Assembly: GCF_000731095.1 (NCBI RefSeq)
Contig: NZ_JMTZ01000033.1
Coordinates: 1-40,532 of the forward strand
Direction: 5' to 3'
Source of the DNA: Lysobacter antibioticus
Lineage (GTDB): Bacteria > Pseudomonadota > Gammaproteobacteria > Xanthomonadales > Xanthomonadaceae
Length of the DNA stretch: 40,532 nt
The translations under genes and the position numbers were made by a program. Below, in pieces: positions 1 to 40,532 of the stretch (positions within the stretch are counted from its first letter, which is position 1; each line of letters starts with the position of its first letter). The notes below the pieces were generated by a model that ran no database searches, was not told the DNA's origin, and was given only the letters and a program-made list of their open reading frames with translations.

Positions 1-1466
1 TAGTCGAAACCGGTGTCGTTGAAGTCTTCCAGCACGTGCTCGCGCTCGGCCGCCGACAGCAGCGGCAAACGAGCGACCGGGCATTGTGGGTCGGCGATCA
101 TCGCCGCAAGCAACACCTCGAAACACTGGGCATAGCGCGCGACCGTGGCCTGATCGAACAGATCGGTGTCGTAGACGAAATCGCAACGCAGGCCGTCGTC
201 GAACTCCATCGCCTGCAGGGCCAGGCCGATGCGGTCGCTGCCGAGGCGTTGCGGCAGCGGGAACGGCCGCAGGCCGATCTCGCCCCAATGCGCCACCGGC
301 GCATCGGACTCGTCGGCCTTCCACAGCGCCGCGAGATCCTTGCTGCGGCGCGCGTTCTGGAATACGAACACGCTCTGGAACAGCGGATGCTCGCCGCGGT
401 CCTGGCCGGCGTGCAGGCGGTCGACCAGGCGCGAGAACGGATAGTCCTGCTGGGCCATGCCCTTGAGCGCGGCGTTGCGGGCCAGGCGCAACACGTCGGC
501 CACGCTCTGGCGTTCGGCGAAGCCGGCACGCAACGCGACCATGTTGACGAAGTCGCCGACCACGCCGTCCCACTGCGGGCGGCTGCGGCCCGGCATCGGC
601 GAGCCGACGACGATGTCGTCCTGGCCGCTGAGGCGGTGCAACAGAATCTGATAGGCGGCCAACAAAGTGGTGAACATCGTGCCGGCCTGGCGCGTGGCCA
701 GGGCCGTCAGGGCTTGGGTGGTCGCCGCCGACAGCGACAGCGAGACCACTGCCTGCAAGCCGCTCGGCCGCGCCGGGCGCGGACGGTCGCTCGGCAGGTC
801 CAACACCGGTGCGGGCGTGGCGAAGCGGTCCTGCCAATAGGCGAACTGGCGCTCGGCCTCGGCGCTGCCGAGCCAATCGCGCTGCCAGGCGACGTAGTCC
901 CGATAACCGGCGGCAGTCGCGCCCTGCGCGATTTCGGTCGCGGTGCCCGACAGCAAGGCGCCGAACTCTTCGAGCAGTCGCCAATACGACCAGCCGTCGC
1001 AGATCAAATGATCGAAGGTCAGCACGAACACCGATTCGCGCGCATCGCGCACGTCACGCACATAGAGGGCGGCCCGCACCAGCGGCGCGCGCTCGTCGTC
1101 GAACGCAGCCAGCGCGTCGGCGCCGACCCTCGCCCTCAACTCGTCCTCGTCGAGCCCGGCGGCATCGACGATCGACAGCGGCACCTGCGCGCCGGTCGCG
1201 ATGCATTGCTCGGGCTCGCGGCCGTCGAGGCAACGTACGCGCGCGCGCAGCATCGGGTGACGCGCGGCCAGGGTCTCCAACGCGCGCGCGATCGCCGACG
1301 GCTCGATCCGCCCCTGCAAGGCCACGGCGAACACGTTGTTGTGGTTGCCGCGCCCGGCCGGGTCGAAACGGTACAGGAACCACCGTCCCTGCTGCGCAGC
1401 GGACAGCGGAAACCAGGCGTCCATGTCCTCGTTTCGCTCCATGTCGATGGCCCTCTCCAAATTCAT
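1..1466 (-). CDS. Nonribosomal peptide synthetase, N-terminal condensation domain (partial, runs off left edge)
   Basis: This is the first 488 codons of an NRPS; no stop is reached before the window edge. A condensation domain fills most of it: an opening FPLSAAQQGRWFLYRFDP, the active-site motif DHLICDG (about residue 150, the HHxxxDG motif with its first His replaced by Asp but the catalytic second His kept), then IVVGSPMPGR and VGDFVNMVALR. The last residues, VLEDFNDTG, are the usual linker into an adenylation domain, which must lie outside the window. Starting with a C domain rather than an A domain fits an acyl-primed (lipoinitiating) synthetase, and a fatty-acyl-AMP ligase and ACP sit upstream in the same operon. 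The ATG at 1466 has AGGA eight bases upstream and an in-frame stop just before it; in-frame ATGs at 1442 and 1424 are alternatives. The product and the amino acid loaded cannot be told from here. Confidence 0.9.
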   Translation of the reverse strand, partial: MNLERAIDMERNEDMDAWFPLSAAQQGRWFLYRFDPAGRGNHNNVFAVALQGRIEPSAIARALETLAARHPMLRARVRCLDGREPEQCIATGAQVPLSIVDAAGLDEDELRARVGADALAAFDDERAPLVRAALYVRDVRDARESVFVLTFDHLICDGWSYWRLLEEFGALLSGTATEIAQGATAAGYRDYVAWQRDWLGSAEAERQFAYWQDRFATPAPVLDLPSDRPRPARPSGLQAVVSLSLSAATTQALTALATRQAGTMFTTLLAAYQILLHRLSGQDDIVVGSPMPGRSRPQWDGVVGDFVNMVALRAGFAERQSVADVLRLARNAALKGMAQQDYPFSRLVDRLHAGQDRGEHPLFQSVFVFQNARRSKDLAALWKADESDAPVAHWGEIGLRPFPLPQRLGSDRIGLALQAMEFDDGLRCDFVYDTDLFDQATVARYAQCFEVLLAAMIADPQCPVARLPLLSAAEREHVLEDFNDTGFD

Positions 1467-1536
1467 CTATCGCGTCCTGTCGATTCGCGTCCTGCCGAAG
1501 CCGGTCTTGCGACCGGCGGTCCTGTGTCGCTGCGCC

Positions 1537-2658
1537 TCAGTCCTGGCGCGTCCAGTGCGCCGCGGCCGCGACCACGTCGCTGAGCACGCCGGCGGCGGTG
1601 ATCTCCACGCCCGCGCCCGGGCCGCTGACGCACAGCGGCATGCGGTCCTGCAATTCGGTGCGGATCGAGATCAGGTTCTGGCCCGGTTCGAGCTGCGCGA
1701 ACGACGAGTGCGCCGGCACCCGACGCAGGTTGATGCGCCCGCCTTCGCGGCTGGCCTCGGCCAGCACCACCCAGCGCTCGCCCTGCTCCAGGGCGCTAGC
1801 GATGCGCGCCTTCCAGCCGGCATCGGCGACCTGCAGGGCCGGAATCAGATCGTCGGAGGCGATGTCGAGATCGGCGAAGGGCTCGATCACCAGGTCTTCG
1901 AGCTCCATCGCGAAACCGGCCTCGCGCGCCAGCACCAGCAGCTTGCGGCTGAGGTCGATCGCGCGCAGATCTTCCATCGGATCGGGCTCGGTATAGCCCA
2001 GCGCGCGCGCTTCGGCGACCGCGGCCGAGAACAGGCAGCCTTCGTGCATGCGATGCAGAATGTAGCTCAGCGAGCCCGACAGCACGCCCTGCACCGAGAT
2101 CACCCGCTCGCCGCGCAGGCGCAGATCGCGCAGCGGGCCGAGCAAGGGAATCGCCGAGCCGACCGTGGTCTCGTAACGGTAGGGCACGCCGCGTTCGCGC
2201 GCGGCATGCTGCAGGTCGCGATAACTCGACAGGCTGCGCGCGTTGGCGCGCTTGTTGGCCGCGACGATGCCCATGCCGCCCATCAACAAACGCGGATAGA
2301 AATCGGCGATCTCGTCGCTGGCGGTGCAGTCGACCACCAGGGTGCGCACGCCGCCGTGGCGGCCGACGTGCGACATCAGGCGTTCGACGTCGTCGGCGCC
2401 GCGCTCGGGCATGTGTTCGTCGATCGACTCCGGGACGATGCCGTGGGTGTCGAAGGCGAAGCCGCGGCGGTCGAAACCGGCGAGCAGACGCAGATCGAGA
2501 TTGGCTTCCGACAACAAGGCCGGCTGGCGATTGCCGAGCTGGCGCCGGAAGGCGCTGCCGACTTTGCCGCGGGCGCCGATCAGCACCAGGTCGACGCGGT
2601 GGGCGTCGACCACGCTGTTGCGGGCTTGGATACGTACGGGCGAGTAATCAGCCAGCAT
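1537..2658 (-). CDS. hom: Homoserine dehydrogenase (ThrA/MetL-type catalytic domain without aspartokinase)
   Basis: NAD(P)-dependent reduction of aspartate semialdehyde to homoserine, the branch point to threonine and methionine. The 373-residue protein opens with a Rossmann nucleotide-binding segment (LVLIGARGKVG) and has VDCTASDEIADFY, VAANKRAN, the substrate-site segment VQGVLSGSLSYIL, and GYTEPDPMEDLRAIDLSRK with the expected catalytic Asp/Lys. LSGSLSYI and GYTEPDP resemble the dehydrogenase half of E. coli ThrA rather than stand-alone Hom enzymes, but there is no aspartokinase domain and no ACT domain, so ACT-mediated feedback control is not expected. I chose the ATG at 2658, which overlaps the end of metX by 11 bp; the longer reading from 2757 adds only out-of-frame metX sequence. 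It sits between metX and the NRPS, 70 bp from the latter, so it may feed homoserine to peptide synthesis, to methionine, or both. Confidence 0.9.
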   Translation of the reverse strand: MLADYSPVRIQARNSVVDAHRVDLVLIGARGKVGSAFRRQLGNRQPALLSEANLDLRLLAGFDRRGFAFDTHGIVPESIDEHMPERGADDVERLMSHVGRHGGVRTLVVDCTASDEIADFYPRLLMGGMGIVAANKRANARSLSSYRDLQHAARERGVPYRYETTVGSAIPLLGPLRDLRLRGERVISVQGVLSGSLSYILHRMHEGCLFSAAVAEARALGYTEPDPMEDLRAIDLSRKLLVLAREAGFAMELEDLVIEPFADLDIASDDLIPALQVADAGWKARIASALEQGERWVVLAEASREGGRINLRRVPAHSSFAQLEPGQNLISIRTELQDRMPLCVSGPGAGVEITAAGVLSDVVAAAAHWTRQD

Positions 2659-3778
2659 AAGTTGCGACCTCCGCTGCGTTGATGAAGCGGGCGCCGTGGC
2701 CCGGTGTGGCGGCGACGCCGCGGAATTGAGCGATGCTGCGTTCCATCGCCGCGGCATCGATGAGGAAGCCGTCGTGGCCGTGGCGCGAATTGATCTCGAG
2801 GAAGTGCGCGCCGGGAATCGATTCGCACAGCAGTTCCTGCTCGGCTGGCGGATACAGGCCGTCGCTGGAAATGGCCACGATCAGGGCCGGCTGGCGGATG
2901 CTCGCCAGGGCCACGTCGACGCCGCCGCGGCTATGGCCGACGTCGTGCTGATCCATCGCATCGATCAGCGCCAGATAGCAATTGGCGTCAAATCGGCGGA
3001 CGAAATTCTCGGCATGATGCTGCATCCAGCCGCGCACGGCGAAGTCGTCGGGAAGCTTGGCGTGAACATCGAACACCGCCGCGCCGTTGGCGCGCCCGTA
3101 ACGGTCGTCGAGCGAGGCCGGGCTGCGATAGGTGGCCATGGCGATCGCGCGCGCCGCGCCGAGGCCGGCATGCGGCGCGTCCTCGCGCGGGTAGTCGCCG
3201 CCGCGGAACTTCGGATCGGCGCGCAAGGACAGGCGCTGCGCCTCGCTCCAGCTGATGCACCAGGCCGAGTGGCGCGCGCTCGCGGCGATCACCGCGATCG
3301 ATTCGACCCGCTGCGGATCGAGCAAGGCCCATTCCAGGGTCTGCAGGCCGCCCATCGAACCGCCGATCACCAGCTTGATGCGGCGGATACCGAGCGCATC
3401 GGCCAAGGCCATCTGCGCGCGGACCTGATCGCGGATGGTCAGCTTGGGAAAGCGCGTGCCCCAGTGGCCGCCATCGGGATGCGGCGAGGCCGGCCCGGTG
3501 CTGCCGTAGCAACTGCCGAGGGCATTGCTGCAGACGATGAAATCGCGTTGCGGGTCGAGCGCCTTGCCGGCGCCGAACAAGGGTTCCCACCATTCGGCGG
3601 CGTCGGCCGAACCAGTCAGGGCGTGGCAGACGATGACGGCGTTATCGCCGGCCGCGGACAGCTGGCCCCAGGTGCGATAACCCAGGGTGTAGCCGGGCAG
3701 GTTCTGCCCGAGTTCGAGCGCGAGCGGCGCGGCGCTATGCCAGTGGCGAGTCGCGGGCGATACCGGAAATTCGCTCAT
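2648..3778 (-). CDS. metX: Homoserine O-acyltransferase, MetX family (alpha/beta hydrolase fold)
   Basis: Transfers an acetyl or succinyl group from CoA to the hydroxyl of homoserine, the first committed step to methionine. The 376-residue length is typical. Visible family marks are GSCYGSTGPASP, the nucleophile elbow GGSMGG (Ser141), the acid residue in SSDGLYPP (about Asp306) and the catalytic His in RHGHDGF (about His335). The acyl donor cannot be decided by eye, since MetX proteins include both acetyl- and succinyltransferases. The start at 3778 has AAAGGA nine bases upstream. The gene follows the ACP by about 105 bp and is translationally coupled to homoserine dehydrogenase by an 11-bp overlap. 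No metB/metY gene is adjacent, which is odd if this were only the methionine operon. CefG-like tailoring acyltransferases belong to the same superfamily, so tailoring is an alternative, although pairing with hom favours homoserine as substrate. Confidence 0.88.
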   Translation of the reverse strand: MSEFPVSPATRHWHSAAPLALELGQNLPGYTLGYRTWGQLSAAGDNAVIVCHALTGSADAAEWWEPLFGAGKALDPQRDFIVCSNALGSCYGSTGPASPHPDGGHWGTRFPKLTIRDQVRAQMALADALGIRRIKLVIGGSMGGLQTLEWALLDPQRVESIAVIAASARHSAWCISWSEAQRLSLRADPKFRGGDYPREDAPHAGLGAARAIAMATYRSPASLDDRYGRANGAAVFDVHAKLPDDFAVRGWMQHHAENFVRRFDANCYLALIDAMDQHDVGHSRGGVDVALASIRQPALIVAISSDGLYPPAEQELLCESIPGAHFLEINSRHGHDGFLIDAAAMERSIAQFRGVAATPGHGARFINAAEVATYAG

Positions 3779-3883
3779 GTCGCTGATTCCTTTCGTGACG
3801 CGTTGAGCAGGCCGCCCGGTTCCGGATCGCGGAACCGTCCATGGACCAGCCTGCGGAGGGTTTGGTTCGTCGGGCCCGCTGCT

Positions 3884-4147
3884 TCAACCCGGACCGACGG
3901 GCGCGGCATCCATCTCGCCGAAACGCTCGTCGAGAAAACACGCGAGCTGGCGCACGCTGGGGTGGTCGAACAACCATTCCAGTTCGACTTCGCTGCCCAG
4001 CAGGTCTTCCAACTTGCGCGTCAAGCGCAGTCCCAACAAAGAATCCACGCCGAGTTCGGCGAAGGACTCGGTCGCCGACAACTGCGAGCGGTCCACCTCC
4101 AGCACTTCGGCCATCGCATCGATCAACCACGGTTCACGCTTGCTCAT
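3884..4147 (-). CDS. Stand-alone acyl carrier protein
   Basis: An 87-residue carrier protein of the phosphopantetheine-binding family. The modification site is Ser36 in ELGVDSLLGLRL, followed by the usual helix III segment (LEWLFDHPSVRQLACFL). The VDSL form is typical of carrier proteins serving polyketide, lipopeptide or fatty-acyl-AMP ligase systems rather than the housekeeping AcpP. It lies immediately downstream of the fatty-acyl-AMP ligase, so the simplest role is to accept the activated fatty acyl group and present it to the first NRPS condensation domain. I use the ATG at 4147, preceded by GGGGG and seven bases; the longer in-frame reading from 4201 adds 18 Arg/Gly-rich residues not typical of the family. 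A 119-bp gap with three GC-rich hairpins separates it from the ligase. Confidence 0.9.
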   Translation of the reverse strand: MSKREPWLIDAMAEVLEVDRSQLSATESFAELGVDSLLGLRLTRKLEDLLGSEVELEWLFDHPSVRQLACFLDERFGEMDAAPVGPG

Positions 4148-4266
4148 TGCCCTACCCCCAACTGCTCCATGTCTTCCGGTCCGCGAGGACCGGCGCTGCA
4201 CTCACTGGCGTTACGTTTGTTGTTGTCGCGGACGCGGTCCGCGTGGCCCTCTGCGGGGCCGGTCGG

Positions 4267-5928
4267 TCATCCCGCGCGCTGCAAGGCACCGGCGAGATAA
4301 TCCATACGACACTGGTTGCGCCGCACCTTGCCGCTCGAGGTGCGCGGCAAGGTGCCGGGCTTGATCAGCACCACCTCGGACACCGGCAAGCCATAGGCGG
4401 AATTGACCGAGGCGCGCATCGAGCCGATCACATCGCCCCACTGCGGATGGCGCCGCAGCCATTCGCGCTTGAGTTCGAACACGACCACCAATCGGCCGCT
4501 GTCGCCCTCTGCGACGTCGAAGGCGGCGCCGCCGGACTGGCGCAGCGCTTCATGGCTCTGCTCGCATTCGTCTTCGATGTCCTGCGGCACGTACTTGCGG
4601 CCGTTGACGATGATCAGGTCCTTGAGCCGGCCTGTAACGAACAACTGACCGTCGTGCAGATAACCCAGGTCGCCGGTGCGTAGGTAACCGCCCGGCGCCA
4701 CCGTCTCGGCTTCGCCCTCGATGCGCGCATGGAAGGCGATCCTGTTAAGTTCGGGACGCCGCCAATAGCCTTGCGCGACGCTGGCGCCGTGCACCCAGAT
4801 CTCGCCGCCCTCGCCGTCCGCCACGAGGCGGTGGGTGTGCGGATCGACGACGACCAGGCGCATGCCGACGCGCGGCGTGCCGCAGCCGACCACGGCCGCA
4901 CCGTCGCGGCGATCGACCGCGGTCGCGGTGCCGCAACGCACGCCGGTGATCAGCAAGGTCGACTCGGCCATGCCATAACAGGGGTAGAAGGATTCGGCGC
5001 GGAAGCCATACTCGCCGAAACGTTCGGCGAAACGCGCCACGGTGGCGGCGCGGATCGGCTCGGCGCCGCAGAAGGCGACGCGCCACGACGACAGGTCGAC
5101 GCCTTCGATCTGTTCGGGCTTGATTACGCGCCCTGCCAGGTCGTACATGAAGTTCGGGCCGCCGCTGACGGTGACGCCGAACTTCGAAATGATCTGCAGC
5201 CAGCGTTCCGGATACTGCACGAATTCGGACGGCGACATGAAGCCGGCCGGGCAGCCGCTGTACATCAGCTGCAACACGCCGCCGACCAGGCCCATGTCGT
5301 GGAACAACGGCAAGGCGGTGAACAGCACCGAGTCCGGCGACAGTTCCATCGCGTCCTGGATCGCGGCGCAGTTATGCACCAGGTTGCCGTGGCTCACGAC
5401 GACGCCCTTCGGGTCGCCGGTGGAACCGGAGGTGTACTGGAAGAAAGCGTGCGCCGAAGGTTCGGGGAACGCTTGAGCCCACTGCCCGGCATCGGCGCGC
5501 AAGCCCGCCGCGTCGTGTTCGCGCAGGTCGATCTTGAGCAGTCGCTCGCCATCGAATTCGAGCTCGGTGTCGAGCAATTCGTCGCCGTCGAACAACAGCG
5601 CGCGCGCCTGGGCGTCGCCGACGATCAACTGCAGGCGGCTCTGCATCACCTGACGGCGCGGCGGCGCCGACGGCACCGCGACCACGCCGGCGAGCATGCA
5701 GGCATAGAAGGCGACTACGAAACTCTGCTGCGACTTGCACACCAATACCGCGCGCTGGCCCGACAGGCCGCGCTGCTGCAACCGCGCCGCCAGGCCGGCG
5801 GCTTGCTCGAACAGGCCGCCGAAAGTGAATACCTCCGGCTCCAACGAGGCGCCCTTGAAAAAGCGGCAGGCCACGGCGTCGGGCATGGTTCGGGCACGGT
5901 GAAGCATGATCTCGGGAAAACTTTGCAC
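4267..5928 (-). CDS. Fatty-acyl-AMP ligase (FAAL), lipopeptide initiation
   Basis: Adenylate-forming enzyme that activates a fatty acid as acyl-AMP, presumably for transfer to the downstream ACP. From the GTG start it is 553 residues. It shows the A3 core YTSGSTGDPK (about residues 165-174), PNFMYDLAGR, CGAEPIRAATVARFAE, YGMAEST (A5), YLRTGDLG, GRLKDLIIVNGRKYVPQDIE and a C-terminal RTSSGKVRR carrying the adenylation lysine. The CGAEP, YPCYGMAE and NGRKYVPQDIE segments are characteristic of FAALs as opposed to acyl-CoA ligases. I prefer the GTG at 5928 because AAGGA lies seven bases upstream; an in-frame TTG at 5946 would overlap that ribosome binding site. This is the first gene of the minus-strand operon and faces a long, lower-GC divergent spacer. 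Acyl chain length cannot be predicted by eye. Confidence 0.92.
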   Translation of the reverse strand: MQSFPEIMLHRARTMPDAVACRFFKGASLEPEVFTFGGLFEQAAGLAARLQQRGLSGQRAVLVCKSQQSFVVAFYACMLAGVVAVPSAPPRRQVMQSRLQLIVGDAQARALLFDGDELLDTELEFDGERLLKIDLREHDAAGLRADAGQWAQAFPEPSAHAFFQYTSGSTGDPKGVVVSHGNLVHNCAAIQDAMELSPDSVLFTALPLFHDMGLVGGVLQLMYSGCPAGFMSPSEFVQYPERWLQIISKFGVTVSGGPNFMYDLAGRVIKPEQIEGVDLSSWRVAFCGAEPIRAATVARFAERFGEYGFRAESFYPCYGMAESTLLITGVRCGTATAVDRRDGAAVVGCGTPRVGMRLVVVDPHTHRLVADGEGGEIWVHGASVAQGYWRRPELNRIAFHARIEGEAETVAPGGYLRTGDLGYLHDGQLFVTGRLKDLIIVNGRKYVPQDIEDECEQSHEALRQSGGAAFDVAEGDSGRLVVVFELKREWLRRHPQWGDVIGSMRASVNSAYGLPVSEVVLIKPGTLPRTSSGKVRRNQCRMDYLAGALQRAG

Positions 5929-7081
5929 ACTGACTTCCTTGAGCAAACCTTTGCTTGACTGAACTGCTTCCGTTCGAAGACCCCATGTCTGGCGTGCTTC
6001 GCTTCATGCGATATGCGGACCAACAACTCTCCATCGACGCGCGAAACCCGCGCGCCGCCGCTGGTACTTCCTTTCGATTTCCCCCTGAGTCCGAGCCGAT
6101 TCGGTTCGGACGGTGCGAGCCTAATGGCGCTGGTTCGCACTCGTTGCGACGGTCGTCAACGCGATCCGCGCATCTCCGGGGCCCATGACGCTTGCCACTG
6201 CATCTTGCGTAATCGGCCCTCGCGAGGCTTATACGCTTGGCGTCTCAAGCGCGTCAAATGTACGTATGTAATCTGTGCACTTGGTCTCTACAACCACACG
6301 AAACTGAAACGCAGTCACATAAAAAATACGGCCAGGTACGTGCAACCTACACACTTCAATGCACGCGCCCTGATTCGATGTGAAGGCGATGTATTAGGCA
6401 AATCCCCAGGGAAAACACCACTTTCGAGTGCACTGACGATTTTTTCGCCAACTCGATTCACCTACATGAGCGAGAGTCATTTTATTGACGCCACATCCTC
6501 ATTAAGCTATTGCTGTGTGACGTTGGTCTTTCATCGACAGCTGTTCTCGTCGAACCGATGACCGCCTATCAGCAAGGATCCGGGGACGCCATAGGCGCAT
6601 GATCATTGCGATAGCCGACAACGTGATCGCACTCAAGAATCTGCAAACAAAGGATCGAAACCCCAAGGAACAGGGAAATATCCGAAACCCAGTAAACGGC
6701 ATCCGGGGGATGCACAGGACACGACCCGCTTCTGCGGCCTGCCAGGCCACGGGCGGTCGCGTCTGAACGCCCGCATGGCCTGATGGGGTCGAGTATCGCG
6801 TTAGCTATCGCACGGTGGCGACTCGTGCGCCCACCCGCTGCGGGCCGGTGCGTCTCGTCATGTGCAACACCGAGCCGCGAGGATGGCGAACCGACGCTGC
6901 GCGGTCCGTTCTCGTCGCGACGACCTGACTACGCGCGGCAGTGGCATCCGCGCCGGGCGCGCGGCGCTTCGGCTCGGCGCATGGGCAAGGGCGAAAGCCG
7001 GCGCCGCAATGGAACGTACGCATCGACACTCCGTGGGGACGGCGTCGACGGCGGAGACAGGGAGTCGTCCCCTTCACGATC
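5929..7081. other. 1.15 kb divergent spacer with lower GC; no convincing gene
   Basis: This gap separates the minus-strand ligase operon from the plus-strand acylase-exporter operon. About 6240-6730 is visibly richer in A and T than the rest of the window, with short AT tracts. Open frames at 6013-6561 (+) and 6502-6750 (-) lack the G/C third-position bias of the neighbours, contain no recognisable motif and have no good ribosome binding site, so I read the region as regulatory. It holds the minus-strand promoter candidate at 6228-6257 and a weaker plus-strand pair, TTGACG (6485-6490) with TATTGC (6508-6513) at 17-bp spacing. No clear operator palindrome was found. Confidence 0.6.
6228..6257 (-). 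promoter_or_regulatory. Candidate sigma70-type promoter for the FAAL-ACP-metX-hom-NRPS operon
   Basis: On the minus strand, TTGACG (6257-6252) is followed after 18 bases by TATAAG (6233-6228), each matching the consensus at five of six positions. It is the best promoter-like pair I found in the divergent spacer and points at the ligase gene, leaving a leader of roughly 290 bases. It is a pattern match only, with no transcription evidence. Confidence 0.38.
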
Positions 7082-9625
7082 ATGGCGAGAGCATCGGTGA
7101 AGTTTTTTGCATTATTCAGTTCCTTTCCGCTCGCCTCGCGGTTTCTGGCCATCGTCGTCGTACCGTTGCTGGCCGCTTCGGTCTGGACCTGGTCGTCGCT
7201 GAAAGCGAGCCTGCCGCAAACGGCGAACTTGCAGATCGGCCGCGCGCAGCTCAGCCGCGGCGCCACGGCACCGGCGACGATCCGGCGCGATGCCGACGGC
7301 ATGGTCCACATCCAGGCAGCGAGCGACGACGACGCTTTCTTCGCGGTCGGCTATGCGCAAGCGCAAGACCGTCTTTGGCAGTTGGAACTGCAACGGCGCC
7401 TGGCACGCGGCCGCGTCAGCGAGATTTTCGGCAAGGACAGCGTCGACACCGACGTCTGGTTCCGTACCCTGGGCCTGTACGAATCCACCGCCACTGCGTG
7501 GCCGGCACTGAGCCCGCAGGCGCAGCGTTCGCTGACCGCCTACACCGCCGGCATCAATGCCTGGATCGGCGAAGGCCACCCGCTGCCGAGCGAGTTCCGC
7601 GTGTTCGGCATCGCGCCGGAGCGCTGGACCGAACGCGATTCGCTGGCCTGGATCAAGATGTTCGCGCTCGACCTGGGCGGCAATTTCCAACGCGAACTGG
7701 CGCGCTACGTCGCCCAGCGCGGCCTCGACGAAACGCAGCTGAAACCGTTCTTCCCCGATTACCCCGCCGATGCGCCGACCACGGTAGCGGCGCTGGGCGC
7801 GCGCGATGCCGCGCCGCTGGCCTCGATCGGCCGCCTGCAATCGCAGTTGCAGCGCGATTACGGCCTGGCGGTGCCGAACACCGGCAGCAATGCCTGGGTG
7901 GTGGCCGGTCGCCTGACCTCCGACGGCGCCGCCCTGCTCGCCAACGATCCGCATCTCGGCCTGCAGATTCCGTCCTTGTGGTATCCGCTCAGCATCCAGG
8001 CGCCGGGGTTGAAAACCTCGGGCATGAGCCTGGTCGGCCTGCCGGTGGTGGTGTTCGGACGCAACGAGCGCCTCGCCTGGGGCGGCACCAATATGATGGC
8101 CGACACCCAGGACTTGTTCTTCGAGCGCGTCGACCGCGGCAGCGAGCATTACGAAACCGGCGCCGGTTGGCAGGCGTTCGCGGTGCGCGAGGAGCGCATC
8201 GAGGTGCGCGCCGATTTCCCGCGGCAGTTGCGCGAGCAGTACGCGCCGGTCGCCTTGAAGGTCCGCTCGACCCGGCACGGGCCGATCATCAGCGATCGCT
8301 ACGGCGTGTTCGATCAACCGGTGGCGCTGCGCTGGACCGGGCTCGACCCGGGCGACACCAGTTACGAGGCGTTCTTCCGCCTCGGTTATGCGAAAGACTG
8401 GGACGGCTTCCGCCAGGCTCTGGCCTTCCACATCGCCCCGGCGATGAACATGGTCTACGCCGACCGCGAGGGCAACATCGGTTACCTCGGCGCCGGTCGC
8501 CTGCCGTTGCGCAAACAGGGCGAAGGCACCCTGCCCTCGCCGGGCTGGGACGAAGCCTACGGCTGGTCCGGCGAAGTGCCGCCGGCGCAATGGCCGCAAA
8601 GCTACAACCCGCCTTCGGGCTACATCGTCACCGCCAACAACAAGGTCGCCGGCGATGGCTACCCGTATTTCGTCTCGCACGACTGGGCTTCGCCGGCGCG
8701 CGCGCGCCGCATCGAGCAATTGCTGCGCGAACGCATCGACACCGGCAAGCGCCTGGGCGTGGCCGACATGCAGCGGATCCAGGCCGACACCCTCGACCTG
8801 GAAGCGGCGGCGCTGATCGGCGAGTTGCGCAAGCGTCTTTCCAAACTCTCCGACAGCAGGCTTTCGGACGGCAACGCCCCGGACAAGATGGGGGAACACC
8901 GCGCGCAAGCGGCCCGCCATCTCAAGGACTGGAACGGCGACATGCGCGCCGAAAGTCAGGCTGCGGCGATCTTCCACGCCTGGATGCGGCACTTCCGCGA
9001 GCGCGTCTACGCCGACCGCCTGCAGGCGAACTGGGGCGAGACCGAGGGCGAAGACGTCCTCGACGGGCTCGTCGAAGGCGTCGGCCTGGATCAGCTGACC
9101 GCGCTGCTGCGCGCCGACGGCGCGGGCTGGTGCGACCGCCCCGCCACCGCAGCGCGCGAGACCTGCGACCAGGCCCTGGCGGCCTCGCAGGAACGCGCGT
9201 TGTGGGAGTTGTACAAGCTCAAGGGCGACTGGAGCATGGACAGTTGGCGTTGGGGCGAGGTCCAGCACACCGTGTACCGGCATACGCCCTTCAGCCAGTG
9301 GAAGCCGTTCGACAAACTGTTCGAGCGTCGCGTCGGCAACGGCGGCTCGCCGAATTCGGTCAACGTCGCCGGCGCCGCCTACGCCGGCTCGGACGGTTAT
9401 CTGCAGGCCTTCGGCGCCGGCTTCCGGCAAGTGATCGCGTTGCGCCGCGACGCGGTGCAGCACCACTACATGAATTCCACCGGCCAGTCCGGCAACGTGT
9501 TCAGCCCGCACTACGACGACAGTGTCGAAGCCTTCCGCAATGTCGAATACCGCAGGCTGGACGCGAGCTACGACCGGCCCGCCGCCGCACCCCGCGCAGG
9601 CCAGGCCACAGGAGCCGCCGAATGA
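7082..9625 (+). CDS. Penicillin acylase family protein (N-terminal nucleophile hydrolase), probably periplasmic
   Basis: An 847-residue amidohydrolase of the penicillin G acylase/AHL acylase/PvdQ superfamily, which cleaves acyl groups from amide nitrogens. Residues 1-42 form a signal peptide or N-terminal anchor (hydrophobic core about 20-35). The alpha-chain region includes DADGMVHIQA and AQAQDRLWQLELQRR. The beta chain would begin at Ser269 after Gly268 in PNTGSNAWVVAG, the usual autocleavage point and nucleophile, followed by LLANDPHLGLQIPSLWY, RNERLAWGGTN and SVNVAGAAY. ATG 7082 gives the signal peptide directly, although its ribosome binding site is weak. Its stop overlaps the start of a cyclic-peptide exporter (ATGA), and across the spacer are lipopeptide initiation genes. 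By analogy with PvdQ in pyoverdine maturation it may remove the fatty acyl chain from the exported precursor; AHL degradation or self-protection are alternatives. Confidence 0.9.
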   Translation: MARASVKFFALFSSFPLASRFLAIVVVPLLAASVWTWSSLKASLPQTANLQIGRAQLSRGATAPATIRRDADGMVHIQAASDDDAFFAVGYAQAQDRLWQLELQRRLARGRVSEIFGKDSVDTDVWFRTLGLYESTATAWPALSPQAQRSLTAYTAGINAWIGEGHPLPSEFRVFGIAPERWTERDSLAWIKMFALDLGGNFQRELARYVAQRGLDETQLKPFFPDYPADAPTTVAALGARDAAPLASIGRLQSQLQRDYGLAVPNTGSNAWVVAGRLTSDGAALLANDPHLGLQIPSLWYPLSIQAPGLKTSGMSLVGLPVVVFGRNERLAWGGTNMMADTQDLFFERVDRGSEHYETGAGWQAFAVREERIEVRADFPRQLREQYAPVALKVRSTRHGPIISDRYGVFDQPVALRWTGLDPGDTSYEAFFRLGYAKDWDGFRQALAFHIAPAMNMVYADREGNIGYLGAGRLPLRKQGEGTLPSPGWDEAYGWSGEVPPAQWPQSYNPPSGYIVTANNKVAGDGYPYFVSHDWASPARARRIEQLLRERIDTGKRLGVADMQRIQADTLDLEAAALIGELRKRLSKLSDSRLSDGNAPDKMGEHRAQAARHLKDWNGDMRAESQAAAIFHAWMRHFRERVYADRLQANWGETEGEDVLDGLVEGVGLDQLTALLRADGAGWCDRPATAARETCDQALAASQERALWELYKLKGDWSMDSWRWGEVQHTVYRHTPFSQWKPFDKLFERRVGNGGSPNSVNVAGAAYAGSDGYLQAFGAGFRQVIALRRDAVQHHYMNSTGQSGNVFSPHYDDSVEAFRNVEYRRLDASYDRPAAAPRAGQATGAAE

Positions 9626-11349
9626 AACTGTTCGCCGAGTATTCGCGCCGCGCGCCCAACAAGGTGTTCTTCTCGATCCTGCTGGGCGGCCTGTCGGGCA
9701 TCTGCTATTCGTTGCTGATCCCGCTGGTGATGAACGTGCTCAAGCAAGGCGACCCGCGCCTGCACACGATCGCGGCCGCGCCGACCCGGCTGTTCTCGCT
9801 GGAGATCGCCAACGCCCCGTTCGCCCTGGTGTTCACGCTGGTGTGCGTGTTCATCCTGATCACCCGGACCTTGTCGCAGGTGGTGCTGACCCGGGTCGCG
9901 ATCGACGTCGCCTCCAGCCTGCGCACCCGCCTGTACGACCGCATCGCCCAGGCGCCGCTGTCGGCGCTGGAGAAGATCGGCCACTCGCGGCTGATCGCCG
10001 CCCTGACCTCGGACGTGCCGCGCATCGTCTTGGGCGCGCGCATGTTCCCGGACATGCTGATCAACCTGGTCATGCTGCTGGGCATGCTCGGCTTCTTGCT
10101 GGTGCTCAACGCCGATCTGTTCTGGTTCGTGCTCGGCTGCATCGCCTTCGGTGTGGTCACCTATCAAATCCCGATGCTGATCGGCGGGCGTTATTTCAAC
10201 AGCGCGCGCCAGCATTTCGACCACCTGCAGGAATCGATCCAGGGCCTCATCCACGGTATCAAGGAGCTCAAGCTCGACGACGCCAAGCGCGAGGCCTTCT
10301 TCGACAAGGTGCTGATGCACTGCGAACGCTCGGTGCAGAAGGACGAGAAGACCGGCTATACGATCCTGCGCGCGGCCAGCAACTACGGCGACCTGCTGAG
10401 TTTCTTCGTGATCGGCTCGATCGTATTCATCGTGGTCAACTACCGCACGATCAGCAACGAGCAATTGATCGGGGTGATCATGGCGCTGCTGTACATCGCC
10501 GGGCCGATCTCGGCGATCCTCGGCTTTTTGCCGCAGATCTCGATCTCGCGCGTATCGATCCAGCGCGTGGCCAAGCTGTTCGAGGAGATCCCGCAGGAGA
10601 CCATCTCGGCCGTGCAGGAGCCGGCGCGGGACTGGGACAGCGTGCGTTTCGAGCAGGTCAGCTACCGCCACGGCAGCAAGGACGACAAGGACGACGGCTT
10701 CCGGGTCGGCCCGCTCGACCTGGAGTTCCGCAAGGGCGAGATCAGCTTCATCGTCGGCGGCAACGGCTCGGGCAAGTCGACCCTGAGCAAGCTGCTGACC
10801 CTGCACTACCGCGCGGTCGGCGGCACCATCCGCTTCGGCGAGCACGCCGTCAGCGACGATTCGATCGGCACCTACCGGCAGTCGGTCAGCGCGATCTATT
10901 CCGACTACCACCTGTTCGACCAGATCCTCGGCGCCGACGACGACCAGCTCAAGGCGACCGTCGACCACTACCTCAAGGCCCTGCACCTGGACCGCAAGGT
11001 CAGCTACCGCGACGGCCGCTTCTCCACTCTCGCCCTGTCCGACGGCCAGCGCCGGCGCATGGCCTTGCTGGCCTCGATCATCGACGACAAAGAACTGTAT
11101 TTGTTCGACGAATGGGCCGCCGACCAGGACCCGACCTTCAAGGCCGTGTTCTATCACGAGATCCTTCCGGCGCTGAAGGCGCGCGGCAAGGCGATCGTCG
11201 CGATCACCCACGACGACCGCTATTTCGATGTCGCCGATCAGTTGATCGTGATGGAGGAAGGCCGCGTCGCCCGGGTCGAGCGTCGCGAGACGCGCGCGGC
11301 GCGGGAACTCCCGTCGCCGCGCGCGCAAGCTTTCGTCATGGCCGGCTGA
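9622..11349 (+). CDS. Cyclic-peptide export ABC transporter (PvdE/SyrD/YojI family)
   Basis: A 575-residue half-transporter with fused membrane and ATPase domains, expected in the inner membrane as a dimer. About six membrane spans lie in the first 300 residues. The ATPase domain has Walker A GGNGSGKST (about residues 379-387), an ABC signature altered to LSDGQRRRMAL, and Walker B running into LFDEWAADQDP. FDEWAADQDP is a hallmark of the branch containing PvdE (pyoverdine precursor export), SyrD (syringomycin) and YojI (microcin J25). The start ATG overlaps the acylase stop as ATGA, so the two are translationally coupled and probably act in sequence: export, then periplasmic processing. The same frame stays open far upstream through the acylase gene, but that part is not coding. 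The 3' end overlaps the convergent metallopeptidase-like gene by 14 bp. Confidence 0.93.
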   Translation: MKLFAEYSRRAPNKVFFSILLGGLSGICYSLLIPLVMNVLKQGDPRLHTIAAAPTRLFSLEIANAPFALVFTLVCVFILITRTLSQVVLTRVAIDVASSLRTRLYDRIAQAPLSALEKIGHSRLIAALTSDVPRIVLGARMFPDMLINLVMLLGMLGFLLVLNADLFWFVLGCIAFGVVTYQIPMLIGGRYFNSARQHFDHLQESIQGLIHGIKELKLDDAKREAFFDKVLMHCERSVQKDEKTGYTILRAASNYGDLLSFFVIGSIVFIVVNYRTISNEQLIGVIMALLYIAGPISAILGFLPQISISRVSIQRVAKLFEEIPQETISAVQEPARDWDSVRFEQVSYRHGSKDDKDDGFRVGPLDLEFRKGEISFIVGGNGSGKSTLSKLLTLHYRAVGGTIRFGEHAVSDDSIGTYRQSVSAIYSDYHLFDQILGADDDQLKATVDHYLKALHLDRKVSYRDGRFSTLALSDGQRRRMALLASIIDDKELYLFDEWAADQDPTFKAVFYHEILPALKARGKAIVAITHDDRYFDVADQLIVMEEGRVARVERRETRAARELPSPRAQAFVMAG

Positions 11350-12478
11350 CAGGCGCCGCGGCCGCGGCCGATTTCGCCTCGCCGCTGTTAACCTCGCCGG
11401 TCTTCGCATCGCCCTCGGCCTCGCGCCGCTGGGTGTCGGCGATCAGCACTTCGCGCGCGGTGCGGCGCACCGCTTCGGGATCGGCCTTGCGCAGATCGGC
11501 GTCGGCGGCCAGGCCGAGCTTCGTCGCCACCTCGGCGGTGACGCGCTTGTTGGCATAGGGATGCGGGTGATCGGGTTCGTCGTCCTGGCTGCGATAGAAA
11601 CGGTCGAGCAGTTTCTCGCGGGTGGTATCGGCCTGGGCCAGTTCGACCAGCTTGGCGCGGTACTCCAGGGTCCAGGCCGGCATCTCCGGCCAGCGCTTCA
11701 TGTCGGCGAAATGCTGGGCCTCGTGGCCGAGGAAGCTGACCCGGAAGTCTTCGCCCTTCATGTCGCCGTAGGAACTGCGCACCGCGTACAGACCCTCGGG
11801 CTTGGCCCATCCGGCCGCGCCGGTGCGCTCGCACGAGGTGTAGTGGGCCCAGCCGCGGCTGACCCAACCGTCCATCACGAACACCTTCACCGGCTGCCGC
11901 TCGCCGCTCGGCAGGTCGACGGTGTAAGGCCGCTCCTCCTGCTGGCCCCACAGCATCAGGTCGTACAACGGCGGCGTGCGGCCCTGCAGCGGATGAAAGC
12001 CGCGCTTGCGCAGTTCGACGTTGATGCGTTCGTTCAAGCCTTCGAAAGCTTCTTCGGTCGGTGCCGGCGCGGGCTCGCCGATCAGCGCGGCCAGATCCGT
12101 CTTCAAGCGCACCTCTTCGGCCGGACGCAGCGCCGGGTCGCGCAACGCCTTCCACCAATAGCGCTGATACACCTCCAGCACGCTGCGCGCGAACGGATCG
12201 GCGACGGTGCCGGCCAGGTACGGCGGCGTGCTGCGGTCGTGACGGCTGAGCATGCAGGCGCGGAACGCGGCGTCCTTGGCGTTGAACTCCTCCAGCGGCG
12301 CCGCCTTCAAGGTGCTCAGCGCGGTCGGCATGTCGGCGCGCAGCGACGCGCCGAGCGCATCGTTGATCGCCTTGGCCGCAACCGGGCCGCTGGCGGGGAT
12401 CGTCGTCGATGCGCCGCTCGCCGCCCAGGCGAGCAGGACGGGCAAGGCCGTGGCGGCGGCAAGTCGGGTGAGGTTCAT
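11336..12478 (-). CDS. Secreted HEAQH (HExxH) zinc metallopeptidase-like protein of unknown function
   Basis: The 380-residue product begins with a signal peptide (hydrophobic stretch about residues 5-22, likely cut near SGAS-TT). A zinc-peptidase motif HEAQH is at residues 252-256 (within SFLGHEAQHFADMKR), with downstream glutamates near 272 and 279 in LEYRAKLVEL that could be the third zinc ligand of a gluzincin-like site. I do not recognise a named family. The last 40 residues (RREAEGDAKTGEVNS onward) look disordered. Its C-terminal codons overlap the exporter gene by 14 bp from the opposite strand. Upstream, with a 38-bp gap, is an AraC-type regulator on the same strand, so it may be the third gene of that unit. 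Proteolytic activity is inferred from the motif only. Confidence 0.75.
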   Translation of the reverse strand: MNLTRLAAATALPVLLAWAASGASTTIPASGPVAAKAINDALGASLRADMPTALSTLKAAPLEEFNAKDAAFRACMLSRHDRSTPPYLAGTVADPFARSVLEVYQRYWWKALRDPALRPAEEVRLKTDLAALIGEPAPAPTEEAFEGLNERINVELRKRGFHPLQGRTPPLYDLMLWGQQEERPYTVDLPSGERQPVKVFVMDGWVSRGWAHYTSCERTGAAGWAKPEGLYAVRSSYGDMKGEDFRVSFLGHEAQHFADMKRWPEMPAWTLEYRAKLVELAQADTTREKLLDRFYRSQDDEPDHPHPYANKRVTAEVATKLGLAADADLRKADPEAVRRTAREVLIADTQRREAEGDAKTGEVNSGEAKSAAAAAPVSRP

Positions 12479-12516
12479 GGCCTGGCTCCTGGTGCGCCGG
12501 CGGCGCGTTGGAGACA

Positions 12517-13245
12517 TTAAGCCGCGATGGCCAGGGGCCGGTCTTGTACGCAATTGATCTGTTGCCGGAGCCGGCCGCGGACCTGTTCGCGCAGCCGCGC
12601 CGGCGTGCAGCCGGCATGGGCGACGACGATGCGGTGCAGATGGCTCTGGTCGCTGAAGCCGGCGGCGGCGGCGACTTCGGCCAGCGATGCATTGCCGGCC
12701 AGCAGCTGCAACGCATGGCGCCAGCGCGCTTCGCGGCGCAGCGCCTGCGGCGACATGCCGTAGGTGCGGGTCAAGGCGCGGCTGGCATGCTCGGCGGAAA
12801 CGCCCAGTCGACGCGCGAGGGTGCCGATCTCGTCGTCGCATTCGGCCATCGTGCGCAGCAGTTCGCCTTGCCAATCGGGCACCACCACGGCCGTCTGCGG
12901 CGTTGCGCAGGCCAGCAGTTCCGACAGGCGCTGCGGACAACGCGCGAACACTTCCTGGGCTTCGCGCAGGTCGTGCACCTGCCAGGCGCTGGCGGCGAAG
13001 ACGAAGCGGTCGTTCGGCAATTCGATATTGATCGCGCTCGCGCCGAGGCGGCCGAAACGATCGCCGTGGGCGTGATACGGCGGATGCAGCACCAAGGTGC
13101 CCGGGCGGCACGGCAAGGGGCCGTCGAGACTGGATTCGGTGTAGTCGCCGTCCAGCACCAGCGCCGCGTACGGCGCGTGGTGGCGGTGCGTCGCCAGGAT
13201 CGCGCCGCGATCGTGGCGGGTGCGATAGGCGAGCCCGGAACTCAC
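12517..13245 (-). CDS. AraC family transcriptional regulator
   Basis: A 242-residue regulator. The N-terminal half resembles a cupin-like sensor domain (THRHHAPYAALVLDGDY, GTLVLHPPYHAHGDRFG). The C-terminal half has the two helix-turn-helix units of AraC proteins: GTLARRLGVSAEHASRALTR and LAEVAAAAGFSDQSHLHRIV, ending in GCTPARLREQ. I chose the GTG at 13245 because it overlaps the stop of the upstream SRPBCC gene as GTGA and keeps the domain intact; the longer frame from 13794 would only add out-of-frame SRPBCC sequence. Coupling to a secreted SRPBCC protein and proximity to the metallopeptidase-like gene suggest a local three-gene unit. The effector and the regulated genes are unknown. Confidence 0.85.
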   Translation of the reverse strand: MSSGLAYRTRHDRGAILATHRHHAPYAALVLDGDYTESSLDGPLPCRPGTLVLHPPYHAHGDRFGRLGASAINIELPNDRFVFAASAWQVHDLREAQEVFARCPQRLSELLACATPQTAVVVPDWQGELLRTMAECDDEIGTLARRLGVSAEHASRALTRTYGMSPQALRREARWRHALQLLAGNASLAEVAAAAGFSDQSHLHRIVVAHAGCTPARLREQVRGRLRQQINCVQDRPLAIAA

Positions 13246-13913
13246 TTGCCCGAACCTGCCTTGGCCGGGTCGCGCGCGCGGCGCAGGTAATCGGCCAGAC
13301 CGCCGAGTTGCAGCCCCTGCACCTTGTCGACCAAGGCGGCGAATTTGCTGAGGTCGTCGGGCGTGTAACCGCCGGCGCGGTAATGCAGGGCGATGCGGGT
13401 GCCGCCGTCGTTGACCGGGCTCAGGCGGAACTCCATCGCCCCGCCCAGGCCCATGCCCTGCAGCGGCCCGAGGCCGCCGAGCAGGCGCAGGGTCTTGCCG
13501 GGGTCGACGAAGCTGACCGTCATGTGCTGGGCTTGTTGTTGGCCGTTGCGGCCGATCTCGCAGAAGCAGCCGCCGGCGCGGGCGTCGATCGACAGGGTCG
13601 ATTCGGCGCCCCACCAGGTGTGGTCCTTGGGCCACCAACGGTCGACGTCTTCGACCAGGGCCTTCCATGCGGTGGCCTGGTCGACCGGGACGACCTGCTC
13701 GTTCTCGATGGTGAACCCGTTCGGCGCCGCGTCCTTGACCGCGGCCACGGCGTGGCCGGTGCCAAGCAAGGCCAACCCCACCGCTCCGACCCATCCGAGC
13801 CGGCTCAGTCCGATTCGGGCCAGTCCGATTCGATCCGATCCGCTCCGACCCAATCCGCTCCGTTCCGATCCGCTCCGTTCCGATCCGCTCCGATCCGATC
13901 CGACCCTGCGCAT
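13242..13913 (-). CDS. SRPBCC/START-like domain protein with a repeat-expanded N-terminal leader
   Basis: A 223-residue protein with an AHSA1/polyketide-cyclase-like (SRPBCC) fold. The signs are EQVVPVDQATAWKALVEDVDRWWP, an acidic/tryptophan-rich middle and the C-terminal helix LSKFAALVDKVQGLQLGGLADYL. The hydrophobic segment WVGAVGLALLGTGHAVAAV (about residues 41-59) looks like a signal peptide, but it follows an unusual 38-residue Arg/Ser/Gly stretch (RSGSERSGSERSG and so on) encoded by degenerate repeats at 13800-13905. The ATG at 13913 has a strong ribosome binding site (GAGGGGAG, seven bases upstream), so this leader is probably translated; a later GTG is possible. Such a long basic n-region is atypical and may have grown by repeat slippage. 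The gene is translationally coupled (GTGA) to the AraC regulator. The ligand is unknown. Confidence 0.78.
   Translation of the reverse strand: MRRVGSDRSGSERSGSERSGLGRSGSDRIGLARIGLSRLGWVGAVGLALLGTGHAVAAVKDAAPNGFTIENEQVVPVDQATAWKALVEDVDRWWPKDHTWWGAESTLSIDARAGGCFCEIGRNGQQQAQHMTVSFVDPGKTLRLLGGLGPLQGMGLGGAMEFRLSPVNDGGTRIALHYRAGGYTPDDLSKFAALVDKVQGLQLGGLADYLRRARDPAKAGSGK
13800..13905. repeat. Degenerate tandem repeat of CCGAT/CCGCT units
   Basis: About 105 bp built from variants of the 5-mers tccga, tccgc and ttccg, giving a 10-15 bp higher-order period (cgctccgttccgatc recurs). It lies in frame inside the first 38 codons of the SRPBCC gene and encodes the RSGSE/RSGSD-like leader. Simple-sequence expansion or contraction is the likely origin. 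Confidence 0.8.
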
Positions 13914-14023
13914 CGCCGCTCTCCCCTCGCCGGCCGCGCCGGCGTTCGAGGGGATTAGGAACCGCCGCCTACGCTCCGCGCAAGCGACGGAAGTTGGGGG
14001 CCGACGGCTAGGTCAGGCGCCCC

Positions 14024-15898
14024 TCAGCCGTCCAGTTCGGCCCAGCGCGCATAGGCCGCGTCGAGCGTGGCCTGGGCCTCGGCGAGGGTCGCGTTGTGGG
14101 CGTTGATCGCGGCGGCGTCGCGCTGGTAGAAGGACGGCTGGTTCATCTGCGCGGTGAGTTCGGCCAAACGCGTTTCCAAGGCCTCGATCTTCGCCGGCAG
14201 TTGCTCGAGTTCGCGCGCGTCCTTGTAGCTCAGCTTGCGCTTGGCGACGACCGGTGCGGCCGCTTCGGCGTCCGGCTTCGGGGCCACGGTCTTGTTGGCA
14301 ACGCTCCTGGCCGCAGCGTTGGCGCGCTGACGCACCCAGTCGCTGTAGCCGCCGACGTATTCGCCGACCCGGCCTTCGCCTTCCATGACCAGGGTCGAGG
14401 TCACCACGTTGTCGAGGAAGTCGCGGTCGTGGCTGACCAGCAGCAAGGTGCCGGTGTAGTCGCCGAGCAATTCTTCCAGCAGCTCCAGGGTCTCGACGTC
14501 GAGGTCGTTGGTCGGTTCGTCCATCACCAGCAGGTTGGACGGTTGCGCGAACAGCCTGGCCAGCAGCAGGCGATTGCGCTCGCCGCCGGACAATCGGGTG
14601 ATCGGCGCACGCGCGCGCTCGGGGGTGAACAGGAAGTCCTGCAGGTAGCCGATGATGTGCTTCTGCTTGCCGCCGACCTCGACATACTCGCGGCCCTCGG
14701 CGACGTTCTCGATCGCGTTCCAGTCCTCGCGCAGGGTCGCGCGGTACTGGTCGAAATACGCGACCTGCAGCTTGCTGCCTTCGCGCACTTCGCCGGCGCT
14801 CGGCTTGAGGTCGCCGAGCAAGGTCTTGAGCAGGGTGGTCTTGCCGCTGCCGTTGGGGCCGATCAGGCCGATGCGGTCGCCGCGGAAGATCGTCGTCGAC
14901 AGATTGCTCAGCAAGGGCTTGCCGCCGTAGTCGAAGCTGACGTCCTTGGCCTCGATGACCTTGCGCCCCGAGGACTCGGCCTGGGCGAAGTCCATGCGCA
15001 CGTTGCCGACGGTGTCGCGGCGCGCCTGGCGTTCGTTGCGCATCGCCTTGAGCCGGCGTACGCGGCCTTCGTCGCGGGTGCGGCGGGCCTTGATGCCCTG
15101 GCGGATCCACACTTCCTCCTGCGCCAGCAGCTTATCGAAGCGGGCGTTTTCCTGGGCCTCGGCGTTCAGGCGCTCTTCGCGGCGGCGCACGTAGTTGTCC
15201 CAGTCGCCGGGCCAGCTGGTGACCTGGCCGCGGTCGATCTCGACGATGCGGGTGGCGAGCGAACGCAGGAAGCGGCGGTCGTGGGTGACGAACAGCAGCG
15301 CGCCCTGCCAGGACTTGAGGAATTGTTCGAGCCAGTCGATGGCTTCGATGTCGAGGTGGTTGGTCGGTTCGTCGAGCAGCAGCAGGTCGGGCGCCGAAAC
15401 CAGCGCGCGCGCCAGCAGCACGCGCCGCTTCATGCCGCCGGACAGACCGGAGAACGCGGCTTCGCCGTCCAGGCCGAGGCGGTCGAGGGTTTCGGTGACG
15501 CGCTGATCCAGGCCCCAGCCGTTGGCGGCCTCGATCTTGGTCTGCACGTCGGCCAGGGCGTCGCCGTCGAAGGGTTCGGCGTGGCTCAGGTGATGGTATT
15601 CGGCCAGCCAGTGGCCGAGCTCGCCGAGGCCGTCGGCGACCACGTCGAACACCGTGCCGCTGGCGCCGGGCGGCACTTCCTGTTCGAGCCGGGCGATGCG
15701 CACGCCGGATTCGCGGCGGATTTCGCCGTCGTCGGCCTGCAGTTCGCCGGCCAGCAGTTTCATGAGAGTGGACTTGCCCGCGCCGTTGCGACCGATCAGG
15801 GCGATGCGTTCGCCCGGTTCGATGGACAGTTCGACGTTTTCGAGCAGGAGCGGGCCGCCGACGCTGTAGTCGGCGTTCTGTACGGTAATCAGGGGCAT
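14024..15898 (-). CDS. uup: ABC-F family ATPase Uup
   Basis: A 624-residue soluble protein with two ABC ATPase domains and no membrane spans, as in ABC-F ribosome-associated factors. Domain 1 has Walker A GRNGAGKST (residues 36-44), the signature LSGGMKRR and LLLLDEPTNHLD. Domain 2 has GPNGSGKTT, LSGGERNR and LLVMDEPTNDLD. The inter-domain linker is the arginine-rich helical segment RQGIKARRTRDEGRVRRLKAMRNER. A C-terminal coiled coil (KLSYKDARELEQLPAKIEALE onward) distinguishes Uup from EttA. Uup has been linked to resolution of stalled or problematic translation and to reduced precise transposon excision. It stands alone: 110 bp separate its stop from the start of the SRPBCC gene, and the small lysine-rich gene is divergent from it. 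Confidence 0.93.
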   Translation of the reverse strand: MPLITVQNADYSVGGPLLLENVELSIEPGERIALIGRNGAGKSTLMKLLAGELQADDGEIRRESGVRIARLEQEVPPGASGTVFDVVADGLGELGHWLAEYHHLSHAEPFDGDALADVQTKIEAANGWGLDQRVTETLDRLGLDGEAAFSGLSGGMKRRVLLARALVSAPDLLLLDEPTNHLDIEAIDWLEQFLKSWQGALLFVTHDRRFLRSLATRIVEIDRGQVTSWPGDWDNYVRRREERLNAEAQENARFDKLLAQEEVWIRQGIKARRTRDEGRVRRLKAMRNERQARRDTVGNVRMDFAQAESSGRKVIEAKDVSFDYGGKPLLSNLSTTIFRGDRIGLIGPNGSGKTTLLKTLLGDLKPSAGEVREGSKLQVAYFDQYRATLREDWNAIENVAEGREYVEVGGKQKHIIGYLQDFLFTPERARAPITRLSGGERNRLLLARLFAQPSNLLVMDEPTNDLDVETLELLEELLGDYTGTLLLVSHDRDFLDNVVTSTLVMEGEGRVGEYVGGYSDWVRQRANAAARSVANKTVAPKPDAEAAAPVVAKRKLSYKDARELEQLPAKIEALETRLAELTAQMNQPSFYQRDAAAINAHNATLAEAQATLDAAYARWAELDG

Positions 15899-16099
15899 CC
15901 GACCATTCTACCGGGCGCGGCGCGCCAATCGGCAGGTCGGGTCGGGCGGCCGGGGCTGGCCGGCGGCCCCGTGGTTCAGCCGCAAGGCCGCGCCAACGGA
16001 GGCTGGCGGACGCAGGCGCCGACCCGCCGGGCGGCGCATACTTGGCCACGGGCGCCCGCCATCCGCTGCGACGCGCCGCCATCGAACGAGGATCGGATC

Positions 16100-16216
16100 A
16101 TGAGCAAGGGAATGGACCGCAAGAAGGAAACCAAGAAGAAACCGGCCAAGACCATGAAGGAAAAGCGCGCCGAAAAGAACGAAAAGAAGACCACCAAGGG
16201 CTTCGCCCCGGTCTGA
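16100..16216 (+). CDS. 38-residue lysine-rich small protein
   Basis: A very short, strongly basic protein starting MSKGMDRKKETKKKPAKTM and ending KGFAPV; about 15 of its 38 residues are lysine, with alternating Lys/Glu in the second half. The ATG at 16100 is preceded by GAGGA and seven bases, an excellent ribosome binding site that supports real translation. Proteins of this kind occur as uncharacterised short genes in Xanthomonadaceae (recalled, not searched). The composition suggests disorder and possible binding to nucleic acid or ribosomes, but no function can be assigned. It is divergent from uup, with about 200 bp between the two starts. Confidence 0.75.
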   Translation: MSKGMDRKKETKKKPAKTMKEKRAEKNEKKTTKGFAPV

Positions 16217-16397
16217 ACGACCGGCCCGGCGGCTGCGGCGGCGCCGCGGCGCCGGCCGTCATCGGGCCACGGCCGCCGCGCGATGCGAGTCGTCGGCGCG
16301 GCGCAGCCGGGCGGCCCGGGAGCGACGGCGGCCAGCGCCGTCGGCGACACCGGCCCGCCCTCGCCACTCTGCCGTCGCCAGCCTGCCGCCGCCGCGC

Positions 16398-17282
16398 TTA
16401 GGTGCGCGCGAGCAAGGGAAACCGGTGCGGCCCCGCCGGCAAGACCAGATTCCGCACGAACAGATCGGCGTCGGCCTCCGCCGCGACCGCACGGGCCTGC
16501 GGCCACAGCCGTTCCGGGGTGAAGCCGAAACGCACCGTGTGGATCGGCTGCGCGATCAAATGCGGCAGTGCCGCCGACAGATCCAACGGCCGGGTCGCGA
16601 ACACGTCTTCGATCGTCAGTACGCCGTCCTCGACCTCGGCGAACACCCAGGTGTCGTCGTCGAGCCGGTGCGCAGGGCTGGCGTGGCCGTTGGCGGCGTA
16701 CCAGGTCGCGATGCGGCCGTAATCGCGCGCGGCGAAGCGTGCGCTGACCGGCGACGCCGCGGCTGCCGAACGCAGGAAGGCTTCGCGGATTTCGCCGTCG
16801 GCAAGGTCGACAGCGGCGGCGCGAACGATGCGGCCCTCGCCCGCCGGCTCGGCTTGCAGCTCGGCTTCGAACAGTGTTTGCGGCGCCGGCGCGAAGCCGA
16901 AGCGCGGGTAGAAGTCGAGCACGCTGTCGTTGGCGAACAAGAACACCGGCGCCTGCCCGCAATACGCCAACGCGGCCTGCATCGCCCTGCGCGCCAGCCC
17001 CTGCCCGCGCGCCTGCGGCAGGCAGCCGACGGCGCCGAGCTGATAACCCACGAGCTCGCGCCCCTCGACCAGCAAGCGCATGCGCGACACCGAAGCGTTG
17101 GCGAGCACGCGGCCGTCGTTGCCGACGATGCAGAACGCGCGGTAATCCTCGCCCCACTGCCGCCATTCGCACCAACGGCGGAAATCGGCCTGGCGGAAGA
17201 CCTGCGAGACGTAATCGCAATACGCGCCATGCCATGCGGCATCGTCGCGGTCGACGACACGGAGTTCGAGAAGCGGGTTCAT
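16398..17282 (-). CDS. GNAT family N-acetyltransferase
   Basis: A 294-residue protein whose N-terminal half is a GNAT domain. It includes DYRAFCIVGNDGRVLANASVSRM, an acetyl-CoA binding segment with the Q/RxxGxG/A-type loop PQARGQGLARRAM (about residues 94-106), and VFLFANDSVLDFYPRFGF, the typical beta-6/helix-4 region. The C-terminal half (RIVRAAAVDLADGEIR onward) may be a second, more divergent domain. The ATG at 17282 begins MNPLLELRVVDRDD; an in-frame ATG at 17309 adds nine residues without a better ribosome binding site. The substrate is not predictable. It lies 60 bp downstream of selO on the same strand and might be co-transcribed with it. Confidence 0.8.
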   Translation of the reverse strand: MNPLLELRVVDRDDAAWHGAYCDYVSQVFRQADFRRWCEWRQWGEDYRAFCIVGNDGRVLANASVSRMRLLVEGRELVGYQLGAVGCLPQARGQGLARRAMQAALAYCGQAPVFLFANDSVLDFYPRFGFAPAPQTLFEAELQAEPAGEGRIVRAAAVDLADGEIREAFLRSAAAASPVSARFAARDYGRIATWYAANGHASPAHRLDDDTWVFAEVEDGVLTIEDVFATRPLDLSAALPHLIAQPIHTVRFGFTPERLWPQARAVAAEADADLFVRNLVLPAGPHRFPLLART

Positions 17283-17341
17283 GGCAGCGGATTCTGCGGC
17301 AAACCCCATGGGTTCGCGATGCCCGCTCAGGAACTACACAC

Positions 17342-18904
17342 TCATGAGCTGCACGACAGCATCGAGCAACCGGCGCGGTCGCGGGCCCATTCCGGGCGGC
17401 GCGCGGCATAGACGTCGCGGCCCGGCTGGTCCTCGTACGGCCGGCGCAGCACCTCCAGCAGTTCGGCGATGCCCTGCAGGTCGCCCTGCCCGGCGCGGTC
17501 GATGGCCTGCTGGGCCAGATAATTGCGCAGCACGTAACGCGGGTTGGCGGCGTTCATGACGGCGATGCGTTCGGCCGCGGGCCAGGTGTCGGCGCGCGCG
17601 CGTTCGGCGTAAGCCGCCAGCCAGGCACGCAGGGCCGCCTCGCCTGTCGCGCCCAGTTCGGCGTCGTAATAGGCCTCGGCGAAAGCCTGCGGTTGCGGCT
17701 GCGTCTGCGCGATATCGACCGAAGCCAGGGCGCGGAAGAAGATCGTCATGTCGACCTGATGGCGGTGCAGCCACTCGCGCAGTTGCTGCATCAGCTCGAC
17801 ATCGCCGTCGCCGCATTCGCGCAGGCCGAGCTTGCGCGCGATGCTGTCGCGTTCGGCGAGGTTGTAGGCGTCGACATAACGGCGCAGGCCGTCCTGCAAG
17901 GCCTCGACCGGCAGCAACAGCGACAAGGCCCCGGCCAGGCGACTGAGGTTCCAGTACGCCACCTGCGGCTGCTGGCCGTAACGGTAGCGGCGCTGGCCGG
18001 CGTCGGTGGTGTTCGGCGTCCAGTCCGGGTCGTAGTCGTCGATCCAACCGTAGGGGCCGTAGTCGATGGTCAGGCCGAGAATCGAAAGATTGTCGGTGTT
18101 CATCACGCCATGGACGAAGCCGACCCGCATCCAGTGCGCCATCGTCACCGCCGTACGTTCGCAGACTTCGCCGAACCAGGCGCCGTAGCGGGCTTCGCCC
18201 TCGCCGCCCAGGTGCGGGAAATCGCGGGCGATGCAGAAGTCGACCAGCTGCCGCAGCAGTTCGGTCTCGCCGCGCGAAGCCGGCAGCTCGAAATTGCCGA
18301 AGCGAATGAACGACGGCGCGACCCGGCACACGACCGCGCCGGGCTCGGCCTGCGGATGGCCGTCGTAGAACATATCGCGCACCACGTTCTCGCCGGTGCC
18401 GACCAGACTCAGCGCGCGCGTGGTCGGCACGCCGAGGTGGTGCATGGCCTCGCTGCACAGGAATTCGCGCACCGACGAACGCAGCACCGCGCGGCCGTCG
18501 GCGGTGCGCGAGTACGGCGTCGGGCCGGCGCCCTTGAGCTGCAGTTCCCAACGCTCGCCGGCGGCGTTGACGACTTCGCCGAGCGAAATCGCGCGGCCGT
18601 CGCCGAGCTGCCCGGCCCAATGGCCGAACTGATGGCCACCGTAATTGGCCGCATACGGCTGCATGCCGTCGAGCAAGGCATTGCCGCCGAATACCTCGGC
18701 GAAGGCCTGGCTGGCGACCTCGTCCTCGCTGAAACCCAGGCGTTCGGCCATCTCGGCCGACCAGGCCAACAGCCGCGGCGCCGCCACCGGGGTCGGGTCG
18801 ACCCGCGAATACAGCGCGCCATGCACCTGGCGTATGCCCGGCGCGGTGTCGGGGTCGCCGGGAAGTTCGCGGACGAAGGCGTTGTCGAAGTGCGGCGAAT
18901 GCAT
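17342..18904 (-). CDS. selO: Protein adenylyltransferase SelO (YdiU)
   Basis: A 520-residue pseudokinase-fold enzyme that transfers AMP from ATP to Ser/Thr/Tyr of target proteins; in E. coli SelO is linked to redox stress and protein S-glutathionylation. Visible family segments are [77 protein letters not shown] (with the metal and active-site Asp/Asn residues) and [18 protein letters not shown]. The protein ends CSMLSCSS, where bacterial proteins carry cysteine in place of the selenocysteine of eukaryotic SelO. Length and start are usual. GST and GNAT genes flank it on the same strand. Confidence 0.95.
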
Positions 18905-19042
18905 GCGGGGCTACGGGGCTCTAAAGAACGGGGCTCGAAAGGACGATGCTCGGAAGAAAGGCAGCGCCGGCGTGGCGACGCGTTCCCTATCAGTGGGCCC
19001 GGACCGGGCCGAAACCAAGCCGGCGCGGGCTCGGCTCGGCGG

Positions 19043-19723
19043 TCAACTCAGCAGCGAGTACGGCCCGCCCTGCTCCAGGGCGCGCTGGTAGGCCGGCCGC
19101 GCCTGGATACGTTCGACGAAGGCCTGCATGCGCGGCCGTTCGCGATCCTTGGCGCGGGCGACCGCCGCTTCGACCGGGAAACTCATCTGGATGTCGGCGG
19201 CGGTGAAGCGATCGCTCGCGAACCACTCGTGCTTGCCCAATTCGCTTTCGATGTAGTCCAGATGCAGGGCCAGTTGCGGCCCGACGAAGGCCGACACCGC
19301 CTTGTCGGCGATGCCGCGGGCGATGGGCTTGGCGAAGAACGGCATCGGCGCGCGCCGCAATTTGGAGAACACCAGGTTCAACAGCAAGGGCGGCATCGCC
19401 GAACCTTCGGCGTAATGCAGCCAGTAGCGATAACGCAGGCGTTCCTCGCCGTCCAGCGGCTGCAGTGGCGGCGACAGGCGATAGCTACTGTCGAAGCGCT
19501 CGCTCAGGGTCTCGATGATCGCAGCCGATTCGGCCAGCACCTGGCCGTCGAGCTCGACCACCGGCGACTTACCGAGCGGATGGACCGCGCGCAGTTCCGG
19601 CGGCGCCAGCATGGTCTTGGCGTCGCGCTGGTAATGCACGATCTGATACGGCAGTTCCAGCTCTTCGAGCAGCCACAGCACGCGCTGCGAACGCGAGTTA
19701 TTGAGGTGATGGACCTTGATCAT
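19043..19723 (-). CDS. Glutathione S-transferase family protein
   Basis: A 226-residue cytosolic GST. The N-terminal thioredoxin-like domain (about residues 1-80) has NNSRSQRVLWLLEELELPY, with Ser residues near position 10-12 that probably activate glutathione, then HPLGKSPVVELDG (cis-Pro) and LAESAAIIETL (glutathione gamma-glutamyl contact). The C-terminal helical domain contains WFASDRFTAADIQMSFP with the conserved N-capping/hydrophobic staple Asp. The substrate is unknown. It is upstream of selO on the same strand with a 138-bp gap. Confidence 0.9.
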   Translation of the reverse strand: MIKVHHLNNSRSQRVLWLLEELELPYQIVHYQRDAKTMLAPPELRAVHPLGKSPVVELDGQVLAESAAIIETLSERFDSSYRLSPPLQPLDGEERLRYRYWLHYAEGSAMPPLLLNLVFSKLRRAPMPFFAKPIARGIADKAVSAFVGPQLALHLDYIESELGKHEWFASDRFTAADIQMSFPVEAAVARAKDRERPRMQAFVERIQARPAYQRALEQGGPYSLLS

Positions 19724-19863
19724 GCGCGGCGCCCCACTGAGATGGCCGCCAGGACCGCGGCGGAGACGAACATGGTAGCGGGCCGTGGGCGGCGACAGGC
19801 GACGCGGCGCACGGCTTGGCGCGACAATGCCGGATCGTTGCCGAAGCCGATCTCGCCCGCCTC

Positions 19864-20331
19864 ATGACCGACACCCCCGCACCGCAGATCTGGGTCGATG
19901 CCGATGCCTGCCCCGGCGTGATCAAGGAGATCCTGTTCCGCGCCGCCGACCGCGCCCGGGTGCAGGTGACCCTGGTCGCCAATCAGTGGCTGCGCACGCC
20001 GCCGTCGCCCTATATCCGCGCGATCCAGGTGCCCGGCGGCTTCGACGTCGCCGATGCGCAGATCGTCGAGCGCGTGGTCGCCGGCGACTTGGTAGTCACC
20101 CAGGACATCCCGCTGGCGGCGCTGGCCTTGGAAAAGCATGCGGTCGCGCTGAATCCGCGCGGCGAGCTGTACACCGCGGACAACATCGCCGAACGCCTGT
20201 CGATGCGCAATTTCATGGACGAGTTGCGCGGCGCCGGCGTGCAGACCGGCGGCCCGGCGGTGTTTCATGCCCGCGACCGCCAGGCTTTCGCCGCGCAACT
20301 CGACCGCTGGCTGGCGCAGCGGCCGCGCTGA
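19864..20331 (+). CDS. YaiI/YqxD family protein (DUF188)
   Basis: A 155-residue protein of the YaiI/YqxD family, a PIN-like fold with conserved acidic residues. It has [16 protein letters not shown] at the start, [51 protein letters not shown] and a C-terminal [12 protein letters not shown]. The biochemical function of the family is not settled, although the acidic cluster suggests metal-dependent nuclease ancestry. ATG 19864 gives the usual N terminus; a reading from 19816 adds 16 residues not typical of the family. It is divergent from the GST gene and convergent with the MFS gene. Confidence 0.88.
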
Positions 20332-20340
20332 ACCTTCGAT

Positions 20341-21663
20341 TCAATCGCGCGCCGCGGCGATGCGCGCACTGGCCGCGACCGCGACCAGCGCCGCACCCAG
20401 CAGCACGAACGCCACCGGCAAGCTGCTGAACTTGGCGACCCAGCCGATCGCGGCCGGCCCCACCAGGATGCCGGCATAACCCAGCGTACTGACCGCGGAG
20501 ATCGCCGGACCGGCCGGCATCGCCGTCTGCCGGCCTGCGGCGCTGAACAGGATCGGCACGATGTTGGACGCGCCGAAACCGACCAGGGCGAAACCCAGCA
20601 AGGTCGGCAAGGCGCCCGGCGCGAGCGCCGCCAAGGCGAAACCCGCAGCGGCGCAGGCACCGCCGGCCGCCAACACCGGACGCGGGCCGAAACGGTGGAC
20701 GATGCGGTCGCCGCTGAAACGCCCGATGGTCATCGCCAAGGCGAACACGGCGTAGCCGATGCCGGCCACGCTGGCCGCGACGCCGCGCTGCGACACCAGC
20801 AGCAAGGCGCTCCAGTCGAGCATCGCGCCCTCGGCCAGGAACACGATGAAACACAAGGCGCCGATCAGGATCACCACGCCGTGCGGCAGCGCGAACATCG
20901 AGCCGCCGCCGTGGCTGTCGTCGCCATAGCGCAACAGGCCGCGACTGCCGGCCAACATCAACAGGGCCAAGACCACCGCGACGCTCATCGCCGCGATCGC
21001 AGGCGCCGCCTGCAGCCACAGCAGCACGCTGACCAGACCCGCGCCGGCAATGCCGCCGACGCTGAAAAAGCCGTGGAAACCCGACATCAGCGCCCGCCCG
21101 CTGGCCTTCTCGACGATCACCGCCTGGATGTTGATGGCGACGTCGATGGTGCCGATGGCGGCGCCGAACACGAACAGGGTCAAGGCCATCGCCGGCACGC
21201 TGGAGAAATGGGTGAGCAAGGGCAAGGCCGCGCAGACCACGGCGCTGGCGAGCAGGATCACCCGGCGGCAGCCGTAACGCGCGGCGATGGCGCCGGTCAG
21301 CGGCATGGTCACCAGCGAACCGGCGCCTAGCGCGAGCAACAACAGCCCGAGCATGCCCTCGTCGATGCCAGTGCGCGCCTTCGCGTACGGCACCAGCGGC
21401 GCCCAAGCCGCCATCGCCAGGCCGGCGATGAAGAAGGCGATGCGGGTCGACAGGCGCTCGCTTGCGCCGATAGCTGCGTCGGCCCGCGTGGCATCCGTCG
21501 CTGCAGTGGCGCCGGCGTTTTCGCGCTCGCCCGCGGCGCTTGCCTCGTTGTCTGCCGCAACGGCGGCGGGATCGAATTCGGTCATGATCGTTCTCGGTTC
21601 GATGGCGGCGTGTCGCCGCGACAGGACGATGCGGAAGGCATCGGCGCCCAGGCTGCTGGTCAT
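20341..21663 (-). CDS. Major facilitator superfamily transporter
   Basis: A 440-residue integral membrane protein with about twelve hydrophobic spans from residue 75 onward. MFS signatures include GAIAARYGCRRVILLAS between spans 2 and 3 and GDRIVHRFGPRPVLAAG in the second half. SGFHGFFSVGGIAG and the general look place it near the YbjJ-like group. The substrate is unknown; the adjacent DeoR-type regulator suggests a sugar or related compound. ATG 21663 begins eight bases after the deoR-like stop, so the genes are coupled; an in-frame ATG at 21585 (MTEFDPAAV) would remove 26 residues and is an alternative. An Ala/Asp/Glu-rich cytoplasmic N-terminal tail precedes the first span. Confidence 0.88.
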   Translation of the reverse strand: MTSSLGADAFRIVLSRRHAAIEPRTIMTEFDPAAVAADNEASAAGERENAGATAATDATRADAAIGASERLSTRIAFFIAGLAMAAWAPLVPYAKARTGIDEGMLGLLLLALGAGSLVTMPLTGAIAARYGCRRVILLASAVVCAALPLLTHFSSVPAMALTLFVFGAAIGTIDVAINIQAVIVEKASGRALMSGFHGFFSVGGIAGAGLVSVLLWLQAAPAIAAMSVAVVLALLMLAGSRGLLRYGDDSHGGGSMFALPHGVVILIGALCFIVFLAEGAMLDWSALLLVSQRGVAASVAGIGYAVFALAMTIGRFSGDRIVHRFGPRPVLAAGGACAAAGFALAALAPGALPTLLGFALVGFGASNIVPILFSAAGRQTAMPAGPAISAVSTLGYAGILVGPAAIGWVAKFSSLPVAFVLLGAALVAVAASARIAAARD

Positions 21664-21671
21664 GCGCCGCT

Positions 21672-22526
21672 CTAACCGGCAGGTTCGGCGCGCAGCACGC
21701 GCGCGGCATCAGTCGGTGGGTCGGCGCGCAGCACGCGCGCGGCATCAATCGGTGGTTCGGCGCGCAGCACGCGCGCGCCGAGTCGAGCGAAGGCTTCGGC
21801 CTCGGCGGCGTCGCCGCCGTGCTCGATCACCAGCGCCTGCACACCCTCGGCCGGCCACACCGAGAACGGCGCGGCGGTACCGAGCTTGTCGTCGGTGGCC
21901 ACCGCCGCCACCGCGCGGCTGGCGGCGGCGACCGCGCGCTTGAACTGCGCATCCTCGTAGTCGATCGCGCTGATGCCGGCCTGTGCATCGGCGCCGCAGA
22001 CGCCGACGAAATACAGATCGCTGACGATCGCCGCAGCGTCGCGGATCGCGCCGCTGCCCAGGCTGGCGCCGACGTGCGGATCGACGCGGCCGCCGATCAC
22101 GATCAGCTCGATGTCGTCGCGTTGCGCGAGCAGGGCCGCGATCGCCGGCGCATTGGTCGCCACGGTCAAGCCGTAATCGCGCGGCAAGACCTCGGCGATG
22201 GCGATGTTGGTCGAGCCGGCATCGAGGAACAGCAACTGCCCGCGCTCGACCAAGGCCAACGCGGCGCGCGCCAGCGCCGCCTTGCGGGTCGGCGCCTGGC
22301 TCCGGCGCTGCGCCAGCGAACCGTGATCGGGCGCCATCGGCAAGGCCCCGCCATAGACCCGCCGGCATTGCCCGGCCGCGGCCATCTCGCGCAGGTCGCG
22401 GCGGATGGTGTCGTGGGAGACCTCGAGTTCGCGGGCCAGGTCGACCGCGATCACCCGGCCCTCGGCCAGCAAGCGCTCCAGGATCAGGCGATGACGCTGT
22501 TGCGGCAGCAATTCCTCGGCGGACAT
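21672..22526 (-). CDS. DeoR family transcriptional regulator with a repeated C-terminal tail
   Basis: A 284-residue repressor-type regulator. The N-terminal DeoR helix-turn-helix is clear (LPQQRHRLILERL, VIAVDLARELEVSHDTIRRDLREM, RRVYGGA), followed by the DeoRC sugar-phosphate-sensing domain (LFLDAGSTNIAIAEVL, TVATNAPAIAALL, VIGGRVD, GVCGADAQAGISAIDYEDAQFKR). The C terminus ends in 2.7 copies of a 12-residue unit, ARVLRAEPPIDA, encoded by a 36-bp tandem repeat; this tail is unusual for the family. It is followed after eight bases by the MFS gene, which it probably regulates. A palindrome just upstream (22532-22551) is a candidate autoregulatory operator. Confidence 0.9.
   Translation of the reverse strand: MSAEELLPQQRHRLILERLLAEGRVIAVDLARELEVSHDTIRRDLREMAAAGQCRRVYGGALPMAPDHGSLAQRRSQAPTRKAALARAALALVERGQLLFLDAGSTNIAIAEVLPRDYGLTVATNAPAIAALLAQRDDIELIVIGGRVDPHVGASLGSGAIRDAAAIVSDLYFVGVCGADAQAGISAIDYEDAQFKRAVAAASRAVAAVATDDKLGTAAPFSVWPAEGVQALVIEHGGDAAEAEAFARLGARVLRAEPPIDAARVLRADPPTDAARVLRAEPAG
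21685..21781. repeat. 36-bp in-frame tandem repeat, about 2.7 copies
   Basis: The unit beginning tcggcgcgcagcacgcgcg recurs at 21685, 21721 and 21757, an exact 36-bp period. The first two copies differ at only a few positions and the third is partial. It encodes the 12-residue repeat at the C terminus of the DeoR-type regulator. Confidence 0.9.
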
Positions 22527-22531
22527 ATCGG

Positions 22532-22552
22532 CTCAATCGTTAATGATTGAGA
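22532..22552. promoter_or_regulatory. Candidate DeoR-family operator (inverted repeat)
   Basis: CTCAATC and GATTGAG form perfect 7-bp arms around a 6-base centre (GTTAAT), lying just upstream of the DeoR-type start codon in an unusually AT-rich patch. Position and symmetry suit an autoregulatory operator for the regulator-MFS pair. No second copy was found in the window. Confidence 0.4.
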
Positions 22553-22800
22553 TAAATTGTGCATAAACGTGCAAACGAAGCAAGTTGCAGCCGACGGGTC
22601 GCCCGCAAAGGACCGATCCGGCACAGCCGACCTCAGGGCGAGCCGGAAGATCGTCGAAACCCGCCCGATCGCCCTCGCCGGCCGCCCCGCACCTGTACCC
22701 AGGATGCCCGCCGAAACTACGACCGAGCCGTAGCTCCACACTCATAGGAGTAAACTGGTGGGTCTTCCGACCGGCATCGCCGGCGCTGCTGAGCCTCGTT

Positions 22801-24822
22801 ATGAGCGCCGACCTGACCAATACCTCCCCCGATACCCCGAAATTCACCGACCTCGCCCTGTCCGAGCCGCTGCTGCGCGCGCTCAAGGACGTCGGCTACG
22901 AGTCGCCCTCGCCGATCCAGGCTGCCACCATCCCGCCGCTGCTCGAAGGCCGCGACCTGCTCGGCCAGGCCCAGACCGGCACCGGCAAGACCGCCGCGTT
23001 CGCGCTGCCGATCCTGGCCCAGATCGATCCCAAGCAGTTCAAGCCGCAGGCCCTGGTGCTGGCACCGACCCGCGAGCTGGCGATCCAGGTCGCCGAGGCC
23101 TTCCAGAAGTACGCCGTGCACCTGCCCGGCTTCCACGTGCTGCCGATCTACGGCGGCCAGAGCTACTACCCGCAGCTGCAGGCGCTCAAGCGCGGCGTGC
23201 ACGTCGTGGTCGGTACGCCCGGCCGCGTCATCGACCATCTCGACCGCGGCACCCTGGACCTGTCCGAGCTGCGTTGCCTGGTGCTCGACGAAGCCGACGA
23301 AATGCTGCGCATGGGCTTCATCGACGACGTCGAGAACGTCCTCAAGAAGACCCCGGAATCGCGCCAGGTCGCACTGTTCTCGGCGACCATGCCGAGCCAG
23401 ATCAAGCGCATCGCCCAGACCTATCTGAAAGAGCCGGTCGAGATCGCGATCAAGTCGACCACGACCACCGCCGCCAACATCCGCCAACGCTATTGGTCGG
23501 TCAGCGGCGTGCACAAGCTCGACGCGCTGACCCGCATCCTCGAGGCCGAACCCTACGACGCGATGATCGTGTTCTCGCGCACCAAGCTCGGCACCGAAGA
23601 GCTGGCCGAGAAGTTGTGCGCGCGCGGCCTGTCGGCGGCGGCGATCAACGGCGACGTGCAGCAGGCGCAGCGCGAGAAGACCATCCAGAACCTCAAGGAC
23701 GGCAAGATCGACGTGCTGGTCGCCACCGACGTCGCCGCGCGCGGCCTCGACGTGGACCGCATCAGCCACGTGCTGAACTACGACATCCCCTACGACACCG
23801 AAAGCTACGTCCACCGCATCGGCCGCACCGGCCGCGCCGGACGCAAGGGCGAGGCGATCCTGTTCGTGACCCCGCGCGAGCGCGGCATGCTGCGCGCGAT
23901 CGAACGCGCCACGCGCCAGCCGATCGAGCCGATGGAGTTGCCGAGCGTCGAGACCGTCAACGAACAGCGCGTCGCGCGCTTCCTCGGCCGCATCACCGAA
24001 GCCCTGGAAAGCGCCGACCTCGGCCTGTTCCGCGAAATGGTCGAACGCTACGAACGCGAGAAGAACGTGCCGGCGGTCGAGATCGCCGCGGCGCTGGCCA
24101 AGGTGGTCCAGGGCGACAGCCCGCTGCTGCTGAGCCCGCCTCCGGCGGCGCGTTACGAGCGCGAAGAACGCGACGGCCCGCGCGAACACCGCGGCGCGGC
24201 GACGCGCAAATTCGTCGAGCGCGACAACGCCTCCAACTCCGGCGCGCACCGCAAGGAATACCGCCAGAACGACGCGCGCCCGCCGCGCGAAGGCGAGCGC
24301 GCCCCGGCGCCGCGTCGCGAAGACCGCCAGTACACCCCGCCGCCGGCGCGTCCGTCCAACAAGGCCGAGTCGCTGTTCGACGACGAGTCGCCGGCACCGC
24401 GCGCCGAGCGCGCGCCGCGCGGCGCGCCCGAAGTCGGCATGGAAACCTTCCGTATCGAAGTCGGCCATGCCCATGGCGTCCAGCCCGGCAACATCGTCGG
24501 CGCGATCGCCAACGAAGCCGATCTGGAAAGCCGCTACATCGGCCGCATCGACATCCGCGACGACTACACCCTGATCGACCTGCCCGAAGGCATGCCGCGC
24601 GAACTGATGGAGCACCTGAAGAAGGTGCGCGTGGCCGGTCACCCGCTGCGCATCCAGCACGCCAGCCCCGGCGACACCGAAGGCGGCCGCAGCCGTCGTC
24701 CGGGCCCGGGCGGCCCGCGTGGTCCCGGCGGCCCCGGTGGCCCGCGCGGTCCGGGCGGCCCCGGCGGCCCGAAGTCGCACGGCGGCCCGCGCAAGCCGTT
24801 CAAGCCGCGCCCGCCGCGCTGA
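22801..24822 (+). CDS. deaD: DEAD-box ATP-dependent RNA helicase (DeaD/CsdA type)
   Basis: A 673-residue RNA helicase. The core shows the Q motif (FTDLALSEPLLRALKDVGYESPSPIQ), motif I AQTGTGKTAA, PTRELAIQ, TPGR, motif II LDEADEMLRMGF, SAT, VATDVAARGLD and HRIGRTGRAGR. After the helicase core come a charged linker (Arg/Glu/Pro-rich), a DbpA-like RNA-binding domain (ETFRIEVGHAHGVQPGNIVGAIANEADLESRYIGRI onward) and a Gly/Pro/Arg tail of GGPRGPGGP-type repeats. This layout matches DeaD/CsdA, which acts in ribosome assembly and cold adaptation. ATG 22801 begins MSADLTNTSPD and directly precedes the Q motif; the open frame further upstream is not typical of the family. A hairpin-rich repeat tract follows the gene. 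Confidence 0.93.
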   Translation: MSADLTNTSPDTPKFTDLALSEPLLRALKDVGYESPSPIQAATIPPLLEGRDLLGQAQTGTGKTAAFALPILAQIDPKQFKPQALVLAPTRELAIQVAEAFQKYAVHLPGFHVLPIYGGQSYYPQLQALKRGVHVVVGTPGRVIDHLDRGTLDLSELRCLVLDEADEMLRMGFIDDVENVLKKTPESRQVALFSATMPSQIKRIAQTYLKEPVEIAIKSTTTTAANIRQRYWSVSGVHKLDALTRILEAEPYDAMIVFSRTKLGTEELAEKLCARGLSAAAINGDVQQAQREKTIQNLKDGKIDVLVATDVAARGLDVDRISHVLNYDIPYDTESYVHRIGRTGRAGRKGEAILFVTPRERGMLRAIERATRQPIEPMELPSVETVNEQRVARFLGRITEALESADLGLFREMVERYEREKNVPAVEIAAALAKVVQGDSPLLLSPPPAARYEREERDGPREHRGAATRKFVERDNASNSGAHRKEYRQNDARPPREGERAPAPRREDRQYTPPPARPSNKAESLFDDESPAPRAERAPRGAPEVGMETFRIEVGHAHGVQPGNIVGAIANEADLESRYIGRIDIRDDYTLIDLPEGMPRELMEHLKKVRVAGHPLRIQHASPGDTEGGRSRRPGPGGPRGPGGPGGPRGPGGPGGPKSHGGPRKPFKPRPPR

Positions 24823-24837
24823 GTCGAGCTGAGGGGT

Positions 24838-25035
24838 GATGCCCCCCTTCTCTCGCGTTCGGGAGAAGGGGGCGGAAGAGCCTGCCCCGCGAAGGCGGGG
24901 CCGGATGAGGACGCGCAAGCTGCCCCTCTAACCCGCACCCCCGCCCGAACGCCTGGTGTTCGGGCGTTCGCAAACGCGCGAGCCAATGGCTCGCAAGCGG
25001 CGTTCGCTCACCCCGCCAGCGGGAGAGGGAGCCAT
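24838..25035. repeat. Mosaic of four GC-rich hairpins downstream of deaD
   Basis: Four inverted repeats follow one another: CCCCCTTCTC/GAGAAGGGGG (about 24842-24871), GCCCCGC/GCGGGGC, CGCCCGAAC/GTTCGGGCG (about 24942-24967), and GCGAGCC/GGCTCGC, the last followed by ccccgccagcgggagaggg. No T tract follows the first, so it is not a textbook intrinsic terminator, although it could end deaD transcription or protect its 3' end. The block looks like an intergenic repeat element of several modules rather than gene remnants; similar tracts are common in Xanthomonadaceae intergenic DNA (recalled, not searched). Confidence 0.6.
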
Positions 25036-25146
25036 TCGCGGCAACGGCAGCCAGCCACCGCATCCGCACCAAAACTCATAAGCCAACCATCGCGTATCGG
25101 CGCCGATCTTTGGCATAGTCGCAGCGTAGTCGCTACGCCCCCGCAC

Positions 25147-25902
25147 ATGCCCCGCATCCTGGTCTTCCAACACGTCGCCGCCGAACCGCTGGGCACGCTC
25201 GATCCCCTGATCCGGCGTCGCGGCCATCGCATCCGTTTCACCAACTTCGACCGCGACCCGCAGGCGCAGCCGAACGTCGACCGCTACCGCGGCCTGATCG
25301 TGCTCGGCGGGCCGATGAACGTCGAAGACCAGGCGCAGCGCCCGCATCTGCGCACCGAACTGCTCGCGATCGAACGCATGCTCGAACAGGGCAAGCCGGT
25401 GCTCGGTATCTGCCTGGGCGCGCAACTGCTCGCCCACGTGCTCGGCGCACCGGTGCGCAAACACCATCGCCCCGAAATCGGCTGGTACCCGCTGCAGACC
25501 ACCGAAGCCGGCCACGGCGATCCTGTGCTTGCGCCGCTGGCCGGCACCGCGCCGGTGTTCCAGTGGCACCGCTACAGCTTCGAAGTGCCGCAGGGCGCGC
25601 ACCACCTCGCCCGCACCGACACCTGCGAGCAACAGGCCTTCCGCTGGGGCGACAACGCCTACGGCTTCCAGTTCCATCTGGAAATGGACGTGCCGCTGAT
25701 CGAACGCTGGCTGGCCAACCCGGTCTACCGCGAAGAACTGGCCGAACTCGGCCACGACACCAGCGAAGCAGCGATACGCGCGCATACCCTCCAACACATC
25801 CACGCCATGCAGACCCGCGCCGACGCGGTGTTCAACAACTTCCTAGACCTCATCGGCCAACCGCAACGGCGCTACACCCTGCCCTCGCGCGAGTGGGTTT
25901 GA
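25147..25902 (+). CDS. Class I glutamine amidotransferase-like protein
   Basis: A 251-residue protein with a class I GATase fold. It has LIVLGGPMNVED (oxyanion-hole region), the nucleophile elbow GICLGAQLLAHVLG with Cys89, and FQFHLEM with His177 and Glu179, completing a Cys-His-Glu triad. QWHRYSFEVP is also typical of GuaA-like stand-alone amidotransferase homologues that hydrolyse gamma-glutamyl bonds. No synthetase partner is adjacent. Related proteins include gamma-glutamyl-polyamine-type hydrolases, so the substrate cannot be named. A REP element and a tRNA-like remnant follow it. Confidence 0.87.
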   Translation: MPRILVFQHVAAEPLGTLDPLIRRRGHRIRFTNFDRDPQAQPNVDRYRGLIVLGGPMNVEDQAQRPHLRTELLAIERMLEQGKPVLGICLGAQLLAHVLGAPVRKHHRPEIGWYPLQTTEAGHGDPVLAPLAGTAPVFQWHRYSFEVPQGAHHLARTDTCEQQAFRWGDNAYGFQFHLEMDVPLIERWLANPVYREELAELGHDTSEAAIRAHTLQHIHAMQTRADAVFNNFLDLIGQPQRRYTLPSREWV

Positions 25903-25941
25903 GCCCGTCCGACTTTCAGAATGCGCAGACCCGCTCCAAGG

Positions 25942-25991
25942 GTAGGAGCGGCGTCCAAAAGGGATTTCCTGCGGTCACAAGCCGCGACCGC
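25942..25991 (+). repeat. GTAG-headed REP element, long form (50 bp)
   Basis: Begins GTAGGAGCGGCGTCC and ends AAGCCGCGACCGC. The outer stem GCGGC/GCCGC encloses a 28-base interior containing GGGATTTCCT. It is exactly as long as the copies at 29732-29781 and 40381-40430. The GTAG head followed by a short palindrome matches the GTAG-type REP families described in Stenotrophomonas. Confidence 0.8.
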
Positions 25992-26033
25992 GCCGCTTCC
26001 GATAGCGACGTCAGTAACGACCGAGACGTCCTT

Positions 26034-26102
26034 CGCAGTTGCACAGTTAGAGCAGCTGACTGTTGGTTAGGGGGCATTCGTTCGAGTCCAACTTCGGCGC
26101 CA
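26034..26102 (+). pseudogene. tRNA-like 3' remnant, possible attachment-site scar
   Basis: The sequence reads like the 3' two-thirds of a tRNA: a D-arm-like agttagagcagctgac, an anticodon-arm-like ctgactgttggttag, a T-arm-like gttcgagtcc, and an acceptor-like end cttcggcgCCA. The T stem and anticodon stem do not pair properly, the span from T loop to CCA is one base short, and no complementary 5' acceptor strand is present, so it is not a working tRNA. It sits at the left edge of a lower-GC islet, as expected for the scar of an integrated element, although chance resemblance is not excluded. Confidence 0.35.
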
Positions 26103-26253
26103 TAGAGTTACAAGCACTTCAGTCGATCACCGACAGCATCGCTGAGCCCAGGCCAGGTTGCGCGGCCGACTGCAACCTGGACCATGTGGCCGAGCTCAAT
26201 ACACCCGCAAGCGGGCTCGACTTGAATGAAAGTCAGGCAGCACTCAAGCGAAT

Positions 26254-26454
26254 CTACTTCTTGGCCGCGGCCTTCTTTTTCTGGGCAGCCAATGAAGCTC
26301 GGAGCTCCTTCATCTGCGCATCTTTGACTTTGAGTTTCGCCTTCTGTACTGCCACATCAGCCTTGAGCTTCTCGTTCACTGCGATAAGGCGCTCCTCTCG
26401 GAGCGAATGGTTCTTATCGCCAAGCTTACGGCCACCTGCCTTCTTAACTGCCAT
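26254..26454 (-). CDS. Small basic coiled-coil protein in a low-GC islet
   Basis: A 66-residue protein, MAVKKAGGRKLGDKNHSL at the start and AAQKKKAAAKK at the end. The middle (REERLIAVNEKLKADVAVQ onward) is predicted by eye to be a helix with heptad-like hydrophobics, and the tail is a Lys/Ala-rich, histone-H1-like extension. The ATG at 26454 has GAGGGGG six bases upstream, which supports translation. The GGRKLGDKN start and Lys-rich tail suggest nucleic-acid binding. Base composition is lower in G+C than the neighbouring genes and the gene lies beside a tRNA-like remnant, so horizontal acquisition is plausible. No named family is recognised. Confidence 0.65.
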   Translation of the reverse strand: MAVKKAGGRKLGDKNHSLREERLIAVNEKLKADVAVQKAKLKVKDAQMKELRASLAAQKKKAAAKK

Positions 26455-26653
26455 GTCAGTCCCCCTCTGTTAGCCCAGTTACCAAGTTGATCCTGCTGCC
26501 CCCAAGCTGCGAAATCAAGTTTTGCTGAAACGCTGGTAATCCAGGACATAAAGGTAATTAGCCTGCTCCAGACAGATCAATAACTTATGAGGAGCAAAGA
26601 CGTATATTGAATTAGCTTGGGTCGTTGATTTAGATGAACTCTAGCGTTGGCCA

Positions 26654-27553
26654 CTAATCAGGAGGTAACCCCAACCCACTCTCAAACCACCGCTCGCCCC
26701 CATCCAGCGGATCGACGAACCGCAACGAGCGCGCCAGCAGTTTCAGCGGCCGCGTGTAGTCGTCGGCCAGTGCCTGCGGCGACAAGGGGTAGAACGGGTC
26801 GTTGAGGATCGGGGCGCCAAGGGCGGCCAGGTGCACGCGCAGTTGGTGTTTGCGGCCGGTCACCGGTTCCAGGGCATAGCGCCAGATCGGGCCGCCGCGG
26901 TCGATGACGTCGATGCGGGTCTCGCTGTTGGGTTCGCCTTCGGCCTCGCACATGCGGAAGAACGGCTCGCCTGCGACCAGGCGCGAACGCCGTACCAACG
27001 GGAATTCGAGGATCGGCAGGGCCGGCGCCAAGGCTTCGTAGCGCTTGTGGATGCGGCGTTCGCGAAACAAGGTCTGATAGGCCGCGCGCGAGGTTGAGTC
27101 GCGCGAGAACAGCATCACCCCGGCGGTGCCGCGGTCGAGCCGATGCAAGGGCACCAGATCGGGTTCGTCGTAGCGCCGGATCAGTCTCGTCAGCAAGGTC
27201 TCGGCGACGAAGCCGCCGGACGGGGTCACCGGCAGGAAATGCGGTTTGTCGACCACCAGCAGGTGCGCGTCGCGATGCAGCACGCGCTCTTCGAACGGAA
27301 TTCGCGGTTCCTCGGCGACTTCGCGGAAATACAGGATCTCCATGCCGATCCGATAGACGGCGTCGGCCCTCAGCGGCTGGCGTTGCGCATCGAGCACGCG
27401 GCCGCGCGCGAAGCGGTCGAGCCAACGCTCGCGTGCGATCGCCGGAAAACGTGCGCACAGGCCATCGAGCAAGTTCGTCCACGGGCCGGGCGGCAGTTGC
27501 AATCGGCTCGGGGCGACGCCATCGAGGGACGCATTCGGTTCGTTCGGCGACAT
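26654..27553 (-). CDS. RluA-family pseudouridine synthase
   Basis: A 299-residue enzyme that isomerises uridine to pseudouridine in rRNA or tRNA. The catalytic motif is HRLDRGTAG, with Asp140 as nucleophile; the family form is HRLDxxTSG, so Ser is replaced by Ala near the end. Other marks are LLVVDKPHFLPVTPSGGF, RRIHKRYEAL and VTGRKHQLRVHLAALGAPILNDPFYP. The N-terminal segment (RERWLDRFARGRVLDAQ) resembles a degenerate S4-like RNA-binding region. I use the ATG at 27553 (MSPNEPNASL); the longer frame to 27646 adds a Gly-rich stretch without domain character. The exact RNA target is unknown. It is divergent from yaeQ. Confidence 0.87.
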   Translation of the reverse strand: MSPNEPNASLDGVAPSRLQLPPGPWTNLLDGLCARFPAIARERWLDRFARGRVLDAQRQPLRADAVYRIGMEILYFREVAEEPRIPFEERVLHRDAHLLVVDKPHFLPVTPSGGFVAETLLTRLIRRYDEPDLVPLHRLDRGTAGVMLFSRDSTSRAAYQTLFRERRIHKRYEALAPALPILEFPLVRRSRLVAGEPFFRMCEAEGEPNSETRIDVIDRGGPIWRYALEPVTGRKHQLRVHLAALGAPILNDPFYPLSPQALADDYTRPLKLLARSLRFVDPLDGGERWFESGLGLPPD

Positions 27554-27737
27554 GCCGGCATCATCGCCGACTTCGCCGCCCTCGCCCACGCCGGAGAACG
27601 GCGGCCCGGCGCCCCATCCAGACAAGGTCCAGCCCTGATCCAGCAAGACCCAGCCAAGATGCAGCCAGCCGGACGACGGCCCGATCAGCCTGAACCAGCC
27701 CGGGCACCCCGAACCGGACGCGGAAGCCGCCAGCGCC

Positions 27738-27743
27738 TAGAAT
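27738..27743 (+). promoter_or_regulatory. Candidate -10 element (TAGAAT) for yaeQ-yhiN
   Basis: TAGAAT matches the -10 consensus at five of six positions and lies 28 bases before the yaeQ start. No good -35 box is seen at the expected spacing, so confidence is low. Confidence 0.28.
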
Positions 27744-27771
27744 GCGCGCTGTTTTCCTGCGAGCTCAGCCC

Positions 27772-28329
27772 ATGGCGCCCAATGCCACCATCGTCAAGAT
27801 CGAGTTGCAAATCAGCGACATGGACCGGCATTACTACGCCGCCCACGCCCTGACCCTGGCGCAACACCCCTCCGAAACCCAGCAACGGCTGATGGTGCGG
27901 ATGCTGGCGTTCGCGTTGAACGCGCAGGAGCGGCTGGAATTCGGCCCGGGCCTGAGCAGCGAGGACGAGCCCGACGTGGTCCTGCGCGACTACACCGGCG
28001 ACATCGATTTGTGGATCGACGTGGGCCAGCCCGACGAGTCGCGCATCCGCAAGGCCTGCGGCCGCGCGCGCCAGGTGGTGGTGGTGAACTACGGCGGCCG
28101 CGCCGCCGACATCTGGTGGGACAAGAATGTCGCCATCCTGCGCCGGCTCAAGAACCTGACCGTGCTCGACCTAGACCCGGTCGCAGTAGAAGCGATGGCC
28201 GGCCTGGTCGAACGCAGTTTCCGCCTCGATTGCCAGATCCAGGACGGCGAAGTGTCGCTGAGCACCGACAAGGGCGCGCTGGTGCTGACCCCGGGCGTGC
28301 GCCAGAGCGCGGACGCGCGAGCCGCCTGA
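27772..28329 (+). CDS. yaeQ: YaeQ family protein
   Basis: A 185-residue protein of the YaeQ family, a PD-(D/E)XK nuclease-like fold of unsettled function; early work linked it to RfaH suppression. Family segments seen are ATIVKIELQISDMDRHYYAAHALTLAQHPSETQQRLMVRMLAFA, DEPDVVLRDYTGDIDLWIDVGQPDESRIRKACGRA and WWDKNVAIL. The Asp/Glu/Lys pattern around DEPDV and WIDVGQP matches the nuclease-like core. ATG 27772 (MAPNATIVK) is the usual start; ten extra residues are possible from 27742. Its stop is only two bases before the next start, so it forms an operon with the flavoprotein gene. Confidence 0.92.
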   Translation: MAPNATIVKIELQISDMDRHYYAAHALTLAQHPSETQQRLMVRMLAFALNAQERLEFGPGLSSEDEPDVVLRDYTGDIDLWIDVGQPDESRIRKACGRARQVVVVNYGGRAADIWWDKNVAILRRLKNLTVLDLDPVAVEAMAGLVERSFRLDCQIQDGEVSLSTDKGALVLTPGVRQSADARAA

Positions 28330-28331
28330 GC

Positions 28332-29519
28332 ATGACGGAAGCGGTCGATGTGCTGATCGTCGGCGGCGGCGCCGCCGGCTTGATGTGCGCCCTGACCGCG
28401 GGCCGCCGCGGCCTGCGCGCGGTGGTCATCGAGCACGCCAACAAGGTCGGCAAGAAGATCCTGATGTCGGGCGGCGGGCGCTGCAATTTCACCAACACCG
28501 GCACCACCCCGGCCAATTACCTCTCGGCCAATCCGCACTTCTGCAAGTCCGCGCTGGCGCGTTACACGCCGTGGGATTTCATCGCGATGGTCGAGCGCCA
28601 TCGCATCGCCTATCACGAGAAAGAACTCGGCCAGCTGTTCTGCGACGTGTCGTCGAAGCTGATCGTGCAGATGCTGGTCGACGAATGCCTGGCGGCCGGG
28701 GTGCGCATCGAGATCGGCTGCGCGGTCGAACGCATCGTCCATAACGAGGGCGACAGCGGTTTCCGCGTGCATACCGCGCGCGGCGGGTTCGCGGCGCAGT
28801 CGTTGGTGGTCGCCAGCGGCGGCCTGTCGATTCCGAGCATGGGCGCGACCGGCTTCGGTTACGAGTTGGCGAAGCGCTATGGCCACAACGTGTTGCCGAC
28901 CCGCGCCGGCTTGGTGCCGTTGACGCTGAGCGGTAAACACCAGGAACGCCTGCAGGACCTCAGCGGCGTCGCCCTGCCGGTCACCGCGAGCTGCAACGGC
29001 CAGAGTTTCAGCAATCAAATGCTGATCACCCATCGCGGCATCAGCGGCCCGTCGATCCTGCAGATCTCGTCGTACTGGCAGCCCGGCGACGATCTGCGCC
29101 TGGATCTGCTGCCGGGGCACGATGCGCTCGATTGGCTGCAGACGCAGCAACGCGAGCGTTCCGCCGCGGAGTTGAAGACCGTGCTCGGCGAGGTGGTGCC
29201 GCGGCGTTTCGCCCAGCGTTTGTGCGAGGTCTGGCTGGGCAACAAGCCGATGAAGCAATACAACCTGCCGGAGCTGAAGCAGCTCGCCGCGAGCTTGAGC
29301 GAATGGCCGCTGATCGCCAGCGGCACCGAGGGTTATCGCACCGCCGAAGTGACCTTGGGAGGCGTCGACACCGACGAGCTGTCGTCGAGCACGATGCAGT
29401 CCAAGCGCGTGCCGGGCCTGTATTTCATCGGCGAGGCCATCGACGTCACCGGTTGGCTCGGCGGCTACAACTTCCAGTGGGCCTGGGCGTCGGGGCATGC
29501 GGCGGGACAGGCGGTTTGA
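28332..29519 (+). CDS. HI0933/YhiN-type FAD-dependent oxidoreductase
   Basis: A 395-residue flavoprotein. The N terminus has the dinucleotide-binding motif VDVLIVGGGAAGLMCALTAGRRG followed by the Glu of AVVIEHANKVGKKILMSGGGRCNFTN, which is characteristic of the HI0933/YhiN family. Further marks are LVVASGGLSIPSMGATGFGYELAKRYGH, LITHRGISGPSILQISSYW, TLGGVDTDEL and the C-terminal LYFIGEAIDVTGWLGGYNFQWAWASGHAAG. The physiological reaction of the family is not established. It starts two bases after yaeQ, indicating co-translation. A cluster of four REP elements follows the gene. Confidence 0.92.
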   Translation: MTEAVDVLIVGGGAAGLMCALTAGRRGLRAVVIEHANKVGKKILMSGGGRCNFTNTGTTPANYLSANPHFCKSALARYTPWDFIAMVERHRIAYHEKELGQLFCDVSSKLIVQMLVDECLAAGVRIEIGCAVERIVHNEGDSGFRVHTARGGFAAQSLVVASGGLSIPSMGATGFGYELAKRYGHNVLPTRAGLVPLTLSGKHQERLQDLSGVALPVTASCNGQSFSNQMLITHRGISGPSILQISSYWQPGDDLRLDLLPGHDALDWLQTQQRERSAAELKTVLGEVVPRRFAQRLCEVWLGNKPMKQYNLPELKQLAASLSEWPLIASGTEGYRTAEVTLGGVDTDELSSSTMQSKRVPGLYFIGEAIDVTGWLGGYNFQWAWASGHAAGQAV

Positions 29520-29546
29520 CTGTGGTTGCGTCGTGGGCCTGTTGGC

Positions 29547-29783
29547 GCGGTCGCGACTTACGTCGCTCCTACAGGGGATGGCGGCGTCGCGGATGTAGGA
29601 GCGGCGTGAGCCGCGACCGCGAAACCACGGTTACGGCGTAATCCGATTGGCGCGGTCGCGACTTGCGTCGCTCCTACAGGGGTTACGACGTCGCGACCTC
29701 GTATCTGCAGTCGCGCCGTAGTTCCATTGCCGCGGTCGCGACTTGTGACCGCAGGAAATCCCTGTGGGACGTCGCTCCTACCC
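29547..29783. repeat. Cluster of four GTAG-headed REP elements
   Basis: Four copies lie between yhiN and rimO: a short copy reading on the minus strand at 29548-29572, a short plus copy at 29595-29620, a short minus copy at 29652-29677, and a 50-bp long minus copy at 29732-29781. The short copies fold as GCGRC/GYCGC around the four-base loops GTAA, GTGA and GCAA when read with the GTAG head first. The stems alternate between GCGAC/GTCGC and GCGGC/GCCGC, always staying paired. The cluster fills this 300-bp convergent gap; no gene is present. Confidence 0.85.
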
Positions 29784-29820
29784 CGGGACCTCGGGATGAC
29801 ACCGCCGCTCGGCGCCCGCC

Positions 29821-31194
29821 TCAATCCTGTTCGACGGCTTCGCCGAACAGGTCGTGTTCGTCGCTGCCCATGATCTCGACGTCGACGAATTGGCCGACGC
29901 GCAGCTGCGCTTCGAGGCCGTTCTGGATCTGCACCAGGCCGTCGATCTCCGGCGCATCGGCCATCGAACGGGCGATGGCGAGGTCGCCGTCGATGGCGTC
30001 GACCAGGCAGCGCTGGATGCTGCCGACCTTGGCTTCGAGCTTGGCCGCGGAAATCTCGGCCTGGCGCTCCATGAAACGCGCCAGACGCTCCTGTTTGACG
30101 TCTTCGTCGACCGGATCGGGCAGATCGTTGGCCTTGGCGCCGTCGACCGGCGAATAGGCGAATGCGCCGACGCGGTCGAGCTGGGCCTCGTCGAGGAAGT
30201 CGAGCAGTTCCTCGAACTCCTGCTCGGTCTCGCCGGGGAAACCGACGATGAAGGTGCTGCGGATCGCGATGTCCGGGGCAATCGAACGCCAGCGCTGGAT
30301 GCGCTCGAGGGTCTTGTCGACCGCGCCGGGGCGCTTCATCAGCTTGAGCACGCGCGGGCTGGCGTGCTGGAACGGAATGTCGAGGTAAGGCAGCAGCTTG
30401 GGCATCCCGTTATGAGTCTGGGCCATCAAGGGGATGATGTCGTCGACGTGCGGATACGGATAAACGTAGTGCAAACGCGTCCAGATGCCGAGTTCGCTGA
30501 GGCCTTCGCACAGCGCCTTCATCCGGGTCTGGTAGGACTTGCCGCGCCATTCGCGCTCGGCGTATTTGACGTCGACGCCGTAGGCCGAGGTGTCCTGCGA
30601 GATCACCAGCAGTTCCTTGACCCCGCCCATCGCCAGCTTTTCGGCTTCGCGCAGCACTTCGTCGACCGGGCGCGAGACCAGGTCGCCGCGCATCGACGGA
30701 ATGATGCAGAAGCTGCAGCGGTGATTGCAGCCTTCGGAAATCTTCAGATAGGCGTAGTGCTTGGGGGTGAGCTTGACGCCGATGCCGTCGTCGCGGCGCG
30801 GCACCAGGTCGATGAACGGGTCGTGCTTCGGCGGCAGCGCCGCGTGCACCGCGCTCATCACGCTGCCGTAGTCCTGCGGTCCGCTGATCGACAGCACGCC
30901 GGGGTGCGCTTCGCGGATCAGCTCCGAGCGCTTGCCGAGGCAGCCGGTGACGATGACCTTGCCGTTCTCGGCGATGGCCTCGCCGATCGCGTCCAGCGAT
31001 TCGGTCACCGCCGAGTCGATGAAGCCGCAGGTGTTGACCACCACCACGTCGGCGGCGTCGTAGGTCTGGACGATGTCGTAACCCTCGACCCGCAACTGGG
31101 TGAGGATGCGTTCCGAATCGACCAGCGCCTTGGGGCAACCGAGACTGACGAAACCGACTTTGGGATTGGCTGGCGAGACGCTGGCGGAAGACAT
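29821..31194 (-). CDS. rimO: Ribosomal protein S12 methylthiotransferase RimO
   Basis: A 457-residue radical-SAM enzyme that adds a methylthio group to the conserved aspartate of ribosomal protein S12. The N-terminal UPF0004 domain carries three cluster cysteines at 20, 56 and 85 ([25 protein letters not shown]). The radical-SAM motif GCNHRCSFC has Cys156, Cys160 and Cys163. A C-terminal TRAM domain (about 385-450) ends in [28 protein letters not shown] separates RimO from MiaB. Length is typical. It is transcribed divergently from the dienelactone hydrolase gene, with a candidate -10 box about 75 bases upstream. Confidence 0.95.
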
Positions 31195-31269
31195 GAACGA
31201 GGAGACCTGAACAAGAGAGCCGGACGCCGCGGGGGCGGCCGGGCCCGGGCGGGAACCGCCGGGGCGCGA

Positions 31270-31275
31270 ATTATA
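31270..31275 (-). promoter_or_regulatory. Candidate -10 element (TATAAT) for rimO
   Basis: A perfect TATAAT on the minus strand, about 75 bases before the rimO start, inside an otherwise GC-rich divergent gap. No good -35 box is visible at 16-18 bases, so this is a partial promoter match. Confidence 0.4.
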
Positions 31276-31328
31276 GCCTCCGGGGCTAAACTGGCCGCGG
31301 TTTGGATGAATTCGTTCGGGAGCAGGCC

Positions 31329-32003
31329 ATGGGCCACTGGATCGACCTCGACACCCCGGCCGGCACGGTCGCCGCCTGGCGCACCGACCCCAGCGCGGTC
31401 CCGCGCGGCGGATTGGTGGTGATTCAAGAGATTTTCGGGGTCAACGCGCATATCCGCGACGTCGCCGAACGCTTCGCCCAGGCCGGTTACGCGGTGCTGG
31501 CCCCGGCCCTGTTCGACCCGGTCGAGCGCGGCGTCGAGCTGGGTTACGACCAGTCGGCGGCCGCGCGCGGGGTCGAATTGCGCAATGCCGTAGGTTTCGA
31601 CCGCGCCACCGAGATCGTCGGTGCGGCCGCCCACCTGCTGCAGGGCGAAGGCCTGCGCACCGGCGCGATCGGCTTCTGCTGGGGCGGCTCGGTCGCTTTT
31701 CTCGCCAATACCCGCCTCGACCTGCCGGCGGTGAGCTACTACGGCGCCCGCACCGTGCCGTTCCTGAGCGAGCGGCCGCGTGCGCCGGTCCGCGCGCCGA
31801 TCCTGTTCCACTTCGGCCGCCACGACGGCAGCATCCCGCCGGAAGCGATCGAACAGCACCGACAGGCGCTGCCGACCGCGCCGATCCACCTCTACGAAGC
31901 CGGCCACGGCTTCAACTGCAACCTGCGCGCCGACTACGACGCCGACAGCGCCGCGTTGGCCTGGACTCGCACGCTCGATTTTCTAGCGGACAGCCTCAAA
32001 TGA
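31329..32003 (+). CDS. Dienelactone hydrolase family protein
   Basis: A 224-residue alpha/beta hydrolase of the DLH family, which hydrolyses dienelactone-type or other ester substrates. The catalytic set is visible: Glu34 (VIQEIFGVN), nucleophile Cys117 ([10 protein letters not shown]), Asp166 ([10 protein letters not shown]) and His193 (AGHGFNC). ATG 31329 is chosen because GGGAG lies six bases upstream and [12 protein letters not shown] aligns with family starts; an in-frame start at 31302 adds nine residues. Its stop overlaps the next start (ATGA), making it the first gene of a tightly coupled set with HIT, pxpB and pxpC. The native substrate is unknown. Confidence 0.9.
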
Positions 32004-32410
32004 ATCCCTGGCACCTGCACCCGCAACTCGCCGACGACACCCATCCGGTCGCCCAGTTCGAACTCAGCGAACTGCGCCTGATGGACGACGCCAACCATCC
32101 CTGGCTGATCCTGGTGCCGCGCGTCGACGGCGCGGTCGAACTGATCGATCTCGACGAGCAACAACAGCTCGCCCTGACCCGCGAGATCGCCCGCACCAGC
32201 CGTGCCTTGCAGGCCGCGTTCAAGCCGCACAAGCTCAACGTCGCCGCGCTGGGCAACCTGGTGCCGCAGTTGCACGTGCACGTGATCGCGCGCTATCGCG
32301 AGGACATCGCCTGGCCGCGTCCGGTCTGGGGCATGGCCAGCGCGCAGCCGTATTCCCCCGAGATCCTGGTGCAACGCATCCGCCGCCTGCAGGACGCGTT
32401 GCCGGCGTGA
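32000..32410 (+). CDS. HIT family protein
   Basis: A 136-residue histidine-triad nucleotide-binding protein, likely a nucleotide hydrolase or transferase. The motif reads QLHVHVIAR (His92 and His94), with the first His of HxHxH replaced by Gln, a common variant in proteobacterial HIT proteins. KLNVAALGNLVPQLHVHVIARYR and WPRPVWG are family-like. Both ends overlap neighbours by 4 bp (ATGA with the hydrolase, GTGA with pxpB), so translation is coupled. A specific link to 5-oxoproline metabolism is not known. Confidence 0.88.
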   Translation: MNPWHLHPQLADDTHPVAQFELSELRLMDDANHPWLILVPRVDGAVELIDLDEQQQLALTREIARTSRALQAAFKPHKLNVAALGNLVPQLHVHVIARYREDIAWPRPVWGMASAQPYSPEILVQRIRRLQDALPA

Positions 32411-33141
32411 GCGCGGCTACGGCGTCGGCGCCATCGGCCTTCGTGTTCGAAGCGCTTGCCGACGATGCCTGGCTGCTGCGGCTCGGCGACGGCATCGACG
32501 ACGCGGTCAACGCGCGCGTGCACCGCCTCGCCGCGCGGCTGCGCGCGCAAGCGCCGCCGTGGCTGCGCGACCTGGTGCCTGCCTACGCCAGCCTGGCGCT
32601 GTTCTTCGACGAGGCCGCGGTCGACGCCTTGAGCGTGCAGGCCTGGCTGATGACGCAATGCGCCGTCATCGACGCGAGCGATGACGAGCTACCCACGCCG
32701 CAACGCATCGTCGAGATCCCGGTCGCCTACGGCGGCCACTACGGCCCGGATCTCGACAGCGCCGCCGCCGAACTCGGCCTGTCCGCGCACGAGCTGATCG
32801 CGCGTCATAGCGGCGGCGAATACACGGTGGCGATGATCGGCTTCGCCCCGGGCTTTCCGTATCTGTCCGGGCTCGACCCCGCGCTCGCGCTGCCGCGCCT
32901 GGCGACGCCGCGCACCGAAGTCGCCGCCGGCAGCGTCGCCATCGGCGGCGCCCAGACCGGCATCTATCCGCGCCCCGGTCCCGGTGGTTGGCGTCTGCTC
33001 GGTCGCACGCCGCTGGCCTTGTTCGACGTCGCGCGCGCCCAGCCGAGCCTGCTGCAACCCGGCGACCGCGTGCGCTTCGTCGCCATCGACGCGGCCGAGT
33101 TCGCCGAACTTGCGCGCCTGCAAGCGCAGACGCCGGCATGA
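32407..33141 (+). CDS. pxpB: 5-oxoprolinase subunit PxpB (KipI-like)
   Basis: A 244-residue subunit of the bacterial ATP-dependent 5-oxoprolinase PxpABC, which converts 5-oxo-L-proline to L-glutamate; the family was formerly called KipI or allophanate hydrolase subunit 1. Typical segments are IPVAYGGHYGPDLDSAA, YTVAMIGFAPGFPYLSGLDPALALPRL, PRTEVAAGSVAIGGAQTGIYP and PGGWRLLGRTPLALFD. The GTG start at 32407 overlaps the HIT stop as GTGA. The stop overlaps the pxpC ATG in the same way. The partner pxpA lies 2.6 kb downstream, after a peptidase gene, so the complex is encoded in two sub-operons. Confidence 0.93.
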   Translation: MSAATASAPSAFVFEALADDAWLLRLGDGIDDAVNARVHRLAARLRAQAPPWLRDLVPAYASLALFFDEAAVDALSVQAWLMTQCAVIDASDDELPTPQRIVEIPVAYGGHYGPDLDSAAAELGLSAHELIARHSGGEYTVAMIGFAPGFPYLSGLDPALALPRLATPRTEVAAGSVAIGGAQTGIYPRPGPGGWRLLGRTPLALFDVARAQPSLLQPGDRVRFVAIDAAEFAELARLQAQTPA

Positions 33142-34112
33142 ACACACGAAACGAATTCATCGAAGTGATCGCGCCCGGCCCGCTGACCAGCGTGCAGGAC
33201 CGGGGCCGGCACGGTTGGCGCCATCTCGGCATCGCCCGCAGCGGCGCGCTCGACCCGGAACTGGCCGCGCTGGCCAATCATCTGGTCGGCAATCGCGACG
33301 ACGATGCCGTGCTCGAACTGAGCCTGCACGGCCCGAGCCTGCGCCTGCCGCGGCCTTCGCGCATCGCCCTGCTCGGCGCGTCGGTCGATGCCCGCTTCGA
33401 GGGCACGGTGTTGCCGATGGCGCGGCCGATCGATCTGCCGGCCGGCACGCTCAAGCTCGGCGGCGTGCGCAACGGCGTGCGCGCCTGGCTGGCGATCGCC
33501 GGCGGTTTCGAAGTGGCGCCGGTGCTCGGCAGCCGCAGCACCGACCTGCGCGGCGGCTTCGGCGGTCACCAGGGCCGCGCCTTGCAGGCCGGCGACCGTC
33601 TGCCGCTCGGTTCGGCGCCGAGCTTGCGCATCGACTCGCCGCAGATCGCGCGCTGGTGGGTCGACCCCGACTTCGACGAAGACCCGCACCTGCCGATCCG
33701 CTACCTGCCCGTCGCAAACCCGGCGTTGGCCGACAGCGCCGCAGCGCTCGCCCGCCAGCCCTGGAGCGTCGCCGCCGCCAGCAATCGCCAAGGCCTGCGC
33801 CTGGACGGCGCGCCCTTGCCCGCCGTCGGCGGCAGCGGCGTGTCCGAGCCGGTTGCGCCCGGCACCATCCAATTGCCGGCCGACGGGCGTCCTATCGTCC
33901 TGCTCGCCGACGCCCAGACCGTCGGCGGTTATGCGCGCCTGGGGCATGTGATCGCCGCCGATCTGCCGCGTTTGGCGCAGGCACCTCCGCATGCGCGGCT
34001 GCGCTTTGAGGCCTGCGATGCGCCAGCGGCGATTGCTGCGCTGCGGCATCGGCGCGAACGCATGGCGCGTCTGCGCCTTGCGCTGGCATCGCGCTTGCCG
34101 CACACGCGCTAG
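33138..34112 (+). CDS. pxpC: 5-oxoprolinase subunit PxpC (biotin-dependent carboxyltransferase-like family)
   Basis: A 324-residue partner of PxpB in the 5-oxoprolinase complex; older annotations call it KipA or allophanate hydrolase subunit 2. Clear segments are IEVIAPGPLTSVQDRGRHGWRHLGIARSGALDPELAALAN, AWLAIAGGFEVAPVLGSRSTDLRGGFGGHQGR, IRYLP and VLLADAQTVGGYARLGHVIAADLPRLAQ. The last 40 residues are Arg/Ala-rich and less conserved in look. ATG 33138 overlaps the pxpB stop by 4 bp (ATGA). About 180 bp of non-coding DNA follow before the peptidase lipoprotein gene; I saw no strong terminator there, so read-through is possible. Confidence 0.93.
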   Translation: MNTRNEFIEVIAPGPLTSVQDRGRHGWRHLGIARSGALDPELAALANHLVGNRDDDAVLELSLHGPSLRLPRPSRIALLGASVDARFEGTVLPMARPIDLPAGTLKLGGVRNGVRAWLAIAGGFEVAPVLGSRSTDLRGGFGGHQGRALQAGDRLPLGSAPSLRIDSPQIARWWVDPDFDEDPHLPIRYLPVANPALADSAAALARQPWSVAAASNRQGLRLDGAPLPAVGGSGVSEPVAPGTIQLPADGRPIVLLADAQTVGGYARLGHVIAADLPRLAQAPPHARLRFEACDAPAAIAALRHRRERMARLRLALASRLPHTR

Positions 34113-34293
34113 CGGCATCGCGGATCTCCGCCACTGTGCCGAATTCGGCACCCAGCTAGGGCAAAAGGCACTATCGCTTCCGGCCCGGTTGCCGCGACGA
34201 TCGACGGCGCACTCACGCCGCCGCTCAGGCGGTCCGCACCTGCTCGACCGTCACACGAACCGCTTCGCCGTCATCGCCTTCTGGAGATCCCGC

Positions 34294-36132
34294 ATGCGTT
34301 CCCTGCGTCTGTTGTCGCTGTCCGTCTGTGTCGTCGCCGCGCTCGCCGCCGGCTGCAAATCCGAAACCGCCGCACCGCCCGCCGGTGCCGATGCCGCGCC
34401 CGTCGCGGCCAAGCCGGCCGGCGCCGAATGGAACGCCGCCGTCGACGGCTTCCTCAGCGGTTTCTTCGAACACTTCCCGACCTGGGGCGCGAACGCCGGC
34501 AAGCACGAGTTCGACGGTCGCCTGCCGGATTTCTCGGCCGAAGGCCTGCAACGCAACATCCAATGGCTGCACCAGCAGCGCGACGCGATCAACGCGTTCG
34601 GCGACGAGCGCCTCGACGCCGCTCAGCGCTATCAACGCGATTACGTGCGCGCGGTCATCGACGGCCAGTTGTTCTGGCTGGAAGAGTCGGGTTTTTCCGC
34701 CAAGAACCCGGCCTTCTACGCCGGCGACCTGTCGCCGAGCATGTACCTGACCCGTCCTTATGCGCCCTTGCCGCAGCGCATGGCCGCGTTCGTGACCTAT
34801 CAGGAAAACCTGCCCAAGGCGGTCGCGCAGATCCGCGCCAACCTCAAGGGCCCGTTCCCCGAAACCTATATCCAGCTCGGCACCGCGGTGTTCGGCGGCC
34901 TCGCCCAGTTCTTCGACACCGACGTGCCGAAGATCTTCGCCGAGATCAAGGACGACGCCCTGCAGGCGCGCTTCAAGCAATCCAACGCCGCCGCCTCGGC
35001 CGCCATGCGCGAACTGGCCGAACACATGGCCTCGCAGAAAGCCCAGGCCACCCAGGATTTCGCCTTGGGTGCGGACAAGTTCGCGAAGATGCTCAAGGCC
35101 ACCGAAGGCGTCGACCTGCCGCTGGACCAGCTCAAAGCCGCCGGCGAAGCCGACCTCGAACGCAACCTCGCCGCATTGAAGAGCGCCTGCGACCAATACG
35201 CCAAGGGCAAATCGCTCAATGACTGCATCACCCGGGTCAACGACGACAAACCGGTCGGCGGCGCGGTCGAAGGCGCGCGCGCGCAACTGGTCGGCTTGCG
35301 CCAGTTCCTGGTCGACAAGGACCTGGTGACGATCCCGGGCACCGAGCAGGCCAAGGTCGAGGAAGCGCCGCCGTTCAACCGCAACAACTTCGCCTACATC
35401 GAGATCCCCGGCCCGTACGAGAAGAATCTGCCGTCGGTCTACTACATCGCCCCGCCCGATCCGAACTGGCCGAAGGCCGAACAGGACGCCTACGTGCCGG
35501 GCAAGGCCGACCTGCTGTTCACCTCGGCGCACGAAGTGTGGCCGGGCCATTTCCTGCAGTTCCTGCACGCCAACCGTTCGCAGTGGAAGTTCGCCCAGTT
35601 GTTCGTCGGCTATGCCTATGCCGAAGGCTGGGCGCACTACACCGAGGAAATGATGTTCGACGCCGGCCTCGACGGTGCGACCCCGGAAATCCACATCGGC
35701 CAACTCACCAACGCGCTGCTGCGCAACGTGCGTTATCTGTCGGCGATCGGCCTGCATACCGGCGGCATGACCGTCGCCCAGTCCGAACAGATGTTCAAGG
35801 ACAAGGCTTTCCAGGACCCGGGCAACGCCCGCCAGCAGGCCGCGCGCGGCACCTACGATCCGGCCTACCTCAACTACACCTTGGGCAAGCTGATGATCAT
35901 GCAGTTGCGCGAAGACTGGACCGCTACGCGCGGCGGCCGCAACGCGTGGAAAGGCTTCCACGACCAGTTCCTGAGCTACGGCGGCCCGCCGATCCCGCTG
36001 CTGCGCGGGCAGATGCTGGGCACCAAGCCGGAAACCAAGTTGTGGCAGGCGCCCAAGCCTGCGGCCACACCGGTGGCCAGCGCAACGGCACCGTCTTCCG
36101 CGGCGCCGACCGCGACCGGCGCCGCGCACTGA
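34294..36132 (+). CDS. DUF885 family lipoprotein, putative zinc metallopeptidase
   Basis: A 612-residue protein with a lipoprotein signal peptide (lipobox LAAGC, Cys20), so it should be anchored to a membrane facing the periplasm. A DUF885-type active site is visible: HEVWPGH at residues 413-419 (within SAHEVWPGHFLQFLHA), then YAEGWAHYTEEMM (about 444-456) supplying downstream glutamates. Relatives are M2/M3-like zinc carboxy- or oligopeptidases. ATG 34294 is preceded by GGAG. The last 25 residues are an Ala/Thr/Pro-rich tail. Its place between pxpBC and pxpA-pcp suggests it releases peptides whose N-terminal pyroglutamate is then salvaged, but this is inference. A strong hairpin terminator follows the stop codon. 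Confidence 0.85.
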   Translation: MRSLRLLSLSVCVVAALAAGCKSETAAPPAGADAAPVAAKPAGAEWNAAVDGFLSGFFEHFPTWGANAGKHEFDGRLPDFSAEGLQRNIQWLHQQRDAINAFGDERLDAAQRYQRDYVRAVIDGQLFWLEESGFSAKNPAFYAGDLSPSMYLTRPYAPLPQRMAAFVTYQENLPKAVAQIRANLKGPFPETYIQLGTAVFGGLAQFFDTDVPKIFAEIKDDALQARFKQSNAAASAAMRELAEHMASQKAQATQDFALGADKFAKMLKATEGVDLPLDQLKAAGEADLERNLAALKSACDQYAKGKSLNDCITRVNDDKPVGGAVEGARAQLVGLRQFLVDKDLVTIPGTEQAKVEEAPPFNRNNFAYIEIPGPYEKNLPSVYYIAPPDPNWPKAEQDAYVPGKADLLFTSAHEVWPGHFLQFLHANRSQWKFAQLFVGYAYAEGWAHYTEEMMFDAGLDGATPEIHIGQLTNALLRNVRYLSAIGLHTGGMTVAQSEQMFKDKAFQDPGNARQQAARGTYDPAYLNYTLGKLMIMQLREDWTATRGGRNAWKGFHDQFLSYGGPPIPLLRGQMLGTKPETKLWQAPKPAATPVASATAPSSAAPTATGAAH

Positions 36133-36156
36133 ACCGATCGAAACACCGATGACGAC

Positions 36157-36190
36157 AAGAACGGGGCCGCACGCGGCCCCGTTCTTGTTC
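36157..36190 (+). terminator. Rho-independent-like terminator after the DUF885 gene
   Basis: A perfect 14-bp stem, AAGAACGGGGCCGC with GCGGCCCCGTTCTT, around a two-base centre, starting 24 bases after the DUF885 stop codon and followed by a short GTTC rather than a clean T run. Stem strength and position support termination; the weak T tract lowers confidence. Confidence 0.65.
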
Positions 36191-36247
36191 GGGCGGCAAC
36201 CGGCTTGCGTACGCGAAACTCCGCTGTATATCCCCGCTTTGAAATCT

Positions 36248-36292
36248 GTTTTAGATCCCCCCTTTGAAAAAGGGGGGCCAGGGGGGATTTGC
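36248..36292. repeat. Intergenic inverted repeat of C6/G6 blocks
   Basis: gatccccccctttgaaaaaggggggccaggggggatttg contains CCCCCCTTT and AAAGGGGGG arms followed by a second G6 block, flanked by aaatctg/gatttg. Short elements of this kind (CCCCCTTTGAAAAAGGGGG with a third G block) are scattered in intergenic DNA of many proteobacteria (recalled, not searched). It lies in the 417-bp gap between the DUF885 gene and the small membrane protein gene; no gene is present in that gap. Confidence 0.6.
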
Positions 36293-36470
36293 TCTTCGCT
36301 GAAACGGCAAAGCGAATCCCCCGGCGCAGCCGCTCTACCCCGACCTCCGTTTGCGCGGGCCCCTGCCCCCTCAACAAAGGGGCCGAGCTTCCAGCTCGTT
36401 CGTACTCACAGACTCGGCCGCCCTCGCTCGTACGATGCATCCCGCAAGCCAGCCGCGCCTAGCCCGCCTC

Positions 36471-36500
36471 TTGGTCCCCCCGCCCCAACCCGTCTAGACT
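36471..36500 (+). promoter_or_regulatory. Weak promoter candidate upstream of the pxpA operon
   Basis: TTGGTC (36471-36476) and TAGACT (36495-36500) at 18-bp spacing, about 50 bases before the small membrane-protein gene. Matches to consensus are only partial. A promoter in this gap is expected because a strong hairpin terminator lies upstream. Confidence 0.25.
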
Positions 36501-36549
36501 CCTTACGTCCCCGGGCCCGGCGCCCTGCACCACTTACGAGACCGCACCA

Positions 36550-36717
36550 ATGAAATCCAACGTCGTCGGCGCCCTGATCCTGATCGTCATCGGCACCCTG
36601 TTCCTGCTCAACAATCTGGGCCTCACCAATGTCAGCCTGACCCGCTTGCTGATGACCTGGTGGCCGGCGATCCTGATCGCCGTGGGCCTGGGTCTGCTGT
36701 TCAAGCGCGGCAAATAG
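36550..36717 (+). CDS. Small membrane protein with LiaF-like transmembrane segment
   Basis: A 55-residue protein beginning MKSNVVGALILIVIGTLFLLNNLGL, with a second hydrophobic stretch (LLMTWWPAILIAVGLGLLF) and a basic end KRGK. Two hydrophobic helices split by a short NLGLTNVSLTRL loop resemble the LiaF/DUF5668 transmembrane module (the GxxxLLxNLG and WWPxxLIxxGxxLL patterns). Function is unknown; in LiaF-type proteins this module accompanies cell-envelope sensing. It is the first gene after the terminator and sits 19 bp before pxpA, so it may be co-transcribed with the 5-oxoproline genes. It is real by motif, although its start has only a weak ribosome binding site. Confidence 0.72.
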   Translation: MKSNVVGALILIVIGTLFLLNNLGLTNVSLTRLLMTWWPAILIAVGLGLLFKRGK

Positions 36718-36736
36718 CCGCGCGGAGTCTCGCCTC

Positions 36737-37483
36737 ATGCAGGACCGCATCGATTTCAATTGCGATCTCGGCGAGGGTTGCGGCGACGACGCCGCCATCC
36801 TGCCCTTCGTCAGTTCGGCCAACATCGCCTGCGGCGGCCATGCCGGCGACGAAGCGACGATGCGCGAAACCCTGCGCCTGTGCCGCGAACACGGCGTCGC
36901 CGCCGGCGCGCATCCGGGTTACGACGATCCCGAACACTTCGGCCGCCGCACCCTGCCGCTGAGCCGCGACGAGATCGGCATGCTGATGCTCAACCAGCTC
37001 GCCCGGCTCGCCGCGGTCGCCGCCGACGAGGGCGTGCGCCTGACCCACGTCAAACCGCACGGCGCGCTGTACAACCTCGCCGCCGACGACCGCATCGTCG
37101 CCGAAGCCATCGTCGGCGCGGTCGCCGCGTTCGATCCGAACCTGATCGTCTACGGTCTGTCGCAATCGCAGCTCACCGACGCGGCCGAAGCCGCCGGCCT
37201 GCGCGTCGCCCACGAGGTCTTCGCCGAACGCGGTTATGCCCGCAACGGCCGGCTGTTGCCGCGCGGCCAGCCCGGCGCGGTGATCGAGTCGCTCGACGCG
37301 GCGATCGCCCAGGTCCATGGCCTGGTCGTGCGCGGCGAAGTCGCCACCGCCGACGGCGGCCGCATCGCGCTGCGCGCCGACACCCTGTGCCTGCACGGCG
37401 ACCGCAGCGACGCGCCGGCGTTCGCGCGCGCGCTGCGCGACGCGCTCGTGGCCGACGGCATCCGCATCCTGCCGGTCGCATGA
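36737..37483 (+). CDS. pxpA: 5-oxoprolinase subunit PxpA (LamB/YcsF family)
   Basis: A 248-residue subunit of 5-oxoprolinase PxpABC. LamB/YcsF family segments are DFNCDLGEGCGDDAAILPFVSSANIACGGHAGD at the N terminus, AAGAHPGYDDPEHFGRR, THVKPHGALYNLAADD, FAERGYARNGRLLPRGQPGAVI and LCLHGD. The conserved Asp/His residues in DLGEG, GGHAGD, HPGY and KPHGALYN are all present. With pxpB and pxpC upstream this completes the enzyme that hydrolyses 5-oxoproline to glutamate with ATP. It is 19 bp after the small membrane protein gene and 72 bp before the DUF969 gene. Confidence 0.94.
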   Translation: MQDRIDFNCDLGEGCGDDAAILPFVSSANIACGGHAGDEATMRETLRLCREHGVAAGAHPGYDDPEHFGRRTLPLSRDEIGMLMLNQLARLAAVAADEGVRLTHVKPHGALYNLAADDRIVAEAIVGAVAAFDPNLIVYGLSQSQLTDAAEAAGLRVAHEVFAERGYARNGRLLPRGQPGAVIESLDAAIAQVHGLVVRGEVATADGGRIALRADTLCLHGDRSDAPAFARALRDALVADGIRILPVA

Positions 37484-37555
37484 GCGCCCGCGCCCTATCG
37501 CAGACGGCGCCATCGGCAAACCGCATCACCGAATTTCCATGAGCGAGGGCGTGGC

Positions 37556-38257
37556 ATGAACTATTGGCCCCTGATCGGCGTCGCCGCGGTCGTGATCGGC
37601 TTCGTACTGCGGCTCAATCCGGCCCTGGTCGTGGTCGCCGCCGGTTTCATCACCGGCCTGGCGGCGCAGCTGTCGCCGCTGGACATCCTCGAAGTGCTGG
37701 GCAAAGCGTTCACCGAGAAACGCTTTCTGTTGCTGTTCCTGCTGACCCTGCCGGTGATCGGCCTGCTCGAACGCCACGGCCTGAAGGAACACGCGCAAAA
37801 CTGGGTCGCGCGATTGCGCGGCGCGACCATGGCGCGGCTGTTGGTCGCCTATCTGCTGATGCGCCAGCTGTCTTCGGCGATCGGCCTGACCAGCCTCGGC
37901 GGGCATCCGCAGACGGTGCGGCCGCTGCTCGCGCCGATGGCCGAGGGCGCGGCGCAGACCCGCCATGGCGAGCTCGACGACGACGAACGCCAACGCATCC
38001 GCGCCCTGGCCGCCGGCACCGACAACGTCGGCATGTTCTTCGGCGAGGACATTTTCATCGCCTTCGGCGCGGTGCTGCTGATCCAGAGCTTCTTCGCCGA
38101 GCACGGCTTCACGCTCGATCCGCTGCAGATCGCCTTGTGGGGCATTCCGACCGCGATCTGCGCCTTCGTGATCCACTCGGTGCGGATCGTGCGCTTCGAA
38201 CGCGGACTGGCGCGACGGCGCGCCGTTGCGGCGACGACCGAAGCGCCCGCGCCATGA
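37556..38257 (+). CDS. DUF969 family membrane protein, candidate 5-oxoproline transporter component
   Basis: A 233-residue membrane protein with about five or six hydrophobic helices ([50 protein letters not shown], a central [34 protein letters not shown] segment and a C-terminal [18 protein letters not shown]). The [24 protein letters not shown] region is typical of DUF969. DUF969 and DUF979 genes commonly occur as neighbours and near pxpA/pcp, which has led to the idea of a two-part permease for 5-oxoproline; transport itself is inference. Its stop overlaps the DUF979 start as ATGA. Confidence 0.87.
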
Positions 38258-39207
38258 TCACCCTGACCTTCGTCTACTGGGTGCTCGGCGCCTATTTCGG
38301 CGTCCTCGCCTGGCGCGGCCTGCGCGATCGCTCGAATCCGCGCCGCCATGCGAACGGCACGTTCTGGGGCCTGATCGCATTGCTGATGTTCGCCGCCGAG
38401 CATCTTCCGAACAAAGTCGTCGGCGCCTGCGTGGTCGTGCTCGCGGTGCTCGCCGGTTTCGGCGGCCTCGGCAAGGGCGGTTACGACGAAACCGCCGCCG
38501 AAGAAAAACAGGACGAAGCGCAGCGGCTCGGCAACCGGCTGTTCTGGCCGGCGCTGTTGATCCCCAGCGTGACCCTGATCGGCGCGCTCGGCCTGAAGTA
38601 CGTGCGCATCGGCGACACGCCCTTGCTGCAGACCGCCAACGTCACCCTGATCGCGCTCGCGATCGCCTGCCTGATCGCGCTCGCGGCCGCATGCCGGCTG
38701 ACCGGGCAGACGCCGTGGAGCGGCGTCGAGCAATCGCGGCGCCTGGTCGATTCGATCGGTTGGGCGGCCTTGCTGCCGCTGCTGCTGGCCACGCTCGGCA
38801 GCGTGTTCGAAGCCGGCGGCGTCGGCCAGGCCGTGGCCGGCGTGGTGCGCTCGGTGATTCCGGTCGACAACGCCTTCGTCGTGGTCGCGGCCTACGCGCT
38901 CGGCATGGCCTTGTTCACCGTGATCATGGGCAACGCCTTCGCCGCGTTCCCGGTCATGACCGCCGGCATCGCCCTGCCCTTGCTGGTCCATCACCACGGC
39001 GCCGAACCGGCCTCGCTGGCGGCCATCGGCATGCTCTCGGGCTATTGCGGCACCCTGCTGACGCCGATGGCGGCGAACTACAACCTGGTGCCGGCGGCCT
39101 TGCTCGAACTCAAGGACCCCTACGCCGTGATCCGCGCGCAATGGCCGACCGGCATGGTGCTGCTGGCTTGCAACGTCGCGCTGATGTACTGGATCGCGTT
39201 CCGATGA
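38254..39207 (+). CDS. DUF979 family membrane protein, candidate 5-oxoproline transporter component
   Basis: A 317-residue integral membrane protein with about eight to ten helices. Family-like segments are [105 protein letters not shown] and [29 protein letters not shown]. It overlaps both neighbours by 4 bp (ATGA on each side), so DUF969, DUF979 and Pcp are translationally coupled. The polar NAFAAFPV and [13 protein letters not shown] segments resemble re-entrant or substrate-site loops of ion-coupled transporters, which supports, but does not prove, a transport role. Confidence 0.87.
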
Positions 39208-39932
39208 AGGCGCGCCCGCCGACTGTGCAGGCACCGACTCTACAGGCACCGACTCTGCAAGCGCCGGCTCTGCAAGCACCGATCCTGTTGACCGGCTTCG
39301 CGCCGTTCGGCGGCGAAACCGACAACCCGAGCTGGGACGCGGTACGCCGGCTCGACGGCGCGTCGATCGCAGGCAACGACGGCGCCGAACATCGCATCGT
39401 CGCGCGTTGCCTGCCGGTCGCGTTCGGCCAATGCCTCGACGAATTGAACCAAGCCATCGACAGTTTGCGGCCGGCGCTGGTGCTGTGCGTCGGCCAGGCC
39501 GGCGGCCGCGCGCAATTGTCGCTGGAGCGCATCGCGATCAACGTCGACGATGCGCGCATCGCCGACAACCGCGGCGCGCAACCGATCGACGAGCCGGTGG
39601 TCGCCGACGGCCCGGCCGCGTACTTCACCGACCTGCCGATCAAGGCCATGCTCGCGGCGCTGCGCACGGCCGGCATCCCGGCCGAGGTGTCCCAGACCGC
39701 CGGCACCTATGTCTGCAATCACCTGTTCTATGGGCTGATGCATACCCTGCGCGGCCACGACGGCGTTCGAGGCGGCTTCATCCACATTCCGTATGCTCCG
39801 GCACAGGCTGCGCGCCATGCCGGTGCGCCGAGTCTGGCGATCGATACCGTCGTGCAAGGCCTGCGGGTGGCGCTGGAGACGGCGCTGACCACGCGGGTCG
39901 ACCGACGCATCGCCGGCGGCGCCGAACACTGA
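39204..39932 (+). CDS. pcp: Pyrrolidone-carboxylate peptidase (pyroglutamyl peptidase I)
   Basis: A 242-residue cysteine peptidase that removes N-terminal pyroglutamate from peptides, giving 5-oxoproline for the nearby PxpABC. The catalytic triad is visible: Glu108 ([19 protein letters not shown]), Cys171 ([13 protein letters not shown]) and His194 (GGFIHIPY). The catalytic domain begins at [21 protein letters not shown] (residue 27). The first 26 residues are an unusual repeat of a five-residue unit (PTLQA) encoded by a 15-bp tandem repeat and are absent from typical Pcp proteins. The ATG at 39204 overlaps the DUF979 stop as ATGA. No signal peptide is seen, so it is cytoplasmic. Confidence 0.94.
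39217..39284. repeat. 15-bp in-frame tandem repeat at the 5' end of pcp
   Basis: Four to five imperfect copies of a unit like caggcaccgactctg, encoding successive [20 protein letters not shown] and PILL. Differences are mostly at third positions, consistent with older slippage events followed by point change. Confidence 0.85.
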
Positions 39933-39977
39933 ACCGGGCGTTCGCCTACCCATCCAATATCCGACGGAGTATCCCCC

Positions 39978-40286
39978 ATGCATCGCCTGTTGCTCGCCGC
40001 CCTGCTCGCCACCGCCGCCGTCGCCGGCTCGATCGCCGCCCCCGCGCACGCCGGCCTGTTCGACAAGAACCCCGAGCAGGTCGCCACCGAGGCCGTCAAC
40101 AAGAACCTGATCGCGGTGACCCTGTGGGTCGACGCGAGCTGGGGTTTCCGCAACCAGGGCGCGGCCAACGCGCTGAGCCGCGCGCATCAGGCCTTCACCA
40201 CCCGCGATTACGACGTGGTCAGCGTCGAGCCGTATATCGAGAACGGCGATCTGCAGGGGTTTTTCGTTACCTATCAGCGGCGCTGA
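39978..40286 (+). CDS. Small secreted protein of unknown function
   Basis: A 102-residue protein with a clear signal peptide (MHRLLLAALLATAAVAG...APAHA, likely cut after AHA at about residue 25). The mature part, about 77 residues, starts GLFDKNPEQVATEAVNKN and contains WVDASWGFRNQGAANALSRAHQAF and YDVVSVEPYIENGDLQGFFVTYQRR. GGAG lies upstream of the ATG. I do not recognise the family. It follows pcp by 45 bp and could be co-transcribed with it, although a link to 5-oxoproline metabolism is not evident. Confidence 0.75.
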   Translation: MHRLLLAALLATAAVAGSIAAPAHAGLFDKNPEQVATEAVNKNLIAVTLWVDASWGFRNQGAANALSRAHQAFTTRDYDVVSVEPYIENGDLQGFFVTYQRR

Positions 40287-40325
40287 GCGCGGGCTTTCTG
40301 AAGGCTGCGCCGGTGGTCGTAGCGG

Positions 40326-40432
40326 CGCGGTCGCGGCTCGCGCCGCTCCTACCCTGGAATCGTCGACATCTTGTGGATGCGCGGTCGCGGCGTATGACCG
40401 GAGGAAATCCCAGTGGGACGCCGCTCCTACCC
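40326..40432 (-). repeat. Two GTAG-headed REP elements (short and long forms)
   Basis: A 26-bp short copy (40326-40351) and a 50-bp long copy (40381-40430), both with the GTAG head on the minus strand. The short copy folds as GCGGC/GCCGC around GCGA. The long copy carries the interior GGGATTTCCT. They lie in the gap after the small secreted protein gene. Confidence 0.82.
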
Positions 40433-40457
40433 AGGGCCCGGGCGTTCTCGAGGCCAT

Positions 40458-40497
40458 AAAAAACGCGCCGATGCGAAAGCATCGGCGCGTTTTTTTG
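40458..40497. terminator. Strong bidirectional rho-independent terminator
   Basis: ACGCGCCGATGC and GCATCGGCGCGT form a perfect 12-bp stem with a GAAA tetraloop, flanked by an A tract on the left and seven T on the right, so it can terminate transcription from both directions. It would close the plus-strand block and also a minus-strand gene entering from the right. Confidence 0.9.
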
Positions 40498-40517
40498 AGG
40501 CGAGGACGCGTCCGGGA

Positions 40518-40532
40518 TCAGCGCGCGACCAC
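40518..40532 (-). CDS. Possible 3' end of a minus-strand gene entering from the right
   Basis: Read on the minus strand, the last bases encode VVAR followed by TGA, placed just upstream of the bidirectional terminator. Only four codons are visible, so this is a positional inference and no identity can be given. Confidence 0.25.
   Translation of the reverse strand: MVAR

Follow-up and report, generated by a model that had tools for sequence, protein, structure and literature searches.

A conserved acylase-exporter gene pair beside a predicted lipoinitiated NRPS in Lysobacter antibioticus

We analyzed a stretch of 40,532 nucleotides from Lysobacter antibioticus (GCF_000731095.1, contig NZ_JMTZ01000033.1, positions 1 to 40,532; referred to here as the window) and report on the genes between positions 3 and 11349 (Table 1). 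Profile searches recovered the arrangement described in the original prediction: a FAAL gene, an ACP gene, and an NRPS gene that begins with a condensation (C) domain lie on the minus strand, opposite an acylase gene and an exporter gene on the plus strand. That inventory was correct for the genes it named but missed those for MetX and homoserine dehydrogenase (Hom), which lie between the ACP and the NRPS. The functions of the acylase and the exporter had been called fused; they are in fact encoded by two separate genes that share 4 bp (ATGA). A consensus scan of the region from 5947 to 7081 detected no sigma-70-like promoter.

Table 1. Features of the locus, with positions given in window coordinates.
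Feature	Position	Strand	Evidence and remarks
NRPS start: N-terminal condensation (starter) domain	3..1466	-	PF00668, 3e-80; gene leaves the contig at its start
Homoserine dehydrogenase ORF	1537..2757	-	PF00742, 2.4e-39; PF03447; true start perhaps ~2658
MetX-type homoserine O-acyltransferase	2648..3778	-	PRK00175 model, 388.9 bits (cut-off 331); TIGR01392, 418.5 (under its 500)
Stand-alone ACP	3884..4147	-	Weak carrier-protein matches within larger NCBIfam models; orthologues beside FAAL elsewhere
FAAL, start codon provisional	4267..5946	-	PF00501, 1.1e-69; PF23024, 33.4 (cut-off 27)
Divergent intergenic region separating two operons	5947..7081		Sequence
Ntn-hydrolase acylase (PF01804), 847-aa product with N-terminal hydrophobic helix and predicted nucleophile Ser269	7082..9625	+	PF01804, 5.2e-214
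Cyclic peptide export ABC transporter, PvdE/SyrD type	9622..11349	+	TIGR01194, 382 bits (cut-off 286.2)

FAAL models in NCBIfam (up to 376.7 bits, all below their own cut-offs) outrank the amino-acid adenylation model (173.1) for the ligase, and orthologues of the ACP with 57 to 69% identity lie beside FAAL genes in other clusters. In the window and at eight other loci of the family, separate FAAL and ACP genes precede an NRPS gene that starts with a C domain; MetX and Hom are inserted in the window and in a sibling genome, G283. Among 95 condensation-family domains, in a tree that holds no characterized CIII domain, two clades with 100/100 support (S1, 12 rows, and S2, 9 rows) consist exclusively of N-terminal domains. 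The window's first C domain falls in S1 (100/100), where the DHxxxDG motif is kept in 12/12. The gene order of FAAL, ACP, and C-first NRPS supports the predicted lipoinitiation. Beyond the contig edge, the NRPS continues in G283, which has the full line of 14 modules with a TE, a CmlA-type hydroxylase, and TauD proteins; in the window's own genome, the same cluster is split over four contigs (C33, C61, C91, and C92). Two assembly gaps, of 4.0 and 1.1 kb, remain. No named compound was matched to the cluster product, and no mention of the A-domain code DLYNNALTY was found in the openly licensed PMC literature. Uncharacterized 14-module clusters are listed among others in a Lysobacter survey, in the main text of which a term search found no “acylase” (PMC11451712); the term is likewise absent from the searched text of PMC9581180.

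The homoserine dehydrogenase is an extra copy, with two further Homoserine_dh loci in the genome, and MetX compares with the other genomic copies at 39% and 31%. The nearest solved chain to MetX is deacetylcephalosporin C acetyltransferase (2vat), with MetX next; judged by this resemblance, the enzyme could possibly be a product acetyltransferase. Its pairing with Hom favors homoserine chemistry, and the two probably supply a homoserine or O-acyl homoserine building block. We rejected them as the origin of the DLYNNALTY-coded residue because the same or a near-same code (DLFNNALTY) is present in clusters with no MetX/Hom match in the stretch read (G134, G006, G281, G101, G241, G019, and G141).

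The acylase and the exporter form a conserved cassette. In a survey of 395 genomes of the family, in which at most two acylase and three exporter candidates were scored per genome, the 22 strong acylase matches and the 22 strong exporter matches come from one and the same set of 22 genomes, in each of which the two genes are neighbors, so that the pairing exceeds chance. The cassette is also present in Alteromonas, Pseudoalteromonas, Catenovulum, and Vibrio. At each of 33 distinct loci, the exporter gene lies downstream of the acylase gene on the same strand, at a distance of −10 to +50 bp, and the genes overlap in 20. Distances among the acylases track those among the exporters (Mantel r = 0.968, with 0 of 9,999 permutations as high; species relatedness is not controlled in this correlation). 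From a class sample of 369 genomes, we recovered an acylase match in 18 and an exporter match in 19, with both in just two, the window's own genome and G641, where the pair is adjacent in reversed order; related acylases outside the cassette clade mostly stand alone in this sample. NRPS domains are visible in 31 of the 33 cassette stretches, the two without them being 10-kb contigs (G137 and G229), and the cassette-bearing lines carry very different A-domain codes.

Lipoinitiation is visible at 24 of 34 cassette loci, through a FAAL in 12 and through a starter-C clade domain without a visible FAAL in 12. The FAALs of three loci (L009, L065, and L196) were checked individually; FAAL matches remain under the NCBIfam cut-offs. 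Neither a FAAL nor an S1 or S2 domain was found in the stretches read at 10 of the 34 loci. Among these 10 are G271 and G263, for which 100 and 94 kb of sequence were joined and whose NRPS genes run past the end. Lysobacter sp. ISL-50 (L053) has a FAAL and an ACP together with the cassette, whereas L. enzymogenes ATCC 29487 (L056) has the cassette with no initiation module visible in the sequence read.

With 713.6 bits against PF01804 (gathering cut-off, 21.3), the acylase is a member of the penicillin acylase family. In alignments with solved penicillin acylase beta chains, residue 269 falls on their first residue and is thereby the predicted N-terminal nucleophile; Ser269, Asn519, and Arg540 are kept in 33/33 cassette acylases. 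The suggested kinship to PvdQ was not borne out, with 61.2 bits against the PvdQ model NF051460 in NCBIfam (curated cut-off, 950) and with D-succinylase and penicillin G acylase as the nearest solved chains. The original prediction held that clustering with housekeeping or AHL enzymes of NRPS-free relatives would count against it. We found the acylase apart from stand-alone penicillin acylases of the same family and from PvdQ-like acylases, and the exporter accompanies all 22 strong matches. The acylase tree contains no PvdQ proper; its six PvdQ-like rows stay below the PvdQ cut-off and group in a clade of their own (100/100) at the end of a long branch. None of our trees includes characterized Tem25, PvdQ, GdnD, PvdE, or CIII domains, and the acylase tree is compatible with one or with several origins of the 33 cassette acylases. 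An N-terminal helix motif, defined post hoc, occurs in 26/33 cassette acylases versus 0/26 other homologues, for which the protein starts were chosen crudely; an N-terminal hydrophobic stretch in itself is not specific to cassette acylases.

The presence of a lipoinitiated NRPS, an acylase, and a cyclic-peptide exporter in one unit makes a lipid-tagged precursor that is unmasked outside the cytoplasm the best reading, as originally predicted. Starting from the observed genes, domains, and gene order, the conservation of the pair and of its catalytic residues, and the association with starter modules, we consider it probable that the pathway uses a transient acyl tag that is taken off on the periplasmic side, either while the peptide is being exported or afterward. 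The FAAL would load a fatty acid onto the ACP, the starter C domain would join it to the first residue, and the 14 modules and TE would build the peptide. The TIGR01194 exporter would then carry the acylated peptide over the inner membrane, where the acylase, tethered to the membrane through its N-terminal helix and with the catalytic portion facing the periplasm, would strip the acyl group; the mature product would lack the fatty acid. Tentatively, the fatty acid may even be an export ticket. A subfamily of TIGR01194 exporters might take any peptide provided that it is N-acylated, and the acylase might dock to the exporter via its conserved N-terminal membrane helix, making export and deacylation one coupled step. 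The cassette might have been assembled independently of PvdE/PvdQ and be a portable machine for acyl-tagged export that passes from one NRPS or NRPS-PKS line to another, unrelated one.

Removal of an acyl tag would have precedents in PvdE/PvdQ, telomycin, Tem25, and GdnD, with a different acylase here; the comparisons below draw on sections of the cited papers. As proposed for the window, the NRPS precursor of pyoverdine is acylated at its N terminus, its likeliest carrier is PvdE, an ABC exporter of the cyclic-peptide type, and its Ntn acylase, PvdQ, is periplasmic (PMC6206403). Unlike PvdQ, the window's acylase is nearer to penicillin G acylase and D-succinylase and, we infer, membrane anchored; also unlike pyoverdine, its gene forms a fixed, close, and often overlapping pair with the exporter gene. 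The Gram-positive Streptomyces canus, host of the telomycin pathway, has no periplasm. The telomycin cluster, like that of the window, includes an acylase gene (Tem25), and telomycin shows what is predicted for the window, FAAL:ACP:CIII initiation (FAAL Tem18) and removal of the lipid from the released peptide (PMC9113097, PMC10587159); the likeness to Tem25 is one of description. The bleomycin-like NRPS-PKS cluster of Alteromonas mediterranea pAMDE1 contains this cassette too, with 42% identity for the acylase, 46% for the exporter, and a 4-bp overlap of the two genes. A FAAL-type domain, matched under the NCBIfam cut-offs, opens the next NRPS there, in a line that has different A domains from the window's. 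In the sections consulted, the 2013 pAMDE1 paper mentions acylase and exporter separately (PMC3777966), and we found no description of the cassette as a pair in the portions of the openly licensed PMC literature covered.

The two functions are those of PvdE and PvdQ, and Tistrella pTM2 groups a penicillin acylase, a TonB receptor, and Fhu genes with a TIGR01194-type exporter, all of which would fit the original suggestion of pyoverdine-type siderophore maturation. However, none of the 52 TonB plug matches in the genome lies on the four cluster contigs, so that no TonB receptor gene was found in the cluster; no Fur-box-like site was found in the window with up to three mismatches to the consensus. 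Pyoverdine control runs largely through a sigma factor. In Azospirillum and Tistrella, the two exporters examined have TonB and FhuB genes as neighbors, whereas the window's exporter does not. The TonB plug, Fur-box, and contrast-locus tests thus do not support a siderophore of this type, which we regard as very improbable. An AHL quorum-quenching acylase that merely neighbors the cluster is scarcely credible: AHL acylases belong within PF01804, but the window's acylase is far from the PvdQ-like rows, and an exporter adjoins the cassette acylase in 33/33 loci.

Two other readings concern the fate and purpose of the acyl group. The fatty acid could be kept in the final product, with the acylase trimming mis-acylated chains, cleaving another amide of the product, or serving in recycling. 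Judged by sequence, the nearest solved relative of the acylase is D-succinylase and not a fatty-acyl amidase, which speaks against a transient tag, as do the 10/34 loci showing no lipoinitiation in the stretch read and the related acylases that mostly stand alone in the class sample. The solved relatives (D-succinylase, penicillin G acylase, and glutaryl-7-ACA acylase) and the 10/34 loci favor retention. Product-specific trimming fits poorly, however, with one-to-one coupling to the exporter and dedicated starter domains over very different A-domain codes, and by analogy PvdQ and GdnD cleave the N-acyl chain, and telomycin loses its lipid after release; we judge retention quite unlikely. Alternatively, the acylated peptide could be the toxic form that the acylase detoxifies outside the cell, as proposed for GdnD and the glidonins of Schlegelella brevitalea, where, much as proposed here, a starter-C lipopeptide is deacylated by an Ntn acylase with a predicted periplasmic location and where the producer is inhibited by acylated but not by deacylated glidonins (PMC10587159). 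This would be the same chemistry as the transient tag with another purpose. GdnD, unlike the window's acylase, is PvdQ-like and encoded ~1 Mb from its cluster (PMC10587159), whereas here the acylase is fixed to the exporter, suggesting an obligatory maturation step, and we consider self-protection unlikely as the purpose.

That a second, distant acylase is coupled one-to-one with an exporter of this kind, in lines whose A-domain codes differ widely, points to the transport side, and a portable two-gene unit makes the question testable. FAAL or starter-C clusters that carry the pair and are called lipopeptides by genome mining may give deacylated peptides, and mass searches for the products of such clusters should cover both acylated and deacylated forms.

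FAAL (fatty acyl-AMP ligase), free acyl carrier protein and NRPS genes face an N-terminal nucleophile (Ntn) acylase gene and the adjoining exporter gene, a pair referred to here as the cassette, on C33, the contig that the window spans in full, in a 5.53-Mb genome of 168 contigs. The original prediction was that this locus makes a lipid-tagged peptide that is exported in a PvdE-like manner and deacylated outside the cytoplasm by the acylase. Its gene inventory holds as described, with two amendments: MetX-type and homoserine dehydrogenase (Hom) genes had been overlooked, and the acylase and exporter, said to be fused, are two genes that overlap by 4 bp. The exporter's reading frame is free of stops over 1495 codons, back across the acylase gene, which lies in another frame (6862-11349, plus strand); this long open reading frame is a spurious product of high-GC DNA. 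CT_C_D, DUF885, LamB/YcsF, and DUF969 genes (32407-38257, plus strand) are ordinary and resemble a 5-oxoprolinase (PxpABC) region.

Genes of the lipoinitiation and cassette region and selected neighbors
Feature	Position	Strand	Remark
FAAL	4267-5946	-	first in transcription order
Free ACP	3884-4147	-	second in transcription order
MetX-type homoserine O-acyltransferase	2648-3778	-	third in transcription order
Homoserine dehydrogenase (ORF)	1537-2757	-	fourth in transcription order
NRPS start, first domain a condensation domain	3-1466	-	last; NRPS leaves contig
Ntn acylase	7082-9625	+	PF01804 5.2e-214
Cyclic peptide exporter	9622-11349	+	TIGR01194 382 bits vs cut-off 286.2
Uup-like ABC-F ATPase	14024-15898	-	just below model's cut-off; ordinary neighbor
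SelO adenylyltransferase	17342-18904	-	ordinary neighbor
Radical SAM/UPF0004/TRAM protein	29821-31194	-	ordinary neighbor

The closest named relatives of the acylase are from Lysobacteraceae. Among 395 genomes of this family, with at most 2 or 3 candidates scored per genome in each search and weaker copies uncounted, the acylase search returned 22 genomes at ≥730 bits before falling to 271, and the exporter search returned 22 at ≥571 bits before falling to 307. Both searches thus picked out one set of 22 genomes, in every one of which acylase and exporter adjoin; any acylase match at E ≤1e-30 occurs in 278 of the 395. A pattern scan of 84,980 species genomes, which detects close relatives only, found 16 loci, all with the exporter adjoining and six already in the family set. 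The 10 further loci, the 22 from the family, and Alteromonas plasmid pAMDE1 make 33 distinct loci, in all of which the two genes share a strand with a spacing of -10 to +50 bp; they overlap in 20, with a spacing of exactly -4 in 15. NRPS domains are present in 31 of the 33 stretches, and the two without (G137 and G229) are contigs of ∼10 kb. Acylase and exporter distances correlate closely (r 0.968), as both joint inheritance of the pair and plain species descent would produce. Exporter matches in 97 plasmid records led to a 34th locus, on a Vibrio europaeus plasmid, the only one of three newly opened records with the cassette.

Outside the cassette clade, the pairing is less strict. Among 369 genomes sampled across the class, the acylase profile matched in 18 (E ≤1e-100) and the exporter in 19 (E ≤1e-70), and both matched in two, the window's own genome and G641. 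Seven neighborhoods were opened in six genomes of this sample, and an exporter lay near the acylase in one, that of G641, and in none of the other six. There (L192, C1:730001-750000; 9851-13942), the exporter is followed by a divergent acylase, 29% identical to the Alteromonas acylase; this reversed pair, in a genome of another family, is possibly an independent assembly. In a tree of 57 acylases, from which two rows were removed as too short, 29 cassette acylases form one clade (96/90), and the four from marine bacteria, of which two belong to Catenovulum and one each to Vibrio and Pseudoalteromonas, fall in another; a single origin of all cassette acylases, recovered in 26% of bootstrap trees, is possible. 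Stand-alone Lysobacteraceae acylases are placed elsewhere, and six PvdQ-like enzymes, picked by the PvdQ profile yet scoring below its cut-off, occupy a separate 100/100 branch.

In alignments, Ser269 of the acylase falls on residue 1 of the beta chains of penicillin acylases. It is invariant in cassette acylases, as are Asn519 and Arg540, the likely counterparts of the oxyanion Asn and of the Arg in penicillin G acylase. By profile score, D-succinylase (397 bits) is the closest chain of solved structure, followed by penicillin G acylase (284); PvdQ scores 95. Near the N terminus, every one of the 33 cassette acylases carries a hydrophobic stretch, but so do many other homologues. The N-terminal pattern P-(LIVMA)-x(1,2)-(R/K)-x(6,8)-P, defined after the cassette set had been viewed, occurs in 26 of 33 cassette acylases versus 0 of 26 others, whose starts were set crudely; some stand-alone kin have, by eye, signal-peptide-like or lipoprotein-like starts. 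From sequence, we infer that the cassette acylase is probably membrane anchored, with its catalytic part in the periplasm.

A FAAL adjoins the cassette at 12 of 34 loci: nine of the 22 in the family plus those of Catenovulum (L065), Alteromonas (L009), and Vibrio (L196). Because the L009 domain had served as a seed of the FAAL profile, these last three were checked separately; FAAL models outrank the amino acid adenylation model in all three, under their cut-offs, and PF23024 is above cut-off in two. Two clades in a tree built from 95 condensation-family domains of the 33 loci consist of N-terminal domains only. The first, S1 (12 rows, 100/100), comprises nine domains that follow FAAL/ACP, in two cases with MetX and Hom intervening, plus those of G160, G241, and G019; all 12, that of the window included, carry DHxxxDG, in which Asp replaces the first His of HHxxxDG. 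The second, S2 (nine rows, 100/100; HHxxxDG in all nine), heads an NRPS gene downstream of the exporter, directly in seven. Since the tree holds domains of the cassette loci only, S2 in particular is assigned as a putative starter type from its position. Together, 24 of 34 loci have an initiation module that adds an acyl group or plausibly does so. Neither a FAAL nor an S1 or S2 domain was seen in the stretches read at the other 10 (G271, G125, G115, G137, G263, G229, L062, L064, L066, and L067); for G271 and G263 these stretches cover 100 and 94 kb, and their NRPS genes run off the end.

The complete assembly line could be followed in G283, a complete genome of the same genus whose acylase is 95 to 97% identical to that of the window. 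Synteny with G283 orders the contigs of the window's genome as C33, a 4.0-kb gap, C91, C92, a 1.1-kb gap, and C61. The larger blocks share 91 to 96% DNA identity, and the ends of modules also match, secondarily, other parts of the line. The G283 line has 14 A domains: it opens with C-A-T-C-A-T, continues with C-A-T, an E-like domain, a partial C, and A-T-C-A-T, and ends with genes of 2, 1, 2, and 4 modules. A methyltransferase is inserted into the final A domain of NRPS gene 2 (Pfam methyltransferase models above cut-off, C91), and a thioesterase terminates the line (PF00975 8e-27, C61). In G283, a gene for a CmlA-type diiron beta-hydroxylase (PF18456 1.7e-92; CmlA is a relative of solved structure) separates the first NRPS gene from the second, and downstream of the last are a type II thioesterase, two TauD proteins (one called by Pfam, the other by similarity), and a DUF5916 protein. 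Among the nine-residue A codes, DFWNIGMVH reads Thr, and DVQFVAHVC is Pro-like, DAWWLGGTF Val-like, DAQDLGVVD Gln-like, and DLYNNALTY Ala-like. A CmlA-type hydroxylase gene directly precedes the acylase gene at three other loci (G115, G137, and G229; L155, L156, and L159), and the window's genome has another very large NRPS, a 9335-aa open frame near a contig end (G000:C3:80367-109022).

Hom and MetX are extra copies, the genome having two further homoserine dehydrogenase loci and two further MetX-like loci (39% and 31%). Both adjoin the cassette in the stretches read at three of the 22 family loci: the window, G283, and Lysobacter chinensis (G160/L055). One Pseudoalteromonas locus, L067, shows a remote match to Hom (29%) but no MetX. 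DLYNNALTY was considered as a mark of the MetX/Hom product and failed on A-code comparison.

As to a siderophore product, none of the genome's 52 TonB plug matches is on C33, C61, C91, or C92, and no Fur-box-like site was found in the window. Two contrast exporters, from Azospirillum and Tistrella, adjoin TonB and FhuB genes. Tistrella mobilis pTM2 (L197) combines a penicillin acylase, a TonB siderophore receptor, Fhu genes, and a TIGR01194-type exporter in a single locus, where three NHLP-leader RiPP precursor genes adjoin the exporter. On Alteromonas pAMDE1, the NRPS after the cassette (L009, 25623-33788) belongs to a bleomycin-like cluster and opens with a FAAL-type domain, so that this line may be lipoinitiated. 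The accessible text of the 2013 Alteromonas paper mentions the acylase and exporter separately and notes that the acylase is common to the zorbamycin cluster (PMC3777966), a hint of transient acylation in the bleomycin/zorbamycin antibiotic family.

In the mechanism we consider most likely, FAAL, ACP, and the starter C domain would join a fatty acid to the first residue, after which the exporter would carry the finished acyl-peptide through the inner membrane, and the anchored acylase would cut off the acyl group at the outer face. Acyl tagging, export, and deacylation follow the same logic in pyoverdine (PMC6206403) and telomycin (PMC9113097). The logic is like that of PvdE/PvdQ, but the cassette differs in its acylase, its fixed coupling, and its inferred anchoring; our searches of openly licensed PMC papers found no description of it. 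The tag may serve to mask activity, to protect the producer, or to be recognized by the exporter. The cassette is a real, conserved functional unit. It adjoins assembly lines whose A codes differ widely, among them the present 14-module line and the bleomycin-like one of Alteromonas, so the acylation/deacylation step looks independent of the peptide. This favors a general role, for example that of an export tag or a membrane handle, rather than the tailoring of a single product.
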